Notes under the pieces: generated by a model
Databases searched by the model: none
What the model was told of the DNA's origin: nothing
The model's input: only the letters and a program-made list of their open reading frames with translations
Translations under genes and position numbers: made by a program
Shown here: in pieces, positions 1-46,969 of the stretch
Layout: every line of letters begins with the position of its first letter
Numbering within the stretch: the stretch's first letter is position 1
Assembly (NCBI GenBank): GCA_002070115.1
Contig: MWCO01000049.1
Span: 1 to 46,969, forward strand
From: Deltaproteobacteria bacterium ADurb.Bin207
GTDB taxonomy: Bacteria; Myxococcota_A; Polyangia; Polyangiales; Polyangiaceae
Length of the DNA: 46,969 nt
Reading direction: 5' to 3'

Positions 1-585
1 CCGGTGGGCGTTACGATCGAGGCCGATTTGATGGATAGAGGCCGTCCCGCCTCGCCGTTATCGTCGCAATTGGCAGCTTGGATGCTGGAAGCGCATCCGG
101 GAGCGGATGTTTCGTTCGTGAATTCCGGAGGCATTCGTGCATCGATTCCCGCAGGCCCACTGCATTACGGCGCGTTTTACGAGATGTTTCCTTTTGACAA
201 TCGTTTTGCGACCGCGACGATAAAAGCCCTTTCGTTTCGTAAACTGCTGCAAGACGGTCTCGTTCACGGACACGGCTTTGCGATTGCGGGAATCCAAGCG
301 AATGTCACGTGCAAAGGGGAAGAATTACAAGTCGAGTTGACCAAAAAAGGCAGGGTGCTCCGGGATAACGATGATATCGTTCTTCTCACGAGCGATTATT
401 TGGCGATGAGTGAACGTTTCGCGCAGGCAGGCATGGAAAAAGAAGCATTTCACGTCGATATGGGAGTACCCATCCGCGAGGCGATCGTCGCATATCTTCG
501 CAAAAAGGGGGGCACCGTGGCCGCATCCCCCTCGATACCCGTGAAAACACCTGGCTCGTGGCCGGTAACCTGCCTTGTACGGTAG
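1..585 (+). CDS. 5'-nucleotidase, C-terminal domain (5' partial)
   Basis: The reading frame is open from base 1, so the start lies outside the window; the GTG at 4 is probably internal. The visible 194 codons match the C-terminal substrate-binding domain of secreted UshA/CD73-type 5'-nucleotidases. The signature NSGGIR lies near the start, followed by a PFDN segment and a hydrophobic stretch ending in TSDYLA. In this family that domain binds the nucleoside part of the substrate, while the missing N-terminal metallophosphatase domain carries the two metal ions. The protein probably acts in the periplasm or at the cell surface, scavenging phosphate and nucleosides. It converges on the luxC-like gene with only 10 bases between the stops. 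A second, complete member of the family lies at 32551-34686. Confidence 0.85.
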   Translation, partial: PVGVTIEADLMDRGRPASPLSSQLAAWMLEAHPGADVSFVNSGGIRASIPAGPLHYGAFYEMFPFDNRFATATIKALSFRKLLQDGLVHGHGFAIAGIQANVTCKGEELQVELTKKGRVLRDNDDIVLLTSDYLAMSERFAQAGMEKEAFHVDMGVPIREAIVAYLRKKGGTVAASPSIPVKTPGSWPVTCLVR

Positions 586-595
586 TATCTTTCGC

Positions 596-1732
596 TCATC
601 CCCCTTCGTATTCATCTCTAAAAATACGAATGACCTCCGAAGGAGCGAGAGGTTCAGGCGTTCTTCGATCCACGGGACCATCCAGCGGTGGTTTCTGCAT
701 CCTATCGGCCGCGCTCACCCGCGCCTTTGGCACCACGCGCTGAACCATCGTGGCAAGATCACCCCCGTCTCCGCCCGCGATGCCCACCGCCGCCACAATC
801 CGTCGCAACCACGGACGCAACACCGTTTCCACTTCCGCAGGCTGGCAAGCAAGCACATGCATATTGCGTCCGATCGGCGGAATCCAAAGGCTACCGCCCG
901 TCAGGCCCACACAGCCATGGGGGGAATCGAATAAGGTTCCTGCCATACGGCATATATCTTGGTAGCGCGCCCTTTCGGCTCGTTCTTCCGGTAATAAATC
1001 TCCCAAAGGGATTTTCGTTCCGGCGCGTTCGAGGCAAGAGAGCAGCGCTTGGGAAAACCGCCATGCGCGTGACTCATCGCCATGCACCAACGCGATCCGG
1101 GGTGAAAGGCATCCCCGTTGATCGAAAGGGATCATACTCGCCGCAACGGCTTGCGCCGCGTCGTTGGTGGAACAGGAGGTCTCAACGACCGCTAGGCCCA
1201 AGCCTGAACCGTGAGCGCGAATTCGGACGAATTCGGGCAGACTCGAGGCGACCTGGACGATGGTGCTATTGCTTCCGTAAAGGTGAACCTCATGGGCCTC
1301 GCCTTCGCAACTATTCGGAATCATAAGCGAATCTACAATTTCGATGGGGTATCCGAAGGCTCGTTTGTCGACGGCATCGAGCAGGTGACGGGCAAATACC
1401 GATTCTCGTCGGGACATGCGCACGACGACGTGGGGCGCCGCGACGGCGGCCAAGGCCAAAGCGCGTAGAGCGCCCACGAAGACGTTGGCGGAAAGCAGCA
1501 CGTGGACGACGTCCGCTTGTCCAGCGGCCGCCATGAGAGCTTTTCGGTCTTGGATGGACGGTTCGAGTTCGAGATGTTCGGTCAGGGCCAGTTCCACACC
1601 CGATTCGGATAGGGGCCCTTGTGCAAGGAGGTCTTTTCGGAGGGCTTTTCCTTGAGGGGTTTTGGGGTTCGCAAGCGTTTGGCAAGCCTGCACGAGAGCC
1701 ATCAGCCTTCGTTCACGCTGCAGGGCATTCAT
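596..1732 (-). CDS. LuxC-like acyl-CoA/acyl-protein reductase
   Basis: This 378-residue protein belongs to the LuxC acyl reductase family, a branch of the aldehyde dehydrogenase superfamily. LuxC takes an acyl group onto a catalytic cysteine and reduces it with NADPH to a fatty aldehyde. The key segment FDQRGCLSPR is present, with the presumed catalytic cysteine at residue 208. The length is somewhat short of Vibrio LuxC, which has about 480 residues. The ATG overlaps the stop of the LuxE-like gene by four bases (ATGA), so the two are probably translationally coupled. No luciferase genes luxA or luxB are nearby, so the aldehyde must serve another purpose. The family call is firm; the physiological substrate is unknown. 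Confidence 0.8.
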   Translation of the reverse strand: MNALQRERRLMALVQACQTLANPKTPQGKALRKDLLAQGPLSESGVELALTEHLELEPSIQDRKALMAAAGQADVVHVLLSANVFVGALRALALAAVAAPHVVVRMSRRESVFARHLLDAVDKRAFGYPIEIVDSLMIPNSCEGEAHEVHLYGSNSTIVQVASSLPEFVRIRAHGSGLGLAVVETSCSTNDAAQAVAASMIPFDQRGCLSPRIALVHGDESRAWRFSQALLSCLERAGTKIPLGDLLPEERAERARYQDICRMAGTLFDSPHGCVGLTGGSLWIPPIGRNMHVLACQPAEVETVLRPWLRRIVAAVGIAGGDGGDLATMVQRVVPKARVSAADRMQKPPLDGPVDRRTPEPLAPSEVIRIFRDEYEGG

Positions 1733-2868
1733 GGCCGCAAGGATTCAGGAGACAGGATTTCGTCGATGCCGATCGAGCATCCCCGGGGGGTGGCACCGGG
1801 GGTACGTCCGAGGAGTTGGAAGCGATTTCCCATGACGCGGACGCGGTCGGCGGTTTGCACGGCGACGGCGGAATCGACGTTGGTCAGGTCTTCGATGCGG
1901 GCGATGCCGATTTCGCCATCCGGCAACGGTTCGAGGGTTTCTTGATGCACGGTCGTGACACGCATCCAAGGGGGGCACACGAAGTCTTCATGGGGTTGTT
2001 CGAGTCCGAGCCACCCTCTCCATCTTCCTTCATACGCCTGGCTTCCGAGTTCGGTCATACCATATTCGGATATCACGGCGTCGGTGGGGATTTTCAAGGA
2101 CCGCGCGATCTGTTCGCGCAGGGCCAGGGCCTCCACTTCTTTAGATTTCCCTTTGAATCCGCCAGTTTGCATCACTCGTCCCCTTTGTCCCAAGGCCAGG
2201 TTACGTCCTTGCAGCGCTTCGAGAAGGTGAACGAAGGCAAAGGAAGCGCCGGCCATGATGATGGGCATCTGGCGTTGGTTGGCGCAGTAAAGCGCGCGTG
2301 AAATCGCATCCACGTCCACCCGGCCATCGAGCACGGCCCATGTTGCCTGTCCTTGGGTCGCCGCGCATAGATCGTCGAGCATGAACCCCAGGGAAGAATG
2401 CGGAGAGTCCGCGAACGGAGGCGCGAGCAGGATCCAATCCAATCTATCCGTATCCGGATAGAGCATTTGGGAAGCCCAAGCTCTGGTCCCGCGACGGTAC
2501 GTATCGGCATCGCGCACGGGGTGCATTCCTCTCGCCCCCAGTGTGGTGCCACTTGTGAGAAATCGATAGGTATCGAGTTCGGCTGGATGGCAAGCCACTC
2601 GTCGGAGTTTGAAGACATCCGTAGGGACAGCCGGGATTTGGCTAGCGAGCGTCAGGGAGCCGGTATCGATATTTTTTGCTTTGTATAGTTTTTCGACGCC
2701 TGTTTCGCACTGGAATTGGAATCGCGCAATATCCACCGCGAGGGAATCGAAGGATTCGGATTGTCTTCCGGCCATCTGGTGGTCGATGAAGCGTCGGACT
2801 CTTTCATGAAGAGCTTGTGATGCAGGCAAGTCGAAGGGGCAGTGAGCGCGAGAGCCAGGGGATGTCAT
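1729..2868 (-). CDS. LuxE-like acyl-protein synthetase (acyl-adenylating)
   Basis: This 379-residue protein resembles LuxE, which activates a fatty acid as acyl-AMP, loads it onto its own cysteine and passes it to LuxC. An adenylate-type loop TSGTT lies near residue 105 and a YGMTELG motif, typical of AMP-forming ligases, lies near residue 271. Near the C-terminus is a single cysteine (C364, in RGCSIG), close to where the acylated cysteine of Vibrio LuxE is found. I chose the ATG at 2868 because the longer frame begins with TTG at 2895, inside the aminotransferase gene. The ATG falls 7 bases after that gene's stop. No strong ribosome-binding site is visible, which fits coupled translation. 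It forms an operon with the aminotransferase upstream and the LuxC-like gene downstream. Confidence 0.8.
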   Translation of the reverse strand: MTSPGSRAHCPFDLPASQALHERVRRFIDHQMAGRQSESFDSLAVDIARFQFQCETGVEKLYKAKNIDTGSLTLASQIPAVPTDVFKLRRVACHPAELDTYRFLTSGTTLGARGMHPVRDADTYRRGTRAWASQMLYPDTDRLDWILLAPPFADSPHSSLGFMLDDLCAATQGQATWAVLDGRVDVDAISRALYCANQRQMPIIMAGASFAFVHLLEALQGRNLALGQRGRVMQTGGFKGKSKEVEALALREQIARSLKIPTDAVISEYGMTELGSQAYEGRWRGWLGLEQPHEDFVCPPWMRVTTVHQETLEPLPDGEIGIARIEDLTNVDSAVAVQTADRVRVMGNRFQLLGRTPGATPRGCSIGIDEILSPESLRP

Positions 2869-2875
2869 GAGCAGG

Positions 2876-4228
2876 TCATCGAGGCAGGTTGGCAAGGACG
2901 TCTGCCAAGCAGTCCACGAATTTTTCGAGCAGGTCTTCGTGGATCGTCAAGGGAGGAGTCAGGGTCAGAGTATTGGCGTTGGGGCCGCCGGTGACGACGA
3001 TATATCCTCGTTGCAGGAGAGCGTGGGCGACGGTGGAGGCGGTGGTGCCGGAATCGAAGGCAACGCCGACCATCAATCCCGCGCCGGTGATGGCTTGCAC
3101 TTGGGGGTAGGAGCCAATCGCCAATCGTAGCCATTGTTGGAAGGCATTGCCGACACGCCCGGCGCGTTCATCGAGTTTTTGGGAACGAACGGAGTCGATG
3201 GTGGCCACGGCGGTGCTGCAAGCCAGCGCATTTCCTTGAAACGTGGAAGTATGGATGACGCCAGGATTTCGGGTCCATGCGTTCATGACGTCTTCTGCCG
3301 CGAGGCAGGCGGAGATGGGCAAACCACCGCCGAGACCTTTGCCGAGGCAGAGGATATCGGCGACGACGTTTTGGCGATTGGAAGCGAGCATGGCGCCTGC
3401 TCTACCGAGCCCGGTCCAGATTTCGTCAGCGATGAGAAGGGCTCCGGCCTGATGGGCGAGGGTGAAAAGGGAAGGAAGGAAGGAGGCAGGCGGGTCGATG
3501 CATCCGCCGCGTCCGAGCACGGGTTCCACGATAATGGCTGCGATATCACCGTGGGCGAGATGGTGTTGGACGGATTGTAGGGCTCGATCGAGGTCGGATT
3601 CGTTGTGTGGGTAGGGTGCAAATCGCACGAAGGGGTTGAGTTGACGAGCAAACGGGGAGCGAAAGCTTTCGCGATAGCCGCAAGCCGCCAAGGGGCCGTA
3701 ACCCATTCCGTGGTAGGCGCCTTCGAAGGCGATGATTCCTGGGCGATCGGTATGCAGCACGGCGGTTTTGATGGCTGCGGTCACCGCATCGCTCCCCGAT
3801 TGGCACAATAGTGCTCGCGATGGACCTTTGGGGTAAAGGGATACCAGGCGTTCGAGCAATGCCACTTTGGCATCGGAGGGGTACAAGTCGCCGAGTCCGG
3901 TCCAGGTGCGTTGCAACTGCATTTCGAGCGAACGGCTAGGGCGTGAGGCACCATGGCCGAGAAGAAGGGCCCCGAAACCGGCGGCTAGGTCTACGTAGCG
4001 GTTTCCATCGACGTCGGCGACATTGGAGCCGAGGGAAAACGCATAGACGATAGGGTCGGACGGGGTATCTTCGGGGTGGAACAGGGCACGGCATTCGACG
4101 CGCGCGAGTCGTTGTGCCCAATGGCGCGACATGGGACCTGGGGGTGGAACCCGAATGAGGGGAGATTCCTGACCGGCGCTTGCGCCCGAGGTGGTCCCCA
4201 TCGGAGGAGGAAGCTCGCTGAGAGGCAT
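2876..4228 (-). CDS. Class III PLP-dependent aminotransferase
   Basis: This protein of up to 450 residues is a fold-type I, class III aminotransferase (family of ornithine, GABA, diaminopelargonate and omega-amino acid transaminases). Visible signatures are the PLP-phosphate segment CQSGSDAV (near 142-149), EGAYHGMGYG, the ring-nitrogen aspartate in IADEIWTG (D268) and the Schiff-base lysine in CLGKGLGGG (K297). Such enzymes move an amino group between an amino acid and an aldehyde or keto acid. It heads the LuxE-LuxC operon, so an aldehyde made by LuxC is an obvious candidate substrate; this is inference. The N-terminal 32 residues are Pro/Gly-rich, and an alternative ATG at 4132 has a better ribosome-binding site (AGG). 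Confidence 0.85.
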   Translation of the reverse strand: MPLSELPPPMGTTSGASAGQESPLIRVPPPGPMSRHWAQRLARVECRALFHPEDTPSDPIVYAFSLGSNVADVDGNRYVDLAAGFGALLLGHGASRPSRSLEMQLQRTWTGLGDLYPSDAKVALLERLVSLYPKGPSRALLCQSGSDAVTAAIKTAVLHTDRPGIIAFEGAYHGMGYGPLAACGYRESFRSPFARQLNPFVRFAPYPHNESDLDRALQSVQHHLAHGDIAAIIVEPVLGRGGCIDPPASFLPSLFTLAHQAGALLIADEIWTGLGRAGAMLASNRQNVVADILCLGKGLGGGLPISACLAAEDVMNAWTRNPGVIHTSTFQGNALACSTAVATIDSVRSQKLDERAGRVGNAFQQWLRLAIGSYPQVQAITGAGLMVGVAFDSGTTASTVAHALLQRGYIVVTGGPNANTLTLTPPLTIHEDLLEKFVDCLADVLANLPR

Positions 4229-4469
4229 GGCGGGTAGTGTAGCAGGCAGTGAGAAAAAACAGACCTAGGAACGATTGGGAATGGTTTCGGGTCGGTGCGG
4301 CAGGAAACGATGGAGCACCGCTCGTGGAATTTCGCCAGTTTTTGCCAATCTTCGCTACGCGCCTGTGCTAACGATCAAGGCTACGTCACCGATCGTAGTT
4401 GGAGACGCGGACGGTTTCGAAGGCTTCCGGCCGAAAAACTCGGCACTTGGAAATACGGAGATGCGGACG

Positions 4470-7400
4470 ATGGATCCGAAGGACGGCAAGCAGGGCAATG
4501 GGGATGGAATGCCGGTCGAATGGGACGACGAAGAACTCGTCACGGGGTCGAGTTATTTCTCCGACGATGAGCTTCATACGATCTTGGAGCCGTCGCCGGA
4601 TCGGCCCGAACCACCAGCGGATGCCACGGCAAACGACGGCATACCCAGAGATGATTCGGGTTGGGACGCTGTCGTAGAATCGGAACCGACGCAACTGCAA
4701 GCCTCTGATTTGGAGGAGTCTCTTGCCTTCGCGGGGAGTGACGACGAGGAGCCCGTCACACGACGTCCGGACGGGGCCGACGCAGAGGAGTCTGGTTTGT
4801 CGTATGAGCAAGCGTATGAGGTGTCGGAACCAACGCCTGTGCCGGTTCCCCCCACGGCTTCGATCGGAGCTGGGTCAATTCGGTCGTCGGCGCCGGCTTT
4901 GGGTCGGGTTTCCGCCCGTTCGATCCCTCCTCCTCCCTTTGCCACGCCGTCCATGATGCCGCCTCCCAGGCAATACGATGATTCTGCTCCCGCGTTGAAT
5001 TCTTACCAGGACTTTCGTCGTGAAACGACTCGCTTGGCAAGAACGCGGGATTATCGTTCCATCGCGGCGTTGCATGAATCGGCGCTTGCGCATGCCACGT
5101 GGGCTACCTCCGATGACATGCAGATCAATCTGCTGCTCGATCTTGCCAAGCTCTATCGAGATCGAATCATTGATCACGAACACGCGCAGGACGCCTTCGA
5201 GCGTTTGATAGCGCGTCGGCCTGGTCACAACGAAGCGATGGAGTATCTTCGGGAGGCCTACGAGACGAAGGGGGACATGCGACGACTGCATGATTTATTT
5301 GCATCGGCCGTGGACACGGAATGGAGCCCGGAGCGTCGCATTGAGTTGACGCGGTCGGCGGCGCGCATAGCGCTTGATCACTTGGAGGATCCATCTACGG
5401 CAGCTCGGGACTGGGAGAGGCTTCTGGATCTGGGCGATATGGACGGCCAGGTGACGGTGGAATTGTCGCAGGTGTATCGCGAAGCGGAGCGCTGGCCCGA
5501 TCTTGGAGAGTTTCTCGAGAATCGAGCGGCAGCGTGCGCGGGAACGACTCGTGTAGCCATCCTTCGCGAAGCCATTGAAGCGTTTCTTTCTGGGGCGAGG
5601 AGTCCGGAGCGAGCCGAGGCGTTGATCGGGCAAGTCCTCGAGGAAAGCCCGGACGATCCCATTGCGTTGGCCTCTTTGGCGAGCGTTCGATCGCAACAAG
5701 GGCAGTGGGATGCGCTCGAGCGAGTAGCCGAGCGGCCCATGGCTCAGGCGCCTTTGGCAGCCAAGCTCGATGTTCTGCGTCTTACGGCGGAATTGCTGAC
5801 AGGCGCGGGAGAACATGAGCGAGCGGCTACCGCCTATTTGAAAGTGCTGGAAACGGCGCCCAACGACCGAAATGCAGTAACCGCTCGGGAAAACCATCTT
5901 CGTCGAAAAGGTGATCACGAGGGACTTCTGCAATTTCTCATCGTGCGCGCGAACAAAGCGAAAGATGCGGAAGACAAGGCATCGTTATACGAACGGGCAG
6001 CCCGTGTGGCCGATGAATTCCTTGGCGCACCGGAAATGGCCGCGGACCTATTCCAACAGAGCGTCGAGGCCAAACCGAACAATCCTCGTGCCTACGAGGC
6101 TCTCATCGCCCTGTACGAACGGCTCAACAGTGTGGAAGGCGTCACCCGGGCCCTCGAGGGATTGGCTTCGATCACCCAAGATTCGAAAGCACGCGCCGCG
6201 GTTCTGCGTCGGCTCGGAGAGCACTATGCTTACCGCGCCAACAACGACGATCAAGCGCAACGCTGTTGGCTCGAGGTAGCCGCAATCCTTCCTGACGATC
6301 TTCCCGTGCAGAAGGAACTCAATGGAATACATCGTCGTAGAGGCAACTTTGCAGCTCTGGACGAAGCTCTCACGCGTCAACTTTGGCGCACGACGGATGT
6401 TCAATCCGCCCTCGAGCTTTCTCGTGAAGTAGCTCGGAATCTGGATGAAAATCTTCAATTGACGACCAAAAACACGCGAGCGTGGTTGCACGTATTGGAT
6501 CTCGCACCCACGGCACAAGACGCTCTTCAAGCGCTGACTCGTACGTTCATCGATTCCGACTCGACGGAAGTGCATGGCTATTTGGAGGCTCGTCTATCCA
6601 ACGCGATACGAGAAGGCGACGACGCACAGCGCAACGACATTGGGTTACAGATTGCTCAGCTTTGGGAAAAACGAGGAGATCGGCTTGCAGCCATGGCTGC
6701 TTATGAGCGGGTTCGTGCTTGGGCGCCTTGTGACGATCGGGTCATCGAACCGCTTGTTCGTCTTCATGCGATAGACAACACGCGAGCAGCCGCATCGGTG
6801 TTGGAGATTGCGGCAGCGAGCACGCAAGGGCCGGCGGATTCCCGAGAGTATCTGGAACGCATCATGCCGCTGATCCCTGAGGATCAACCTCGCCAGCGCT
6901 TCTTTTTGCTTCATCGATTGCACCGCTGCCATGCTTCGACCGGGTTAGGGGAAGTCGTGGATGCGGCAACGACGGCAGAAGCCTGGAAGGACTTGGCCGG
7001 GCTTTATGAGCGGCTCGCCGAATCGACGGAATCACCGGAAATGCGGCGTGCTTTTCGCATTCATCTTGCGCGTGTTTGCGAAGAAAACCTTGCGAACCCC
7101 CATCGGGCGTTCACCGCTTTGCAATCGCTTTCTTTGCTGTCGACCAATGAGGACGATCGATTGGCGTTGACGCGTCTGGCCGAATCCACCGGACGTTGGG
7201 AGGACTTGCTTTCGGTACTCGACGCCACGTTAAGACCGGATCTTTCGGCCGAAGAACGACAATCCCTGCTTCAACAACGCGCGCAGATTTGTGAGCAGCG
7301 GCTGGAGGATCCACATCGTGCATTTCTCGAGTTGCAAAGGCTCGTGCAAGGGCAACAGGGCGGTGAACTCGATGACAACGAGTCTCGAGCCCTCGAACAG

Positions 7401-10400
7401 ATGCAGCGTATTGCCATTGAGCACGGATTGCTTCGTGAACTCGAAGCGGTGTACGGCGAGCTATGGGATCGAGCGCCGAACCATGAGGCGCGCGCGCGTG
7501 TCGCCAGAGCCCGACAAGTCATTTTCCGCGATCACCTTCAAGACTCTTCTGCCGCCGTACAGCAGGCGTTGCTCATTCTACGTCTGCGACCTCATGACGA
7601 AGTCGTAGCGCAAGAGGTGCTCGACGCTTCTGAAGCGCTGGGGGTATGGGACCAAACACTACCCATCTTGGAAGGAGTATGGCGAGCGCAAGGAGATCAT
7701 GCAGACAAGCTTCAGTTGCTGGCTGATTTGTACCAACACAAGTGCCATCAACCCGTCCGAGCCGCTGAATTATTGGCGGAAGCGCTTCGGTTATCGCCCG
7801 ACGATGATTCGATTCTGCATAAGCTATCCGCATTGGGACAGCAAACGGGTCTTTGGCACCGCATCGTCAGTGCGATTCGGCTGGCCGCGGCGAAAGCCCA
7901 TGATTCCGGTCGCGCGCTGCATTTGGCACAGCAAGTTGCGGCACTATACGCGGAAAAACTCGAAGATCGGGAAGCAAGCCTCGATACCCATCGTTGGATT
8001 CTTCAAATATGGCCTGACGAAATCGCTTCTCTCGAAACGGTGATCAACGCGCATCGCGAAGCCGATGAAATCGAGGACTTGCGAGTTCGTCTCGAGCAAT
8101 GGGTCGATCGGGTTGCCGATGTATCACGCCACATTGAGCGATGGCTCGAGATTGGCAGGCTATGTCGCCATCGTTTGCACGACTCCGCCGGTGCGCTCGT
8201 AGCGTTCTCCAATGTCATCGAATTGGATCCTTCCAACGACGAGGCGGCTGAATCGATGCGAGCGCTTGGCAATGTCTCGCTTCCGATGGGACTTCGGCGA
8301 AAGCAAGTCAGATTGGAGCTTCGCCGCGCCTCCGATCAAAGGCGTATCGAGTTGCTACAAACCCTTTCGCAACTCGAACAGCAAATGGGCGAAACCGATG
8401 CTGCCATTGCCGCGCTTCGGGAGTTGTTTGCACTCGATGGTGGTCGGGATCTCGCCTTGGCCCCTCTAGCGGCACTGCTGCGGGAGGCTGAGCGCTGGGA
8501 AGAACTTGCCGATCTCGAAGAGCAAGCCGCTGGTCATGCAGAGCCCGAAAAAGCTTTGGAGCATCTTCGTGCCTCGCTGCGCGTAAGTGAAAGCCACCTC
8601 GATGATCCTGCGCGGCTAGAACGATTGTTGCGACACCTTCTCGAACGCATGCCCGCCGACAACGACACTTTCTTCCACTTGACCCGGCTTCTGCGTAACA
8701 CGGGACGATTCCAAGATCTATTCAACGAGATGGAAGGACGTCTCGCCAATTTCGGTGACAAGCACGAATTGCATGAACGGTTGGCGCTGCGACGAGAAAT
8801 CATTCGATTGTTGCATCTCGAAAACAACGACGCGGATCGTGCAGAGGCATTGCTTCGCGCGCATCCGGAAAAACCGGCAAGACCCGATCCGGACGACGCT
8901 GCATGGCTATCGGCGATCATGCTCGCGCGAGCGGATCATACTCGATACATCGAGCAACGGCGTCGGCATCTCGTCAAGCTTCCTCCGAGGTTGCAAGCGC
9001 TGGTGATTTGTCATCTGGCGGAGCATAGTGACCAATACTTGAAGGCCAAAGGCCGCGTGCTTGCTTTGTACAGAGAAGCACGAACTATCGATCCCCAAAA
9101 CACCCTGGCAAACGATGCCCTAAGGGGATTGGGCCGAGGCGTTAAGACATGGCGCTCCACCGCGGCCTTGCTTCCTCAGCCCGATGAAGAATCCCTGTCC
9201 AACGAACAGCGTGCCGCACAATTATTCCAGATCGGACAACAACATCTGCCCACCGATTCCATACACGCCATTTCGTGGTTCGAGCGGGCCGTCGCCGTGA
9301 ACCCGAATCATGTGGAGGCGTGGGATGCACTCACGACTGTTGCGTTGGATCGCCACGACTATGAGTACGCATACACCGCGGCTCTCGAGGCAACGCGCGC
9401 TTATGAACGAACGACACGACCATCGGTTTCGCAAGAAGCCTCATGGCATGCCAACAGGCTTGCAAAAACGGCTCACCTAGCCCGGTTGGCAAAATGCGAT
9501 GAACACGCAAACGAATTGTCCTCGGCCGCCTACGCCATCGACCCCACCGTACCGTCCGCGGCGCTCTTCGTTGCTGACGCTCGATTCGAAGCCGGGTTCA
9601 CGGATGCGGCCGGCGAAGTATACGCGACAATCGTGCAGCGGCTCGGTGAAAGCCTAGAGCCCAAACAGCGCGCACACGCTCTGCATCGTCTCGCTCAATC
9701 GAAACTCGAAAAAGGCGAACTCGATGCCGCGTACGAGGGTTTGCGCGAGGCCCTTTCCACCGTACCCCTGTTTCCCCCCGCGCTCGGTACGATGGCCGAG
9801 GTCCTGCGCAAACAGCAACACCCCGTTTCTGCCGCACTTCATGAACTCAAAGCTCTGCTCGTCACACGAGATACCGACAAACGTGGTGTCATTTGCCGTC
9901 GCCTCGGCGAACTATGTGATGGTGAACTCAAACGTCCCGACGAAGCGGGTGCATGGTTCGAACTCGCTGTCGAAGCCGGTATCGATGACAAGCCCATCAT
10001 GCGACGATTGCTCGAGCACTTCCATCGAACAGGACGCGCCCAACAAGCCCTCATCACCATTGGAGAACTCATTGAATCAACGACCGATCCGATGGAATTG
10101 GCGGAACTGTGGGCTACTCGGGGTTCGATACTCGCCGATCACGATCTGGACGCGGCCGAAGAGGCGCTCGATATCGCTTTGTCGTTCAACCCCGCACACC
10201 CCACCGCGCTCGCATCGTTATGTAACGTGCTGGAAGGACGGGGAGATTACGAGCAATTGGCGGCTCTTTTGGATGCGCGATCGGAAACAGGTACGGTGCA
10301 AGAGCGTGTGGCCGTTCTCCATGATCTTGCCGAAATGAGCTTCGAAAAGCTCGATGATGAAGCACGTGGCGAAATGTACCTCCAGCGCATCATCGAACTC

Positions 10401-11471
10401 GCTCCGTCGGCGTTCGCCCTCCAACGACTTCTCGAGATCGTTCGCCGCAACCCTGCTCGACAAGCGGAACAGCTACCGTTGCTGGCCAAGCTCATGGCTA
10501 CGGACCTTTCACCGGATGCATCGCTTTGCGATCGCATCATCGAAGCTTCCCAACTCATTTTCAATGCGGGACATAGACAATGGACGTGGGCTTTGCTCTC
10601 TTCGCTCATGGGTGCCGCGCCCGTCGACCCTTGGACCAAAGGCACGCTTGCCGAATTACGAAGGGAATTCGAGCGCTTCGACAGCCTCACGCTCATCCAT
10701 CCGTACGTTGCGTCGACTCTCGGCGCCTTGCAGAGTCCTGAACCGCTGCAGGCGGCTCTCGCTGATCTATGCGCTCGCGTATTTTTGCGAAGTGACGATG
10801 CCCCTGGTGCTTTGGTGGATGCTCGTACCGGACCCGGCAAAGTCTTTGAACGCGTAGCAGAACAACTTGGATTGACCGCGCGGCTCGTTCGTTCACCTGA
10901 TGGCACGCCACCTGCCGGGGTGCTCGCGGGGGAAATCCCCACGGTCGTCATCCGGACGGACTTGCTTGCGGCTTCTCCTGGGGAACTAGCTTTCATCTTC
11001 GCCAGAGGTCTCATGCTTGCACGACCTGAGTGTCTCGCCCTGGCGAGCGTTCCTGAAAATGACCGCACTCTGCTGCTGGGTGCCCTGCAGACCGCGACCA
11101 ATGAGTCAGCGCCGCCGGTGGACGATCCGACTGTCGCGGCTTTGGCTTCCGCTTTTTCGGGAAAGCTAAGTCAAGAAGAGTCGATGACGTGGCAACGCCA
11201 TCTATCCGACCCGGATGCAGCCTCGAGGCTCATCACAACCGTTTTTGAGGACATGGAACTGGCCGCCATGCGTGTCGCCGCGGTGGCGGCCGGGGATTCA
11301 CGCACGGCCATGCGCGCCATCGCAAGACTCAATCCGGATACTCGACGACCTCCCGGCGTTGCGCGACTCGAGGAGTTCAATAGTTATTTCCAGTCTGTAC
11401 CGATGATGGGACAACTATTCGCGTTTTTCGCTAGCGAAGATTTTGCCCGCGTGCTTTCTGCATCCGCTTGA
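4470..11471 (+). CDS. Giant tetratricopeptide-repeat protein
   Basis: The product has 2333 residues from the ATG at 4470, which is preceded by GGAG at 4457-4460. An in-frame ATG at 4275 would add 65 residues of unlikely composition. The first ~200 residues are acidic, Pro/Ser-rich and look disordered. From about residue 205 to 2000 the protein is an almost unbroken array of helical TPR units (patterns such as A..LYRD, A..A.ERL...P, LA.LY). The last ~300 residues form a different, globular region. No signal peptide or membrane segment is visible, so a cytoplasmic scaffold is likely. Very long TPR proteins of this kind are common in myxobacteria, but I do not know this one's role. It stands alone between divergent and convergent neighbours. 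Confidence 0.85.
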   Translation: MDPKDGKQGNGDGMPVEWDDEELVTGSSYFSDDELHTILEPSPDRPEPPADATANDGIPRDDSGWDAVVESEPTQLQASDLEESLAFAGSDDEEPVTRRPDGADAEESGLSYEQAYEVSEPTPVPVPPTASIGAGSIRSSAPALGRVSARSIPPPPFATPSMMPPPRQYDDSAPALNSYQDFRRETTRLARTRDYRSIAALHESALAHATWATSDDMQINLLLDLAKLYRDRIIDHEHAQDAFERLIARRPGHNEAMEYLREAYETKGDMRRLHDLFASAVDTEWSPERRIELTRSAARIALDHLEDPSTAARDWERLLDLGDMDGQVTVELSQVYREAERWPDLGEFLENRAAACAGTTRVAILREAIEAFLSGARSPERAEALIGQVLEESPDDPIALASLASVRSQQGQWDALERVAERPMAQAPLAAKLDVLRLTAELLTGAGEHERAATAYLKVLETAPNDRNAVTARENHLRRKGDHEGLLQFLIVRANKAKDAEDKASLYERAARVADEFLGAPEMAADLFQQSVEAKPNNPRAYEALIALYERLNSVEGVTRALEGLASITQDSKARAAVLRRLGEHYAYRANNDDQAQRCWLEVAAILPDDLPVQKELNGIHRRRGNFAALDEALTRQLWRTTDVQSALELSREVARNLDENLQLTTKNTRAWLHVLDLAPTAQDALQALTRTFIDSDSTEVHGYLEARLSNAIREGDDAQRNDIGLQIAQLWEKRGDRLAAMAAYERVRAWAPCDDRVIEPLVRLHAIDNTRAAASVLEIAAASTQGPADSREYLERIMPLIPEDQPRQRFFLLHRLHRCHASTGLGEVVDAATTAEAWKDLAGLYERLAESTESPEMRRAFRIHLARVCEENLANPHRAFTALQSLSLLSTNEDDRLALTRLAESTGRWEDLLSVLDATLRPDLSAEERQSLLQQRAQICEQRLEDPHRAFLELQRLVQGQQGGELDDNESRALEQMQRIAIEHGLLRELEAVYGELWDRAPNHEARARVARARQVIFRDHLQDSSAAVQQALLILRLRPHDEVVAQEVLDASEALGVWDQTLPILEGVWRAQGDHADKLQLLADLYQHKCHQPVRAAELLAEALRLSPDDDSILHKLSALGQQTGLWHRIVSAIRLAAAKAHDSGRALHLAQQVAALYAEKLEDREASLDTHRWILQIWPDEIASLETVINAHREADEIEDLRVRLEQWVDRVADVSRHIERWLEIGRLCRHRLHDSAGALVAFSNVIELDPSNDEAAESMRALGNVSLPMGLRRKQVRLELRRASDQRRIELLQTLSQLEQQMGETDAAIAALRELFALDGGRDLALAPLAALLREAERWEELADLEEQAAGHAEPEKALEHLRASLRVSESHLDDPARLERLLRHLLERMPADNDTFFHLTRLLRNTGRFQDLFNEMEGRLANFGDKHELHERLALRREIIRLLHLENNDADRAEALLRAHPEKPARPDPDDAAWLSAIMLARADHTRYIEQRRRHLVKLPPRLQALVICHLAEHSDQYLKAKGRVLALYREARTIDPQNTLANDALRGLGRGVKTWRSTAALLPQPDEESLSNEQRAAQLFQIGQQHLPTDSIHAISWFERAVAVNPNHVEAWDALTTVALDRHDYEYAYTAALEATRAYERTTRPSVSQEASWHANRLAKTAHLARLAKCDEHANELSSAAYAIDPTVPSAALFVADARFEAGFTDAAGEVYATIVQRLGESLEPKQRAHALHRLAQSKLEKGELDAAYEGLREALSTVPLFPPALGTMAEVLRKQQHPVSAALHELKALLVTRDTDKRGVICRRLGELCDGELKRPDEAGAWFELAVEAGIDDKPIMRRLLEHFHRTGRAQQALITIGELIESTTDPMELAELWATRGSILADHDLDAAEEALDIALSFNPAHPTALASLCNVLEGRGDYEQLAALLDARSETGTVQERVAVLHDLAEMSFEKLDDEARGEMYLQRIIELAPSAFALQRLLEIVRRNPARQAEQLPLLAKLMATDLSPDASLCDRIIEASQLIFNAGHRQWTWALLSSLMGAAPVDPWTKGTLAELRREFERFDSLTLIHPYVASTLGALQSPEPLQAALADLCARVFLRSDDAPGALVDARTGPGKVFERVAEQLGLTARLVRSPDGTPPAGVLAGEIPTVVIRTDLLAASPGELAFIFARGLMLARPECLALASVPENDRTLLLGALQTATNESAPPVDDPTVAALASAFSGKLSQEESMTWQRHLSDPDAASRLITTVFEDMELAAMRVAAVAAGDSRTAMRAIARLNPDTRRPPGVARLEEFNSYFQSVPMMGQLFAFFASEDFARVLSASA

Positions 11472-11484
11472 GTGCTGCCCACCC

Positions 11485-12276
11485 TCATCTATCTCGAACC
11501 CTCGGACGAAACGCCCGTTCGATCATCCGACCCATCCACCTTCGCGGAATCAATCGAGGAGCCTGCGTCGTAATACGATTCGGTAATCCCGTCACAACCA
11601 ATGTGTCTCGTCCTCGCTCCAAAGCTGTAAGAGCCTCGCGAACCACGTCTTTCGCAGTTTGAGATGCCGTTCGGACGGGACGCTCATTCACGCCGGACAC
11701 GAGCTGAAATTCGGTGGGTGTATGCCCTGGGCAGATTGTGAGAACACGTACTCCGGTCTGCCGACACTCCTGCGCAATCGCCTCCGAAAAACTAAGAACG
11801 AATGCCTTGGTCGCAGCATACACGGCCATGTACGGCACAGGTTGAAACGATGTCGTGGATGCGATCTGAATGATGGCTCCTTGCCCACGCGCAAGCATGG
11901 TGGGAAGCATGGCACCGGTCAACGCCACCAGCGCTCGCACATTGAGATCGATCATGGCCACCTCGCGCTCGATCGGCAATCGATGAAAGGCGCCATAGCT
12001 TCCAAACCCTGCGTTGTTGATGAGCAAATCCACGGGTCTGGACAAAGACTCCACATCAGCCAGCAGCGTATCGACTCCCGCTGGTTGCGCCAGATCCGCT
12101 ACGAAAGGATGACATACGATCCCCTGTGTTTCGTGCAGGGATTGGGCGAGCATAAGGAGACGATCTTTGCGACGAGCGCAAATGGCAAGATCATAACCAC
12201 GTTGAGCGAGTGCGCAGCAAAACGCTTCGCCAATACCCGATGATGCGCCGGTAACAACTGCAAGCTTCGATGTCAT
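11485..12276 (-). CDS. Short-chain dehydrogenase/reductase (SDR)
   Basis: This 263-residue classical SDR has an N-terminal Rossmann fold. The cofactor motif TGASSGIG lies at residues 9-16, NNAGFG follows in the fourth strand region, and the catalytic Tyr-Lys pair is in YAATK. The basic residues in CARRKDR after the second strand suggest NADP(H). The C-terminal ~50 residues are arginine-rich (PRRWMGRM..AFRPRV), as in several membrane-associated SDRs. I chose the ATG at 12276, which begins MTSKLAVV; the longer frame uses a GTG at 12303. The substrate cannot be told from sequence. It lies downstream of the transporter gene on the same strand with a gap of about 50 bases, and its stop converges on the TPR gene. 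Confidence 0.85.
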   Translation of the reverse strand: MTSKLAVVTGASSGIGEAFCCALAQRGYDLAICARRKDRLLMLAQSLHETQGIVCHPFVADLAQPAGVDTLLADVESLSRPVDLLINNAGFGSYGAFHRLPIEREVAMIDLNVRALVALTGAMLPTMLARGQGAIIQIASTTSFQPVPYMAVYAATKAFVLSFSEAIAQECRQTGVRVLTICPGHTPTEFQLVSGVNERPVRTASQTAKDVVREALTALERGRDTLVVTGLPNRITTQAPRLIPRRWMGRMIERAFRPRVRDR

Positions 12277-12327
12277 GGGCGGAAAACGAAACACGCTCCG
12301 CACAGGTCGTCAATCACAAGGCTTGAT

Positions 12328-13230
12328 TCACACTCCAAAATCGTATTTTTTGAACACGATTTGCTCGTGCAAGTCGACTCCTTGCGCATTGAGACGAACC
12401 GAGACGATGGCATGCGGATCGTCGGATTTCGTCTCGAGCACCGCATAACCAAAGTCCTGCAAATAATGCAGGTCAGGGTCGATATCTTTGTCTCCGATGG
12501 CAGCTTTCATGGCCGTCTTGAGTTGCTCGTAGGGCATGGGGCGAAACGCATTTGTCCTCCAGTGCTTGTAGAGCAAATCGAAGAGGTTGAAGCGGATTTT
12601 CCAATCAAATGACTCTCTTTTTGCCGCGAAAAAATAAGGTCCTCCAATCGGGAAGAGCTGTCGATTCGCCACCGGATTGATCATCGTTGCGAAAGCAAGC
12701 CACAACGCAATGCCTCCCATGAACACCGTCAATACCGCAATCGGAATATCCATCGCCGTCGTATGCGTAACTGACTTGATGATCCGGCATGCGAACAACA
12801 AATCGATATCCAACAGGAAATAGAACAAAAGACGACTGAAAAAACCAAAGCCATACGTAAGCACCACGAAGATCACAATCATCACGATCTCCGTGGCAAG
12901 ACCTACCGTATGGTCTGGGACTTCGCCTTTCGCAAGGGAGTACAAGCTCCACCCATTGACCATCCACAAAAATGAAAACGCTGTAAAAATCGTGCCTCCA
13001 AACGCGTTTTTGTTGACGAAGTTCATGAGCCCGGAAAGAAGCTGACAGCCAGCGCCAAACAGGATCGCAAATACCGCCGCCGTCATCAGCGCGGAAGGCG
13101 TCACCGACAAACCAAACGCAATCGGCGTCAACGCACCGCACGCAATCGCCAATCCAATGAGTCCCAACGGCGTGGGATCACCCAATCGACCCTTGTCCGG
13201 CCCCAAGCCAATATCCACTCTTCTGATCAT
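12328..13230 (-). CDS. Acetate/succinate transporter family (GPR1/FUN34/YaaH) with C-terminal extension
   Basis: This 300-residue inner-membrane protein resembles the SatP/YaaH family, which moves acetate and related small carboxylates. Around residue 20 it has the family's NPTPLGLxG-like start as DPTPLGLIGL. Six hydrophobic segments follow, with an FGGTIFTAFSFLW segment in the third. E. coli SatP has about 188 residues. Here about 105 soluble residues are added after the sixth helix (from about FAAKRESFDW), with an amphipathic helix-rich pattern. The start at 13230 is fixed by a strong GGAGG about 7 bases upstream. The gene is well separated from the lipoprotein upstream and probably has its own promoter. 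The transporter call is good; the extension is unexplained. Confidence 0.75.
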   Translation of the reverse strand: MIRRVDIGLGPDKGRLGDPTPLGLIGLAIACGALTPIAFGLSVTPSALMTAAVFAILFGAGCQLLSGLMNFVNKNAFGGTIFTAFSFLWMVNGWSLYSLAKGEVPDHTVGLATEIVMIVIFVVLTYGFGFFSRLLFYFLLDIDLLFACRIIKSVTHTTAMDIPIAVLTVFMGGIALWLAFATMINPVANRQLFPIGGPYFFAAKRESFDWKIRFNLFDLLYKHWRTNAFRPMPYEQLKTAMKAAIGDKDIDPDLHYLQDFGYAVLETKSDDPHAIVSVRLNAQGVDLHEQIVFKKYDFGV

Positions 13231-13422
13231 AGATGTCCTCCACACATCAAAACACTCATTACGCTACTCCAATCGACATCCAATTGCTTTGATCGCCAAC
13301 ACTCCCTCGTTTGGTGAATGAGAGCCATCTCTCGCACGCTTGCAAGCTTCGCCCATGCACCGAAGCCCAAAGATGGGCTCGTAACCGTGACACGACCCCA
13401 TAGCAATCGCGCGATCGTTGCG

Positions 13423-15315
13423 TTACTTCAGAGGAGGTGGATCGTAGATACGTTTGACGTCCGCCCCGCCCACAAACGCATACGAACCCGCACGACCATA
13501 TCCGTATGCCGCAATCCCAAAAGGTCCGTTTCCGGACAGGCGATGCACGCCTACGGCCAAGGGGCATCGACGGGATTGATACGCCTTGCCATCCAACAAA
13601 GTGGAAGGTTCCGACACGCAGGTGCTCGTAGGCTGACCATCCAACGTAACCTCGGTTCCGGTCTCGGCCACGATCACTACCCAGTTCAGATCCCACGACG
13701 AAGGCGTCAGAATGACGTATTCCGTTCGAAATTGATCCACCGGCGGAAATACTGTCAAGGAAGGGTCGCCAATCGCCGGACCATCCACCCACGCCTGACT
13801 CACCAACAATTGCCCAACCATCACCGGCTTGGTCGCATCAACCACCACGTCATTTTGCGTCCATGTCGTGACTACCTGCCCGGGTTCGAGGGTGAATTGA
13901 TCATACGGCGCGGGGAGCGTTGTTTTCACCACCGCTGTTTCCGCTACACCCATGATACGCAACACGTCCGGCTCGCGCCATGAACCCGTGGAACGTACGG
14001 GACTGCGCGGAATCACGTACTTCGAACCCACCGATTCCACCGGAAACATCTGCTCCTCGAGATGATCGAGACAACAGGAGGTTTCGGGTTTGCCTCCTGG
14101 CGGCGCGGGAATATCCACCCAATGGGGAACGGATGTGCTCTCGACACCGGAAAACACAGCCACGGGCTGATTCGCCACAACGATCGTTCCCGTCAAGTCC
14201 GCCATCGTCTTCTGATCGTCCTGCAACTTTCCGTCATCCGTCTCGAGGTTCAACACGTCGAATGGACCCAACGTCACGATGATTTCGCCACCAGGGAGAG
14301 TCGCGGCAATCGGCGGATTTCCTCGAATCCGCCAGCTCGGCCGCACCGTGACCTGCGTGGAAGGCGTTGTGCCCACCACCGTGACATAAGACCTGTCCAC
14401 TTCAAATCCAAGGTTTGGCATCCCAATGGGATGCCCGGCGTTCCAACCAATGATGCGATAGATCCGGCCGAGCGCACTGGTGGGTAGCAACAACGAAGCG
14501 TCATTGGAAAACGCGTTCTCGAACACGTTGAACTGATACACGAGGATCGGATTCGAAGACGTGATTCGAAACGCCTGAGACGACAAACACGTACCGGGTG
14601 ATTTGTAATCATTCGGTTTGACACCACAGTCCAACTCACGCGTGGGAAGGACGAGCGCCTGCAAATCCCCGGGCTTCACAGTCACCTGATGAACCACGAC
14701 CGGTTGCGGCTCCTGCCCGTAGGGAGCGGAGTTCAACTCGACCGTCACGTTCGCCGCATATTGACTCGCGTTGGAAAGAACGATTCCCCATGGAGCACTC
14801 GCAGGGTCGTTACACGTTAGCCCCTTGCAATAATCCTGCTGATCCAGATCCACCGCCCAAAACTCACAACCTACGTTCGATGCCTGATCCGCTGCAATAT
14901 CACATGCCGTTCCGCACTTTCCGTTCCCACACATCTGTCCTTGCGATATGTCGCACTCTTGTACCATCGCTCCAATCTGCCCGTCGGCCGTGCATTCATG
15001 AACGACATTGCCTACGCACGTATTGGCCCCGGGCATACAGGGACGGCAACCGAGTTGAGGCGCACAATAATCCGGCTCGCAATTCTGTTCAGGAAGAGGA
15101 TTTCCATGCTCGTCGCAGGGCTGATATCGACTCCCCACGCATGTGCCACAGCCAAACATCCCTCCTTCGATGCCCCCATCGTGGCCGTCTCCCCCACTTC
15201 CTCCTCCTGATCCAGGCCCGTTCCCATAGTTGTCCGAAGATGTCGCCGAGCATCCAACAACAACACCGACGACCACGCTCGCCATCACGCCGAATACCAA
15301 TGCTTTCCGTCCCAT
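13423..15315 (-). CDS. IgGFc-binding-domain-like lipoprotein
   Basis: This 630-residue secreted lipoprotein has an N-terminal hydrophobic signal and lipobox VVVGC (cysteine about residue 22), then a Gly/Ser/Asp-rich linker. A cysteine-rich segment of about 110 residues follows (CGTC, CDEHG, CRPC, CGNGKCG). The remaining ~470 residues resemble the bacterial IgGFc-binding-protein N-terminal domain, a beta-rich fold with segments such as ITSSNPILVYQFN, VVANQPVAVFSG and PVMVGQLLVSQ. In myxobacteria such proteins are usually surface lipoproteins of unknown function; IgG binding is not implied. The ATG at 15315 has TAAGG upstream and places the signal correctly; the ATG at 15333 has none. Divergent from the phenylalanine hydroxylase gene. 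Confidence 0.75.
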   Translation of the reverse strand: MGRKALVFGVMASVVVGVVVGCSATSSDNYGNGPGSGGGSGGDGHDGGIEGGMFGCGTCVGSRYQPCDEHGNPLPEQNCEPDYCAPQLGCRPCMPGANTCVGNVVHECTADGQIGAMVQECDISQGQMCGNGKCGTACDIAADQASNVGCEFWAVDLDQQDYCKGLTCNDPASAPWGIVLSNASQYAANVTVELNSAPYGQEPQPVVVHQVTVKPGDLQALVLPTRELDCGVKPNDYKSPGTCLSSQAFRITSSNPILVYQFNVFENAFSNDASLLLPTSALGRIYRIIGWNAGHPIGMPNLGFEVDRSYVTVVGTTPSTQVTVRPSWRIRGNPPIAATLPGGEIIVTLGPFDVLNLETDDGKLQDDQKTMADLTGTIVVANQPVAVFSGVESTSVPHWVDIPAPPGGKPETSCCLDHLEEQMFPVESVGSKYVIPRSPVRSTGSWREPDVLRIMGVAETAVVKTTLPAPYDQFTLEPGQVVTTWTQNDVVVDATKPVMVGQLLVSQAWVDGPAIGDPSLTVFPPVDQFRTEYVILTPSSWDLNWVVIVAETGTEVTLDGQPTSTCVSEPSTLLDGKAYQSRRCPLAVGVHRLSGNGPFGIAAYGYGRAGSYAFVGGADVKRIYDPPPLK

Positions 15316-15421
15316 GATCGAAAACCTTACCATGATTGCGCATCGAGCGCTTCATCCGTAACCGTGAATCCTGCTGGACATTCGGGCGTTCCTTCCCCAG
15401 GGTGTTTCTCTCGGAGGTGCC

Positions 15422-16234
15422 ATGGACACGATCACCATCGAACTCAGTGCCGATCACCCAGGATTCAATGATCCTGCCTATCGGCAACGCCGCAATCTCA
15501 TCGCCAACCTCGCGGGTGCTCATATCCCCGGTACCCCCGCTCCCACGGTTTCCTATACCGACGTGGAACGCGAAACCTGGGGCACGGTTTTCGAACAACT
15601 CATGCGGCTTTACCCATCTCACGCGTGCTCTGCTTTCGTCCAGATCATCGGCGAGATGGGTTACCACGCCGAACAGATCCCACAACTTCGCGATGTCAGC
15701 GCGTTTCTCGAACAGCGAACCGGCTTTCGCCTCGAACCGGTAGCCGGCCTCGTCAGTCCCCGCGACTTCCTTTCTGCCCTTGGACGAGGCGTGTTTTGCG
15801 CCACCCAATATATCCGCCACCACAGCATGCCCCATTACACTCCCGAACCCGATGTCATCCATGAATTGATGGGCCATGCCCCCATGCTCGCCATCGAGGA
15901 TTTCGCGAACTTATCTCGAAAAATAGGCGAAGGCGCCGCCCGCGCTTCCGACGAACAAGTCAAACAACTCGCCACGCTGTATTGGTTCACGATCGAATAC
16001 GGCGTGCTTCGGGAAAACGGCAACCTCAAAGCGTATGGCGCGGGACTTCTCTCCAGCTTCGGAGAACTCCAACATGCCATCGACGGGCATCCCACGATCC
16101 TTGCTTTCGACCCCGAAGTCGCCAAAGACCATTCCTACCCCATTACCACCTATCAACCTCTGCTCTGGGAAGTCCCCTCCATTCGCAAAGCATTTGAATT
16201 TATGAATGATTTTGTAAGCCGGCACATCCCGTGA
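15422..16234 (+). CDS. phhA: Phenylalanine 4-monooxygenase
   Basis: This 270-residue bacterial aromatic amino-acid hydroxylase converts L-phenylalanine to L-tyrosine using O2, tetrahydropterin and non-haem iron. The iron ligands are visible as His147 and His152 in VIHELMGH and Glu192 in WFTIEYG. The motif PEPDVIHE and the pterin-site region GLVSPRDF are also intact. Its size fits the monomeric bacterial type without the ACT regulatory domain found in animals. GGAGG lies 5 bases before the ATG at 15422. No pterin carbinolamine dehydratase (phhB) is adjacent. An aldehyde dehydrogenase follows 114 bases later on the same strand, so co-transcription for aromatic catabolism is possible but unproven. 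Confidence 0.95.
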   Translation: MDTITIELSADHPGFNDPAYRQRRNLIANLAGAHIPGTPAPTVSYTDVERETWGTVFEQLMRLYPSHACSAFVQIIGEMGYHAEQIPQLRDVSAFLEQRTGFRLEPVAGLVSPRDFLSALGRGVFCATQYIRHHSMPHYTPEPDVIHELMGHAPMLAIEDFANLSRKIGEGAARASDEQVKQLATLYWFTIEYGVLRENGNLKAYGAGLLSSFGELQHAIDGHPTILAFDPEVAKDHSYPITTYQPLLWEVPSIRKAFEFMNDFVSRHIP

Positions 16235-16348
16235 CCTGGCCGGACGCCCATGCCAGGCGCCGCTTGCCGCCCGCATGATTCGATGCGATTGCCAAAGAGC
16301 ATCCACTCTTTGATACTCGAATCCAATCGACCACCCCAGGGGGAAACG

Positions 16349-17917
16349 ATGACAGCAAACGAGCAAACGGAATGCATCAACCCGGCCACAGGAGAGATCA
16401 TCGGCTACTCTGCGCTGCATTCGATCGATGATCTGCGGGCGATGATCGAGCGATCTCGACAAGCACAACGACAATGGGCTTCGACACCCGTGGCGCAACG
16501 GGCTCGCGCCGTACTTCAGATTCGTGATGGTATCGCCCAAAACGCCGACGATATCGCTGCCATCATCAGCCGAGACAATGGCAAAACCCGCACCGATGCG
16601 CTCGCCACCGAAGTGCTTCCCGCGATCATGGCCGCGGACTACTACGCCAACAACGCAAAACGATTTCTCGAAGACCGAATCCTCAAACCCGGCAACCCCC
16701 TGCTCGCCAACAAAATATCAAAAATCATTCGCGTGCCCTTCGGCGTCATCGGAATCATCTCCCCTTGGAACTACCCGTTCGCCATTCCTTTCTCCGAAGT
16801 CATCATGGGCTTGCTCGCCGGAAACGGAGTGCTGCTCAAAGTCGCCACCGAAACGCAAATGACGGGACGAGCTTTGGAGCGAGCCATCAAAGCCGCACAA
16901 CTGCCCCCAGACCTCTTCGCCTACGTCAACGTGCCAGGACGATTGGCAGGCGATGCGTTGCTCGAAAACGGCATCGATAAGTTGTTTTTCACCGGCTCGG
17001 TCCCCGTCGGAAAAAAACTCATGGCCAAAGCCGCGGAAACATTGACCCCCGTATCTCTCGAACTGGGCGGTAACGATGCGATGCTCGTTTGTCCCGATGC
17101 GGACTTGGATCGGGCTGCCGCGGGAGCCACCTGGGCTGGCTTTCAAAATGCGGGACAATCCTGCGGGGGCGTCGAAAGAATCTACGTCCACCACGAAGTC
17201 TATGATGTGTTCCTCGACAAGCTCGCGCAGCGCGTTCGCGCCCTTCGTGTCGGACCCGATATCGACTTCGAAGTCGATATCGGCGCGATGACGACCGTGT
17301 CACAACTTCGCACGGTGCAAGCGCACGTCGCTGACGCCCTCGAAAAAGGCGCCATCATTTTCGCCCAATCCGCTGCCGTGCAGGATGACTCGAGGTTTCA
17401 TCCGGCCATGGTGCTCACCAATGTCAACCACGACATGCTCGTCATGAAAGAAGAGACCTTCGGTCCCGTGGTCGGCGTCATGAAAGTCCAATCCATGGAC
17501 GAGGCCATCGCGCTCGCCAACGACTCCACCCTCGGATTGACCGGATCGGTATGGTCCAACAATCGAAAACAAGCCGAACGTATCGGACGACGCATCCGCG
17601 CTGGTGCCATCACCATCAATGATCACCTGATGAGTCATGGCCTTGCCGAAACCCCCTGGGGAGGGTTCAAACAATCCGGTATTGGACGCACCCACGGAGA
17701 AATTGGGTTCGCCGAAATGACCGAACCCCAGTGCATCGTCCAGGATTATCTCCCCGCCGTGCGAAAAAATATGTGGTGGCACCCCCATGGGAAAAGCGTC
17801 TACGACGGGCTGCGCGGCATCATCGATCTGCTTTACGCCAAGGAGACAGGACGCAAAGCCTCCGGCGTGGGACAACTCGCGAAACTCTTTCCTCGCACCT
17901 TCACCAACGAAGGCTAA
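16349..17917 (+). CDS. NAD(P)-dependent aldehyde dehydrogenase
   Basis: This 522-residue protein is a canonical aldehyde dehydrogenase, oxidising an aldehyde to the acid with NAD(P). Catalytic residues are in place: Asn141 (PWNYP), Lys164 in the cofactor site, Glu238 (LELGGND) and the nucleophile Cys272 (GQSCGG). The C-terminal part carries KEETFGPV and the typical LGLTGSVW and PWGGFKQSG segments. I chose the ATG at 16349, with a purine-rich GGGGGAAA upstream, over the longer frame from 16250, which has no family-like N-terminus. The ~50-residue C-terminal extension with aromatic and basic residues (NMWWHPHGK) could be a membrane or oligomer contact. The substrate is unknown. Confidence 0.9.
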   Translation: MTANEQTECINPATGEIIGYSALHSIDDLRAMIERSRQAQRQWASTPVAQRARAVLQIRDGIAQNADDIAAIISRDNGKTRTDALATEVLPAIMAADYYANNAKRFLEDRILKPGNPLLANKISKIIRVPFGVIGIISPWNYPFAIPFSEVIMGLLAGNGVLLKVATETQMTGRALERAIKAAQLPPDLFAYVNVPGRLAGDALLENGIDKLFFTGSVPVGKKLMAKAAETLTPVSLELGGNDAMLVCPDADLDRAAAGATWAGFQNAGQSCGGVERIYVHHEVYDVFLDKLAQRVRALRVGPDIDFEVDIGAMTTVSQLRTVQAHVADALEKGAIIFAQSAAVQDDSRFHPAMVLTNVNHDMLVMKEETFGPVVGVMKVQSMDEAIALANDSTLGLTGSVWSNNRKQAERIGRRIRAGAITINDHLMSHGLAETPWGGFKQSGIGRTHGEIGFAEMTEPQCIVQDYLPAVRKNMWWHPHGKSVYDGLRGIIDLLYAKETGRKASGVGQLAKLFPRTFTNEG

Positions 17918-17925
17918 CCTGTCAA

Positions 17926-18330
17926 TTATACACAGAAATCTGCCAATGTAGTCTCGCGAAGAAACGTGTCCCTCTCGCTTCGCAATCGCTCCAGACCATG
18001 ATGCAAAGGGCAAGGGGGATAGTCTCCTCCACAATGCTCGGGATGAAACATACAGGGGGAAGAAAGGTTCGGTCGTTCGAAACACACCACGATCTGTAGC
18101 AATGAAATCTCGGCCGCGGCGCGAGCCAATCGGTATCCACCATTGGGACCTGGCGTTCCGATGACGAGGCCATGCTGTGAGAGCACCGTGAGTAGCTTCG
18201 CCGCGTAGGGACGTTGTAGTCCACGATCCTCAGCAACTTGAACCGCCGTCAACGGAGGCTCACCTCGGCATTGCGCCTGAGCCAGACGGCCCATCGCGGC
18301 AATCGCGGCTTCGGCGGATTTGCTGAGCAT
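17926..18330 (-). CDS. Rrf2-family transcriptional regulator, probably Fe-S sensing
   Basis: This 134-residue protein has the Rrf2 winged-helix fold: an N-terminal MLSKSAEAAI helix, then a recognition-helix region LQRPYAAKLL and the wing GPNGGYRLAR. Three cysteines that can hold an iron-sulfur cluster are at 93, 100 and 107, spaced C-X6-C-X6-C. This is close to, but not the same as, IscR or NsrR spacing. Relatives sense nitric oxide, iron-sulfur status or redox. It begins 9 bases after the nrfD-like stop, so it is the last gene of the minus arm of the nitrate reductase locus. A role in controlling that locus in response to NO or nitrite is a reasonable inference. The recognised site was not found. 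Confidence 0.85.
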   Translation of the reverse strand: MLSKSAEAAIAAMGRLAQAQCRGEPPLTAVQVAEDRGLQRPYAAKLLTVLSQHGLVIGTPGPNGGYRLARAAAEISLLQIVVCFERPNLSSPCMFHPEHCGGDYPPCPLHHGLERLRSERDTFLRETTLADFCV

Positions 18331-18339
18331 GCAACCTCG

Positions 18340-19593
18340 TCAATGTTTTTTGGCAGACACGGGCTTGCCCGTAATCACCGGAACCGCGATTTTGAGTGCC
18401 GCTGTGTAGACGAGCAGTCCGAAAGCCCAGATCCCAGCGGTCACTTTCCACTCCACGACACTTGGCTGGTACTCCACGATTTCGTGTAGCGGGCTTGGGA
18501 TGAACCCTGGGACGATGAGTCCCATCCCCTTTTCGATCCAGACGCCGATGAATGTTGCCACGCATGCCGCAATCAACAGAGGCACGCTGGTTCGCGCCCG
18601 TGGATGAAATAGCGCGATCGCCGCTGCCACGTTCAGCCCAATGGCGGTCCAGATCCAAGGAACCAGCACATGATGACCGTGTAGTCCGAAGAACAAATAG
18701 CGGGCCGATGCCGTATGGTGCCCCCCGGAATAAAACTCCGTGAACACCTCGCTCACCAGCATAAATAGGTTCAAAAGCACCGTAATCCGCAAAATGCTCG
18801 ACAAGATCCGCACGGGACGCTCTTCCACATGGAAGGAGGTAAAACGAGCCAGCGCGTGCAGGGCGACGATCAAAAACGCGGGACCCGCCACGAACGCGGA
18901 GGCGAGAAAACGAGGGGCAAGAAGCGCCGAATTCCACAGTGGCCTTCCACCAAGCCCCGAATAGAGAAACGCCGTCACCGTATGAATCGAAATCGCCCAC
19001 ACGATCGAAATGAAAACGAAAGGAACGTACCACTTCGGATTCGGTTCTCGTCGCAAATGGCGCATGTACAGCAAGTAGCCGCAAATATGCAGGTTGAGCA
19101 CCAGATAGCCGTTGAGCACCAACACGTCCCAGGAAAGCATCGACAACGGCCAGTTGAATTGTCCAAGGCCCGGAACCAAATGCCAGAAACGGTCCGGTCT
19201 TCCCAGATCCACCAACACGAATAACTGCGCCATCAAAATCGCGGCAATCGACAGCATCTCGCCGAAAATCACCACATCGTGCATTTTGCGGTCGTGGTAG
19301 ACGTACGCTGGAATCACCATCATCACACCCCCCGCCGCCACTCCCACCACGAACGTGAAGTTCGCGATATACAGACCCCACGACACATGATCGGACATGT
19401 GCGTCAAACCCATGCCCTGGGAGACTTGCTGAGCCCAGGCATTGGCCCCCACCAAAGCCACCGCGGTCAAGCCAGTCATCCAAGCGTAAAACAGCAAGGA
19501 CCCGTCCGTGGCAAGCACCAACAGACGGTACAAAAACTTCGGATAGCTGCTCCAGTGCGAACCTGTCTCGGAAGGAGAGATCTCGGAAGCCAT
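18340..19593 (-). CDS. NrfD/PsrC-type integral membrane quinol-oxidising subunit
   Basis: This 417-residue polytopic membrane protein has about nine to ten hydrophobic helices and the NrfD/PsrC family pattern: WGLYIANFTFVVGVAAGG in the second helix, LVDLGRPDRFWH between helices, and SWDVLVLNGYL. Family members have no cofactor of their own and pass electrons from the quinol pool to a partner Fe-S protein. The Fe-S gene ends just upstream. Its TGA overlaps an ATG at 19605, but I chose the ATG at 19593, which has GAGGG at a spacing of 5. ATGs at 19596 and 19605 remain possible. Paired with the Fe-S and tetrahaem proteins, it probably replaces NapC as electron donor to NapA. Confidence 0.9.
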   Translation of the reverse strand: MASEISPSETGSHWSSYPKFLYRLLVLATDGSLLFYAWMTGLTAVALVGANAWAQQVSQGMGLTHMSDHVSWGLYIANFTFVVGVAAGGVMMVIPAYVYHDRKMHDVVIFGEMLSIAAILMAQLFVLVDLGRPDRFWHLVPGLGQFNWPLSMLSWDVLVLNGYLVLNLHICGYLLYMRHLRREPNPKWYVPFVFISIVWAISIHTVTAFLYSGLGGRPLWNSALLAPRFLASAFVAGPAFLIVALHALARFTSFHVEERPVRILSSILRITVLLNLFMLVSEVFTEFYSGGHHTASARYLFFGLHGHHVLVPWIWTAIGLNVAAAIALFHPRARTSVPLLIAACVATFIGVWIEKGMGLIVPGFIPSPLHEIVEYQPSVVEWKVTAGIWAFGLLVYTAALKIAVPVITGKPVSAKKH

Positions 19594-19601
19594 CATAGCC
19601 C

Positions 19602-20525
19602 TCATTCGGAAAAGAAATAGTAGAAGCTGGGCTGCGTTCCCTGCTCTTCCTTGAGCACATACACGCGCTTGTTCTCGAGGACCCATCGGATCTCCGAGTT
19701 CGGATCGAGCAAGTTACCAAACACGCGAGCGCCCGCGGGACAGGCCTCGAGACACGCGGGCAGGCGCCCTTCCCGTGTGCGATGCAAGCAAAACGTACAT
19801 TTTTCCATCACGCCCCTTGGTCGAATCCGATTGGACAAATATCCCTGATCGGCCGTGACTTCCTCCGCGGGAATCTCCGGATCCGTCCAATTGAAAAACC
19901 GAGCGTGATACGGACACGCCGCCTCGCAGTACCGACAGCCAATGCACCAATTGTAGTCAATGACCACAATCCCATCCGGCTCCTTCCACGTCGCTTTGAC
20001 CGGACACACATCCACACAGGGCGGCTTGTCACATTGATGACACTGAATCGGCATATAGCGTCGCCCCGTCACTCGAACGGGATGCTCGTACGAACTCGAC
20101 GCCTGTGCCAACTCCATGCTCGCCTTGTCCATTTCGAATACGCGAATGTACGAGCCGCGATTCTTTCGATTGTGGTTGTTCTCGATCCGACAGGCCTTCA
20201 CACACTGCCGACAACCAATGCAAACACTGAGATTGAGCGCATACCCGAACTTGACGTTTTCCATCGGCTGCGGATCCCGAATCCGTACCTCCGCACCGTA
20301 TTTTCGTCGCGCCTCCTCCTCTAACCTCTTGAAAATACGTGATTTATCATCATCCGTCAGACGTTTATAATGGTCCTGGAGCATCTCCTGCATCGAGATG
20401 CCGTCGGCAAAACCCATGATCGGAGCCATGGCCTGCGCAAACGCCGCCACTCCCACGGCGCCACCGGCTACCTTCATGGCGTCTCGACGAGAAAACCGAG
20501 ACTTATTGTTATCGTCCTTCGACAT
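19602..20525 (-). CDS. Tat-exported four-cluster ferredoxin-like electron-transfer subunit
   Basis: This 307-residue protein has an N-terminal twin-arginine signal (SRRDAMKV, residues 12-19) followed by a hydrophobic stretch, so it is exported folded. Four complete cysteine quartets for [4Fe-4S] clusters are present: C102/105/108/112, C162/165/170/174, C194/197/200/204 and C243/246/258/262. This is the DmsB/NrfC/HybA layout. It should carry electrons between the NrfD-type membrane subunit, whose gene follows directly, and a periplasmic acceptor. GAGGAG lies upstream of the ATG at 20525, and the gap to the tetrahaem gene is 7 bases. NapG is a related alternative label, but no NapH is present and the membrane partner is NrfD. 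Confidence 0.9.
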   Translation of the reverse strand: MSKDDNNKSRFSRRDAMKVAGGAVGVAAFAQAMAPIMGFADGISMQEMLQDHYKRLTDDDKSRIFKRLEEEARRKYGAEVRIRDPQPMENVKFGYALNLSVCIGCRQCVKACRIENNHNRKNRGSYIRVFEMDKASMELAQASSSYEHPVRVTGRRYMPIQCHQCDKPPCVDVCPVKATWKEPDGIVVIDYNWCIGCRYCEAACPYHARFFNWTDPEIPAEEVTADQGYLSNRIRPRGVMEKCTFCLHRTREGRLPACLEACPAGARVFGNLLDPNSEIRWVLENKRVYVLKEEQGTQPSFYYFFSE

Positions 20526-20532
20526 GGACTCC

Positions 20533-21156
20533 TCACTCAAACGTCCGGTTGACGAGCGCGGGCGCTGGCACCATTTGGGGTATCTTCGGCGCATGCGGAT
20601 TGTGGCAATCGAGGCAATGATTGCGAGACCGCGGACCGCGACGAAGATCCCAATACCCCGTCATCCCACCATGGGCACCCCGTTGGTACTCGACCAACCG
20701 CTGCGCATGGCATTGCCCACACAAACGCACCACTTCGTCATAAGAAATCCGCTCACCCCCCGCGAGATTGAAGCTATCGAACCCGGGCACGGAATGACAC
20801 GTCCGGCAGGACTGGCCGCCGTGCTGAATCTCCACACCCTTGTGGAAGGCCTCGAGATGATTGGCCTGCGCATATTTTTCTTTCGGCTCCACAAAGCCAT
20901 GACACGTGCGGCATGGCGTGCGGGCAGCCTTGCCATCAGGGCCTGCCACCCCAGTGTTCATCCCCAATTCCGGATAGGGCCTGTGAATGCTGACCGGAAA
21001 AAGCCCCGCCGAAGCAGAAGGGCTTGCCGCAAGCTTTGCCGACTTGGTGTCATCGGCACGCGCCTGTTCACAGCCACATAACGACCACGGCACCACCACG
21101 AGGATGGCAAGCGTGCGCAGCAGAGTCTCGAGCATTCTCGGAGCCAACGAGAGCAT
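20533..21156 (-). CDS. Tetrahaem cytochrome c lipoprotein
   Basis: This 207-residue protein has four CXXCH haem-binding motifs at residues 82-86, 117-121, 146-150 and 181-185. The last is in a CLDCHNPH context common in small multihaem cytochromes. The N-terminus is a signal with lipobox SLCGC (cysteine 29), predicting an anchored periplasmic lipoprotein. GGGAG before the ATG at 21156 fixes this start; the longer frame runs into the divergent promoter region. As first gene of the arm it precedes the Fe-S and NrfD-type subunits by a few bases. The likely role is to take electrons from that module and hand them to NapB/NapA. Extra histidines (QANHLEAFHKG) may be axial ligands. Confidence 0.88.
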   Translation of the reverse strand: MLSLAPRMLETLLRTLAILVVVPWSLCGCEQARADDTKSAKLAASPSASAGLFPVSIHRPYPELGMNTGVAGPDGKAARTPCRTCHGFVEPKEKYAQANHLEAFHKGVEIQHGGQSCRTCHSVPGFDSFNLAGGERISYDEVVRLCGQCHAQRLVEYQRGAHGGMTGYWDLRRGPRSRNHCLDCHNPHAPKIPQMVPAPALVNRTFE

Positions 21157-21238
21157 GGGAACTCTCCCGACAAGGTTGAAAGATAGGACCGGCCAGGAGG
21201 CTAGCGCGCCCAGCCATCCCTGTTCAAGGATAAAAACC

Positions 21239-21269
21239 GATATAGCAGTCTTGAATTCTTCTTTCGCAA
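21239..21269 (-). promoter_or_regulatory. Candidate sigma-70 promoter for the tetrahaem/Fe-S/NrfD/Rrf2 arm
   Basis: Read on the minus strand, TTGCGA (21264-21269) is followed after 19 bases by TATATC (21239-21244), with TGC directly before it as an extended -10. It lies about 85 bases upstream of the tetrahaem start, in the 130-base region shared with the divergent napD-like gene. The short inverted words TTCAAG and CTTGAA flank the -10 region. Judged by eye only. Confidence 0.35.
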
Positions 21270-21286
21270 CGACTAGCGTTCCCCCC

Positions 21287-21553
21287 ATGGCCGTCAGCTC
21301 TTTACTTCTCTGGCTCGATCCGGATGCCAACGATCCCGATCGCACGCTCGAGAGCCTTGCTGCACAGCCTCATCTTACGCTCGGCACGCCCGTTCAACTT
21401 CGCGTCCCTGCCGTGCTCGACACGCCTACCATCCAACAGGACATCGATACCGTGGCCCAGCTCCTCGCTCTGCCAGGTATCGCCCATGTCGATGTGCTCG
21501 GAGTCTTCTTCGACGATACGCAAACCGTCTCCCCCGGAGGCTCGGATGTCTGA
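21287..21553 (+). CDS. NapD-like chaperone for nitrate reductase
   Basis: This 88-residue protein has the NapD pattern: an N-terminal beta-strand AVSSLLLW, a central helix (IQQDIDTVAQLLALPG) and a last strand VDVLGVFFDD where NapD has a similar strand ending in acidic or aromatic residues. NapD is a small cytoplasmic protein that binds the Tat signal of NapA and holds it back until the molybdenum cofactor is in place. The gene overlaps napA by 8 bases, with the NapA ATG lying inside its last codons, which supports the assignment. The ATG at 21287 has no strong ribosome-binding site. Similarity is weak, so position weighs heavily in the call. Confidence 0.7.
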   Translation: MAVSSLLLWLDPDANDPDRTLESLAAQPHLTLGTPVQLRVPAVLDTPTIQQDIDTVAQLLALPGIAHVDVLGVFFDDTQTVSPGGSDV

Positions 21554-23957
21554 TCCTGTCTCACGACGTACATTCGTTCGGTCCGCGGCGCTTGGTGTCG
21601 CGTCGGCCGCCGCGATGACCACGATTCACCGTTCGGCCGAAACCGCCCCCCCGGTCGATCCTCGCACCACCATGCCAGACTTGGACTGGCAAAAAGCTCC
21701 TTGCCGCTTTTGCGGCACGGGATGTCATGTGCTCGTCGGAGTCAAAAACGGCAAAGTCGCCGCCATTGCGGGAGATCCCGAGGCAGATGTCAACAAAGGA
21801 TTGCTCTGCGTCAAAGGCTATCATGTGGGTTTGATTTTGTATGGGGCGGACCGGCTGACCAAACCGTTGCTTCGAAAAAATGGCCAGCTCGTGCCCATCG
21901 GATGGGATGAGGCGCTCGATATCCTCGCGGACCGTGTGATGAAAGACCCCAAGGGTTTCGCCTTTTATGGCAGCGGCCAGTGGACCATCCCCGAAGGATT
22001 CGCGGCGCAAAAATTCATGAAAGGCGGCCTGGGCAACAACCATATCGACCCCAACGCACGGCTATGCATGGCCTCGGCCGTCACCGGATTTCTTTCCACC
22101 TACGGTGTCGATGAACCGGCCGGATGTTACCAGGATCTCGATGAATGCAATGTCCTCATCCTATGGGGGAATAACCCGGCGGAAATGCATCCCGTGCTGT
22201 TTTCTCGCCTCATCGATCGACGTTCCAGAGGCGACGACATCCGTCTCATCGATATCTGCACACGGCGGACCCGATCCAGCCTGCATGCCCAAAATGTCCT
22301 TATTTTCAAACCACATACGGACCTTGCCATCGCCAATGGCATCGCTCATCTCTTGCTCGAACGCGGCACTTACGACAAGGAATTCGTCGAGAAGCATTGC
22401 GCGTTTCGCGCCGACAGCGAGCCGCGAGAACTGATCGGCAAAGCCATTTCCTTCGAAGAATATCGAAAGAGCCTCGAGCCCTACACCCCTGAGCATGTGC
22501 AAGAGATTTCGGGTGTACCCGCCAAGGATATCCGAATGCTCGCGGACTTATTCGGCGACCGCTCCCTGCGAATCACAAGCCTTTGGTGCATGGGCATGAA
22601 CCAGCATACCCAAGGAACGGCCATCAATTCCCTGGTGCATGGCATTCATTTGCTCAGCGGTCATTTTGGCAAACCTGGCGACGCGCCCACCAGTTTGACG
22701 GGTCAGCCTTCTGCTTGCGGAACCGTGCGAGAAGTCGGCACCCTGTCACATGCTCTACCGGGAGGGCGGGAGGTAGCCAACGACGAGCATCGAAAACAGG
22801 CTGAGGAATTCTGGAAACTACCGCCAGGACGCATCCAGAAAACGCCTGGATACCACACCATCAAGATGTGGGAGCAGTTCTGCAAACCCACCGACCAGGG
22901 CGGCGATATTCATACCATCTGGGTTCAGGTCACCAACCCCGGACAAACCCTGCCCAACCTGAACAAACTTTTCCGGGCCAAAGAAAAACTCCAGGACAAA
23001 TTCCTCGTCGTATCCGACGTTTACCCCACCGCCACGACACAACTCGCCGATATGATCCTCCCTTCGGCATTGTGGGTCGAAAAAAATGGGATGTTCGGCA
23101 ACTCCGAACGACGCACCCAACAATGGTTCCGAATGGTAAAACCACCAGGCGATGCTCGCGACGATTGCTGGCAAACCATCGCCCTGGCTCGTCGTCTCTA
23201 CGACCGCGGACATCCGGGTATGAAGGATAAAGACGGCAATTTCCTATTCGATGTCCGGGACTCGAACGGAAAACCCGTGCCCGTCTGGGATTTCAAACAC
23301 TACTACGACGTCAATGTGGACAAGCATCTTTTTGAGGAATATCGGCTATTTACACGTATGAAGCACAAGGATCTCGCGCCGTACGACGAATACGTCAAGG
23401 CGCGGGGGCTTCGATGGCCGGTCGTTCAGCAGGCGGACGGAAGCTGGCGTGAGACTCGATTCCGATTTGCGGAATTCGACGATCCGTACGTGAAAAAAGG
23501 GCAAGGAATCGAGTTTTATCACTCGACCTCGAAGGATGGGCGGGCGCAGATTTGGTTCCGTCCTTATGTTCCTCCTCCGGAATCGCCGAGCAAAGATTTT
23601 CCTTTCTGGCTTTGCACGGGCCGCGTGTTGGAGCATTGGCATACGGGAACGATGACGCGACGGGTACCGCAACTGCTTCGCGCGATGCCGGAGGCGTACG
23701 TGGAGATTCACCCCGACGATGCACGGGATGCGGGGATTCATAATGGCGATCTGGTGAAGATCAGCACGCGACGGGGCAGTATCGACGTTCGGGCTTGGAT
23801 TGGCGGCAGGGGTTCTCCCCCTCGGGGTCTGCTTTTCGTCCCCTTCTTCGATGAAAACAAGCTGATCAACCTTGTGACCCTCGAGGATTTCGACTTTTTC
23901 TCCAAGCAGACGGATTATAAAAAGTGCGCGGCGAGCATTGCTCGCGTGACCTCCTGA
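21546..23957 (+). CDS. napA: Periplasmic nitrate reductase catalytic subunit
   Basis: This 803-residue molybdoenzyme reduces nitrate to nitrite in the periplasm. A Tat signal (SRRTF, residues 6-10) is followed by the [4Fe-4S] ligands C53, C56, C60 and C88. The molybdenum-ligand cysteine is C174 in NARLCMASAV. The NapA signature GMNQHTQGT...LTGQPSACGT.REVGTLSH is strongly conserved. It carries two molybdopterin guanine dinucleotides in this family. GGAGG stands 5 bases before the ATG at 21546, which overlaps the napD-like stop. The NapB-like gene begins 7 bases after the stop. The length is close to that of short NapA proteins such as Desulfovibrio's, with a few insertions (e.g. around VRDSNGKPVPVW). 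No napC is present. Confidence 0.95.
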   Translation: MSDPVSRRTFVRSAALGVASAAAMTTIHRSAETAPPVDPRTTMPDLDWQKAPCRFCGTGCHVLVGVKNGKVAAIAGDPEADVNKGLLCVKGYHVGLILYGADRLTKPLLRKNGQLVPIGWDEALDILADRVMKDPKGFAFYGSGQWTIPEGFAAQKFMKGGLGNNHIDPNARLCMASAVTGFLSTYGVDEPAGCYQDLDECNVLILWGNNPAEMHPVLFSRLIDRRSRGDDIRLIDICTRRTRSSLHAQNVLIFKPHTDLAIANGIAHLLLERGTYDKEFVEKHCAFRADSEPRELIGKAISFEEYRKSLEPYTPEHVQEISGVPAKDIRMLADLFGDRSLRITSLWCMGMNQHTQGTAINSLVHGIHLLSGHFGKPGDAPTSLTGQPSACGTVREVGTLSHALPGGREVANDEHRKQAEEFWKLPPGRIQKTPGYHTIKMWEQFCKPTDQGGDIHTIWVQVTNPGQTLPNLNKLFRAKEKLQDKFLVVSDVYPTATTQLADMILPSALWVEKNGMFGNSERRTQQWFRMVKPPGDARDDCWQTIALARRLYDRGHPGMKDKDGNFLFDVRDSNGKPVPVWDFKHYYDVNVDKHLFEEYRLFTRMKHKDLAPYDEYVKARGLRWPVVQQADGSWRETRFRFAEFDDPYVKKGQGIEFYHSTSKDGRAQIWFRPYVPPPESPSKDFPFWLCTGRVLEHWHTGTMTRRVPQLLRAMPEAYVEIHPDDARDAGIHNGDLVKISTRRGSIDVRAWIGGRGSPPRGLLFVPFFDENKLINLVTLEDFDFFSKQTDYKKCAASIARVTS

Positions 23958-23964
23958 GGCGAGT

Positions 23965-24702
23965 ATGGCTAAACCTCCTTCTTTTGCCCCCTACCCTCGC
24001 GCGGTCAACGTGGCGCTCGCGATGGTGATTGGTGTCGCGGTGGTGGGCTATGCCGTCGGAATCCGGCCTGCACAAGTGCAAGCAATCTTTCCAGCGCTCG
24101 CGGTAAGCCCTTCGGGGGCCATCCCTGGGCAGACCTACCTGGATTGGCGACAGCGTCGGGATGGGCCCAACGCGGTCGTTCGCAGCAATCTGGGGGATTT
24201 GCGGGCGGCATTGCCAGCGGTATCGTCGCCGGTGGTCCGCACCCCGGAAAACAAGCGAGAAGCCTTAGAAACCCGTGCAAATATCAGGGCTTACGAGGGC
24301 GCTCCGCCAACCATTCCCCACCCTATCGATGAGCAGAACCCGGGCTCGTGCCTGGCCTGTCACCGCGATGGGCTGGTCGTGGAAGGACGTGTGGCACGCG
24401 CCATTTCCCATGCAACCTACACGAATTGCACGCAATGCCATGTGACCATGGAGCCGCGTTTCGAAAAACCACCCGCCCCCGACAACGCGTTTGTGGGGTA
24501 TCGCCTGGACAGAAAGCGCGAACAGGCCTGGCAAGGCGCTCCTCCCGTCATTCCCCATTCGGTGTGGATGCGGGATCGTTGTGAGAGTTGTCACGGCGTG
24601 GCGGGCCTTCCCGGGCTTCGAACGACGCACCCCGAGCGGGGACAATGCACGCAATGCCACGTGTCGCGGACGGAATACTCTCCTCCCTGGGCGGCGCGCT
24701 AA
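23965..24702 (+). CDS. NapB-like tetrahaem cytochrome c (internally duplicated)
   Basis: This 245-residue protein has an N-terminal hydrophobic helix (residues 13-32), either a signal or an anchor. It carries four CXXCH motifs at 129-133, 155-159, 206-210 and 228-232. NapB, the electron-transfer partner of NapA, normally has two haems. Here the NapB-like module occurs twice: EGAPPTIPH (111-119) before the first haem pair and QGAPPVIPH (190-198) before the second, 79 residues apart. The histidine in each IPH corresponds to NapB's axial ligand. The second copy (RCESCHG..TTHPERGQCTQCHV) is closer to classic NapB. The gene starts 7 bases after napA, so it is the expected partner. The frame is clean throughout, which argues against a sequencing artefact. 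Confidence 0.8.
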   Translation: MAKPPSFAPYPRAVNVALAMVIGVAVVGYAVGIRPAQVQAIFPALAVSPSGAIPGQTYLDWRQRRDGPNAVVRSNLGDLRAALPAVSSPVVRTPENKREALETRANIRAYEGAPPTIPHPIDEQNPGSCLACHRDGLVVEGRVARAISHATYTNCTQCHVTMEPRFEKPPAPDNAFVGYRLDRKREQAWQGAPPVIPHSVWMRDRCESCHGVAGLPGLRTTHPERGQCTQCHVSRTEYSPPWAAR

Positions 24703-25034
24703 CCAATCCCTTCCCCAATGCTGTTGGGCTGTTGTGCAGGCGTAGAAAGCAGGCGCTTTCCATGACTGCTTGTGCGTATCGAAGAAAAGCGCTATTTTGA
24801 TGCCACAAAAGGGGCAACGCCCGGGACGCGGGGGGGCTATTCGTCTACCGGGCGTTGAATAGATTGTGCAACGTCAGGGACTGAGGGGGGCGTTTGTCAC
24901 GACCAACGTTGCTGACTGCTATTGTTGCACCCACTGTGCCAAATAGAGTTATTGTAAAATCAAATAGTTAGAAGGTGTGACGGAAGAGTCAATTCCAGGA
25001 GTGCAAATTCTACCATTCGAGATCGCCAATCATC
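24703..25034. other. Intergenic region with several inverted repeats
   Basis: This 332-base gap lies between the convergent napB-like and cysK genes. I see no gene, but several inverted repeats are present. One is a perfect 10-bp pair (24815-24824 with 24848-24857). Two others share an arm: GTGCAAC (24866-24872) with GTTGCAC (24924-24930), and GCAACGT (24868-24874) with ACGTTGC (24906-24912). The 3' half is AT-rich. Confidence 0.5.
24815..24857. terminator. Candidate hairpin terminator between convergent genes
   Basis: A perfect 10-bp inverted repeat (CAACGCCCGG and its complement) encloses 23 bases. On the minus strand it is followed within a few bases by TTTT, on the plus strand by no T run. 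Its place between two convergent genes fits a terminator, but the loop is long. Confidence 0.35.
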
Positions 25035-26012
25035 CTACAGCGCCCTACCTTCCGCATCGAAAACACCTTCGAATAGCGGCCCGCTCAAATATCGCTCGCC
25101 GGAATCGGGTAACACCACGACGATCGTTTTTCCCGCAAACGCGGGATTTTTCGCCAGACGGATGGCGGCGGCCGCGGCGGCACCGCAAGAAACACCTGAA
25201 AGAATGCCTTCTTCTTTGGCGAGGCGACGAGCAAACTCGATGGCTTCGTCGTCGGTGACAGTTTCCACCTGATCGACGAGCGACAGGTCGAGGGTGTCTG
25301 GCACGAATCCGGCTCCAATTCCCTGGATGCGATGGGGGCCAGGCTTGACCTCTTTTCCGGCCAGGGTTTGGGAAAGAACGGGGCTTTGCGCGGGTTCCAC
25401 CGCTACCGATAGAATCGGTTTGTTCCGCGTTTTTTTGATATGGCGCGATACGCCGGTGATGGTGCCTCCGGTGCCCACCCCCGAAACGAGAACGTCGATC
25501 AAACCATCCGTATCTTCCCAAATTTCTGGCCCGGTCGTTGTCTCGTGAATCCCTGGGTTTGCAGGGTTTTTGAATTGCTGAGGCATGAAATACAAATCCG
25601 GCTCGCTGGCGGCAATGCTTTCCGCACGCGCAATCGCTCCCTTCATGCCCAACGATCCCTCCGTCAATATCAATTGAGCACCAAAAGCCGCCAACACTTT
25701 CCGTCGCTCCACACTCATGGTCTCAGGCATCGTCAACGTGAGCGGATAGCCCCGCGCCGCCGCCACCAGCGCTAGCGCAATGCCCGTGTTGCCACTCGTC
25801 GGTTCCACGATCTGCTTGCCAGCACGAAGCAAACCACGCTTTTCCGCGTCCCATACCATCGACGCACCAATCCTACACTTGACAGAATATCCTGGGTTTC
25901 TACCTTCGATCTTCGCCAAAACCGTGGCCGAACATCCAGCCGTCATCCGTTGAAGCCGAACCAGCGGCGTGCGCCCTATCGACTGAGAATTATCATCGAA
26001 ATACTTCGGCAT
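25035..26012 (-). CDS. cysK: Cysteine synthase A (O-acetylserine sulfhydrylase)
   Basis: This 325-residue PLP enzyme makes L-cysteine from O-acetylserine and sulfide. The PLP lysine is Lys45 (SVKCRIG; the usual family form is SVKDR, so Asp is replaced by Cys here). The substrate loop is EPTSGNTG, and the phosphate-binding GTGGTITG follows. [11 protein letters not shown] near the end is diagnostic of the cysK branch. The length is typical. A good sigma-70-type promoter lies about 65 bases upstream, and GGAG precedes the ATG. The gene is divergent from an XRE-cupin regulator that may control it. The call is very safe; CysM is a less likely alternative. Confidence 0.93.
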
Positions 26013-26077
26013 GAGAAGGTCTCCAAGAATTGCGAAAAGGGTTCATCCATCCCTTGCTTCGATGGCTCCGAGACGTC

Positions 26078-26105
26078 AATATAACGGACGAATTCAATAC
26101 GTCAA
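26078..26105 (-). promoter_or_regulatory. Promoter of cysK
   Basis: Read on the minus strand, TTGACG (26100-26105) and TATATT (26078-26083) are separated by 16 bases, close to the sigma-70 consensus. It lies 66 bases before the cysK ATG and inside the 125-base spacer shared with the divergent regulator, so protein bound there could affect both genes. Confidence 0.6.
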
Positions 26106-26137
26106 CGATTTGTTTGATATAACATACAGGACGACGC

Positions 26138-26695
26138 GTGGACGAAATCAACCAACAAGTGGCGCAGCGCCTGAAAAACCTGAGAATGGCCGCCGGGTTG
26201 AGCTTGCAAGACCTGGCCCTGCGTTCGGGCGTCAGCCGCGCCATGCTCAGCCAAATCGAAACCCTCAAAACCAACCCCACCATCGCCATCCTCTGGAAAG
26301 TCGCCGAAGGCCTCGGTATCCCCTTCGCCGAATTGATCGATACCGCCGTCGCTTCCCCTACGCGCCTCAGCCGATTGGCCGATGCACGCTTCCTTTCGTC
26401 GGCCGATCAATCGTTTCGAAGTCGCCCCCTTCTCGCTCACGTCCCCGGTCACTCCGTCGAATTATATGAAATCGAATTGGCGCCAGGAGCCGTGGAACAA
26501 GCCGCCCCTCATCCTCCCGCCACCCACGAACAAGTCATCGTCACCTCTGGTCGCCTGTCTCTTCGCGTCGGGTCGGACATCTTCACCCTCGGCCCCCGTG
26601 ATGCCGTCCTTTTCCGCGCCGATGTCCACCACGAATACCGAACCGTGGGAACCAAACCCTTCCATGGGCTGTCGTTGATCCTTTACGGTCACTGA
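26138..26695 (+). CDS. XRE-family regulator with C-terminal cupin domain
   Basis: This 185-residue protein has an N-terminal helix-turn-helix of the Cro/XRE type (residues ~8-65: VAQRLKNLRMAAGLSLQDLA..SGVSRAMLSQIE). A C-terminal single cupin barrel follows (about 105-182; THEQVIVTSGRLSLRVGSD..DAVLFRADVHHEY). Proteins of this build are small-molecule-responsive regulators of amino-acid, polyamine or sulfur metabolism. The start is GTG at 26138; the next ATG would cut off the first helix of the DNA-binding domain. It is transcribed away from cysK, so regulation of cysteine synthesis is a plausible inference. The inducer is unknown. Confidence 0.88.
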   Translation: MDEINQQVAQRLKNLRMAAGLSLQDLALRSGVSRAMLSQIETLKTNPTIAILWKVAEGLGIPFAELIDTAVASPTRLSRLADARFLSSADQSFRSRPLLAHVPGHSVELYEIELAPGAVEQAAPHPPATHEQVIVTSGRLSLRVGSDIFTLGPRDAVLFRADVHHEYRTVGTKPFHGLSLILYGH

Positions 26696-26749
26696 GCACG
26701 ACTTGTGGTCGCGCGTTTCGCAAAGCGAATCGCAGCGCCTCGGTTCGCA

Positions 26750-28138
26750 TCAATCCTCACGACGACGTCTTGCTCGATAGGCCACCCGCACCGGAACGCC
26801 TTCGAAGTCGAATGCTCCACGCAACTGGTTTTTGACGTACCGTTGATAGCTGAAGTGAATCGATTCAGGCGCATTGGACATGACCACGAAATGCGGAGGA
26901 GCCGTTTCCGCTTGTGTGACGTAGTACAGGCGCGGTGCTTTGCCCCCTTGCGTGGGCGGCGGATGAGTCTGCAACACGCTATCGAAAAACCGATTCAATT
27001 CAGCCGTGGGAACGCGTCGATAAAAATTGTCTCGAATCGCGACGATCTTCCGAAGCAACGCTTGCGTTCCCCGACCTGTCAGCGCACTGGTCGGCACATA
27101 AGGAATCCACGGCGCGAAGGAAAGTTTTTCTTTCGCTTTTTTTTCCGCATCCGCAAGCTGTGGACGCGTGAGTTGGTCCATCTTGTTGAGGGCCACTACA
27201 ACGGCTCGCCCCCGCTGCTCCGCAAGACCAAGAATTTTCGCGTCTTGCTCCGCAACCCCGAGAGCCGCATCGCACATCAACACAACGATCTCGGCCTCCT
27301 CCATCGCCCGCATGGCTCGCAATACACTCACCACTTCCACCGTATCTCGTTCTTTGACGACACGGCTTTTTCGACGTATTCCCGCCGTATCCACGAACAA
27401 AAACTGCTTTCCATCCCGTTGCAGCAGCGTATCGACCGGATCTCGCGTGGTTCCCGGACGAGAATCGACAAGAACCCGGTCTTCCCCCGCAAGACGATTG
27501 ATGAGAGAGGATTTGCCCGCGTTCGGTCTTCCCACCACGGCAACCCGAATGACATCTTCCACCTGTGAATCCGTGGGCTCTTCGACTGCAGGCAAAGCCT
27601 GCACCAATGCATCCTCCAGTTCGTGAAAACCTCGACCATGCAAAGCACTCACAGAAATCAATGAATCGATCCCCAGTTCGAATAACTCATTGGCATCGAG
27701 AACCGATTTTTCGGAATCCACCTTGTTGGCAATGAATAGAACCGGCCTGTCGCTTCGTCGCAGCAATCCTACAGCGCGACGATCCGCTTCGGTCGGGCCT
27801 TGGACTCCATCCATCACCAATATGATGAGATCCGCTTGCTCGATCGCCACCTGCACTTGCCGCGATATTCCCTGACGCATGGGATCATCGCTTTCGGGGT
27901 CGAAACCACCCGTGTCGACCACGGTATAGCGACGACCCAACGACCACGCTTCGGCGTAATGACGGTCGCGAGTCACACCAGGCTCATCGTGAACGATGGC
28001 TTGCCGTCGACCGACCAAACGATTGAAAAGCGCGGACTTACCCACATTGGGTTTTCCCACGATCGCCACCAGAGCGTTGGCTCGATGAGGGATGCGATTT
28101 CTTTCCTCACCCTTGTCACGGGGTTTTCTTGCGCTCAT
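26750..28138 (-). CDS. der: Ribosome assembly GTPase Der (EngA)
   Basis: This 462-residue protein contains two GTPase domains in tandem, the hallmark of Der. The first P-loop is GKPNVGKS (residues 28-35) and the second is GRPNAGKS (near residue 200). Switch regions EPGVTRDR and RPGTTRDPVD follow, with NKVD and NKMD as base-recognition motifs. The C-terminal ~100 residues form the KH-like domain. Der assists maturation of the 50S ribosomal subunit and is essential in most bacteria. The ATG overlaps the stop of era by four bases (ATGA), so the two GTPases are probably made from one transcript. Length is as expected, with a slightly long, basic N-terminus. Confidence 0.95.
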   Translation of the reverse strand: MSARKPRDKGEERNRIPHRANALVAIVGKPNVGKSALFNRLVGRRQAIVHDEPGVTRDRHYAEAWSLGRRYTVVDTGGFDPESDDPMRQGISRQVQVAIEQADLIILVMDGVQGPTEADRRAVGLLRRSDRPVLFIANKVDSEKSVLDANELFELGIDSLISVSALHGRGFHELEDALVQALPAVEEPTDSQVEDVIRVAVVGRPNAGKSSLINRLAGEDRVLVDSRPGTTRDPVDTLLQRDGKQFLFVDTAGIRRKSRVVKERDTVEVVSVLRAMRAMEEAEIVVLMCDAALGVAEQDAKILGLAEQRGRAVVVALNKMDQLTRPQLADAEKKAKEKLSFAPWIPYVPTSALTGRGTQALLRKIVAIRDNFYRRVPTAELNRFFDSVLQTHPPPTQGGKAPRLYYVTQAETAPPHFVVMSNAPESIHFSYQRYVKNQLRGAFDFEGVPVRVAYRARRRRED

Positions 28139-29088
28139 GAAACCGCCTCGTCATCTCCGGAGACGGATACATAGCCGAGGGAATCCAACGCGTGCGCGGA
28201 TTCCGGCCAGCCCTGGTCGATGGTCACCCAAAGGCTCAAGTGAACCTGGCGTCCGACGAGCGATTCGATGCGTTGACGCGCGGCAACTCCAATTCCTTTG
28301 AGCCGCTCGCCGCCTTTGCCAATGATGATTTTTCGCTGTCCTTCGCGGGCACAACGCACGGTCGCGTCGATATGGGTGACGTGGACACCTTCTTCGAACC
28401 GCTCGATCGTCACAGCCACATGATGGGGAATCTCTTGTTTCGTTGCGAGAATCACCTGCTCGCGAACGTATTCGGAAGCAAAAAAGCGAACGGGACGATC
28501 CGTCAGAAAATCCTCCTCGTAGGCCGGTCCCCGCTCGGGAAGAAGGGAAGCGATTTCATCGAGCAACAAGTTGACACCGTCATCGCGTAACGCGCTGATG
28601 GGAACGATCGCCGAAAACGAACGTAATTTTGAAAACTGTTCGATGAGAGGCAACAGCAACGAACGGTTCTTCCCGAGCAGATCAATTTTATTGATGACGA
28701 GAATCGCCCGGCTTTCCGGATCTACCTGCTGCAGGATCTCCACGTCCCTGCCCGCAGGAGCCAAATCCGACGAAACATTTTTGGGGATGGCCGTCACGAA
28801 CACGAGCACGTCGGCCTCCCTGGCCGCATCTCGGGCCATCGTGTTCATACGTCGTCCGAGTCGGCTGCGCGGACGATGCAGTCCTGGCGTATCGAGCAGG
28901 GCGATTTGCGCATCGCCATGACGAAGCACCCCAAGAATCCGGTCTCGCGTGGTTTGCGGCGTCGGGGTAACGATTGCCAAACGTTCACGAAGAGCGGTGT
29001 TGAGCAGCGTGCTTTTTCCCACGTTCGCGCGACCCACGATGGCGGCGGTCCCCGAACGGTTGGAACGCTGTTCCGCAGGAGGTTTCAT
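28135..29088 (-). CDS. era: GTPase Era
   Basis: This 317-residue protein matches Era: an N-terminal GTPase domain with P-loop GRANVGKS, the effector segment TPQTTRDRILGV, DTPGLHRPRS and NKID, followed by a C-terminal KH domain with IIGKGGERLKGIG. Era binds the 3' end of 16S rRNA and promotes 30S assembly. One small departure is NTALRERL after the P-loop, where most Era proteins have N.L.G..L. The gene lies directly upstream of der and overlaps it by 4 bases. About 60 bases separate it from the lipoprotein gene behind it. Confidence 0.93.
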   Translation of the reverse strand: MKPPAEQRSNRSGTAAIVGRANVGKSTLLNTALRERLAIVTPTPQTTRDRILGVLRHGDAQIALLDTPGLHRPRSRLGRRMNTMARDAAREADVLVFVTAIPKNVSSDLAPAGRDVEILQQVDPESRAILVINKIDLLGKNRSLLLPLIEQFSKLRSFSAIVPISALRDDGVNLLLDEIASLLPERGPAYEEDFLTDRPVRFFASEYVREQVILATKQEIPHHVAVTIERFEEGVHVTHIDATVRCAREGQRKIIIGKGGERLKGIGVAARQRIESLVGRQVHLSLWVTIDQGWPESAHALDSLGYVSVSGDDEAVS

Positions 29089-29147
29089 GATGAGACTTCC
29101 TATAGCAGCACCCGGAATTTCCAGGGAACGGATTCCAACGTCAGCGC

Positions 29148-31184
29148 TTACTTTGGCCCTTCTCTCTTACAATCCGAAGAACAACCATCCCCAGATACGT
29201 TGTTCCCATCATCGCACTCCTCACCATGCTGAGCCTGCAATACCCCATCACCACATCGAGCATCCAGCCGACAAGACGGCGTACAGCCACCGTACCCGCC
29301 TTTGTTGATACCATCGTCGCACTGCTCACCAAACAAACTATCCACCTTTCCATCCCCGCAGTAGGCGCCATACTTACATCCAGGTGCACAGCCAGGTTCG
29401 CCCGTGGGTGAATACGTGGTCAGGTTGATCCCATCGTCACATTCCTCATACGGCGTCTGAACCGCACCGTCGCCACAATAGGGGCCCAACCGACAGTCCG
29501 CCGTGCAGGAGCCCCAGGACCCATCGTTCACGCCATCGTCGCACTCCTCATCGCCCACGACGATCCCATCTCCGCAGAGCGATTGGCATTGGCTCTTGGC
29601 CTTCACGAACCCCGTGAGCGTCAGGTTGAAGTTCGAGGCCGTCGTATGACGTTCCGCATGAAACAAGGCCATTTCATAGATTTTTCCAGTTTGCAATTGC
29701 AGTTGCTGTGCCTTCGGCCCATCGAGGGTGACATCCCCGGGGCGCTGGGAATGAAGCCCACCCAGGTCGACCACAAGCGTTCGATTGATGAATACCCAAA
29801 CGTCATCATCGCCCGAAAACTCAAGTGATTCGCCCCCTTTGAATTCAAACCACGTTCGCAATTCACTCGTGAATCCGAAGTTATGACCACCGCTCGCGTT
29901 CTCCGCGCCCGCCGCCACCCAGCCCTTCCCATCGAGCGGGAAAAACGCGGCATCCGGAAAGAAATACGAACCATTGGGCTGACGCGTCAAAACGATCTTC
30001 GCTACTTCCGTCTTGTTCACGGAAGGATCATTTCTGTACCACTGATCAAACGCCGCCTTGCTCGACGTCTGCGGACCATAAGGACAAGGCCCCACGATAT
30101 TTCCTTCTTCGCAAATCCCCGTGTACTGAGGCTTGCCATCGACCCCAAGGGATGAGTTCACAAGTCCTGGTGTTGCGGCAGCCCCACTAAAGTGCTCGAA
30201 ATCCGGATGCCGAACACCTGCCCCTGCCGGAAGCGCAATGAAGTCCCGAAACGTCGCCGGTACCTCCAATTCGTCCGGCAAATCCGTCTTGACCGTCTTG
30301 CACTCAAATCCGATTTCAATCTTGCAGTCCGCGGAGCAACCATCTCCGCTTTTCGTGTTGCCGTCGTCACATTCCTCATCATCGCCCGGCAGCATCATCC
30401 CATCCCCACACGCGGAAACGCACGCTCCGCCCTTACTACAATCCGGCTCCACCTCGCAAAATGGATTGCAGCCATCGCCAATCACATCGTTGCCGTCATC
30501 ACAAGCTTCGTCCCCTTCGCGAATTCCGTCTCCACACACCGTGGGATGACACGGCTCCCCCGGCGTTGGACAGGCCCAACCCGGCTCTCGTTTGCAATCC
30601 GACGAACAACCATCCCCACTCGTCGGCGTACCATCATCACATTCTTCATTACCCGCCACAATTCCATCACCACAAGCCGCGGCGACACACCGTACCCCTT
30701 CCACCGGGCATATCCATCCAGGTTCGAGCTGGCAGTCCGAGCTACAACCATCGCCGGACACATCATTTCCGTCATCACATGTTTCTTGCCCAGAAATACG
30801 CTTATCGCCACATACGACGGTGGATACGCAAGGCTCACCGGGATAGGGACAAGCATAATCGTTCTCAATCACGTCACAGTTTGCCGAACAGCCATCCCCC
30901 GACACGTTGTTGCCATCATCGCATACTTCCCCCGGCTGAATGACCCCGTCGCCACACCCAACGACTTGCCCATCCTCACTCGGCGATTCATCCTTCGAAT
31001 CCCCCGTGCCCACATCGAGAACAGGCCCCGTTTCCGTCAACGCATCCTCCCCCCCATCTTTTTTCCCCGAATCCGTCTCATTCTGTGCGGTATCCCCTTC
31101 TTCCCTCGAACCGCAATGGCAACATCCAAGCACCAAGATCGCGACACCCACGCGACCGAGGCATGCGTACATACGTTTCTTCAT
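29148..31184 (-). CDS. Cysteine-repeat (DUF4215) lipoprotein with fibro-slime domain
   Basis: This 678-residue surface lipoprotein has the signal and lipobox LVLGC (cysteine about residue 21). It carries nine DUF4215-type repeats of about 35 residues with the pattern CGDG...E.CDDGN..SGDGC...C. Five precede and four follow a central domain of about 190 residues. The central domain has the fibro-slime signature: [21 protein letters not shown] split around [11 protein letters not shown] and H.ER. Such domains occur in extracellular matrix or adhesion proteins of social and soil bacteria. The C-terminus ends right after a repeat, with no sorting signal. GGAG precedes the ATG at 31184. It is divergent from the TonB-like gene. 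The role is probably structural or adhesive. Confidence 0.85.
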
Positions 31185-31396
31185 GTTTCCGGCTCCACAG
31201 GACTGTTCTGGTCATCATACGGCTCCCTCGCTGCATCTGCCAGCGCAACGTTTTTCCTTCCATCCATCGTTATTCGGAACTCGTGTTGCCTTCGGTTGTC
31301 GAGCGATGCACGAACGAAGGGAGATACCCACAAGACAAGCCAATGACGGTTCGATACCATCACGCTACTTTCGTTGCAACGAATGACTTGTTGAGC

Positions 31397-32395
31397 ATGA
31401 AGGTTGACGTTCCCACGTTGTTCTGTGTTTTCGCTTCCCTGATTCTGCACGGGGTCATGCTTGGGATGGGACTTCGAACGGTGACGGGGATCGAAGATGT
31501 GGAGCACGTATTCTCACCGGATGAATGGACGGGCAACGCGATCGACATCAATGTCGAGGAAATCTCTAAACCTGTTGAATTTACTAATGTTTCTAGGGTA
31601 TCAACCAACCCGCCAGCGGTGGTGCCCCCCCCTTCGCCCGCTACCGTGCTTGCCCCTCGTCCTACTGCAAACCTACCCAAAGAACCTGAGCCACCCATCG
31701 TAGTCAAGCCCGCGCCATCCCCGTCACCGATTTCCACACTTGCAGCACCGTCCATTTCATCGAACCCGTCGGCTCTGCCTGCACCCACTGCTTCTGTGAA
31801 AGATGAATCTTTTGAACTCGACGGTGGCGCGGATGCCAACGCGTTGGCAAACCGAATCGACGGTGGTCAGGAAGATGGTTTGTGGGCAGGGCGGTCCGAC
31901 GGTGGGCAGGTGGCGGGGACCTCCTCTTTCGGCGCTGCGGGTTCGCGGCGGGTGCGCAACCTGGCGACCGCCTTCGCGCGAGCCATGCCTATTGCGAATA
32001 CCACAGACCCGGTATGGGAGACGCTTCCGTTGGGAAATGCGGGAACGTTGGAAGTCCAGGTCGACGTGGATGGCGAAGGGAAAATTGTGAGTGCGAAACC
32101 GACAGACCCGGCGCAACGGCCGAATCATTTGACGCGTCTGGTGGAAAGAACCGTGATTTTACTTCGCTCGGGCCGCTTTGCGTTGCGAGGCATGTCCACC
32201 GAAGAAGGTAGCGAAACGTTTTTGCTGGAGGCGAGGATCGAGCAAATCGAGCTTACTCCTTCGGACGATCCTTCCCAAGCGGGGCCGTACGCGCTGGGGT
32301 TTTCGCCACCGCGAAAAAGCGAACCGGGCTACGCGACGTTCACCTTGCGTTCGGGACGACGGATTCATATTTCGATTTCGTTGAAAGAACCATGA
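31397..32395 (+). CDS. TonB-like periplasm-spanning protein
   Basis: This 332-residue protein has one N-terminal membrane helix (residues ~6-25, LFCVFASLILHGVML), then a Pro/Ser/Ala-rich stretch of roughly 90 residues (PPPSPATVLAP...PEPPIVVKPAPSPS). The C-terminal ~130 residues show a TonB-C-like pattern, GTLEVQVDVDGEGKIVSA...V. This is the build of TonB energy transducers, which couple ExbBD to outer-membrane receptors. No exbB, exbD or receptor gene is adjacent, so the partner is unknown. The ATG at 31397 places the membrane helix at the N-terminus; longer frames upstream lack a ribosome-binding site. Myxobacterial TonB-like proteins also serve roles other than iron uptake. Confidence 0.65.
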   Translation: MKVDVPTLFCVFASLILHGVMLGMGLRTVTGIEDVEHVFSPDEWTGNAIDINVEEISKPVEFTNVSRVSTNPPAVVPPPSPATVLAPRPTANLPKEPEPPIVVKPAPSPSPISTLAAPSISSNPSALPAPTASVKDESFELDGGADANALANRIDGGQEDGLWAGRSDGGQVAGTSSFGAAGSRRVRNLATAFARAMPIANTTDPVWETLPLGNAGTLEVQVDVDGEGKIVSAKPTDPAQRPNHLTRLVERTVILLRSGRFALRGMSTEEGSETFLLEARIEQIELTPSDDPSQAGPYALGFSPPRKSEPGYATFTLRSGRRIHISISLKEP

Positions 32396-32550
32396 GCCGA
32401 GTTGTTCACGATGTCCCTGCGTCAACGGTCCAAAGAAAACCGAAGCGGTTTGGTTGAGGTTCGTTGGTTGTCGGCGGAAACGGTCCGCTTACGATTCCAG
32501 TCTAACGCAACGCGTCCATGGAAACCGAAGATCGCAACGGTTGAGTCGAA

Positions 32551-34686
32551 TCAGGGACAAAACGCCATTCCCTCGAAACGGGACGTGGCGTTTTTCGAGG
32601 AGGGATCATAGCGATCGGGAATGGAAGCCTGTTCGTGAATATAGGCGAAGAACGATTCCAGTTCTTTGACCTCGGTATGGTCCGAACGGAAGACGACCGC
32701 ATCGTTCGGTTTGATGATCTTATCGTTTTCGTCATACAGCGGTATCATCGAATCGGCCATCACTTGCGCGATATAGTTGGTCGTCACCATGACGTACTTA
32801 TCCCCGCCTAGAACCGATGCGGGGGGATTGGCGCGATCCCACACGAGGGTATCGAATTGTTCGATGCCATCGCTATGGTCGGAATCAATCCACAACTTCA
32901 TGACGCGGCCGTTTTCGGGCACGAATGCCTGCGCCACCGTGGTGATGGGCTCTCTCGAACAATCATACTCCGCCACGATGCCACCACCGGTCAGATCGAA
33001 CGAGCTGGCCCCTGGGCCACGACCGCTCGTAAACTCGAACAATAGCCGAACGGCACCGATGGGAATGCGCACGCGCACCAAAGGATAACCAATCGTGCCA
33101 TCGAAGGGGCTCGTTCCCAAGGGCACGATACGGAATGCATCACCTACCGTGATGGCGCCGGTTTTTCCTTTCAGCAGTTCGGTGCGAATCGTTCCGCCGG
33201 CCTGAATGGCGAAATCGGCCGTCATTCCCAACGTGTCGAGCATGTGCAGATGCGCATCCGCCGTGAGAAATGCCAAAGGCCGCGAACCTTTCATGTCAAA
33301 CGACATGGTCGCCAGCGGATAGAAATAGAGGTCCCCGGCTTGCGATGCATCGTTCTTGACGTCGGTTCCCAACGACCTGCTGATCAAGTGCTCCAATGCC
33401 GTCTTGCCCCCGATATCTCCGGAAGACTCGATGGTTTCGATGGCTTCTTCGAGCATGGAAGCGTATTGGGTATCGGGAACGATGGTGTCGTCCACCGGAA
33501 CCAACGCTTGCGTACCGGTATCGAAACGAACCGATTGGGAAGGGTCAGCGGGAATGGTCAAATCAATGCGCCCCACGAATTGACCGCGCGAGCCGCCATT
33601 GAGCACGATGACCTCTTTGCCCGTCACTTCATTTTTGACTATTACGGGCGTGGCCGATGATTCATGAGCGTGACCACTGATAATGACGTCGATGCCCGCC
33701 ACATGAGCCGCGATTTTGTCGTCTTCGCTCAGTTCCGGCAGGTCTGGTGCAAGTCCCGCATGAGACAGGGCAACCACGAGATCAACCTTTTCGTCGTTCC
33801 GCAAGGTATCGACGACGGGTTGTAGGTCGGCATAAAGGTGCGGCAAGACTTTGTCGGTATTGTTGGCATCGCTTGGGTCGACATGGACTTCAGAAAAAGT
33901 GACGGGGGTTTTGAAGGGGGCAACCGCCGAGGCATCCACGCCCATGATTCCAATAAAACCGACACGAATTCCATCACTTGTCTCGATCACGCGATACGAA
34001 TGCATGGCGGCCTTGGCGGCCGGATCGGTCGAATACAGCGCTTCCAATTCATCATCGGCGGGGTCGGACGCGGAGAAGTGGATATTGGAAGCCACGATTC
34101 CGGGCAGTTCCCCGAGAGCTTGGGCGGTTTTCAGAGCCGACACGAGGTTGGGCAGCCCCAAGTCGAAGTCATGATTCCCAAGAGTCGTCAGATCATAACC
34201 GAGTTTATGCATGAGGCGCCATTCGAGGGCCGCCGAGCCGCGCACCATTTGGATCAGCGTTCCCATTGCGTTATCCCCCGCGCTCACCGTAATGGATGAT
34301 ACATCCGCGGCGACAGCTTCATTGCGAAGGTTCTCGAGAAGGGTGGCGCGACGAGCGATGCCCGCGCGAATGCTTCCCGACCCCGCTTGGGTGGGCAACG
34401 GATAATCATCGCGCTCAGGGCTGTAGCCGAGGAAATCGGAGTGTTCATCGGACGTGAACAACAAGGTAAGTTTTCGGTCTTGGGCCGCGCCCCCTTCTCC
34501 CGCGCTAGCGCCCGAGCCGGCCTGCCCCGCGGTGCCTGCGGTCCCCCCGGTGCCCCCGGCCCCTCCAGACCCTCCGGTGCTCGGCTTCGTTCCCGAGTCA
34601 TCGTCATCATCACCGCATCCCGCTACTCCCCCCATCACCAAGACGATTGCGCACCCTACGGCCACAAGCCAACGATTTGTTTTCAT
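32551..34686 (-). CDS. 5'-nucleotidase family lipoprotein
   Basis: This 711-residue lipoprotein has lipobox GVAGC (cysteine about residue 24) followed by an Asp run and a ~45-residue Gly/Thr/Ala/Ser linker. The metallophosphatase domain has the expected metal ligands in TSDEHS, SAGDNAMG, TLGNHDFDLG, SHAG and ISGHAHES. The C-terminal 5'-nucleotidase domain has QAGGTIR and PLGTSPFDG, with a Phe-Asp-Leu-rich substrate pocket region. It probably hydrolyses extracellular nucleotides, cyclic nucleotides or similar phosphoesters, and was checked against UshA-type proteins only by motif. AAGGAG precedes the ATG at 34686. It is a paralogue of the truncated gene at the start of the window. Confidence 0.88.
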   Translation of the reverse strand: MKTNRWLVAVGCAIVLVMGGVAGCGDDDDDSGTKPSTGGSGGAGGTGGTAGTAGQAGSGASAGEGGAAQDRKLTLLFTSDEHSDFLGYSPERDDYPLPTQAGSGSIRAGIARRATLLENLRNEAVAADVSSITVSAGDNAMGTLIQMVRGSAALEWRLMHKLGYDLTTLGNHDFDLGLPNLVSALKTAQALGELPGIVASNIHFSASDPADDELEALYSTDPAAKAAMHSYRVIETSDGIRVGFIGIMGVDASAVAPFKTPVTFSEVHVDPSDANNTDKVLPHLYADLQPVVDTLRNDEKVDLVVALSHAGLAPDLPELSEDDKIAAHVAGIDVIISGHAHESSATPVIVKNEVTGKEVIVLNGGSRGQFVGRIDLTIPADPSQSVRFDTGTQALVPVDDTIVPDTQYASMLEEAIETIESSGDIGGKTALEHLISRSLGTDVKNDASQAGDLYFYPLATMSFDMKGSRPLAFLTADAHLHMLDTLGMTADFAIQAGGTIRTELLKGKTGAITVGDAFRIVPLGTSPFDGTIGYPLVRVRIPIGAVRLLFEFTSGRGPGASSFDLTGGGIVAEYDCSREPITTVAQAFVPENGRVMKLWIDSDHSDGIEQFDTLVWDRANPPASVLGGDKYVMVTTNYIAQVMADSMIPLYDENDKIIKPNDAVVFRSDHTEVKELESFFAYIHEQASIPDRYDPSSKNATSRFEGMAFCP

Positions 34687-35387
34687 GCGTACTCCTTTTC
34701 CATCGAGGCAGGCGCGACACCTACCCCGCCGCAATCGCTATGCGGCGCTAAGCATGCCGACGACGGTATTTTTTGAAAAGCAAGGGTCATTTCTTGAATA
34801 CTCCTTACGTCGTGCCGTTTCGAAGAGTAAGACCGCATACCACGACCCAATCGTCGACAATGTTCACCGGACAAAGAAACCACGGCTTTCAGGATCCTGC
34901 AAGGGCGACACGGGATTTCTTGTAGAAAAATTCCGGTTATTCGTTTCGATTATGCAAACCATGAGGTCGTCATCGCTGTGAATCCTTGAAGGACTGAAGT
35001 ATTCTAGCTTGTGGCTCCGCCCTCGGCCTGAGGGTCGGTGCGATCGTCATGACTCCGACGCAAAAAGCCGGACACCGATGCCGCTCCCCGGACATTGGCA
35101 CTTTCCCCTACCATTCACCCTCTTGCGGTAGCCTTATGATTAACCTGTTTCATTAGTCATCGAGCCTTTTCTTGTAGCGATGAAAAACGACGCTTCGATT
35201 TCGATAGAAAACCGTAAGCTTCGGATTTTTCAGGGATAATCTAAAATCCTTGCGATTCCGTCGCTCGTCTGAACCCAGGTCCCAATGAGCACCGTGTCGA
35301 CCGCACGGAACTCACAAGGGTATTGAAGATAACGGTTCCTCACTGATATCCTCTCGTCCGTCCCCAGGAACTGTCCTCGAGGTTACG
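34687..35387. other. Long intergenic region with no gene recognised
   Basis: These 701 bases separate the divergent nucleotidase and CHSA-tail genes. I found no credible coding frame and no tRNA-like cloverleaf. Small hairpins are visible: CCCTC/GAGGG at 35020-35034 and GGATTTT/AAAATCC at 35223-35249. A candidate promoter lies near the 3' end. The size suggests a long leader or complex regulation of the operon that follows. Confidence 0.5.
35323..35352 (+). promoter_or_regulatory. Candidate promoter of the CHSA-tail/radical SAM operon
   Basis: TTGAAG (35323-35328) and TATCCT (35347-35352) are 18 bases apart, 35 bases before the ATG at 35388. Match to the sigma-70 consensus is moderate; chosen by eye. 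Confidence 0.35.
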
Positions 35388-37409
35388 ATGGATCCAAAAT
35401 CACTCCTGATCCGAAGCTCTTTTGCCGCGGCGGCGATCACGTTTGCTGCACCAGGTTGGGCAGGTCCCGTCGACCTGCTCGAAGCGGATACCCAGGCTTT
35501 CGTTCAGGACAGCGGCGCCATGGATGTCATCTATTCGCTTCGTTATCAGGACAACGAAGGGCGCTCGGCCATCAAGTCCATTGGACAATTCTATGAACCC
35601 GTCGCTTTTACCCGCGGAATCCTCCATGCTGGAAATAATACAATAGCTGTAACCATGTCTCCCAATGGCGGCGGCTACTACAAAGCGTCTTTCGACTCCG
35701 CCGTTCCGCGCGGCACCTATACGCTTGAACTGCATTATCGAAGTGACAAAAGGTTCGCCGAGCCCACGGTGTCGAACGATGGCAAAAATCTGCTTGCCGT
35801 CTGGTTCAACCCCGTGCGCTGGACGATGCCTATCGAGAAATCTATCGTCAAACTGGTGCTCCCTCTGCCTTTGGAAGGGAATCTACAGCGTCCGGAGGAT
35901 ATCACGCCCGCCATGGTCGACGGGCTCGGGGTGATCACGGACGATCAAAACAAGCGTTTGCAGGATCATTTCGCTTTCGTGTATTCCGATTATCAGGATT
36001 CGCGGCGGCTCACGGTATATACCGAAAAAAAATCGCTCCCGGCGCAAGGGGTCCACATGGTGCGGATCTACATCCCGCAATCTTCGATGCCGAACCTATC
36101 GAAGACGAGCAATACGCGTCCTGACGCCACCATCCCCGCCATTCCAACGGATACCGGGTCCCCCGCGACGTCAGCCCCGGTCACGCCGCGAGACGTACCC
36201 ATTTCTTTCGGGGACTACGCAGCTCGCGCCATCGTTCTAGCGATACTATCATTTTTTCTCAATCCAATTGCATTGTTTGCCGAGTTCTTGGTTCTGGGCC
36301 TGCCGTTGTGGATCATCGATAAAATCGCTAAAACCACACTACTTCGTAAAATATTTCTGCCTGCTAACGAATTCAAGTTTGCGCATCCCACGAAAGGCAC
36401 GATTTTGGGCTGGACGGCAGTCCTGGTGCCTTTTCGGTTGACGTGGGCGATTATTGCGGGGTTGGGCAGCGGGGTGGTTGCTCTTCTTCGGCTTCATCCG
36501 ATCATTGAATTATACATCAAGAAAAAAGCGCCTGTATATGAATCCCCTGAAATTACGGTATCTACTTTTCGAAAGGACGGCTATGTGCCCACGCTGGCTC
36601 CCGAGGAAGCGGCGGTGGTGATGGACCGTCCTATCAAAGCCATCAATTTGCTCGTTCTCAATCTTCAAGCCCGAGGGGCCATCCAGGTGTTGAGCCGCAA
36701 TCCCTTGCAGGTGCAAGTCGTGGATGCGTCTCGGGCGACGACGGAACCGGAAAAGTGTTTTTTGAAGTCATTGACCGGGCGGGGAACCTTGACCCAGCAA
36801 GGAATGCTTGAGGTCCTCAAGAGCCTGACCGCTTCCGTGCAGCCCAAAATATGGCGTGCGGATACCGCGGCGACGGTCGAGGCTTATCGGCAGCGCGCGC
36901 AACAGCGTTGGGATGAGTTGCGCGCGGCTCCTCCCACCTCTCGCCCGCAGTTTTTCAATACATGGTATGCCGATCTCTACCTTCAAGACACGTTTTTTCA
37001 GGACTTAGGCACGACGTTTGGGGCCATTCCCACCAGCGTTCCTGCTGATCGTCCCCTGACGACCCTTGGGGCTGCTCGGGAACAATCTTCCCTATGGGGT
37101 GGTGTGGAACGGGTCCAGGATTTTGCCGAAGGCGTGGCGGATACCATCGAATCGGGGGCGAAAGCCACCATCGACCGGATCGAGAATCTGTTCAACTTCG
37201 ATGGCGAGGCGGGTGCACGTCCCGGTATCCAAAAAGGTGTGGCGGTTGCGGTCGGTTACGATGCTTGCCACTCTGCTTGCCACTCTGCTTGCCACTCTGC
37301 ATGCCATTCGGCCTGTCATTCCGCTTGCCATAGCGCCTGTCACGATGCTTGCGCCTGTCATTCCGCTTGCCATAGCGCCTGTGTCTCGAGCTGCGCAGGG
37401 AGTTTCTGA
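35388..37409 (+). CDS. DUF2207-like membrane protein with C-terminal Cys/His (ACHS) repeat tail; candidate radical SAM substrate
   Basis: This 673-residue protein begins with a signal peptide (about 1-25, cleavage near WA-GP). A beta-rich extracytoplasmic domain (26-230), a Pro/Thr linker (240-270), hydrophobic segments at about 278-310 and 337-368, and a soluble domain (395-450) with LAPEEAAVVMD and LQARGAIQV follow, as in DUF2207-type membrane proteins. A helical region runs to about 605. The tail (626-669) consists of six ACHS units, ACHD, AC, two more ACHS and ACVSSC. It holds 12 cysteines and 9 histidines; the rest of the protein has one cysteine (C457). The next gene, a radical SAM/SPASM enzyme, overlaps by one base. 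I infer that the tail is its substrate and faces the cytoplasm when modified. The product is unknown; a metal-binding tail is the main alternative. Confidence 0.8.
   Translation: MDPKSLLIRSSFAAAAITFAAPGWAGPVDLLEADTQAFVQDSGAMDVIYSLRYQDNEGRSAIKSIGQFYEPVAFTRGILHAGNNTIAVTMSPNGGGYYKASFDSAVPRGTYTLELHYRSDKRFAEPTVSNDGKNLLAVWFNPVRWTMPIEKSIVKLVLPLPLEGNLQRPEDITPAMVDGLGVITDDQNKRLQDHFAFVYSDYQDSRRLTVYTEKKSLPAQGVHMVRIYIPQSSMPNLSKTSNTRPDATIPAIPTDTGSPATSAPVTPRDVPISFGDYAARAIVLAILSFFLNPIALFAEFLVLGLPLWIIDKIAKTTLLRKIFLPANEFKFAHPTKGTILGWTAVLVPFRLTWAIIAGLGSGVVALLRLHPIIELYIKKKAPVYESPEITVSTFRKDGYVPTLAPEEAAVVMDRPIKAINLLVLNLQARGAIQVLSRNPLQVQVVDASRATTEPEKCFLKSLTGRGTLTQQGMLEVLKSLTASVQPKIWRADTAATVEAYRQRAQQRWDELRAAPPTSRPQFFNTWYADLYLQDTFFQDLGTTFGAIPTSVPADRPLTTLGAAREQSSLWGGVERVQDFAEGVADTIESGAKATIDRIENLFNFDGEAGARPGIQKGVAVAVGYDACHSACHSACHSACHSACHSACHSACHDACACHSACHSACVSSCAGSF
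37263..37394 (+). repeat. 12-base coding repeats for the ACHS tail, including a 30-bp direct duplication
   Basis: Units of 12 bases encode Ala-Cys-His-Ser. The first three are identical; later ones differ at synonymous sites (Ser as TCT, TCG, TCC and AGC; His as CAC and CAT; Cys as TGC and TGT). Bases 37311-37340 are repeated exactly at 37353-37382, which adds the second block after an out-of-register AC. Confidence 0.95.
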
Positions 37410-38836
37410 TGGATACCACCCCACGGGATACTGCTCCATTCGCTCGGATCGACAGTTTCGTAGCCGCCACCCGCACGGCGATCCACGTGCGACGACAAGA
37501 TCGTCTGCTGATGATCCGGCCCGAAAAAACCCTTGGTATCAACGATTCCGCGGTGGAAATCCTTTCCGCGCTCTATGACCCCAAAGCTGGCCCGTCCCAC
37601 GGGGTCGTCCAAAAGCTTGCTTCCCGCTATGGCGTCGAAGTGGATCGGATCGCTTCCGATGCCGCCGCTTTGCTCGATACCATCGCTTCCATGATGCGCG
37701 ATGACTTTCAACCGCGAGCCAATGTCAAATATGTGTCCTTTGACCGCTCCCGGCTGCGTTATCCCGTACTCGCGGAAATCGCGCTCACGTATCGATGTCA
37801 GAATCGCTGCACGTTTTGCTATGCCGCAAGCCCGACCCGTCGCGACCACGGGCCGCTGATGAGCACCGAGCAGGTCAAACGGGTGATCGACCGTATTTAC
37901 CACGAAGCCCATGTTCCCACGCTCAGTTTCACGGGGGGAGAAGCTACCTTGCGCAAAGACCTTCCCGAATTGGTGCGCCATGGCAGCCAGTTGGGATTAC
38001 GCATCAATCTCATCACCAACGGGCTTCGGGCGGCCAAACAGGATTATGCCCGCTGCCTCGTCGACCATGGGCTGGCCTCGGCTCAAGTGTCCATCGAAGC
38101 GGCCACCGCTGAACTTCACGATCGAATTGTCGGTCGCCAGGGCGCTTTCGCACGTACGGTGGCGGGAATTCGAGCCTTTCGCCAGTTGGGAATCCATGTT
38201 CATACCAATAGCACCTTATGCACCACCAACATCGATCAAGCCCAAGATATCATTGCATTCGTGTCCGAAGAACTCGGATTGAGCACATTATCGATGAATA
38301 TGCTTATTCGGACGGGAAACGGATTGGACCCTTCGATGCCTCCCATCACCTATGCGCAAATCGCGAAAACACTGCCCATGCTGATCGAAGAGGCCCATCG
38401 CCGCAAGGTCAAGTTCGTATGGTATTCTCCATTGCCCTATTGCGTTGTCAATCCCGTCTTGTTGGGACAAGGAGCCAAATCTTGCGCGTGCGTGAGCGGC
38501 ATCGTCTCGGTCAATCCCGCTGGCGAACTGCTGCCGTGTTCCTCGTTTCAGGAGGGGATCGGCAGTTTGCTTCACCGACCCTTCGAAGAGATCTATGACA
38601 GTCCCCAAGCTCGCTACTGGCGCGACCGACGATACATACCGCCGGCATGTCGCACTTGTCCGGATGTCGATGTATGCGCGGGAGCTTGCCCACTTTATTG
38701 GGATGCTGTTGGCAACTTCTCCGAGATTCCACAACCAAACGCTTCGGATCCCAGCGATTGGCAGCGCTGGAAACAAGAGCGCATCGAAGGCGGTAGTTTT
38801 GGGGTGCCTCGTCCCGTTTGTGACCAGGGGAAATGA
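37409..38836 (+). CDS. Radical SAM/SPASM peptide maturase with N-terminal PqqD-like (RRE) domain
   Basis: This 475-residue enzyme has three parts. Residues ~20-98 look like a PqqD/RRE peptide-recognition domain (RLLMIRPEKTLGIND then a helical DAAALLDTIASM). Residues ~118-330 are the radical SAM barrel, with cluster ligands C130, C134 and C137 (CQNRCTFC) and the SAM-binding GGE at 176-178. Residues ~345-475 form a SPASM domain with cysteines 361, 377, 414, 417, 423, 427 and 471, enough for auxiliary Fe-S clusters. Relatives such as PqqE, AnSME and sactipeptide or ranthipeptide maturases install thioether or C-C bonds in ribosomal peptides. The start overlaps the previous stop (TGATG), with AGGGAG upstream. 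The adjacent ACHS tail is the natural candidate substrate. Confidence 0.92.
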   Translation: MDTTPRDTAPFARIDSFVAATRTAIHVRRQDRLLMIRPEKTLGINDSAVEILSALYDPKAGPSHGVVQKLASRYGVEVDRIASDAAALLDTIASMMRDDFQPRANVKYVSFDRSRLRYPVLAEIALTYRCQNRCTFCYAASPTRRDHGPLMSTEQVKRVIDRIYHEAHVPTLSFTGGEATLRKDLPELVRHGSQLGLRINLITNGLRAAKQDYARCLVDHGLASAQVSIEAATAELHDRIVGRQGAFARTVAGIRAFRQLGIHVHTNSTLCTTNIDQAQDIIAFVSEELGLSTLSMNMLIRTGNGLDPSMPPITYAQIAKTLPMLIEEAHRRKVKFVWYSPLPYCVVNPVLLGQGAKSCACVSGIVSVNPAGELLPCSSFQEGIGSLLHRPFEEIYDSPQARYWRDRRYIPPACRTCPDVDVCAGACPLYWDAVGNFSEIPQPNASDPSDWQRWKQERIEGGSFGVPRPVCDQGK

Positions 38837-38839
38837 GCC

Positions 38840-40078
38840 ATGGGTAACCTTCGTGAATTCGACCAATTCATCCAAAACCGCTTGCAGGTCGTTCAAAATA
38901 TCAAGTCGCAATTGCTTGCCTTACAAGCGCATTACGAGACGTTTTTCCAAGAAGTCAGCCAGGTTCGGGAACACGAACTCGCCCAACTCGTTGTCGAGTT
39001 CAATCGTCGCCGAGGCTCCCTTCCCTTTCGGCTTGATGAGGCCCTCGACAGGGAGCACGAGCGCGCGCAGGCCGAGATGGACAAGCAGTTGAAAAACCTT
39101 CAAACGAAACATGCCTCCCTCATGCAGACAGCGGAAAACATACGGCGGAAAAGCCATGAATTGGAAAATGGCGTCCATAAAAAACATGTGGATCTCGACC
39201 AAAAAGAAGAGGAACTGAAGGCGCGTAACGAGAAACTCCTGCAAGGAATCGCTTCCTACAACTCGCGAATCCGTGAATTAGGAAGCGGTTTTGGCTTTCT
39301 TTTCAATATTTTCCAGATGCGAAGCCTCCAGGCGGAACGTCGACGGCTGGACCAAGAGCATGAAGACGTCGCCGCGCGCATCGAATCCATCCGAGCACAA
39401 TGGGTCCAAAGAGAAAAGGAGTTCAACGTCAAACAGGACGAGTTATTGCGTAAATGGCGAGAGACGACGACGAAAGCTTCTACTCTGCAATCCAAGATTG
39501 ACCTGTTGAATGTCACGCGAGCTTCCCTGGTAGAGCGCACCACCCTCGAACGTGTATTGTTTGAGAAGTATCCGTCGCCTCCCCCCCAAGGCAACGACGT
39601 TGTCTGCCCCCGCTGCAAGTCCGGCAATGCGGCGTCGAATCGTTTTTGTCATATCTGCGCACAGCGTTTGCAGCCCGATCGGCCGGACCTGGAGGGTAGC
39701 ATTCCGGAACTGGCGGAACTCAATCACCACCACCGGCGTTTTTCCGAAGGAATGAAAGCGTGCCAAGAAATCATTGGCTTGCTGACGGGCCTGGAGTCTG
39801 GATTGAAAGCGTTCTCAAAAAGCATCGCCAATATGATAAAAACGGAAACCACCTACCCCGTCGGTAAACTATCCATCGACGTTCCCGCCCAGTGTGTACA
39901 ATTTGCTAATAGTTTCGAGCAGTTAGGAAAATCTTGTCAGGACAAAACTTCCCATCCCACCGAGTTTGCAAAGCTGGTGAAAAGCGCTGCGCAGACATAT
40001 AGTGAAGAAAAATTACAAGCTTTTTTCGAAAGAATGGGCAAGGAACTATCCGTACAAGCCAAATCCCAATGGGGATGA
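38840..40078 (+). CDS. Coiled-coil protein with central zinc ribbon
   Basis: This 412-residue soluble protein is mostly long charged helices (residues ~1-240), with strong coiled-coil character except for a short hydrophobic break at SGFGFLFNIFQM (149-160). A zinc ribbon follows, with C256, C259, C270 and C273 (CPRC...FCHIC). The C-terminal ~120 residues are again helical. No signal or true membrane span is visible. It starts 3 bases after the radical SAM stop and has its own GGGG-rich ribosome-binding site, so it belongs to the same operon. I do not recognise the family; an adaptor or scaffold role in the modification system is a guess. Confidence 0.75.
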   Translation: MGNLREFDQFIQNRLQVVQNIKSQLLALQAHYETFFQEVSQVREHELAQLVVEFNRRRGSLPFRLDEALDREHERAQAEMDKQLKNLQTKHASLMQTAENIRRKSHELENGVHKKHVDLDQKEEELKARNEKLLQGIASYNSRIRELGSGFGFLFNIFQMRSLQAERRRLDQEHEDVAARIESIRAQWVQREKEFNVKQDELLRKWRETTTKASTLQSKIDLLNVTRASLVERTTLERVLFEKYPSPPPQGNDVVCPRCKSGNAASNRFCHICAQRLQPDRPDLEGSIPELAELNHHHRRFSEGMKACQEIIGLLTGLESGLKAFSKSIANMIKTETTYPVGKLSIDVPAQCVQFANSFEQLGKSCQDKTSHPTEFAKLVKSAAQTYSEEKLQAFFERMGKELSVQAKSQWG

Positions 40079-40254
40079 CGTCCCACCGGGTGGCTGTGTG
40101 CACTGCGCATGAACACTTCACAGAATTGGAACGCCGAGAGCACAGTTTGCGCAACGGCGACCTTGCGTGGACCGTCGGAGTCGCGGGATTTCTGATGGTT
40201 GTCGCGGCAGTCCTGAGCGCACGCTTCTTGCATGTTGAGACAGAGGAGGTTTCG

Positions 40255-41397
40255 ATGCTGAATCGTGCGTTCTCTGTTGCCGTCCCTATCGCGGCCCTTC
40301 TCGCGTTTTTTGCGATGGGAGGCTGCGGGAACTCAAACAGCGAAGATTCCAAGCTCGCGGGCTCTGGCGGTAGCACGGGAGCTGGCTCCGGCGGCAAGGG
40401 CGGCACCACGGGCACCGCGGGTACGGCAGGAACCGCGGGCTCCCAGCCCTTCCCCGGAACAGGTGGCACGGGCGCCGACTCCGGTAGCTCCGATTGGCCG
40501 GTGAGCGAAGAAATTTGCGATCAGCTCGACAACAACCAGGATGGGCAGGTGGACGAAATCTGTTCATGCACGCCAGGCAATTCCCAGCCCTGCTACCCGG
40601 GCCCGCCGAATACCCGCGGGGTAGGCGCATGCAAAGACGGCGTGCAGGTATGCGAAGACTCCGGCAAGTGGGGCGCTTGCACCGGGTCCGTGTTGCCAAG
40701 CGAGGACATCAGCGACGGCATCGACAACGACTGCGACGGTACGTCCGACAATGGCTCTGACACTCAGTGTCCTCCGGGCAAAAGGCCCACGCCGGAGGAC
40801 TGCTCGAACGGGGTCGACGACGACTGCGACGGCTTGGTGGACTGCCTGGACCCGGACTGCCCGCCTTGCACCGAGAACAACTGTGCCGATGGTGTCGATA
40901 ACGACGGCGATGGGTTAGTGGACTGCCTGGACCCGGACTGCCCGCCCTGTCAGGAGAACTGCTCCGATGGGATAGACAACGACGGCGATGGGCTGATCGA
41001 CAGCCTGGACCCGGATTGCCCCGGCTTCTGCCCTCCCGGGGAGGAGTGCTGCGATGGTATCGACAACAACGGGGACGGTCGAATCGACGAAGGTAACGTA
41101 TGCGACGGTTACGGCGAGCCCTGCCCACCAGGAGCCTATCAATCCTGCGACTGCTACTGCGGTGTTCACCGCAAGTGCCAGGCGGACGGCACTTGGGGTC
41201 CATGTCTCGTCGACGGCTCCTGCAACGTCGCCCAAATCACCTCGCACTCCCAATGCGGAGCGAATGGAATGTGCGATTTCGGGGAGTGCGCCGGGCACTG
41301 GTACGGCGGACAATGCTACCACCACTCCGATTGCCCCGCCGGCCAGGTTTGCGATCTTGGCTATTGCATCCAGGACCATTACTATCCCTGCCCGTAA
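40255..41397 (+). CDS. MopE-like metal-binding-repeat lipoprotein
   Basis: This 380-residue lipoprotein has lipobox FAMGGC (cysteine 24) and a Gly/Ser/Thr/Ala linker of about 55 residues. Six acidic repeats of the type D.IDNDGDG..D follow, matching the putative metal-binding MopE motif. Two repeats also carry LVDCLDPDCPPC. The C-terminal ~120 residues are cysteine-rich (CDCYCG, CDFGECAG, CDLGYCIQ). GAGGAGG before the ATG at 40255 sets the start. The protein is probably exposed on the cell surface and binds calcium or another metal. It is the first gene of the G+C-rich stretch and lies 42 bases upstream of the Rieske gene, so it may head that operon. Confidence 0.8.
   Translation: MLNRAFSVAVPIAALLAFFAMGGCGNSNSEDSKLAGSGGSTGAGSGGKGGTTGTAGTAGTAGSQPFPGTGGTGADSGSSDWPVSEEICDQLDNNQDGQVDEICSCTPGNSQPCYPGPPNTRGVGACKDGVQVCEDSGKWGACTGSVLPSEDISDGIDNDCDGTSDNGSDTQCPPGKRPTPEDCSNGVDDDCDGLVDCLDPDCPPCTENNCADGVDNDGDGLVDCLDPDCPPCQENCSDGIDNDGDGLIDSLDPDCPGFCPPGEECCDGIDNNGDGRIDEGNVCDGYGEPCPPGAYQSCDCYCGVHRKCQADGTWGPCLVDGSCNVAQITSHSQCGANGMCDFGECAGHWYGGQCYHHSDCPAGQVCDLGYCIQDHYYPCP
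40837..40947 (+). repeat. 81-base in-frame repeat inside the MopE-like gene
   Basis: A GTGGACTGCCTGGACCCG-type segment starting at 40837 recurs at 40918, a period of 81 bases (27 residues). It adds one DNDGDG unit plus a CLDPDCPPC segment, and looks like a recent expansion. Confidence 0.8.
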
Positions 41398-41439
41398 TTC
41401 TCAGCTCCCCGCCCACGGGGGGCAATGCCAAGGAGTGAC

Positions 41440-41862
41440 ATGAACCGACGCCCGTTCGTCCAGGCCCTCGCGTGGACTGCCTGCGGTAGCTGCCTCGGGC
41501 TCGGCGCGCTGTCCCTTCGTCCGCTGGAGCGCGCGCTCGTCCCTGTGCTCCTCGGTGACCTCTCGCTCCTCCCGCGAACCGGCCTCCGTCTGTTTCCCGC
41601 TCACCAGGTCGCCGTGGTACGAACCGACGGGGGATTCGGGGTTTTGTCGACGCGATGCACCCACCTGGGCTGCGCCCTGCGCCTCAGGGGGCACGAGCTT
41701 GTCTGCCCCTGCCATGGAGGGCTATTTTCGCAAGACGGTGCCGTTATCGCCGGCCCGCCGCCCGCTCCTTTGCCTTGGTTCGAGGGAGGCGTCACTCCCG
41801 ACCGCAAGCTGTTTTTCTATCCGTCGCGTCCTCTCGCGGAACGACGCCTTGTTCAGGTGTGA
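41440..41862 (+). CDS. Rieske [2Fe-2S] protein
   Basis: This 140-residue Rieske protein has a short Tat-like N-terminus (NRRPFVQAL) and a hydrophobic anchor. Cluster ligands are C73 and H75 (CTHLGC) and C89 and H92 (CPCHGG); C78 and C91 form the expected disulfide. Rieske proteins take the first electron from quinol at the Qo site of a cytochrome bc complex. AAGGAG before the ATG at 41440 fixes the start. The cytochrome b gene starts 3 bases after the stop. The protein is shorter than mitochondrial or Rhodobacter forms but complete in the cluster-binding fold. Confidence 0.93.
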   Translation: MNRRPFVQALAWTACGSCLGLGALSLRPLERALVPVLLGDLSLLPRTGLRLFPAHQVAVVRTDGGFGVLSTRCTHLGCALRLRGHELVCPCHGGLFSQDGAVIAGPPPAPLPWFEGGVTPDRKLFFYPSRPLAERRLVQV

Positions 41863-41865
41863 GCC

Positions 41866-42816
41866 TTGTCAGCGTCGAAGCTCCTGGGCTGGATTGCGGT
41901 GTTGCTCCCTTGGCTCTCTGCCGAACGTACCGCTCGACAGTTTCTGCCTGCGTCGAAGCTCCTGGGTTGGATCGCGGTGTTGCTTCTGCTACTCGCCGTG
42001 GCCTCCGGGTTCTTGCTTGCATGCTTCTACGTCCCGACGCACGACCAGGCCTACGTCTCGGTGAGGGAGCTGGCGTTCGCGCGGCCTTACGCCCTCTGGG
42101 CTCGTGGGATGCACCGTATCGCGGCTCACCTGGCCATTTTGTTCGCCCTCCCGCACTTTGCGTTCCTGCTCTGGAAGGACCGCAGTCGGGATGCGCGCCG
42201 CCTCGCGTGGGCAACCGGGCTCCTGGCCTTCGCCCTGCTCGGGTTGCTCGCCTTCCTCGGCCGCGTGCTCCCGTGGGACGTTCATGGCGCTGTTTCTCTT
42301 TCCATCGCCCTGTCGTTCTTCGGCTTCGCACCAGTGGCCTCCGAGGCCCCACAGCCCGCTGTGCTCCCCGCGGTCTGGTTCCTTCACCTGTTGAGCGCCG
42401 CGACATTGGTCGCGTGCGTGGCCTCGCATCTCCCGTGGCGCGCCGTGGTCAGGGGCGGCAGCTTCGCACGCGAGCGCCTTCCTCTGCTGACGCTCTCTGT
42501 CTTGCCGGTGGTCGCCGCCGCCGCGTTCGCGCTGCGCCCTTCGCTTGGGCTCCCTTTCGATGGATTCACCCCTTCGACCAGCTCCGCAGCGGAGTGGTAC
42601 CTCCGCTGGCTCCAGTTCCTCGCCGAGCGCAGCCTCACGCTCGCCCGTATCGTGACCGCAGCCCTGGTGGCTCTGGCCGTTGCCCTGCCCTGGGCTGCTA
42701 CGCCCCCGATGCGTATGCGCTTACGTCACGCCTGGGTCGCAGTCTTGGCGGTCCTGCTGCTCCTGAGCGCGATGCCCATCGGTGCCGGCGCGGCTTCCCC
42801 GCAGGTGGGGCCGTGA
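41866..42816 (+). CDS. Cytochrome b of a bc-type complex
   Basis: This 316-residue membrane protein carries the four haem-b ligands of cytochrome b. His83 and His97 are in the second helix and His174 and His188 in the fourth, each pair 14 residues apart. GRVLPWD (132-138) matches the conserved PW segment. The Qo-site PEWY motif appears as AEWY (242-245). The C-terminal part is short, giving about eight helices. The start is a TTG at 41866 after the Rieske stop; I see no better start. Near the N-terminus ASKLLGWIAVLL occurs at residues 3-14 and again at 29-40, a 26-residue duplication. Four bases overlap with the next gene. It should oxidise quinol and send electrons to the multihaem cytochromes. 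Confidence 0.88.
   Translation: MSASKLLGWIAVLLPWLSAERTARQFLPASKLLGWIAVLLLLLAVASGFLLACFYVPTHDQAYVSVRELAFARPYALWARGMHRIAAHLAILFALPHFAFLLWKDRSRDARRLAWATGLLAFALLGLLAFLGRVLPWDVHGAVSLSIALSFFGFAPVASEAPQPAVLPAVWFLHLLSAATLVACVASHLPWRAVVRGGSFARERLPLLTLSVLPVVAAAAFALRPSLGLPFDGFTPSTSSAAEWYLRWLQFLAERSLTLARIVTAALVALAVALPWAATPPMRMRLRHAWVAVLAVLLLLSAMPIGAGAASPQVGP
41872..41985 (+). repeat. 78-base tandem duplication at the start of the cytochrome b gene
   Basis: GCGTCGAAGCTCCTGGG at 41872 recurs at 41950. About 36 bases match with two differences (GGCTGGATT versus GGTTGGATC). The period of 78 keeps the frame and doubles the first hydrophobic segment. Confidence 0.85.
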
Positions 42817-44165
42817 AAGCCAAACCGTGGCTGGGAGCCGTCTTGGGGCTCGCCGGGACGCTGGTCGTCGCGCTCGCGTACGAGAAAACACACCCAGCCG
42901 CGTGGCAGAGCGTCCAGCTCGCCTATTCTGATCGCTTGGTCGACGCTGGTTGGCCTCCCGTCTCCGTCGGCGTTCGGTCGCTTCGCGCGCCCGGCGGCGG
43001 CAGTGAGGACCGCTGCGTCACATGCCACCTTGGCATGGCGTTGCCTGCTGCCTTCGAAGCCCCGTTCCAGCGTCACCCCCACACGTCCTGCGCGCTCGGA
43101 CCCGCTGAGCAGGGCTGCACGGCGTGCCACCGTGGGGAGCCCCTCGGCCTCACGCAAGCCGACGCCCACGCCTCGCGTACACCAACGCCACGCGCGATGC
43201 TCTCCGGCGGTCTCACCGAACACGGCGTCCGGACCATCGAGGCGGGCTGTGCCACCTGCCACGTGGACCGAAGCACCGGCGTGCTCCGCTACGACCCGCA
43301 GAGAGTCCCGGATATCGCTCGCGGCCTCGAGGTGTTCATCAAGCAGGGCTGCCGCTCCTGCCACGCTTTGGAGGGAGTCGCCGCCTTCGGTGAAGCCGGC
43401 CCGGCTCTGGGCCGTGTGGGTCGACGTCGTACCGCGGCGTTCCTCCGCTCGAGGCTGCGATTCCCCCAGCGCGGCACCGTGGCTTCACCCATGCCCCCGT
43501 TGGCGGTCCCCGACGCGGATGCCGAGCGACTCGAGCTTTTTCTGATGGCGCAGATAGGTCCCGAGCACGAGCTGGGCACCAGCCCGGCCGAAGCGTTGTT
43601 GGCCGCCACGACCATCCCCCGCCCCATCGACCACTTCCCGGAAAACCTGCCCCTTGAGCCCACCGCCGCGTCCGGTGCCTTGTGGATGCATGCCGTGGGG
43701 TGCATCGGTTGTCACCGCCTCGATGACGATGGCGTGGGTGTGCCCGACTTACGGCGCGTCGGCTGGTACGCCACGGCGGAACGGCTTCGCACGGCACTCG
43801 AGCATCCCGAAGCGTTTGCCCCGGGCTCGTACATGCCAGTCTTCGACCTACCCCCCACCGCGCTCGGCGCCGTGCTCGCTTACCTGTCGCTGCAACGAAC
43901 GTTGCTCCCATCCGCTCCGGAAAGAGTGCTCGCGGAAGTCTGCGGCCCATGCCACGGCCCTGCGCGGGATCCCAAGGTGGTCGTGCTCGCGACACAGCCG
44001 CCTGACATGGTCGAGATGGCAGCGCGGCTTGCTCCCGAGGAGTTCGCCAAGGTCGCGGAGGAAGGCCGCGAGGGGACTGCGATGGCACCGTGGGGCAAGG
44101 TGCTCGCTCGCCCCTTCCTCGCGGGGCTTCATGGCCGAATCGCAGGCCAGGGGGGCTCGCCATGA
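42813..44165 (+). CDS. Hexahaem cytochrome c, membrane-anchored
   Basis: This 450-residue protein has an N-terminal hydrophobic helix (residues 5-22) and six CXXCH motifs at 68-72, 102-106, 146-150, 180-184, 297-301 and 377-381. The fourth is followed by a segment typical of single-haem cytochrome c domains (QGCRSCHALEG...GPAL), with MPPL as possible methionine ligand. The fifth pairs with YMPVFDL. So it combines a multihaem front part with two or three class-I-like domains. The start is GTG at 42813, overlapping the cytochrome b stop by four bases (GTGA). Electrons from the bc complex would pass through it to the nonahaem protein. No known family member is recognised. Confidence 0.85.
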   Translation: MKAKPWLGAVLGLAGTLVVALAYEKTHPAAWQSVQLAYSDRLVDAGWPPVSVGVRSLRAPGGGSEDRCVTCHLGMALPAAFEAPFQRHPHTSCALGPAEQGCTACHRGEPLGLTQADAHASRTPTPRAMLSGGLTEHGVRTIEAGCATCHVDRSTGVLRYDPQRVPDIARGLEVFIKQGCRSCHALEGVAAFGEAGPALGRVGRRRTAAFLRSRLRFPQRGTVASPMPPLAVPDADAERLELFLMAQIGPEHELGTSPAEALLAATTIPRPIDHFPENLPLEPTAASGALWMHAVGCIGCHRLDDDGVGVPDLRRVGWYATAERLRTALEHPEAFAPGSYMPVFDLPPTALGAVLAYLSLQRTLLPSAPERVLAEVCGPCHGPARDPKVVVLATQPPDMVEMAARLAPEEFAKVAEEGREGTAMAPWGKVLARPFLAGLHGRIAGQGGSP

Positions 44166-46354
44166 CTTCGAAGGGGAAGGGCTGCGGCGCGACGGCGGCG
44201 CTGTGCTTTTTGTTGCTGTTGGCGGCGATGGCCCCGACCTCGTGCGCTCGCAAGAAAAGCACGGAGCAGGTGCCCTTGGTATCGGCCGAGAGCGCGGCGC
44301 GACTCGTGGTCGAGGGCCCGATGGACCAGGTCGGGTTCGCTCGACCCATCAAGCTCACGGCGCGCGTCGACGGCGCATCCAACCCCCATGACTGGACGTT
44401 CCGATGGACGCAGGTGTGGGGATCTGACCCACAGAAGCTAGTTGTCTCGGGCCCAACGCTGGAGCTGACGACACCCCCTCCCCCGCCGCCGAAAGACGTG
44501 GGTGACTACTCGGGACGGGTCGTCCCCATCACGGCGCGAGCGGCTGGTCGGATGGTCTTTCGGGTCGAGGCCGCATCGGGCTTCACCACGCTCGAGACCT
44601 CGGTCGAGATCACGCCCGCGTTCCCGTCAGCGGCCTGGCCCCGCGCCCCCGTGGGAATCGACGCCTACGTGGCAATCCTCCGACCAGAAGAGCAGGAAGC
44701 GCTGTCGCGCTCCGGTCTGCGGATCTTGCCTTCTCCCGCGCCCTATCTCGCGCGTGTGCTCGCGGACACGCCTCGCTGGTACAATGTGCGACACCCGGAC
44801 TTGGAGGGCTGGGACCTGCGGTCGGGCACCTGGCTCGGGAGCAAGGACTGCGGCAGAGCGGAGTGCCACCCCAACGAGTACGCCCGTTGGCAGCAAACCC
44901 GCCATGGTTCCGTCTTCACCCGCGGCATCCAGGGCCGGCTCAACCGATCTCGCGGCCCTTACGAGAGACACTGCGCGTCGTGCCACACGGTCGGGGACCA
45001 AGTGGGCGCGAACAACGACGGATTCGATGAGCGGGTGGCAAAGACGGGCTGGAAGTTCCCCGACCACCCGTCGGAGGCCGCCTGGCGCGACGTGCCCGAA
45101 TCGGTGCGCGAGCGCGCCAACGTGCAGTGCGAAAACTGCCATGGTGCCGGTTGGTTCTACGTGGGATATGGGGACGACGTCTGCGGGCAATGCCACGACC
45201 TGCCTCCCCAATATGCCATCTACGGCCAAGCGCGGCGCAACCGGATGTCCGTGTCTCATGAGAGCGTACGCGGGCGCGGGGCCAACGAGGTGTGTGCACA
45301 ATGCCACGTGGCGAGCGAATACCTCGCTTCCGTGCGTGGGTATCACTCGCGGTCCAAGCCCAACCGCGAGCTTGAGACACACCCGCGCGGTATCGGCTGC
45401 CCCGTGTGCCATGACCCCCATGGCACGCCCTGTAACAAGCAGCTCCGGCTCTGCGGGTTCCTCGAGGTGCCGGGGACCACGTTCGATGCGGGCCAGGGCG
45501 CCCTCTGCGTGTCGTGCCACAACGGCGAGGCAAACGTGGTACATGGTCCCCTGCTGAGACCCTTCATCCCGGGCGGAGACACGCGTGCCGGGCACGGCCA
45601 CGGCTCCTCCGAGCCGCCGCCCCCACCGGACCCCGATGCCGCGCCTCACGCGCCGCAACTTCAGGTGCTGACCGGACGCGGGGGCAGGTTCCTCGCCTTG
45701 CCCAAGTCTTTCGCCCGCTCCCCCGAGTACCCGCACATGGGGGTCCCCGATAGCTGCGTCGGCTGCCACTACGACCGCGACTCACGCCACGACGAAGGAC
45801 GTGGACACACGTTTCGTCTCATCGCCAACCCAGGCATCCAGGAACCGGTGAGCTGCGCACGGAAGATGTCCTTCGCCGAAGAGCGCGAAGCCCCCCTCCC
45901 CCCCTCTTGCGTTCGCTGCCACGGTCCGGGCGGAGGGCTCAACCGGGTCGCGCGCGGCGATTACGACGGCAACGGCAAGGTCGGAGGAATCGCCGACGAG
46001 GTCGACGGATTGCTCTCACTCCTCCGCGAGGAGATCGAGCGCCAGCTCTCCGAGATGGCGATCCGCGACCCGAACGGCGTCGTCGCGGCCACGTTCGCCA
46101 TCGTGGACGAGCGCATGGTGCTGGCGAGCGCAGATTGCCGTCCCTTGCGTTCGCGCACCGGCCCGCCGATACCGTTGCCGTCGGAGGATCCGTTACTGAG
46201 TAAGGCCATCTACAACTTCGTGCTCGTCGCACGCGACGGCAGCGGGGGCATCCACAACCCGCAGTACGTTGCGCGCCTGCTTCAGAACACGATCGAGGAG
46301 CTGGAAAGGAAACGCGGCGTGGAGCCGAGGCACGGGTGGAAGCGAGTCCAATGA
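44162..46354 (+). CDS. Nonahaem cytochrome c, probably exported
   Basis: This 730-residue protein has an N-terminal signal with a weak lipobox (PTSC, cysteine 28) and an Ig/PKD-like beta region (about 45-155) with a Pro run. A large multihaem domain follows. CXXCH motifs are at 271-275, 323-327, 341-345, 378-382, 413-417, 449-453, 532-536 and 583-587. A ninth site is CX4CH at 230-236 (CGRAECH), a variant known from Desulfovibrio cytochrome c3. An EF-hand-like YDGNGKVGG segment (601-609) may bind calcium. The ATG at 44162 overlaps the previous stop by four bases. It is the last gene of the operon; a role as extracellular or periplasmic electron acceptor or oxidoreductase is inference. Confidence 0.85.
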   Translation: MTSKGKGCGATAALCFLLLLAAMAPTSCARKKSTEQVPLVSAESAARLVVEGPMDQVGFARPIKLTARVDGASNPHDWTFRWTQVWGSDPQKLVVSGPTLELTTPPPPPPKDVGDYSGRVVPITARAAGRMVFRVEAASGFTTLETSVEITPAFPSAAWPRAPVGIDAYVAILRPEEQEALSRSGLRILPSPAPYLARVLADTPRWYNVRHPDLEGWDLRSGTWLGSKDCGRAECHPNEYARWQQTRHGSVFTRGIQGRLNRSRGPYERHCASCHTVGDQVGANNDGFDERVAKTGWKFPDHPSEAAWRDVPESVRERANVQCENCHGAGWFYVGYGDDVCGQCHDLPPQYAIYGQARRNRMSVSHESVRGRGANEVCAQCHVASEYLASVRGYHSRSKPNRELETHPRGIGCPVCHDPHGTPCNKQLRLCGFLEVPGTTFDAGQGALCVSCHNGEANVVHGPLLRPFIPGGDTRAGHGHGSSEPPPPPDPDAAPHAPQLQVLTGRGGRFLALPKSFARSPEYPHMGVPDSCVGCHYDRDSRHDEGRGHTFRLIANPGIQEPVSCARKMSFAEEREAPLPPSCVRCHGPGGGLNRVARGDYDGNGKVGGIADEVDGLLSLLREEIERQLSEMAIRDPNGVVAATFAIVDERMVLASADCRPLRSRTGPPIPLPSEDPLLSKAIYNFVLVARDGSGGIHNPQYVARLLQNTIEELERKRGVEPRHGWKRVQ

Positions 46355-46393
46355 CCTTCTCACGAGCGGGATGCATGTTTCCGCTGGCACCGC

Positions 46394-46421
46394 TCGACCC
46401 GACTTCGCTCGTCCGGGTCGA
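46394..46421 (+). terminator. Candidate hairpin after the cytochrome operon
   Basis: TCGACCCG and its complement CGGGTCGA form an 8-bp stem with a 12-base loop, 40 bases after the last stop. No T run follows, so intrinsic termination is uncertain. Confidence 0.35.
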
Positions 46422-46600
46422 CCGCTCGATTGGCTGCTGGGGCACCACGACCGCCCGCTCGTTCTCGATCTGCCGCGAGTATGAGTCGAGTTTTGCTGTG
46501 TAAACGACTGTCTATATGCATATTTTCCCTGCCTTCCAGACTCGATTCCACAACCGCTTGTGTCCAAATCCCCCAAGCCGAATTGGAATGTTTGCTAGCT

Positions 46601-46783
46601 GCTCTGCCTATCCTGAGCCATCCCCTCGTTTTTTCTCGAGCCTTTTTTGGTCCTACGACTGCTGGAAACAAGAACCTGCTTTGCGTGGCCGTGCTCTGCC
46701 TATCCTGAGCCATCCCCTCGTTTTTTCTCGAGCCTTTTTTGGTCCTACGACTGCTGGAAACAAGAACCTGCATTGCGTGGCCG
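46601..46783. repeat. Tandem duplication, unit about 92 bases
   Basis: The sequence from 46601 is repeated from 46693 with one internal mismatch over 91 bases. Each unit holds two T6 runs around CTCGAG. The period of 92 breaks any reading frame, so it is non-coding. It does not resemble an insertion sequence end that I recognise. Confidence 0.95.
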
Positions 46784-46969
46784 CGGTCACGGCCTACGCG
46801 TACGGTCACGGCACACGAGAAACGGCCACAATCTGGGAGACTACGCTCAACATATCGTAAGATGCCGACGCACCCTTCAGATCCACCCCCCAAGGGACCC
46901 CTCAATCCAAAGGCAAGGGGACCGTGTGGTCGGGACCCGTCGACAGAAATTTTTTCCACAACCCAGCTT

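Follow-up and report, generated by a model that had tools for sequence, protein, structure and literature searches.

The window, that is, the whole stretch of 46,969 nucleotides analysed here, carries at 41440-46354 four tightly packed genes, which encode a Rieske protein, a cytochrome b, a hexahaem cytochrome c and a nonahaem cytochrome c (Table 1). The original prediction that these genes overlap or nearly touch was borne out, as all four were found, the Rieske and cytochrome b genes lie 3 nt apart and the next two junctions overlap by 4 nt; its description of the complex as "fused" holds for the overlapping genes but not for their products, which are separate proteins.

Table 1. Features of the four-gene locus and its surroundings (window coordinates)
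Feature	Position	Strand	Details
Rieske [2Fe-2S] protein of 140 aa; RR motif and hydrophobic stretch at the N terminus	41440..41862	+	PF00355 1e-11; CTHLGC, CPCHGG
Compact cytochrome b, 316 aa, TTG start, short subunit-IV-like half	41866..42816	+	PF00033 4.2e-13, above cut-off
In-frame direct repeat, 40 nt, 90%, spacing 78, extending the cytochrome b N terminus relative to L139	41867..41984	+	
Membrane-anchored hexahaem c, GTG start; TM helix at the N terminus, followed by three haems and by three c-type domains in which Met is conserved	42813..44165	+	6 CXXCH; PF13442, PF00034
OcwA-type nonahaem c, 730 aa, ATG start	44162..46354	+	8 CXXCH + 1 CX4CH; profile match to 6i5b
Signal peptide with probable lipoprotein cysteine C28	44162..44245	+	C28 conserved in L139, LIAC there
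Predicted haem-free Ig/PKD-like beta domain	44291..44626	+	Ig-like folds matched by model residues 44-155 at Z about 8-9
Predicted nine-haem domain with C-terminal helices	44825..46306	+	Model residues 222-715 aligned to 6i5b_B 43-525, rmsd 3.6
CX4CH motif of haem 1 (C230GRAECH)	44849..44869	+	
Compositional island	41440..46354	.	GC 0.681 vs 0.569 left, 0.563 right
Host dispersed repeats	46360..46969	.	57 matches in own genome, window itself counted

Rieske, cytochrome b and hexahaem genes

One further Myxococcota MAG from the family to which this genome belongs, here called L139, has all four genes (33-52% identity) with gene order and haem counts unchanged, which indicates that the operon is more than a chance arrangement. 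Rfam and tRNA scans of the whole window found nothing. The plain CXXCH count of the operon is 14, so the predicted total of fifteen haem c depends on a single CX4CH site, with which it stands; the two predicted haem b are accounted for by two Hx13H pairs.

Within the Rieske protein, which is 47-52% identical to its L139 counterpart, the cluster columns are invariant across six aligned Rieske proteins. Both histidine pairs of cytochrome b (H83/H97 and H174/H188), the haem-b ligands, are likewise invariant in the alignment (A10), and a putative Qo-type motif reads AEWY in the window, SEWY in L139 and PEWY in a further locus, L198, with EWY kept throughout. The predicted structure of cytochrome b was poor (pLDDT 54) and was not used. 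The best NCBIfam match of cytochrome b, ExtP, reached 72.2 bits against a cut-off of 290, and the ExtS score was 20.8 against a cut-off of 100. The original view of a Rieske/cytochrome b unit that probably oxidises quinol and has a multihaem outlet is supported.

The hexahaem protein has six CXXCH motifs, where 10,000 shuffles gave 0.014 on average and never more than 1, and it is 46% identical to that of L139. No cytochrome c1 or f subunit was recognised, the cytochrome c1 profile (PF02167) scoring 11.5 bits (E 0.24); as in anammox complexes, the hexahaem c appears to replace cytochrome c1/f, and the absence of the latter therefore argues against a canonical bc1 or b6f complex only. The hexahaem family was co-located with Rieske and cytochrome b genes in 16 of the 18 Myxococcota loci fetched. 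Rieske/cytochrome b units with c subunits of 6-9 haems are common in the phylum, and the nonahaem partner is the rare part.

The nonahaem cytochrome and its relation to OcwA

The nonahaem protein is 47% identical to its L139 homologue, and its eight CXXCH motifs compare with a shuffle mean of 0.026 and a maximum of 2. The haem-1 site also reads CX4CH in L139 and in further homologues from myxobacteria, and its counterpart in other sequences, OcwA included, is an ordinary CXXCH. The putative signal peptide and the probable lipoprotein cysteine agree with the exported end that had been proposed.

Profile comparisons connected the nonahaem family to OcwA of Thermincola potens (6i5b). The family profile (A8) matched 6i5b with an E value of 7.2e-37 and all nine haem sites colinear, OcwA and the related 6qvm being its best matches, and a profile built from sequences of the Myxococcota phylum only (A1) still gave 5.6e-18. 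Neither phmmer with the window protein alone, whose best match was MccA (0.0026), nor the pair of window and L139 proteins as query found OcwA; the link thus rests on intermediate sequences. The haem domain of the predicted structure has low-pLDDT regions, and a first Foldseek list for the whole model held, among the matches listed, only N-terminal Ig-like or other non-haem folds. OcwA surfaced in a second structural look, in which 6i5b_B was the best match to the model (Z 11.1, rmsd 3.6, 326 residues). Judged from profiles and the predicted structure, the protein falls within the NrfA/MccA/c554 superfamily, next to the nine-haem OcwA that serves Thermincola as a terminal reductase. This OcwA-like identity had not been anticipated by the original prediction.

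Common to the two proteins are the number of nine haems and their order, the helices at the C terminus and an HN motif. The window protein differs in the CX4CH at haem 1, the additional N-terminal Ig-like domain and M362 where a distal His is common, and it sits in a Rieske/cytochrome b operon of its own, whereas OcwA is of Gram-positive origin. The His-His distal motifs of OcwA are just partly recognisable, with QY and no His at the haem-2 position and a single PH (H496) near haem 5, where the alignment is uncertain, and we count this against the preferred explanation.

Identification as NrfA, ONR or HAO was rejected, as none of these was found by Pfam or NCBIfam: a Pfam scan with an E limit of 1 did not show PF02335 (NrfA), no HAO match appeared, and all nine sites end in His, without the CXXCK of the NrfA catalytic site. 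A match of the last cytochrome to a known soluble nitrite or hydroxylamine-type reductase had been named beforehand as evidence against an extracellular acceptor. Although the protein is neither NrfA nor HAO, evidence of this kind has been obtained in part, because its relative OcwA belongs to the NrfA/c554/MccA superfamily and is described as a terminal reductase of the cell surface that reduces nitrite and hydroxylamine (PMC6703420).

Base composition and possible acquisition

GC3 is 0.78-0.81 in the three larger operon genes and 0.73 in the Rieske gene, compared with 0.654 in the napB gene of the window, and on these values high GC as a by-product of the haem motifs was rejected. The left edge of the island is not sharp, because the MopE-like gene before the operon lies in between (GC3 0.736). 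On the right, the flank consists of genome-wide host repeats at host GC, and an assembly chimera was thus rejected as the simplest reading; the last 95 bases of the window are the end of a multicopy element present also at the ends of other contigs. Elsewhere in the genome, 5 of 1060 two-kilobase tiles reach a GC of 0.64, in two places, one of them beside a phage integrase, which argues against a unique island. The GC contrast, together with host repeats on the far side, suggests horizontal acquisition of the gene set. We put forward tentatively, at somewhat less than even confidence, that a whole quinol-coupled chain moves among myxobacterial genomes as a mobile 4.9-kb four-gene cassette, giving a haem-poor host a new acceptor in one transfer.

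Electron flow, acceptors and known systems

What is established is the gene set with its motifs, the conservation of the four-gene operon and the relationship to OcwA, and we infer assembly of the products into one complex with an ordered electron flow. Quinol would be oxidised at the Qo site of the compact Rieske/cytochrome b unit, from which one electron would pass through both b haems towards another quinone site and the other via the Rieske cluster to the membrane-anchored hexahaem c standing in for cytochrome c1/f. The hexahaem c would then deliver electrons to the exported, probably lipid-anchored OcwA-type nonahaem c, acting as a dedicated terminal reductase. It is from the placement with OcwA, by profiles and structural model, that a complete quinol-to-terminal-reductase chain is read, and we consider it reasonably probable that the operon encodes such a self-contained anaerobic respiratory module.

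Electron delivery to an extracellular acceptor, as originally predicted, would have the nonahaem lipoprotein reduce minerals, humics or a partner cell from the cell surface through an undetected outer-membrane conduit. That OcwA, a cell-surface reductase, and 6qvm are the best profile matches keeps this idea alive, as do the L139 lipobox with the conserved C28, the Ig-like domain and the Rieske/cytochrome b cluster coupled to a porin of the outer membrane that is described for Geobacter (PMC5877670). The suggested search for a porin-cytochrome conduit, however, covered porins of the MtrB/PioB type and gave 0 of 2 genomes (own and L139), where a conduit with the Geobacter-type porin ExtI may have been missed, and neither the operon nor those L139 neighbours that were scanned showed a recognisable porin gene. 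Nor did 1.127 Mb of the own genome sampled outside the window contain another multihaem ORF, unlike the cytochrome-rich genomes of Geobacter (PMC2825233), and we regard extracellular transfer as unlikely, though with an appreciable chance. NapA, NapB and a tetrahaem cytochrome are encoded in the same window, about 17-21 kb from the operon, and the Rieske/cytochrome b pair of Caldithrix has been proposed to feed Nap and eHao (PMC5317091), so that the nonahaem c might merely store or relay electrons to periplasmic enzymes such as NapAB and be no terminal reductase. The Nap cluster, however, owns a DsrP/DsrO-like quinol module and is unlike the operon in composition, and no homologue of the Nap genes of the window was found in the L139 flanks compared. 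Members of the OcwA/NrfA superfamily, moreover, are mostly catalytic, and this relay role seems to us unlikely.

The chain might also run in reverse, hydroxylamine or another inorganic donor supplying the nonahaem c with electrons and quinone being reduced by the complex, given that hydroxylamine is also oxidised by OcwA (PMC6703420) and that HAO belongs to the same superfamily. This is very improbable: no nitrifier-type gene was seen nearby, and HAO was not among the Pfam matches of the nonahaem protein. Rieske/cytochrome b units, besides, normally oxidise quinol.

As the acceptor of the terminal reductase that we prefer, a mineral reached via an outer-membrane conduit seems slightly less likely than a soluble shuttle or a small, oxidised compound of nitrogen, either hydroxylamine or the nitrite produced by Nap. 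The leaning towards nitrogen oxides follows from Nap in the window, the NorB-like character of the sole COX1-family match in the genome, the absence of MtrB/PioB and of other multihaem genes in the sample, and the lack of any match to NrfA or Cu-NirK in the own genome, where a nitrite sink of another kind (cd1-NirS or an octahaem reductase) may have been missed. The L139 genome has NrfA, which weakens the nitrite argument there.

A Rieske protein had been thought to set the operon apart from Geobacter complexes, which was wrong, because the ext cluster (GSU2930-2937, ExtO/ExtP/ExtQ/ExtS) is described as combining a Rieske protein, ExtO, with cytochrome b and several multihaem c proteins (PMC2825233, PMC5877670). 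The differences are that the Ext cytochromes have 5, 10 and 12 haems and that a porin, ExtI, is present. According to PMC12954380, the anammox clusters Kuste4569-4574 and Kustd1480-1485 likewise contain Rieske, cytochrome b and hexa-/octahaem c proteins replacing cytochrome f, the former with a further HAO-type multihaem enzyme. The window operon differs in that its terminal cytochrome is OcwA-type, subunit IV appears merged into the short cytochrome b, and no NAD(P) oxidoreductase gene was found among the neighbouring ORFs and Pfam hits considered in the window and in L139. In the Nap / Rieske-cytochrome b / eHao cluster of Caldithrix, the Rieske/cytochrome b pair is also proposed to feed an enzyme of the NrfA/HAO superfamily, with octahaem eHao and NapM in place of the hexahaem and nonahaem pair found here (PMC5317091).

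Rieske complexes with multihaem outlets are a known kind, of which the complete quinol-to-terminal-reductase chain read here would be a new form; among the papers searched, none was found that names both OcwA and Rieske. To our knowledge, nonahaem proteins of the OcwA type are found in numerous Gram-negative bacteria, and the complex that feeds them has been identified in few cases. The operon ties such a protein to a quinol-oxidising Rieske complex, providing a concrete, testable donor and proton-motive site in a four-gene set small enough for heterologous expression, and it brings Rieske complexes with multihaem outlets together with terminal reductases of the OcwA/NrfA branch, two lines described separately so far.

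An OcwA-type nonahaem cytochrome in a four-gene operon

The original prediction of overlapping or near-touching genes was borne out: four genes of Pfam-confirmed families that touch in this way lie on one strand at 41440-46354, and the operon is a real unit. In 10,000 shuffles, CXXCH motifs reached a maximum of 1 for the hexahaem protein (6 in reality) and 2 for the nonahaem protein (8 in reality). The ninth site of the latter, CGRAECH, is a CX4CH motif common to nearby myxobacterial homologues, and CXXCH stands there in other homologues and in OcwA. The cytochrome b is short and has AEWY at the position of the canonical PEWY; its four haem-b histidines are kept and are invariant among four aligned sequences. 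An in-frame repeat at its N terminus is lacking in L139, a locus of another Myxococcota MAG of the same family. The structure model of cytochrome b was poor (pLDDT 54) and was left out of the analysis.

Genes of the four-gene operon and their domain assignments
Gene	Position	Strand	Assignment
Rieske	41440-41862	+	Pfam Rieske, 1e-11
Cytochrome b	41866-42816	+	Pfam Cytochrome_B, 4.2e-13
Hexahaem c	42813-44165	+	Pfam c-type domains; 6 CXXCH
Nonahaem c	44162-46354	+	Pfam Paired_CXXCH/Cytochrome_C554; 8 CXXCH + 1 CX4CH

The nonahaem protein belongs to the OcwA type. When 30 members of its family were combined in a profile, this matched OcwA (PDB 6i5b) at 7.2e-37, 6qvm (which we take to be OmhA of Carboxydothermus) at 2.3e-24, NrfA (2j7a) at 2e-14 and MccA at 1.2e-11, and all nine haem sites of the family align one-to-one with those of 6i5b. 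Another profile, built from ten sequences that all belong to this phylum, still recovered 6qvm (2.5e-18) and 6i5b (5.6e-18). OcwA was found neither with the window protein alone nor with the window and L139 proteins as a pair, so its connection with them runs by way of intermediates; L140 is matched by the window protein at 2.6e-49. In addition, the AlphaFold model of the window protein (pLDDT 78.5) matched 6i5b_B, “outer cell wall cytochrome OcwA” (Z 11.1, rmsd 3.6, 326 residues), followed by Ig domains covering residues 44-155. H248, H420, H549 and H698 are conserved, and M362 and Y333 occupy positions held by His in 19/30 and 20/30 family members, respectively, from which haem ligation is predicted to differ in detail. 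In OcwA, hemes 2 and 5 are described as five-coordinate, hemes 1-4 correspond to c554 and hemes 5-9 to NrfA; nitrite is reduced by the protein, and hydroxylamine is both reduced and oxidised (PMC6703420). In an earlier tree, OcwA fell within a subclade of nonahaems of Gram-negative origin (PMC7829351).

Distribution and relation to known Rieske complexes

Comparable complexes have been described in anammox bacteria (Rieske, cytochrome b and hexa- or octahaem c, one also with an HAO-like enzyme; PMC12954380), in Geobacter ext (Rieske ExtO, cytochrome b ExtP and proteins with 5, 10 and 12 haems; PMC2825233, PMC5877670) and in Caldithrix (Nap and eHao beside Rieske/cytochrome b; PMC5317091). The window operon differs from all three in its outlet, and what is new is an OcwA-type outlet on a Rieske complex; the literature searched yielded no paper treating OcwA together with Rieske.

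L139 (MAG NC_groundwater_1650, labelled Myxococcota) has all four genes with the same order and haem counts, at identities of 52% (Rieske, BLAST), 33% (cytochrome b), 46% (hexahaem) and 47% (nonahaem). Scanning genome contigs with the nonahaem alignment gave at least 192 relatives among the matched stretches, and 79 loci, L139 among them, were kept from those listed. Strong matches (E < 1e-100) occurred in 2/78 relatives searched, namely the window's own genome and G438, a same-family genome with the match at the same contig place as in the genome of L139; thus, of 48 genomes of the family covered by that search, own genome counted, 2 carry the protein. At the same threshold, only the own genome matched among 282 phylum genomes, and only that of L139 among 143 genomes of its order.

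At 4 of 93 OcwA-type loci (some being one contig fetched twice), the genes found include one for Rieske or cytochrome b: at L139, adjacent in L198 (Phycisphaerae; Rieske fused to nine CXXCH), within 10 kb on the same strand in L143 (Nitrospinota), and several kb away on the other strand in L171. The pairing is rare, yet occurs in more than one phylum. Side by side at L198:5973-10806 lie the genes for a nine-CXXCH protein, for the fusion that joins a Rieske domain to a region of nine CXXCH, and for cytochrome b.

Hexahaem relatives were found in 25/282 phylum genomes, own genome counted. Rieske and cytochrome b adjoin the relative, a c subunit with 6-9 CXXCH, in 16 of 18 loci fetched from the 27 other matches, and a multihaem c replacing c1/f is therefore ordinary in this phylum. 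The profile found no OcwA-type neighbour at these 18 loci (two matches were hexahaem-type proteins themselves).

Gene context and the electron acceptor

At 18340-24702, the window also encodes NapA (899 bits against a cut-off of 904) and NapB, together with a tetrahaem cytochrome and divergent DsrP/NrfD-like and DsrO-like genes. The latter form a DsrP/DsrO-like quinol module, and the Nap system seems to be fed by this DsrOP-type module. For the COX1 family, the own genome has a single match, which is NorB-like, and the genome of L139 has none.

The porin-cytochrome conduit named for checking in the original prediction was sought as MtrB/PioB, with no match in the own genome, and PF02335 and Cu-NirK gave none there either; a PF02335 match is present in the genome of L139. 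Outside the window, 1.127 Mb of own-genome stretches (the fully masked L138 dropped) held no multihaem ORF except a DnaJ-like protein with two CXXCH. Together with the gene context, these negatives favour a soluble acceptor over mineral respiration, only modestly.

Origin and surroundings of the operon

The GC content of the operon is 0.681, and its flanks are at 0.569 and 0.563; 0.66 was reached by 0/282 tiles of a first sample (one tile masked), and at least 0.64 by 5/1060 tiles of a larger one. In L139, the operon (0.667) matches its surroundings (0.658-0.670). Most likely, the operon was acquired horizontally in the lineage of the window.

Dispersed host repeats lie 3' of the operon, and the contig end falls inside a multicopy element, whose end occupies 46875-46969. 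Contigs C29, C43, C149, C86 and C19 also have this element at their ends, and C4 and C144 have it internally; the assembly breaks on it. On own contig C19, another region of high GC (about 0.67), L255:1-3900, begins at the same element and carries a phage-integrase gene. A 92-bp tandem duplication (99% identical) lies beside dispersed repeats at 46600-46783. Directly upstream of the operon, a MopE-like cysteine-rich repeat protein is encoded at 40069-41397, and on the contig of L139 several kb separate the operon from homologues upstream of it, one of which shares 67% identity over 199 aa. At 35388-38836, a 673-aa ORF that matches nothing in Pfam overlaps the gene for a radical SAM/SPASM protein carrying a PqqD-like domain, which suggests a peptide-modification or maturation pair.
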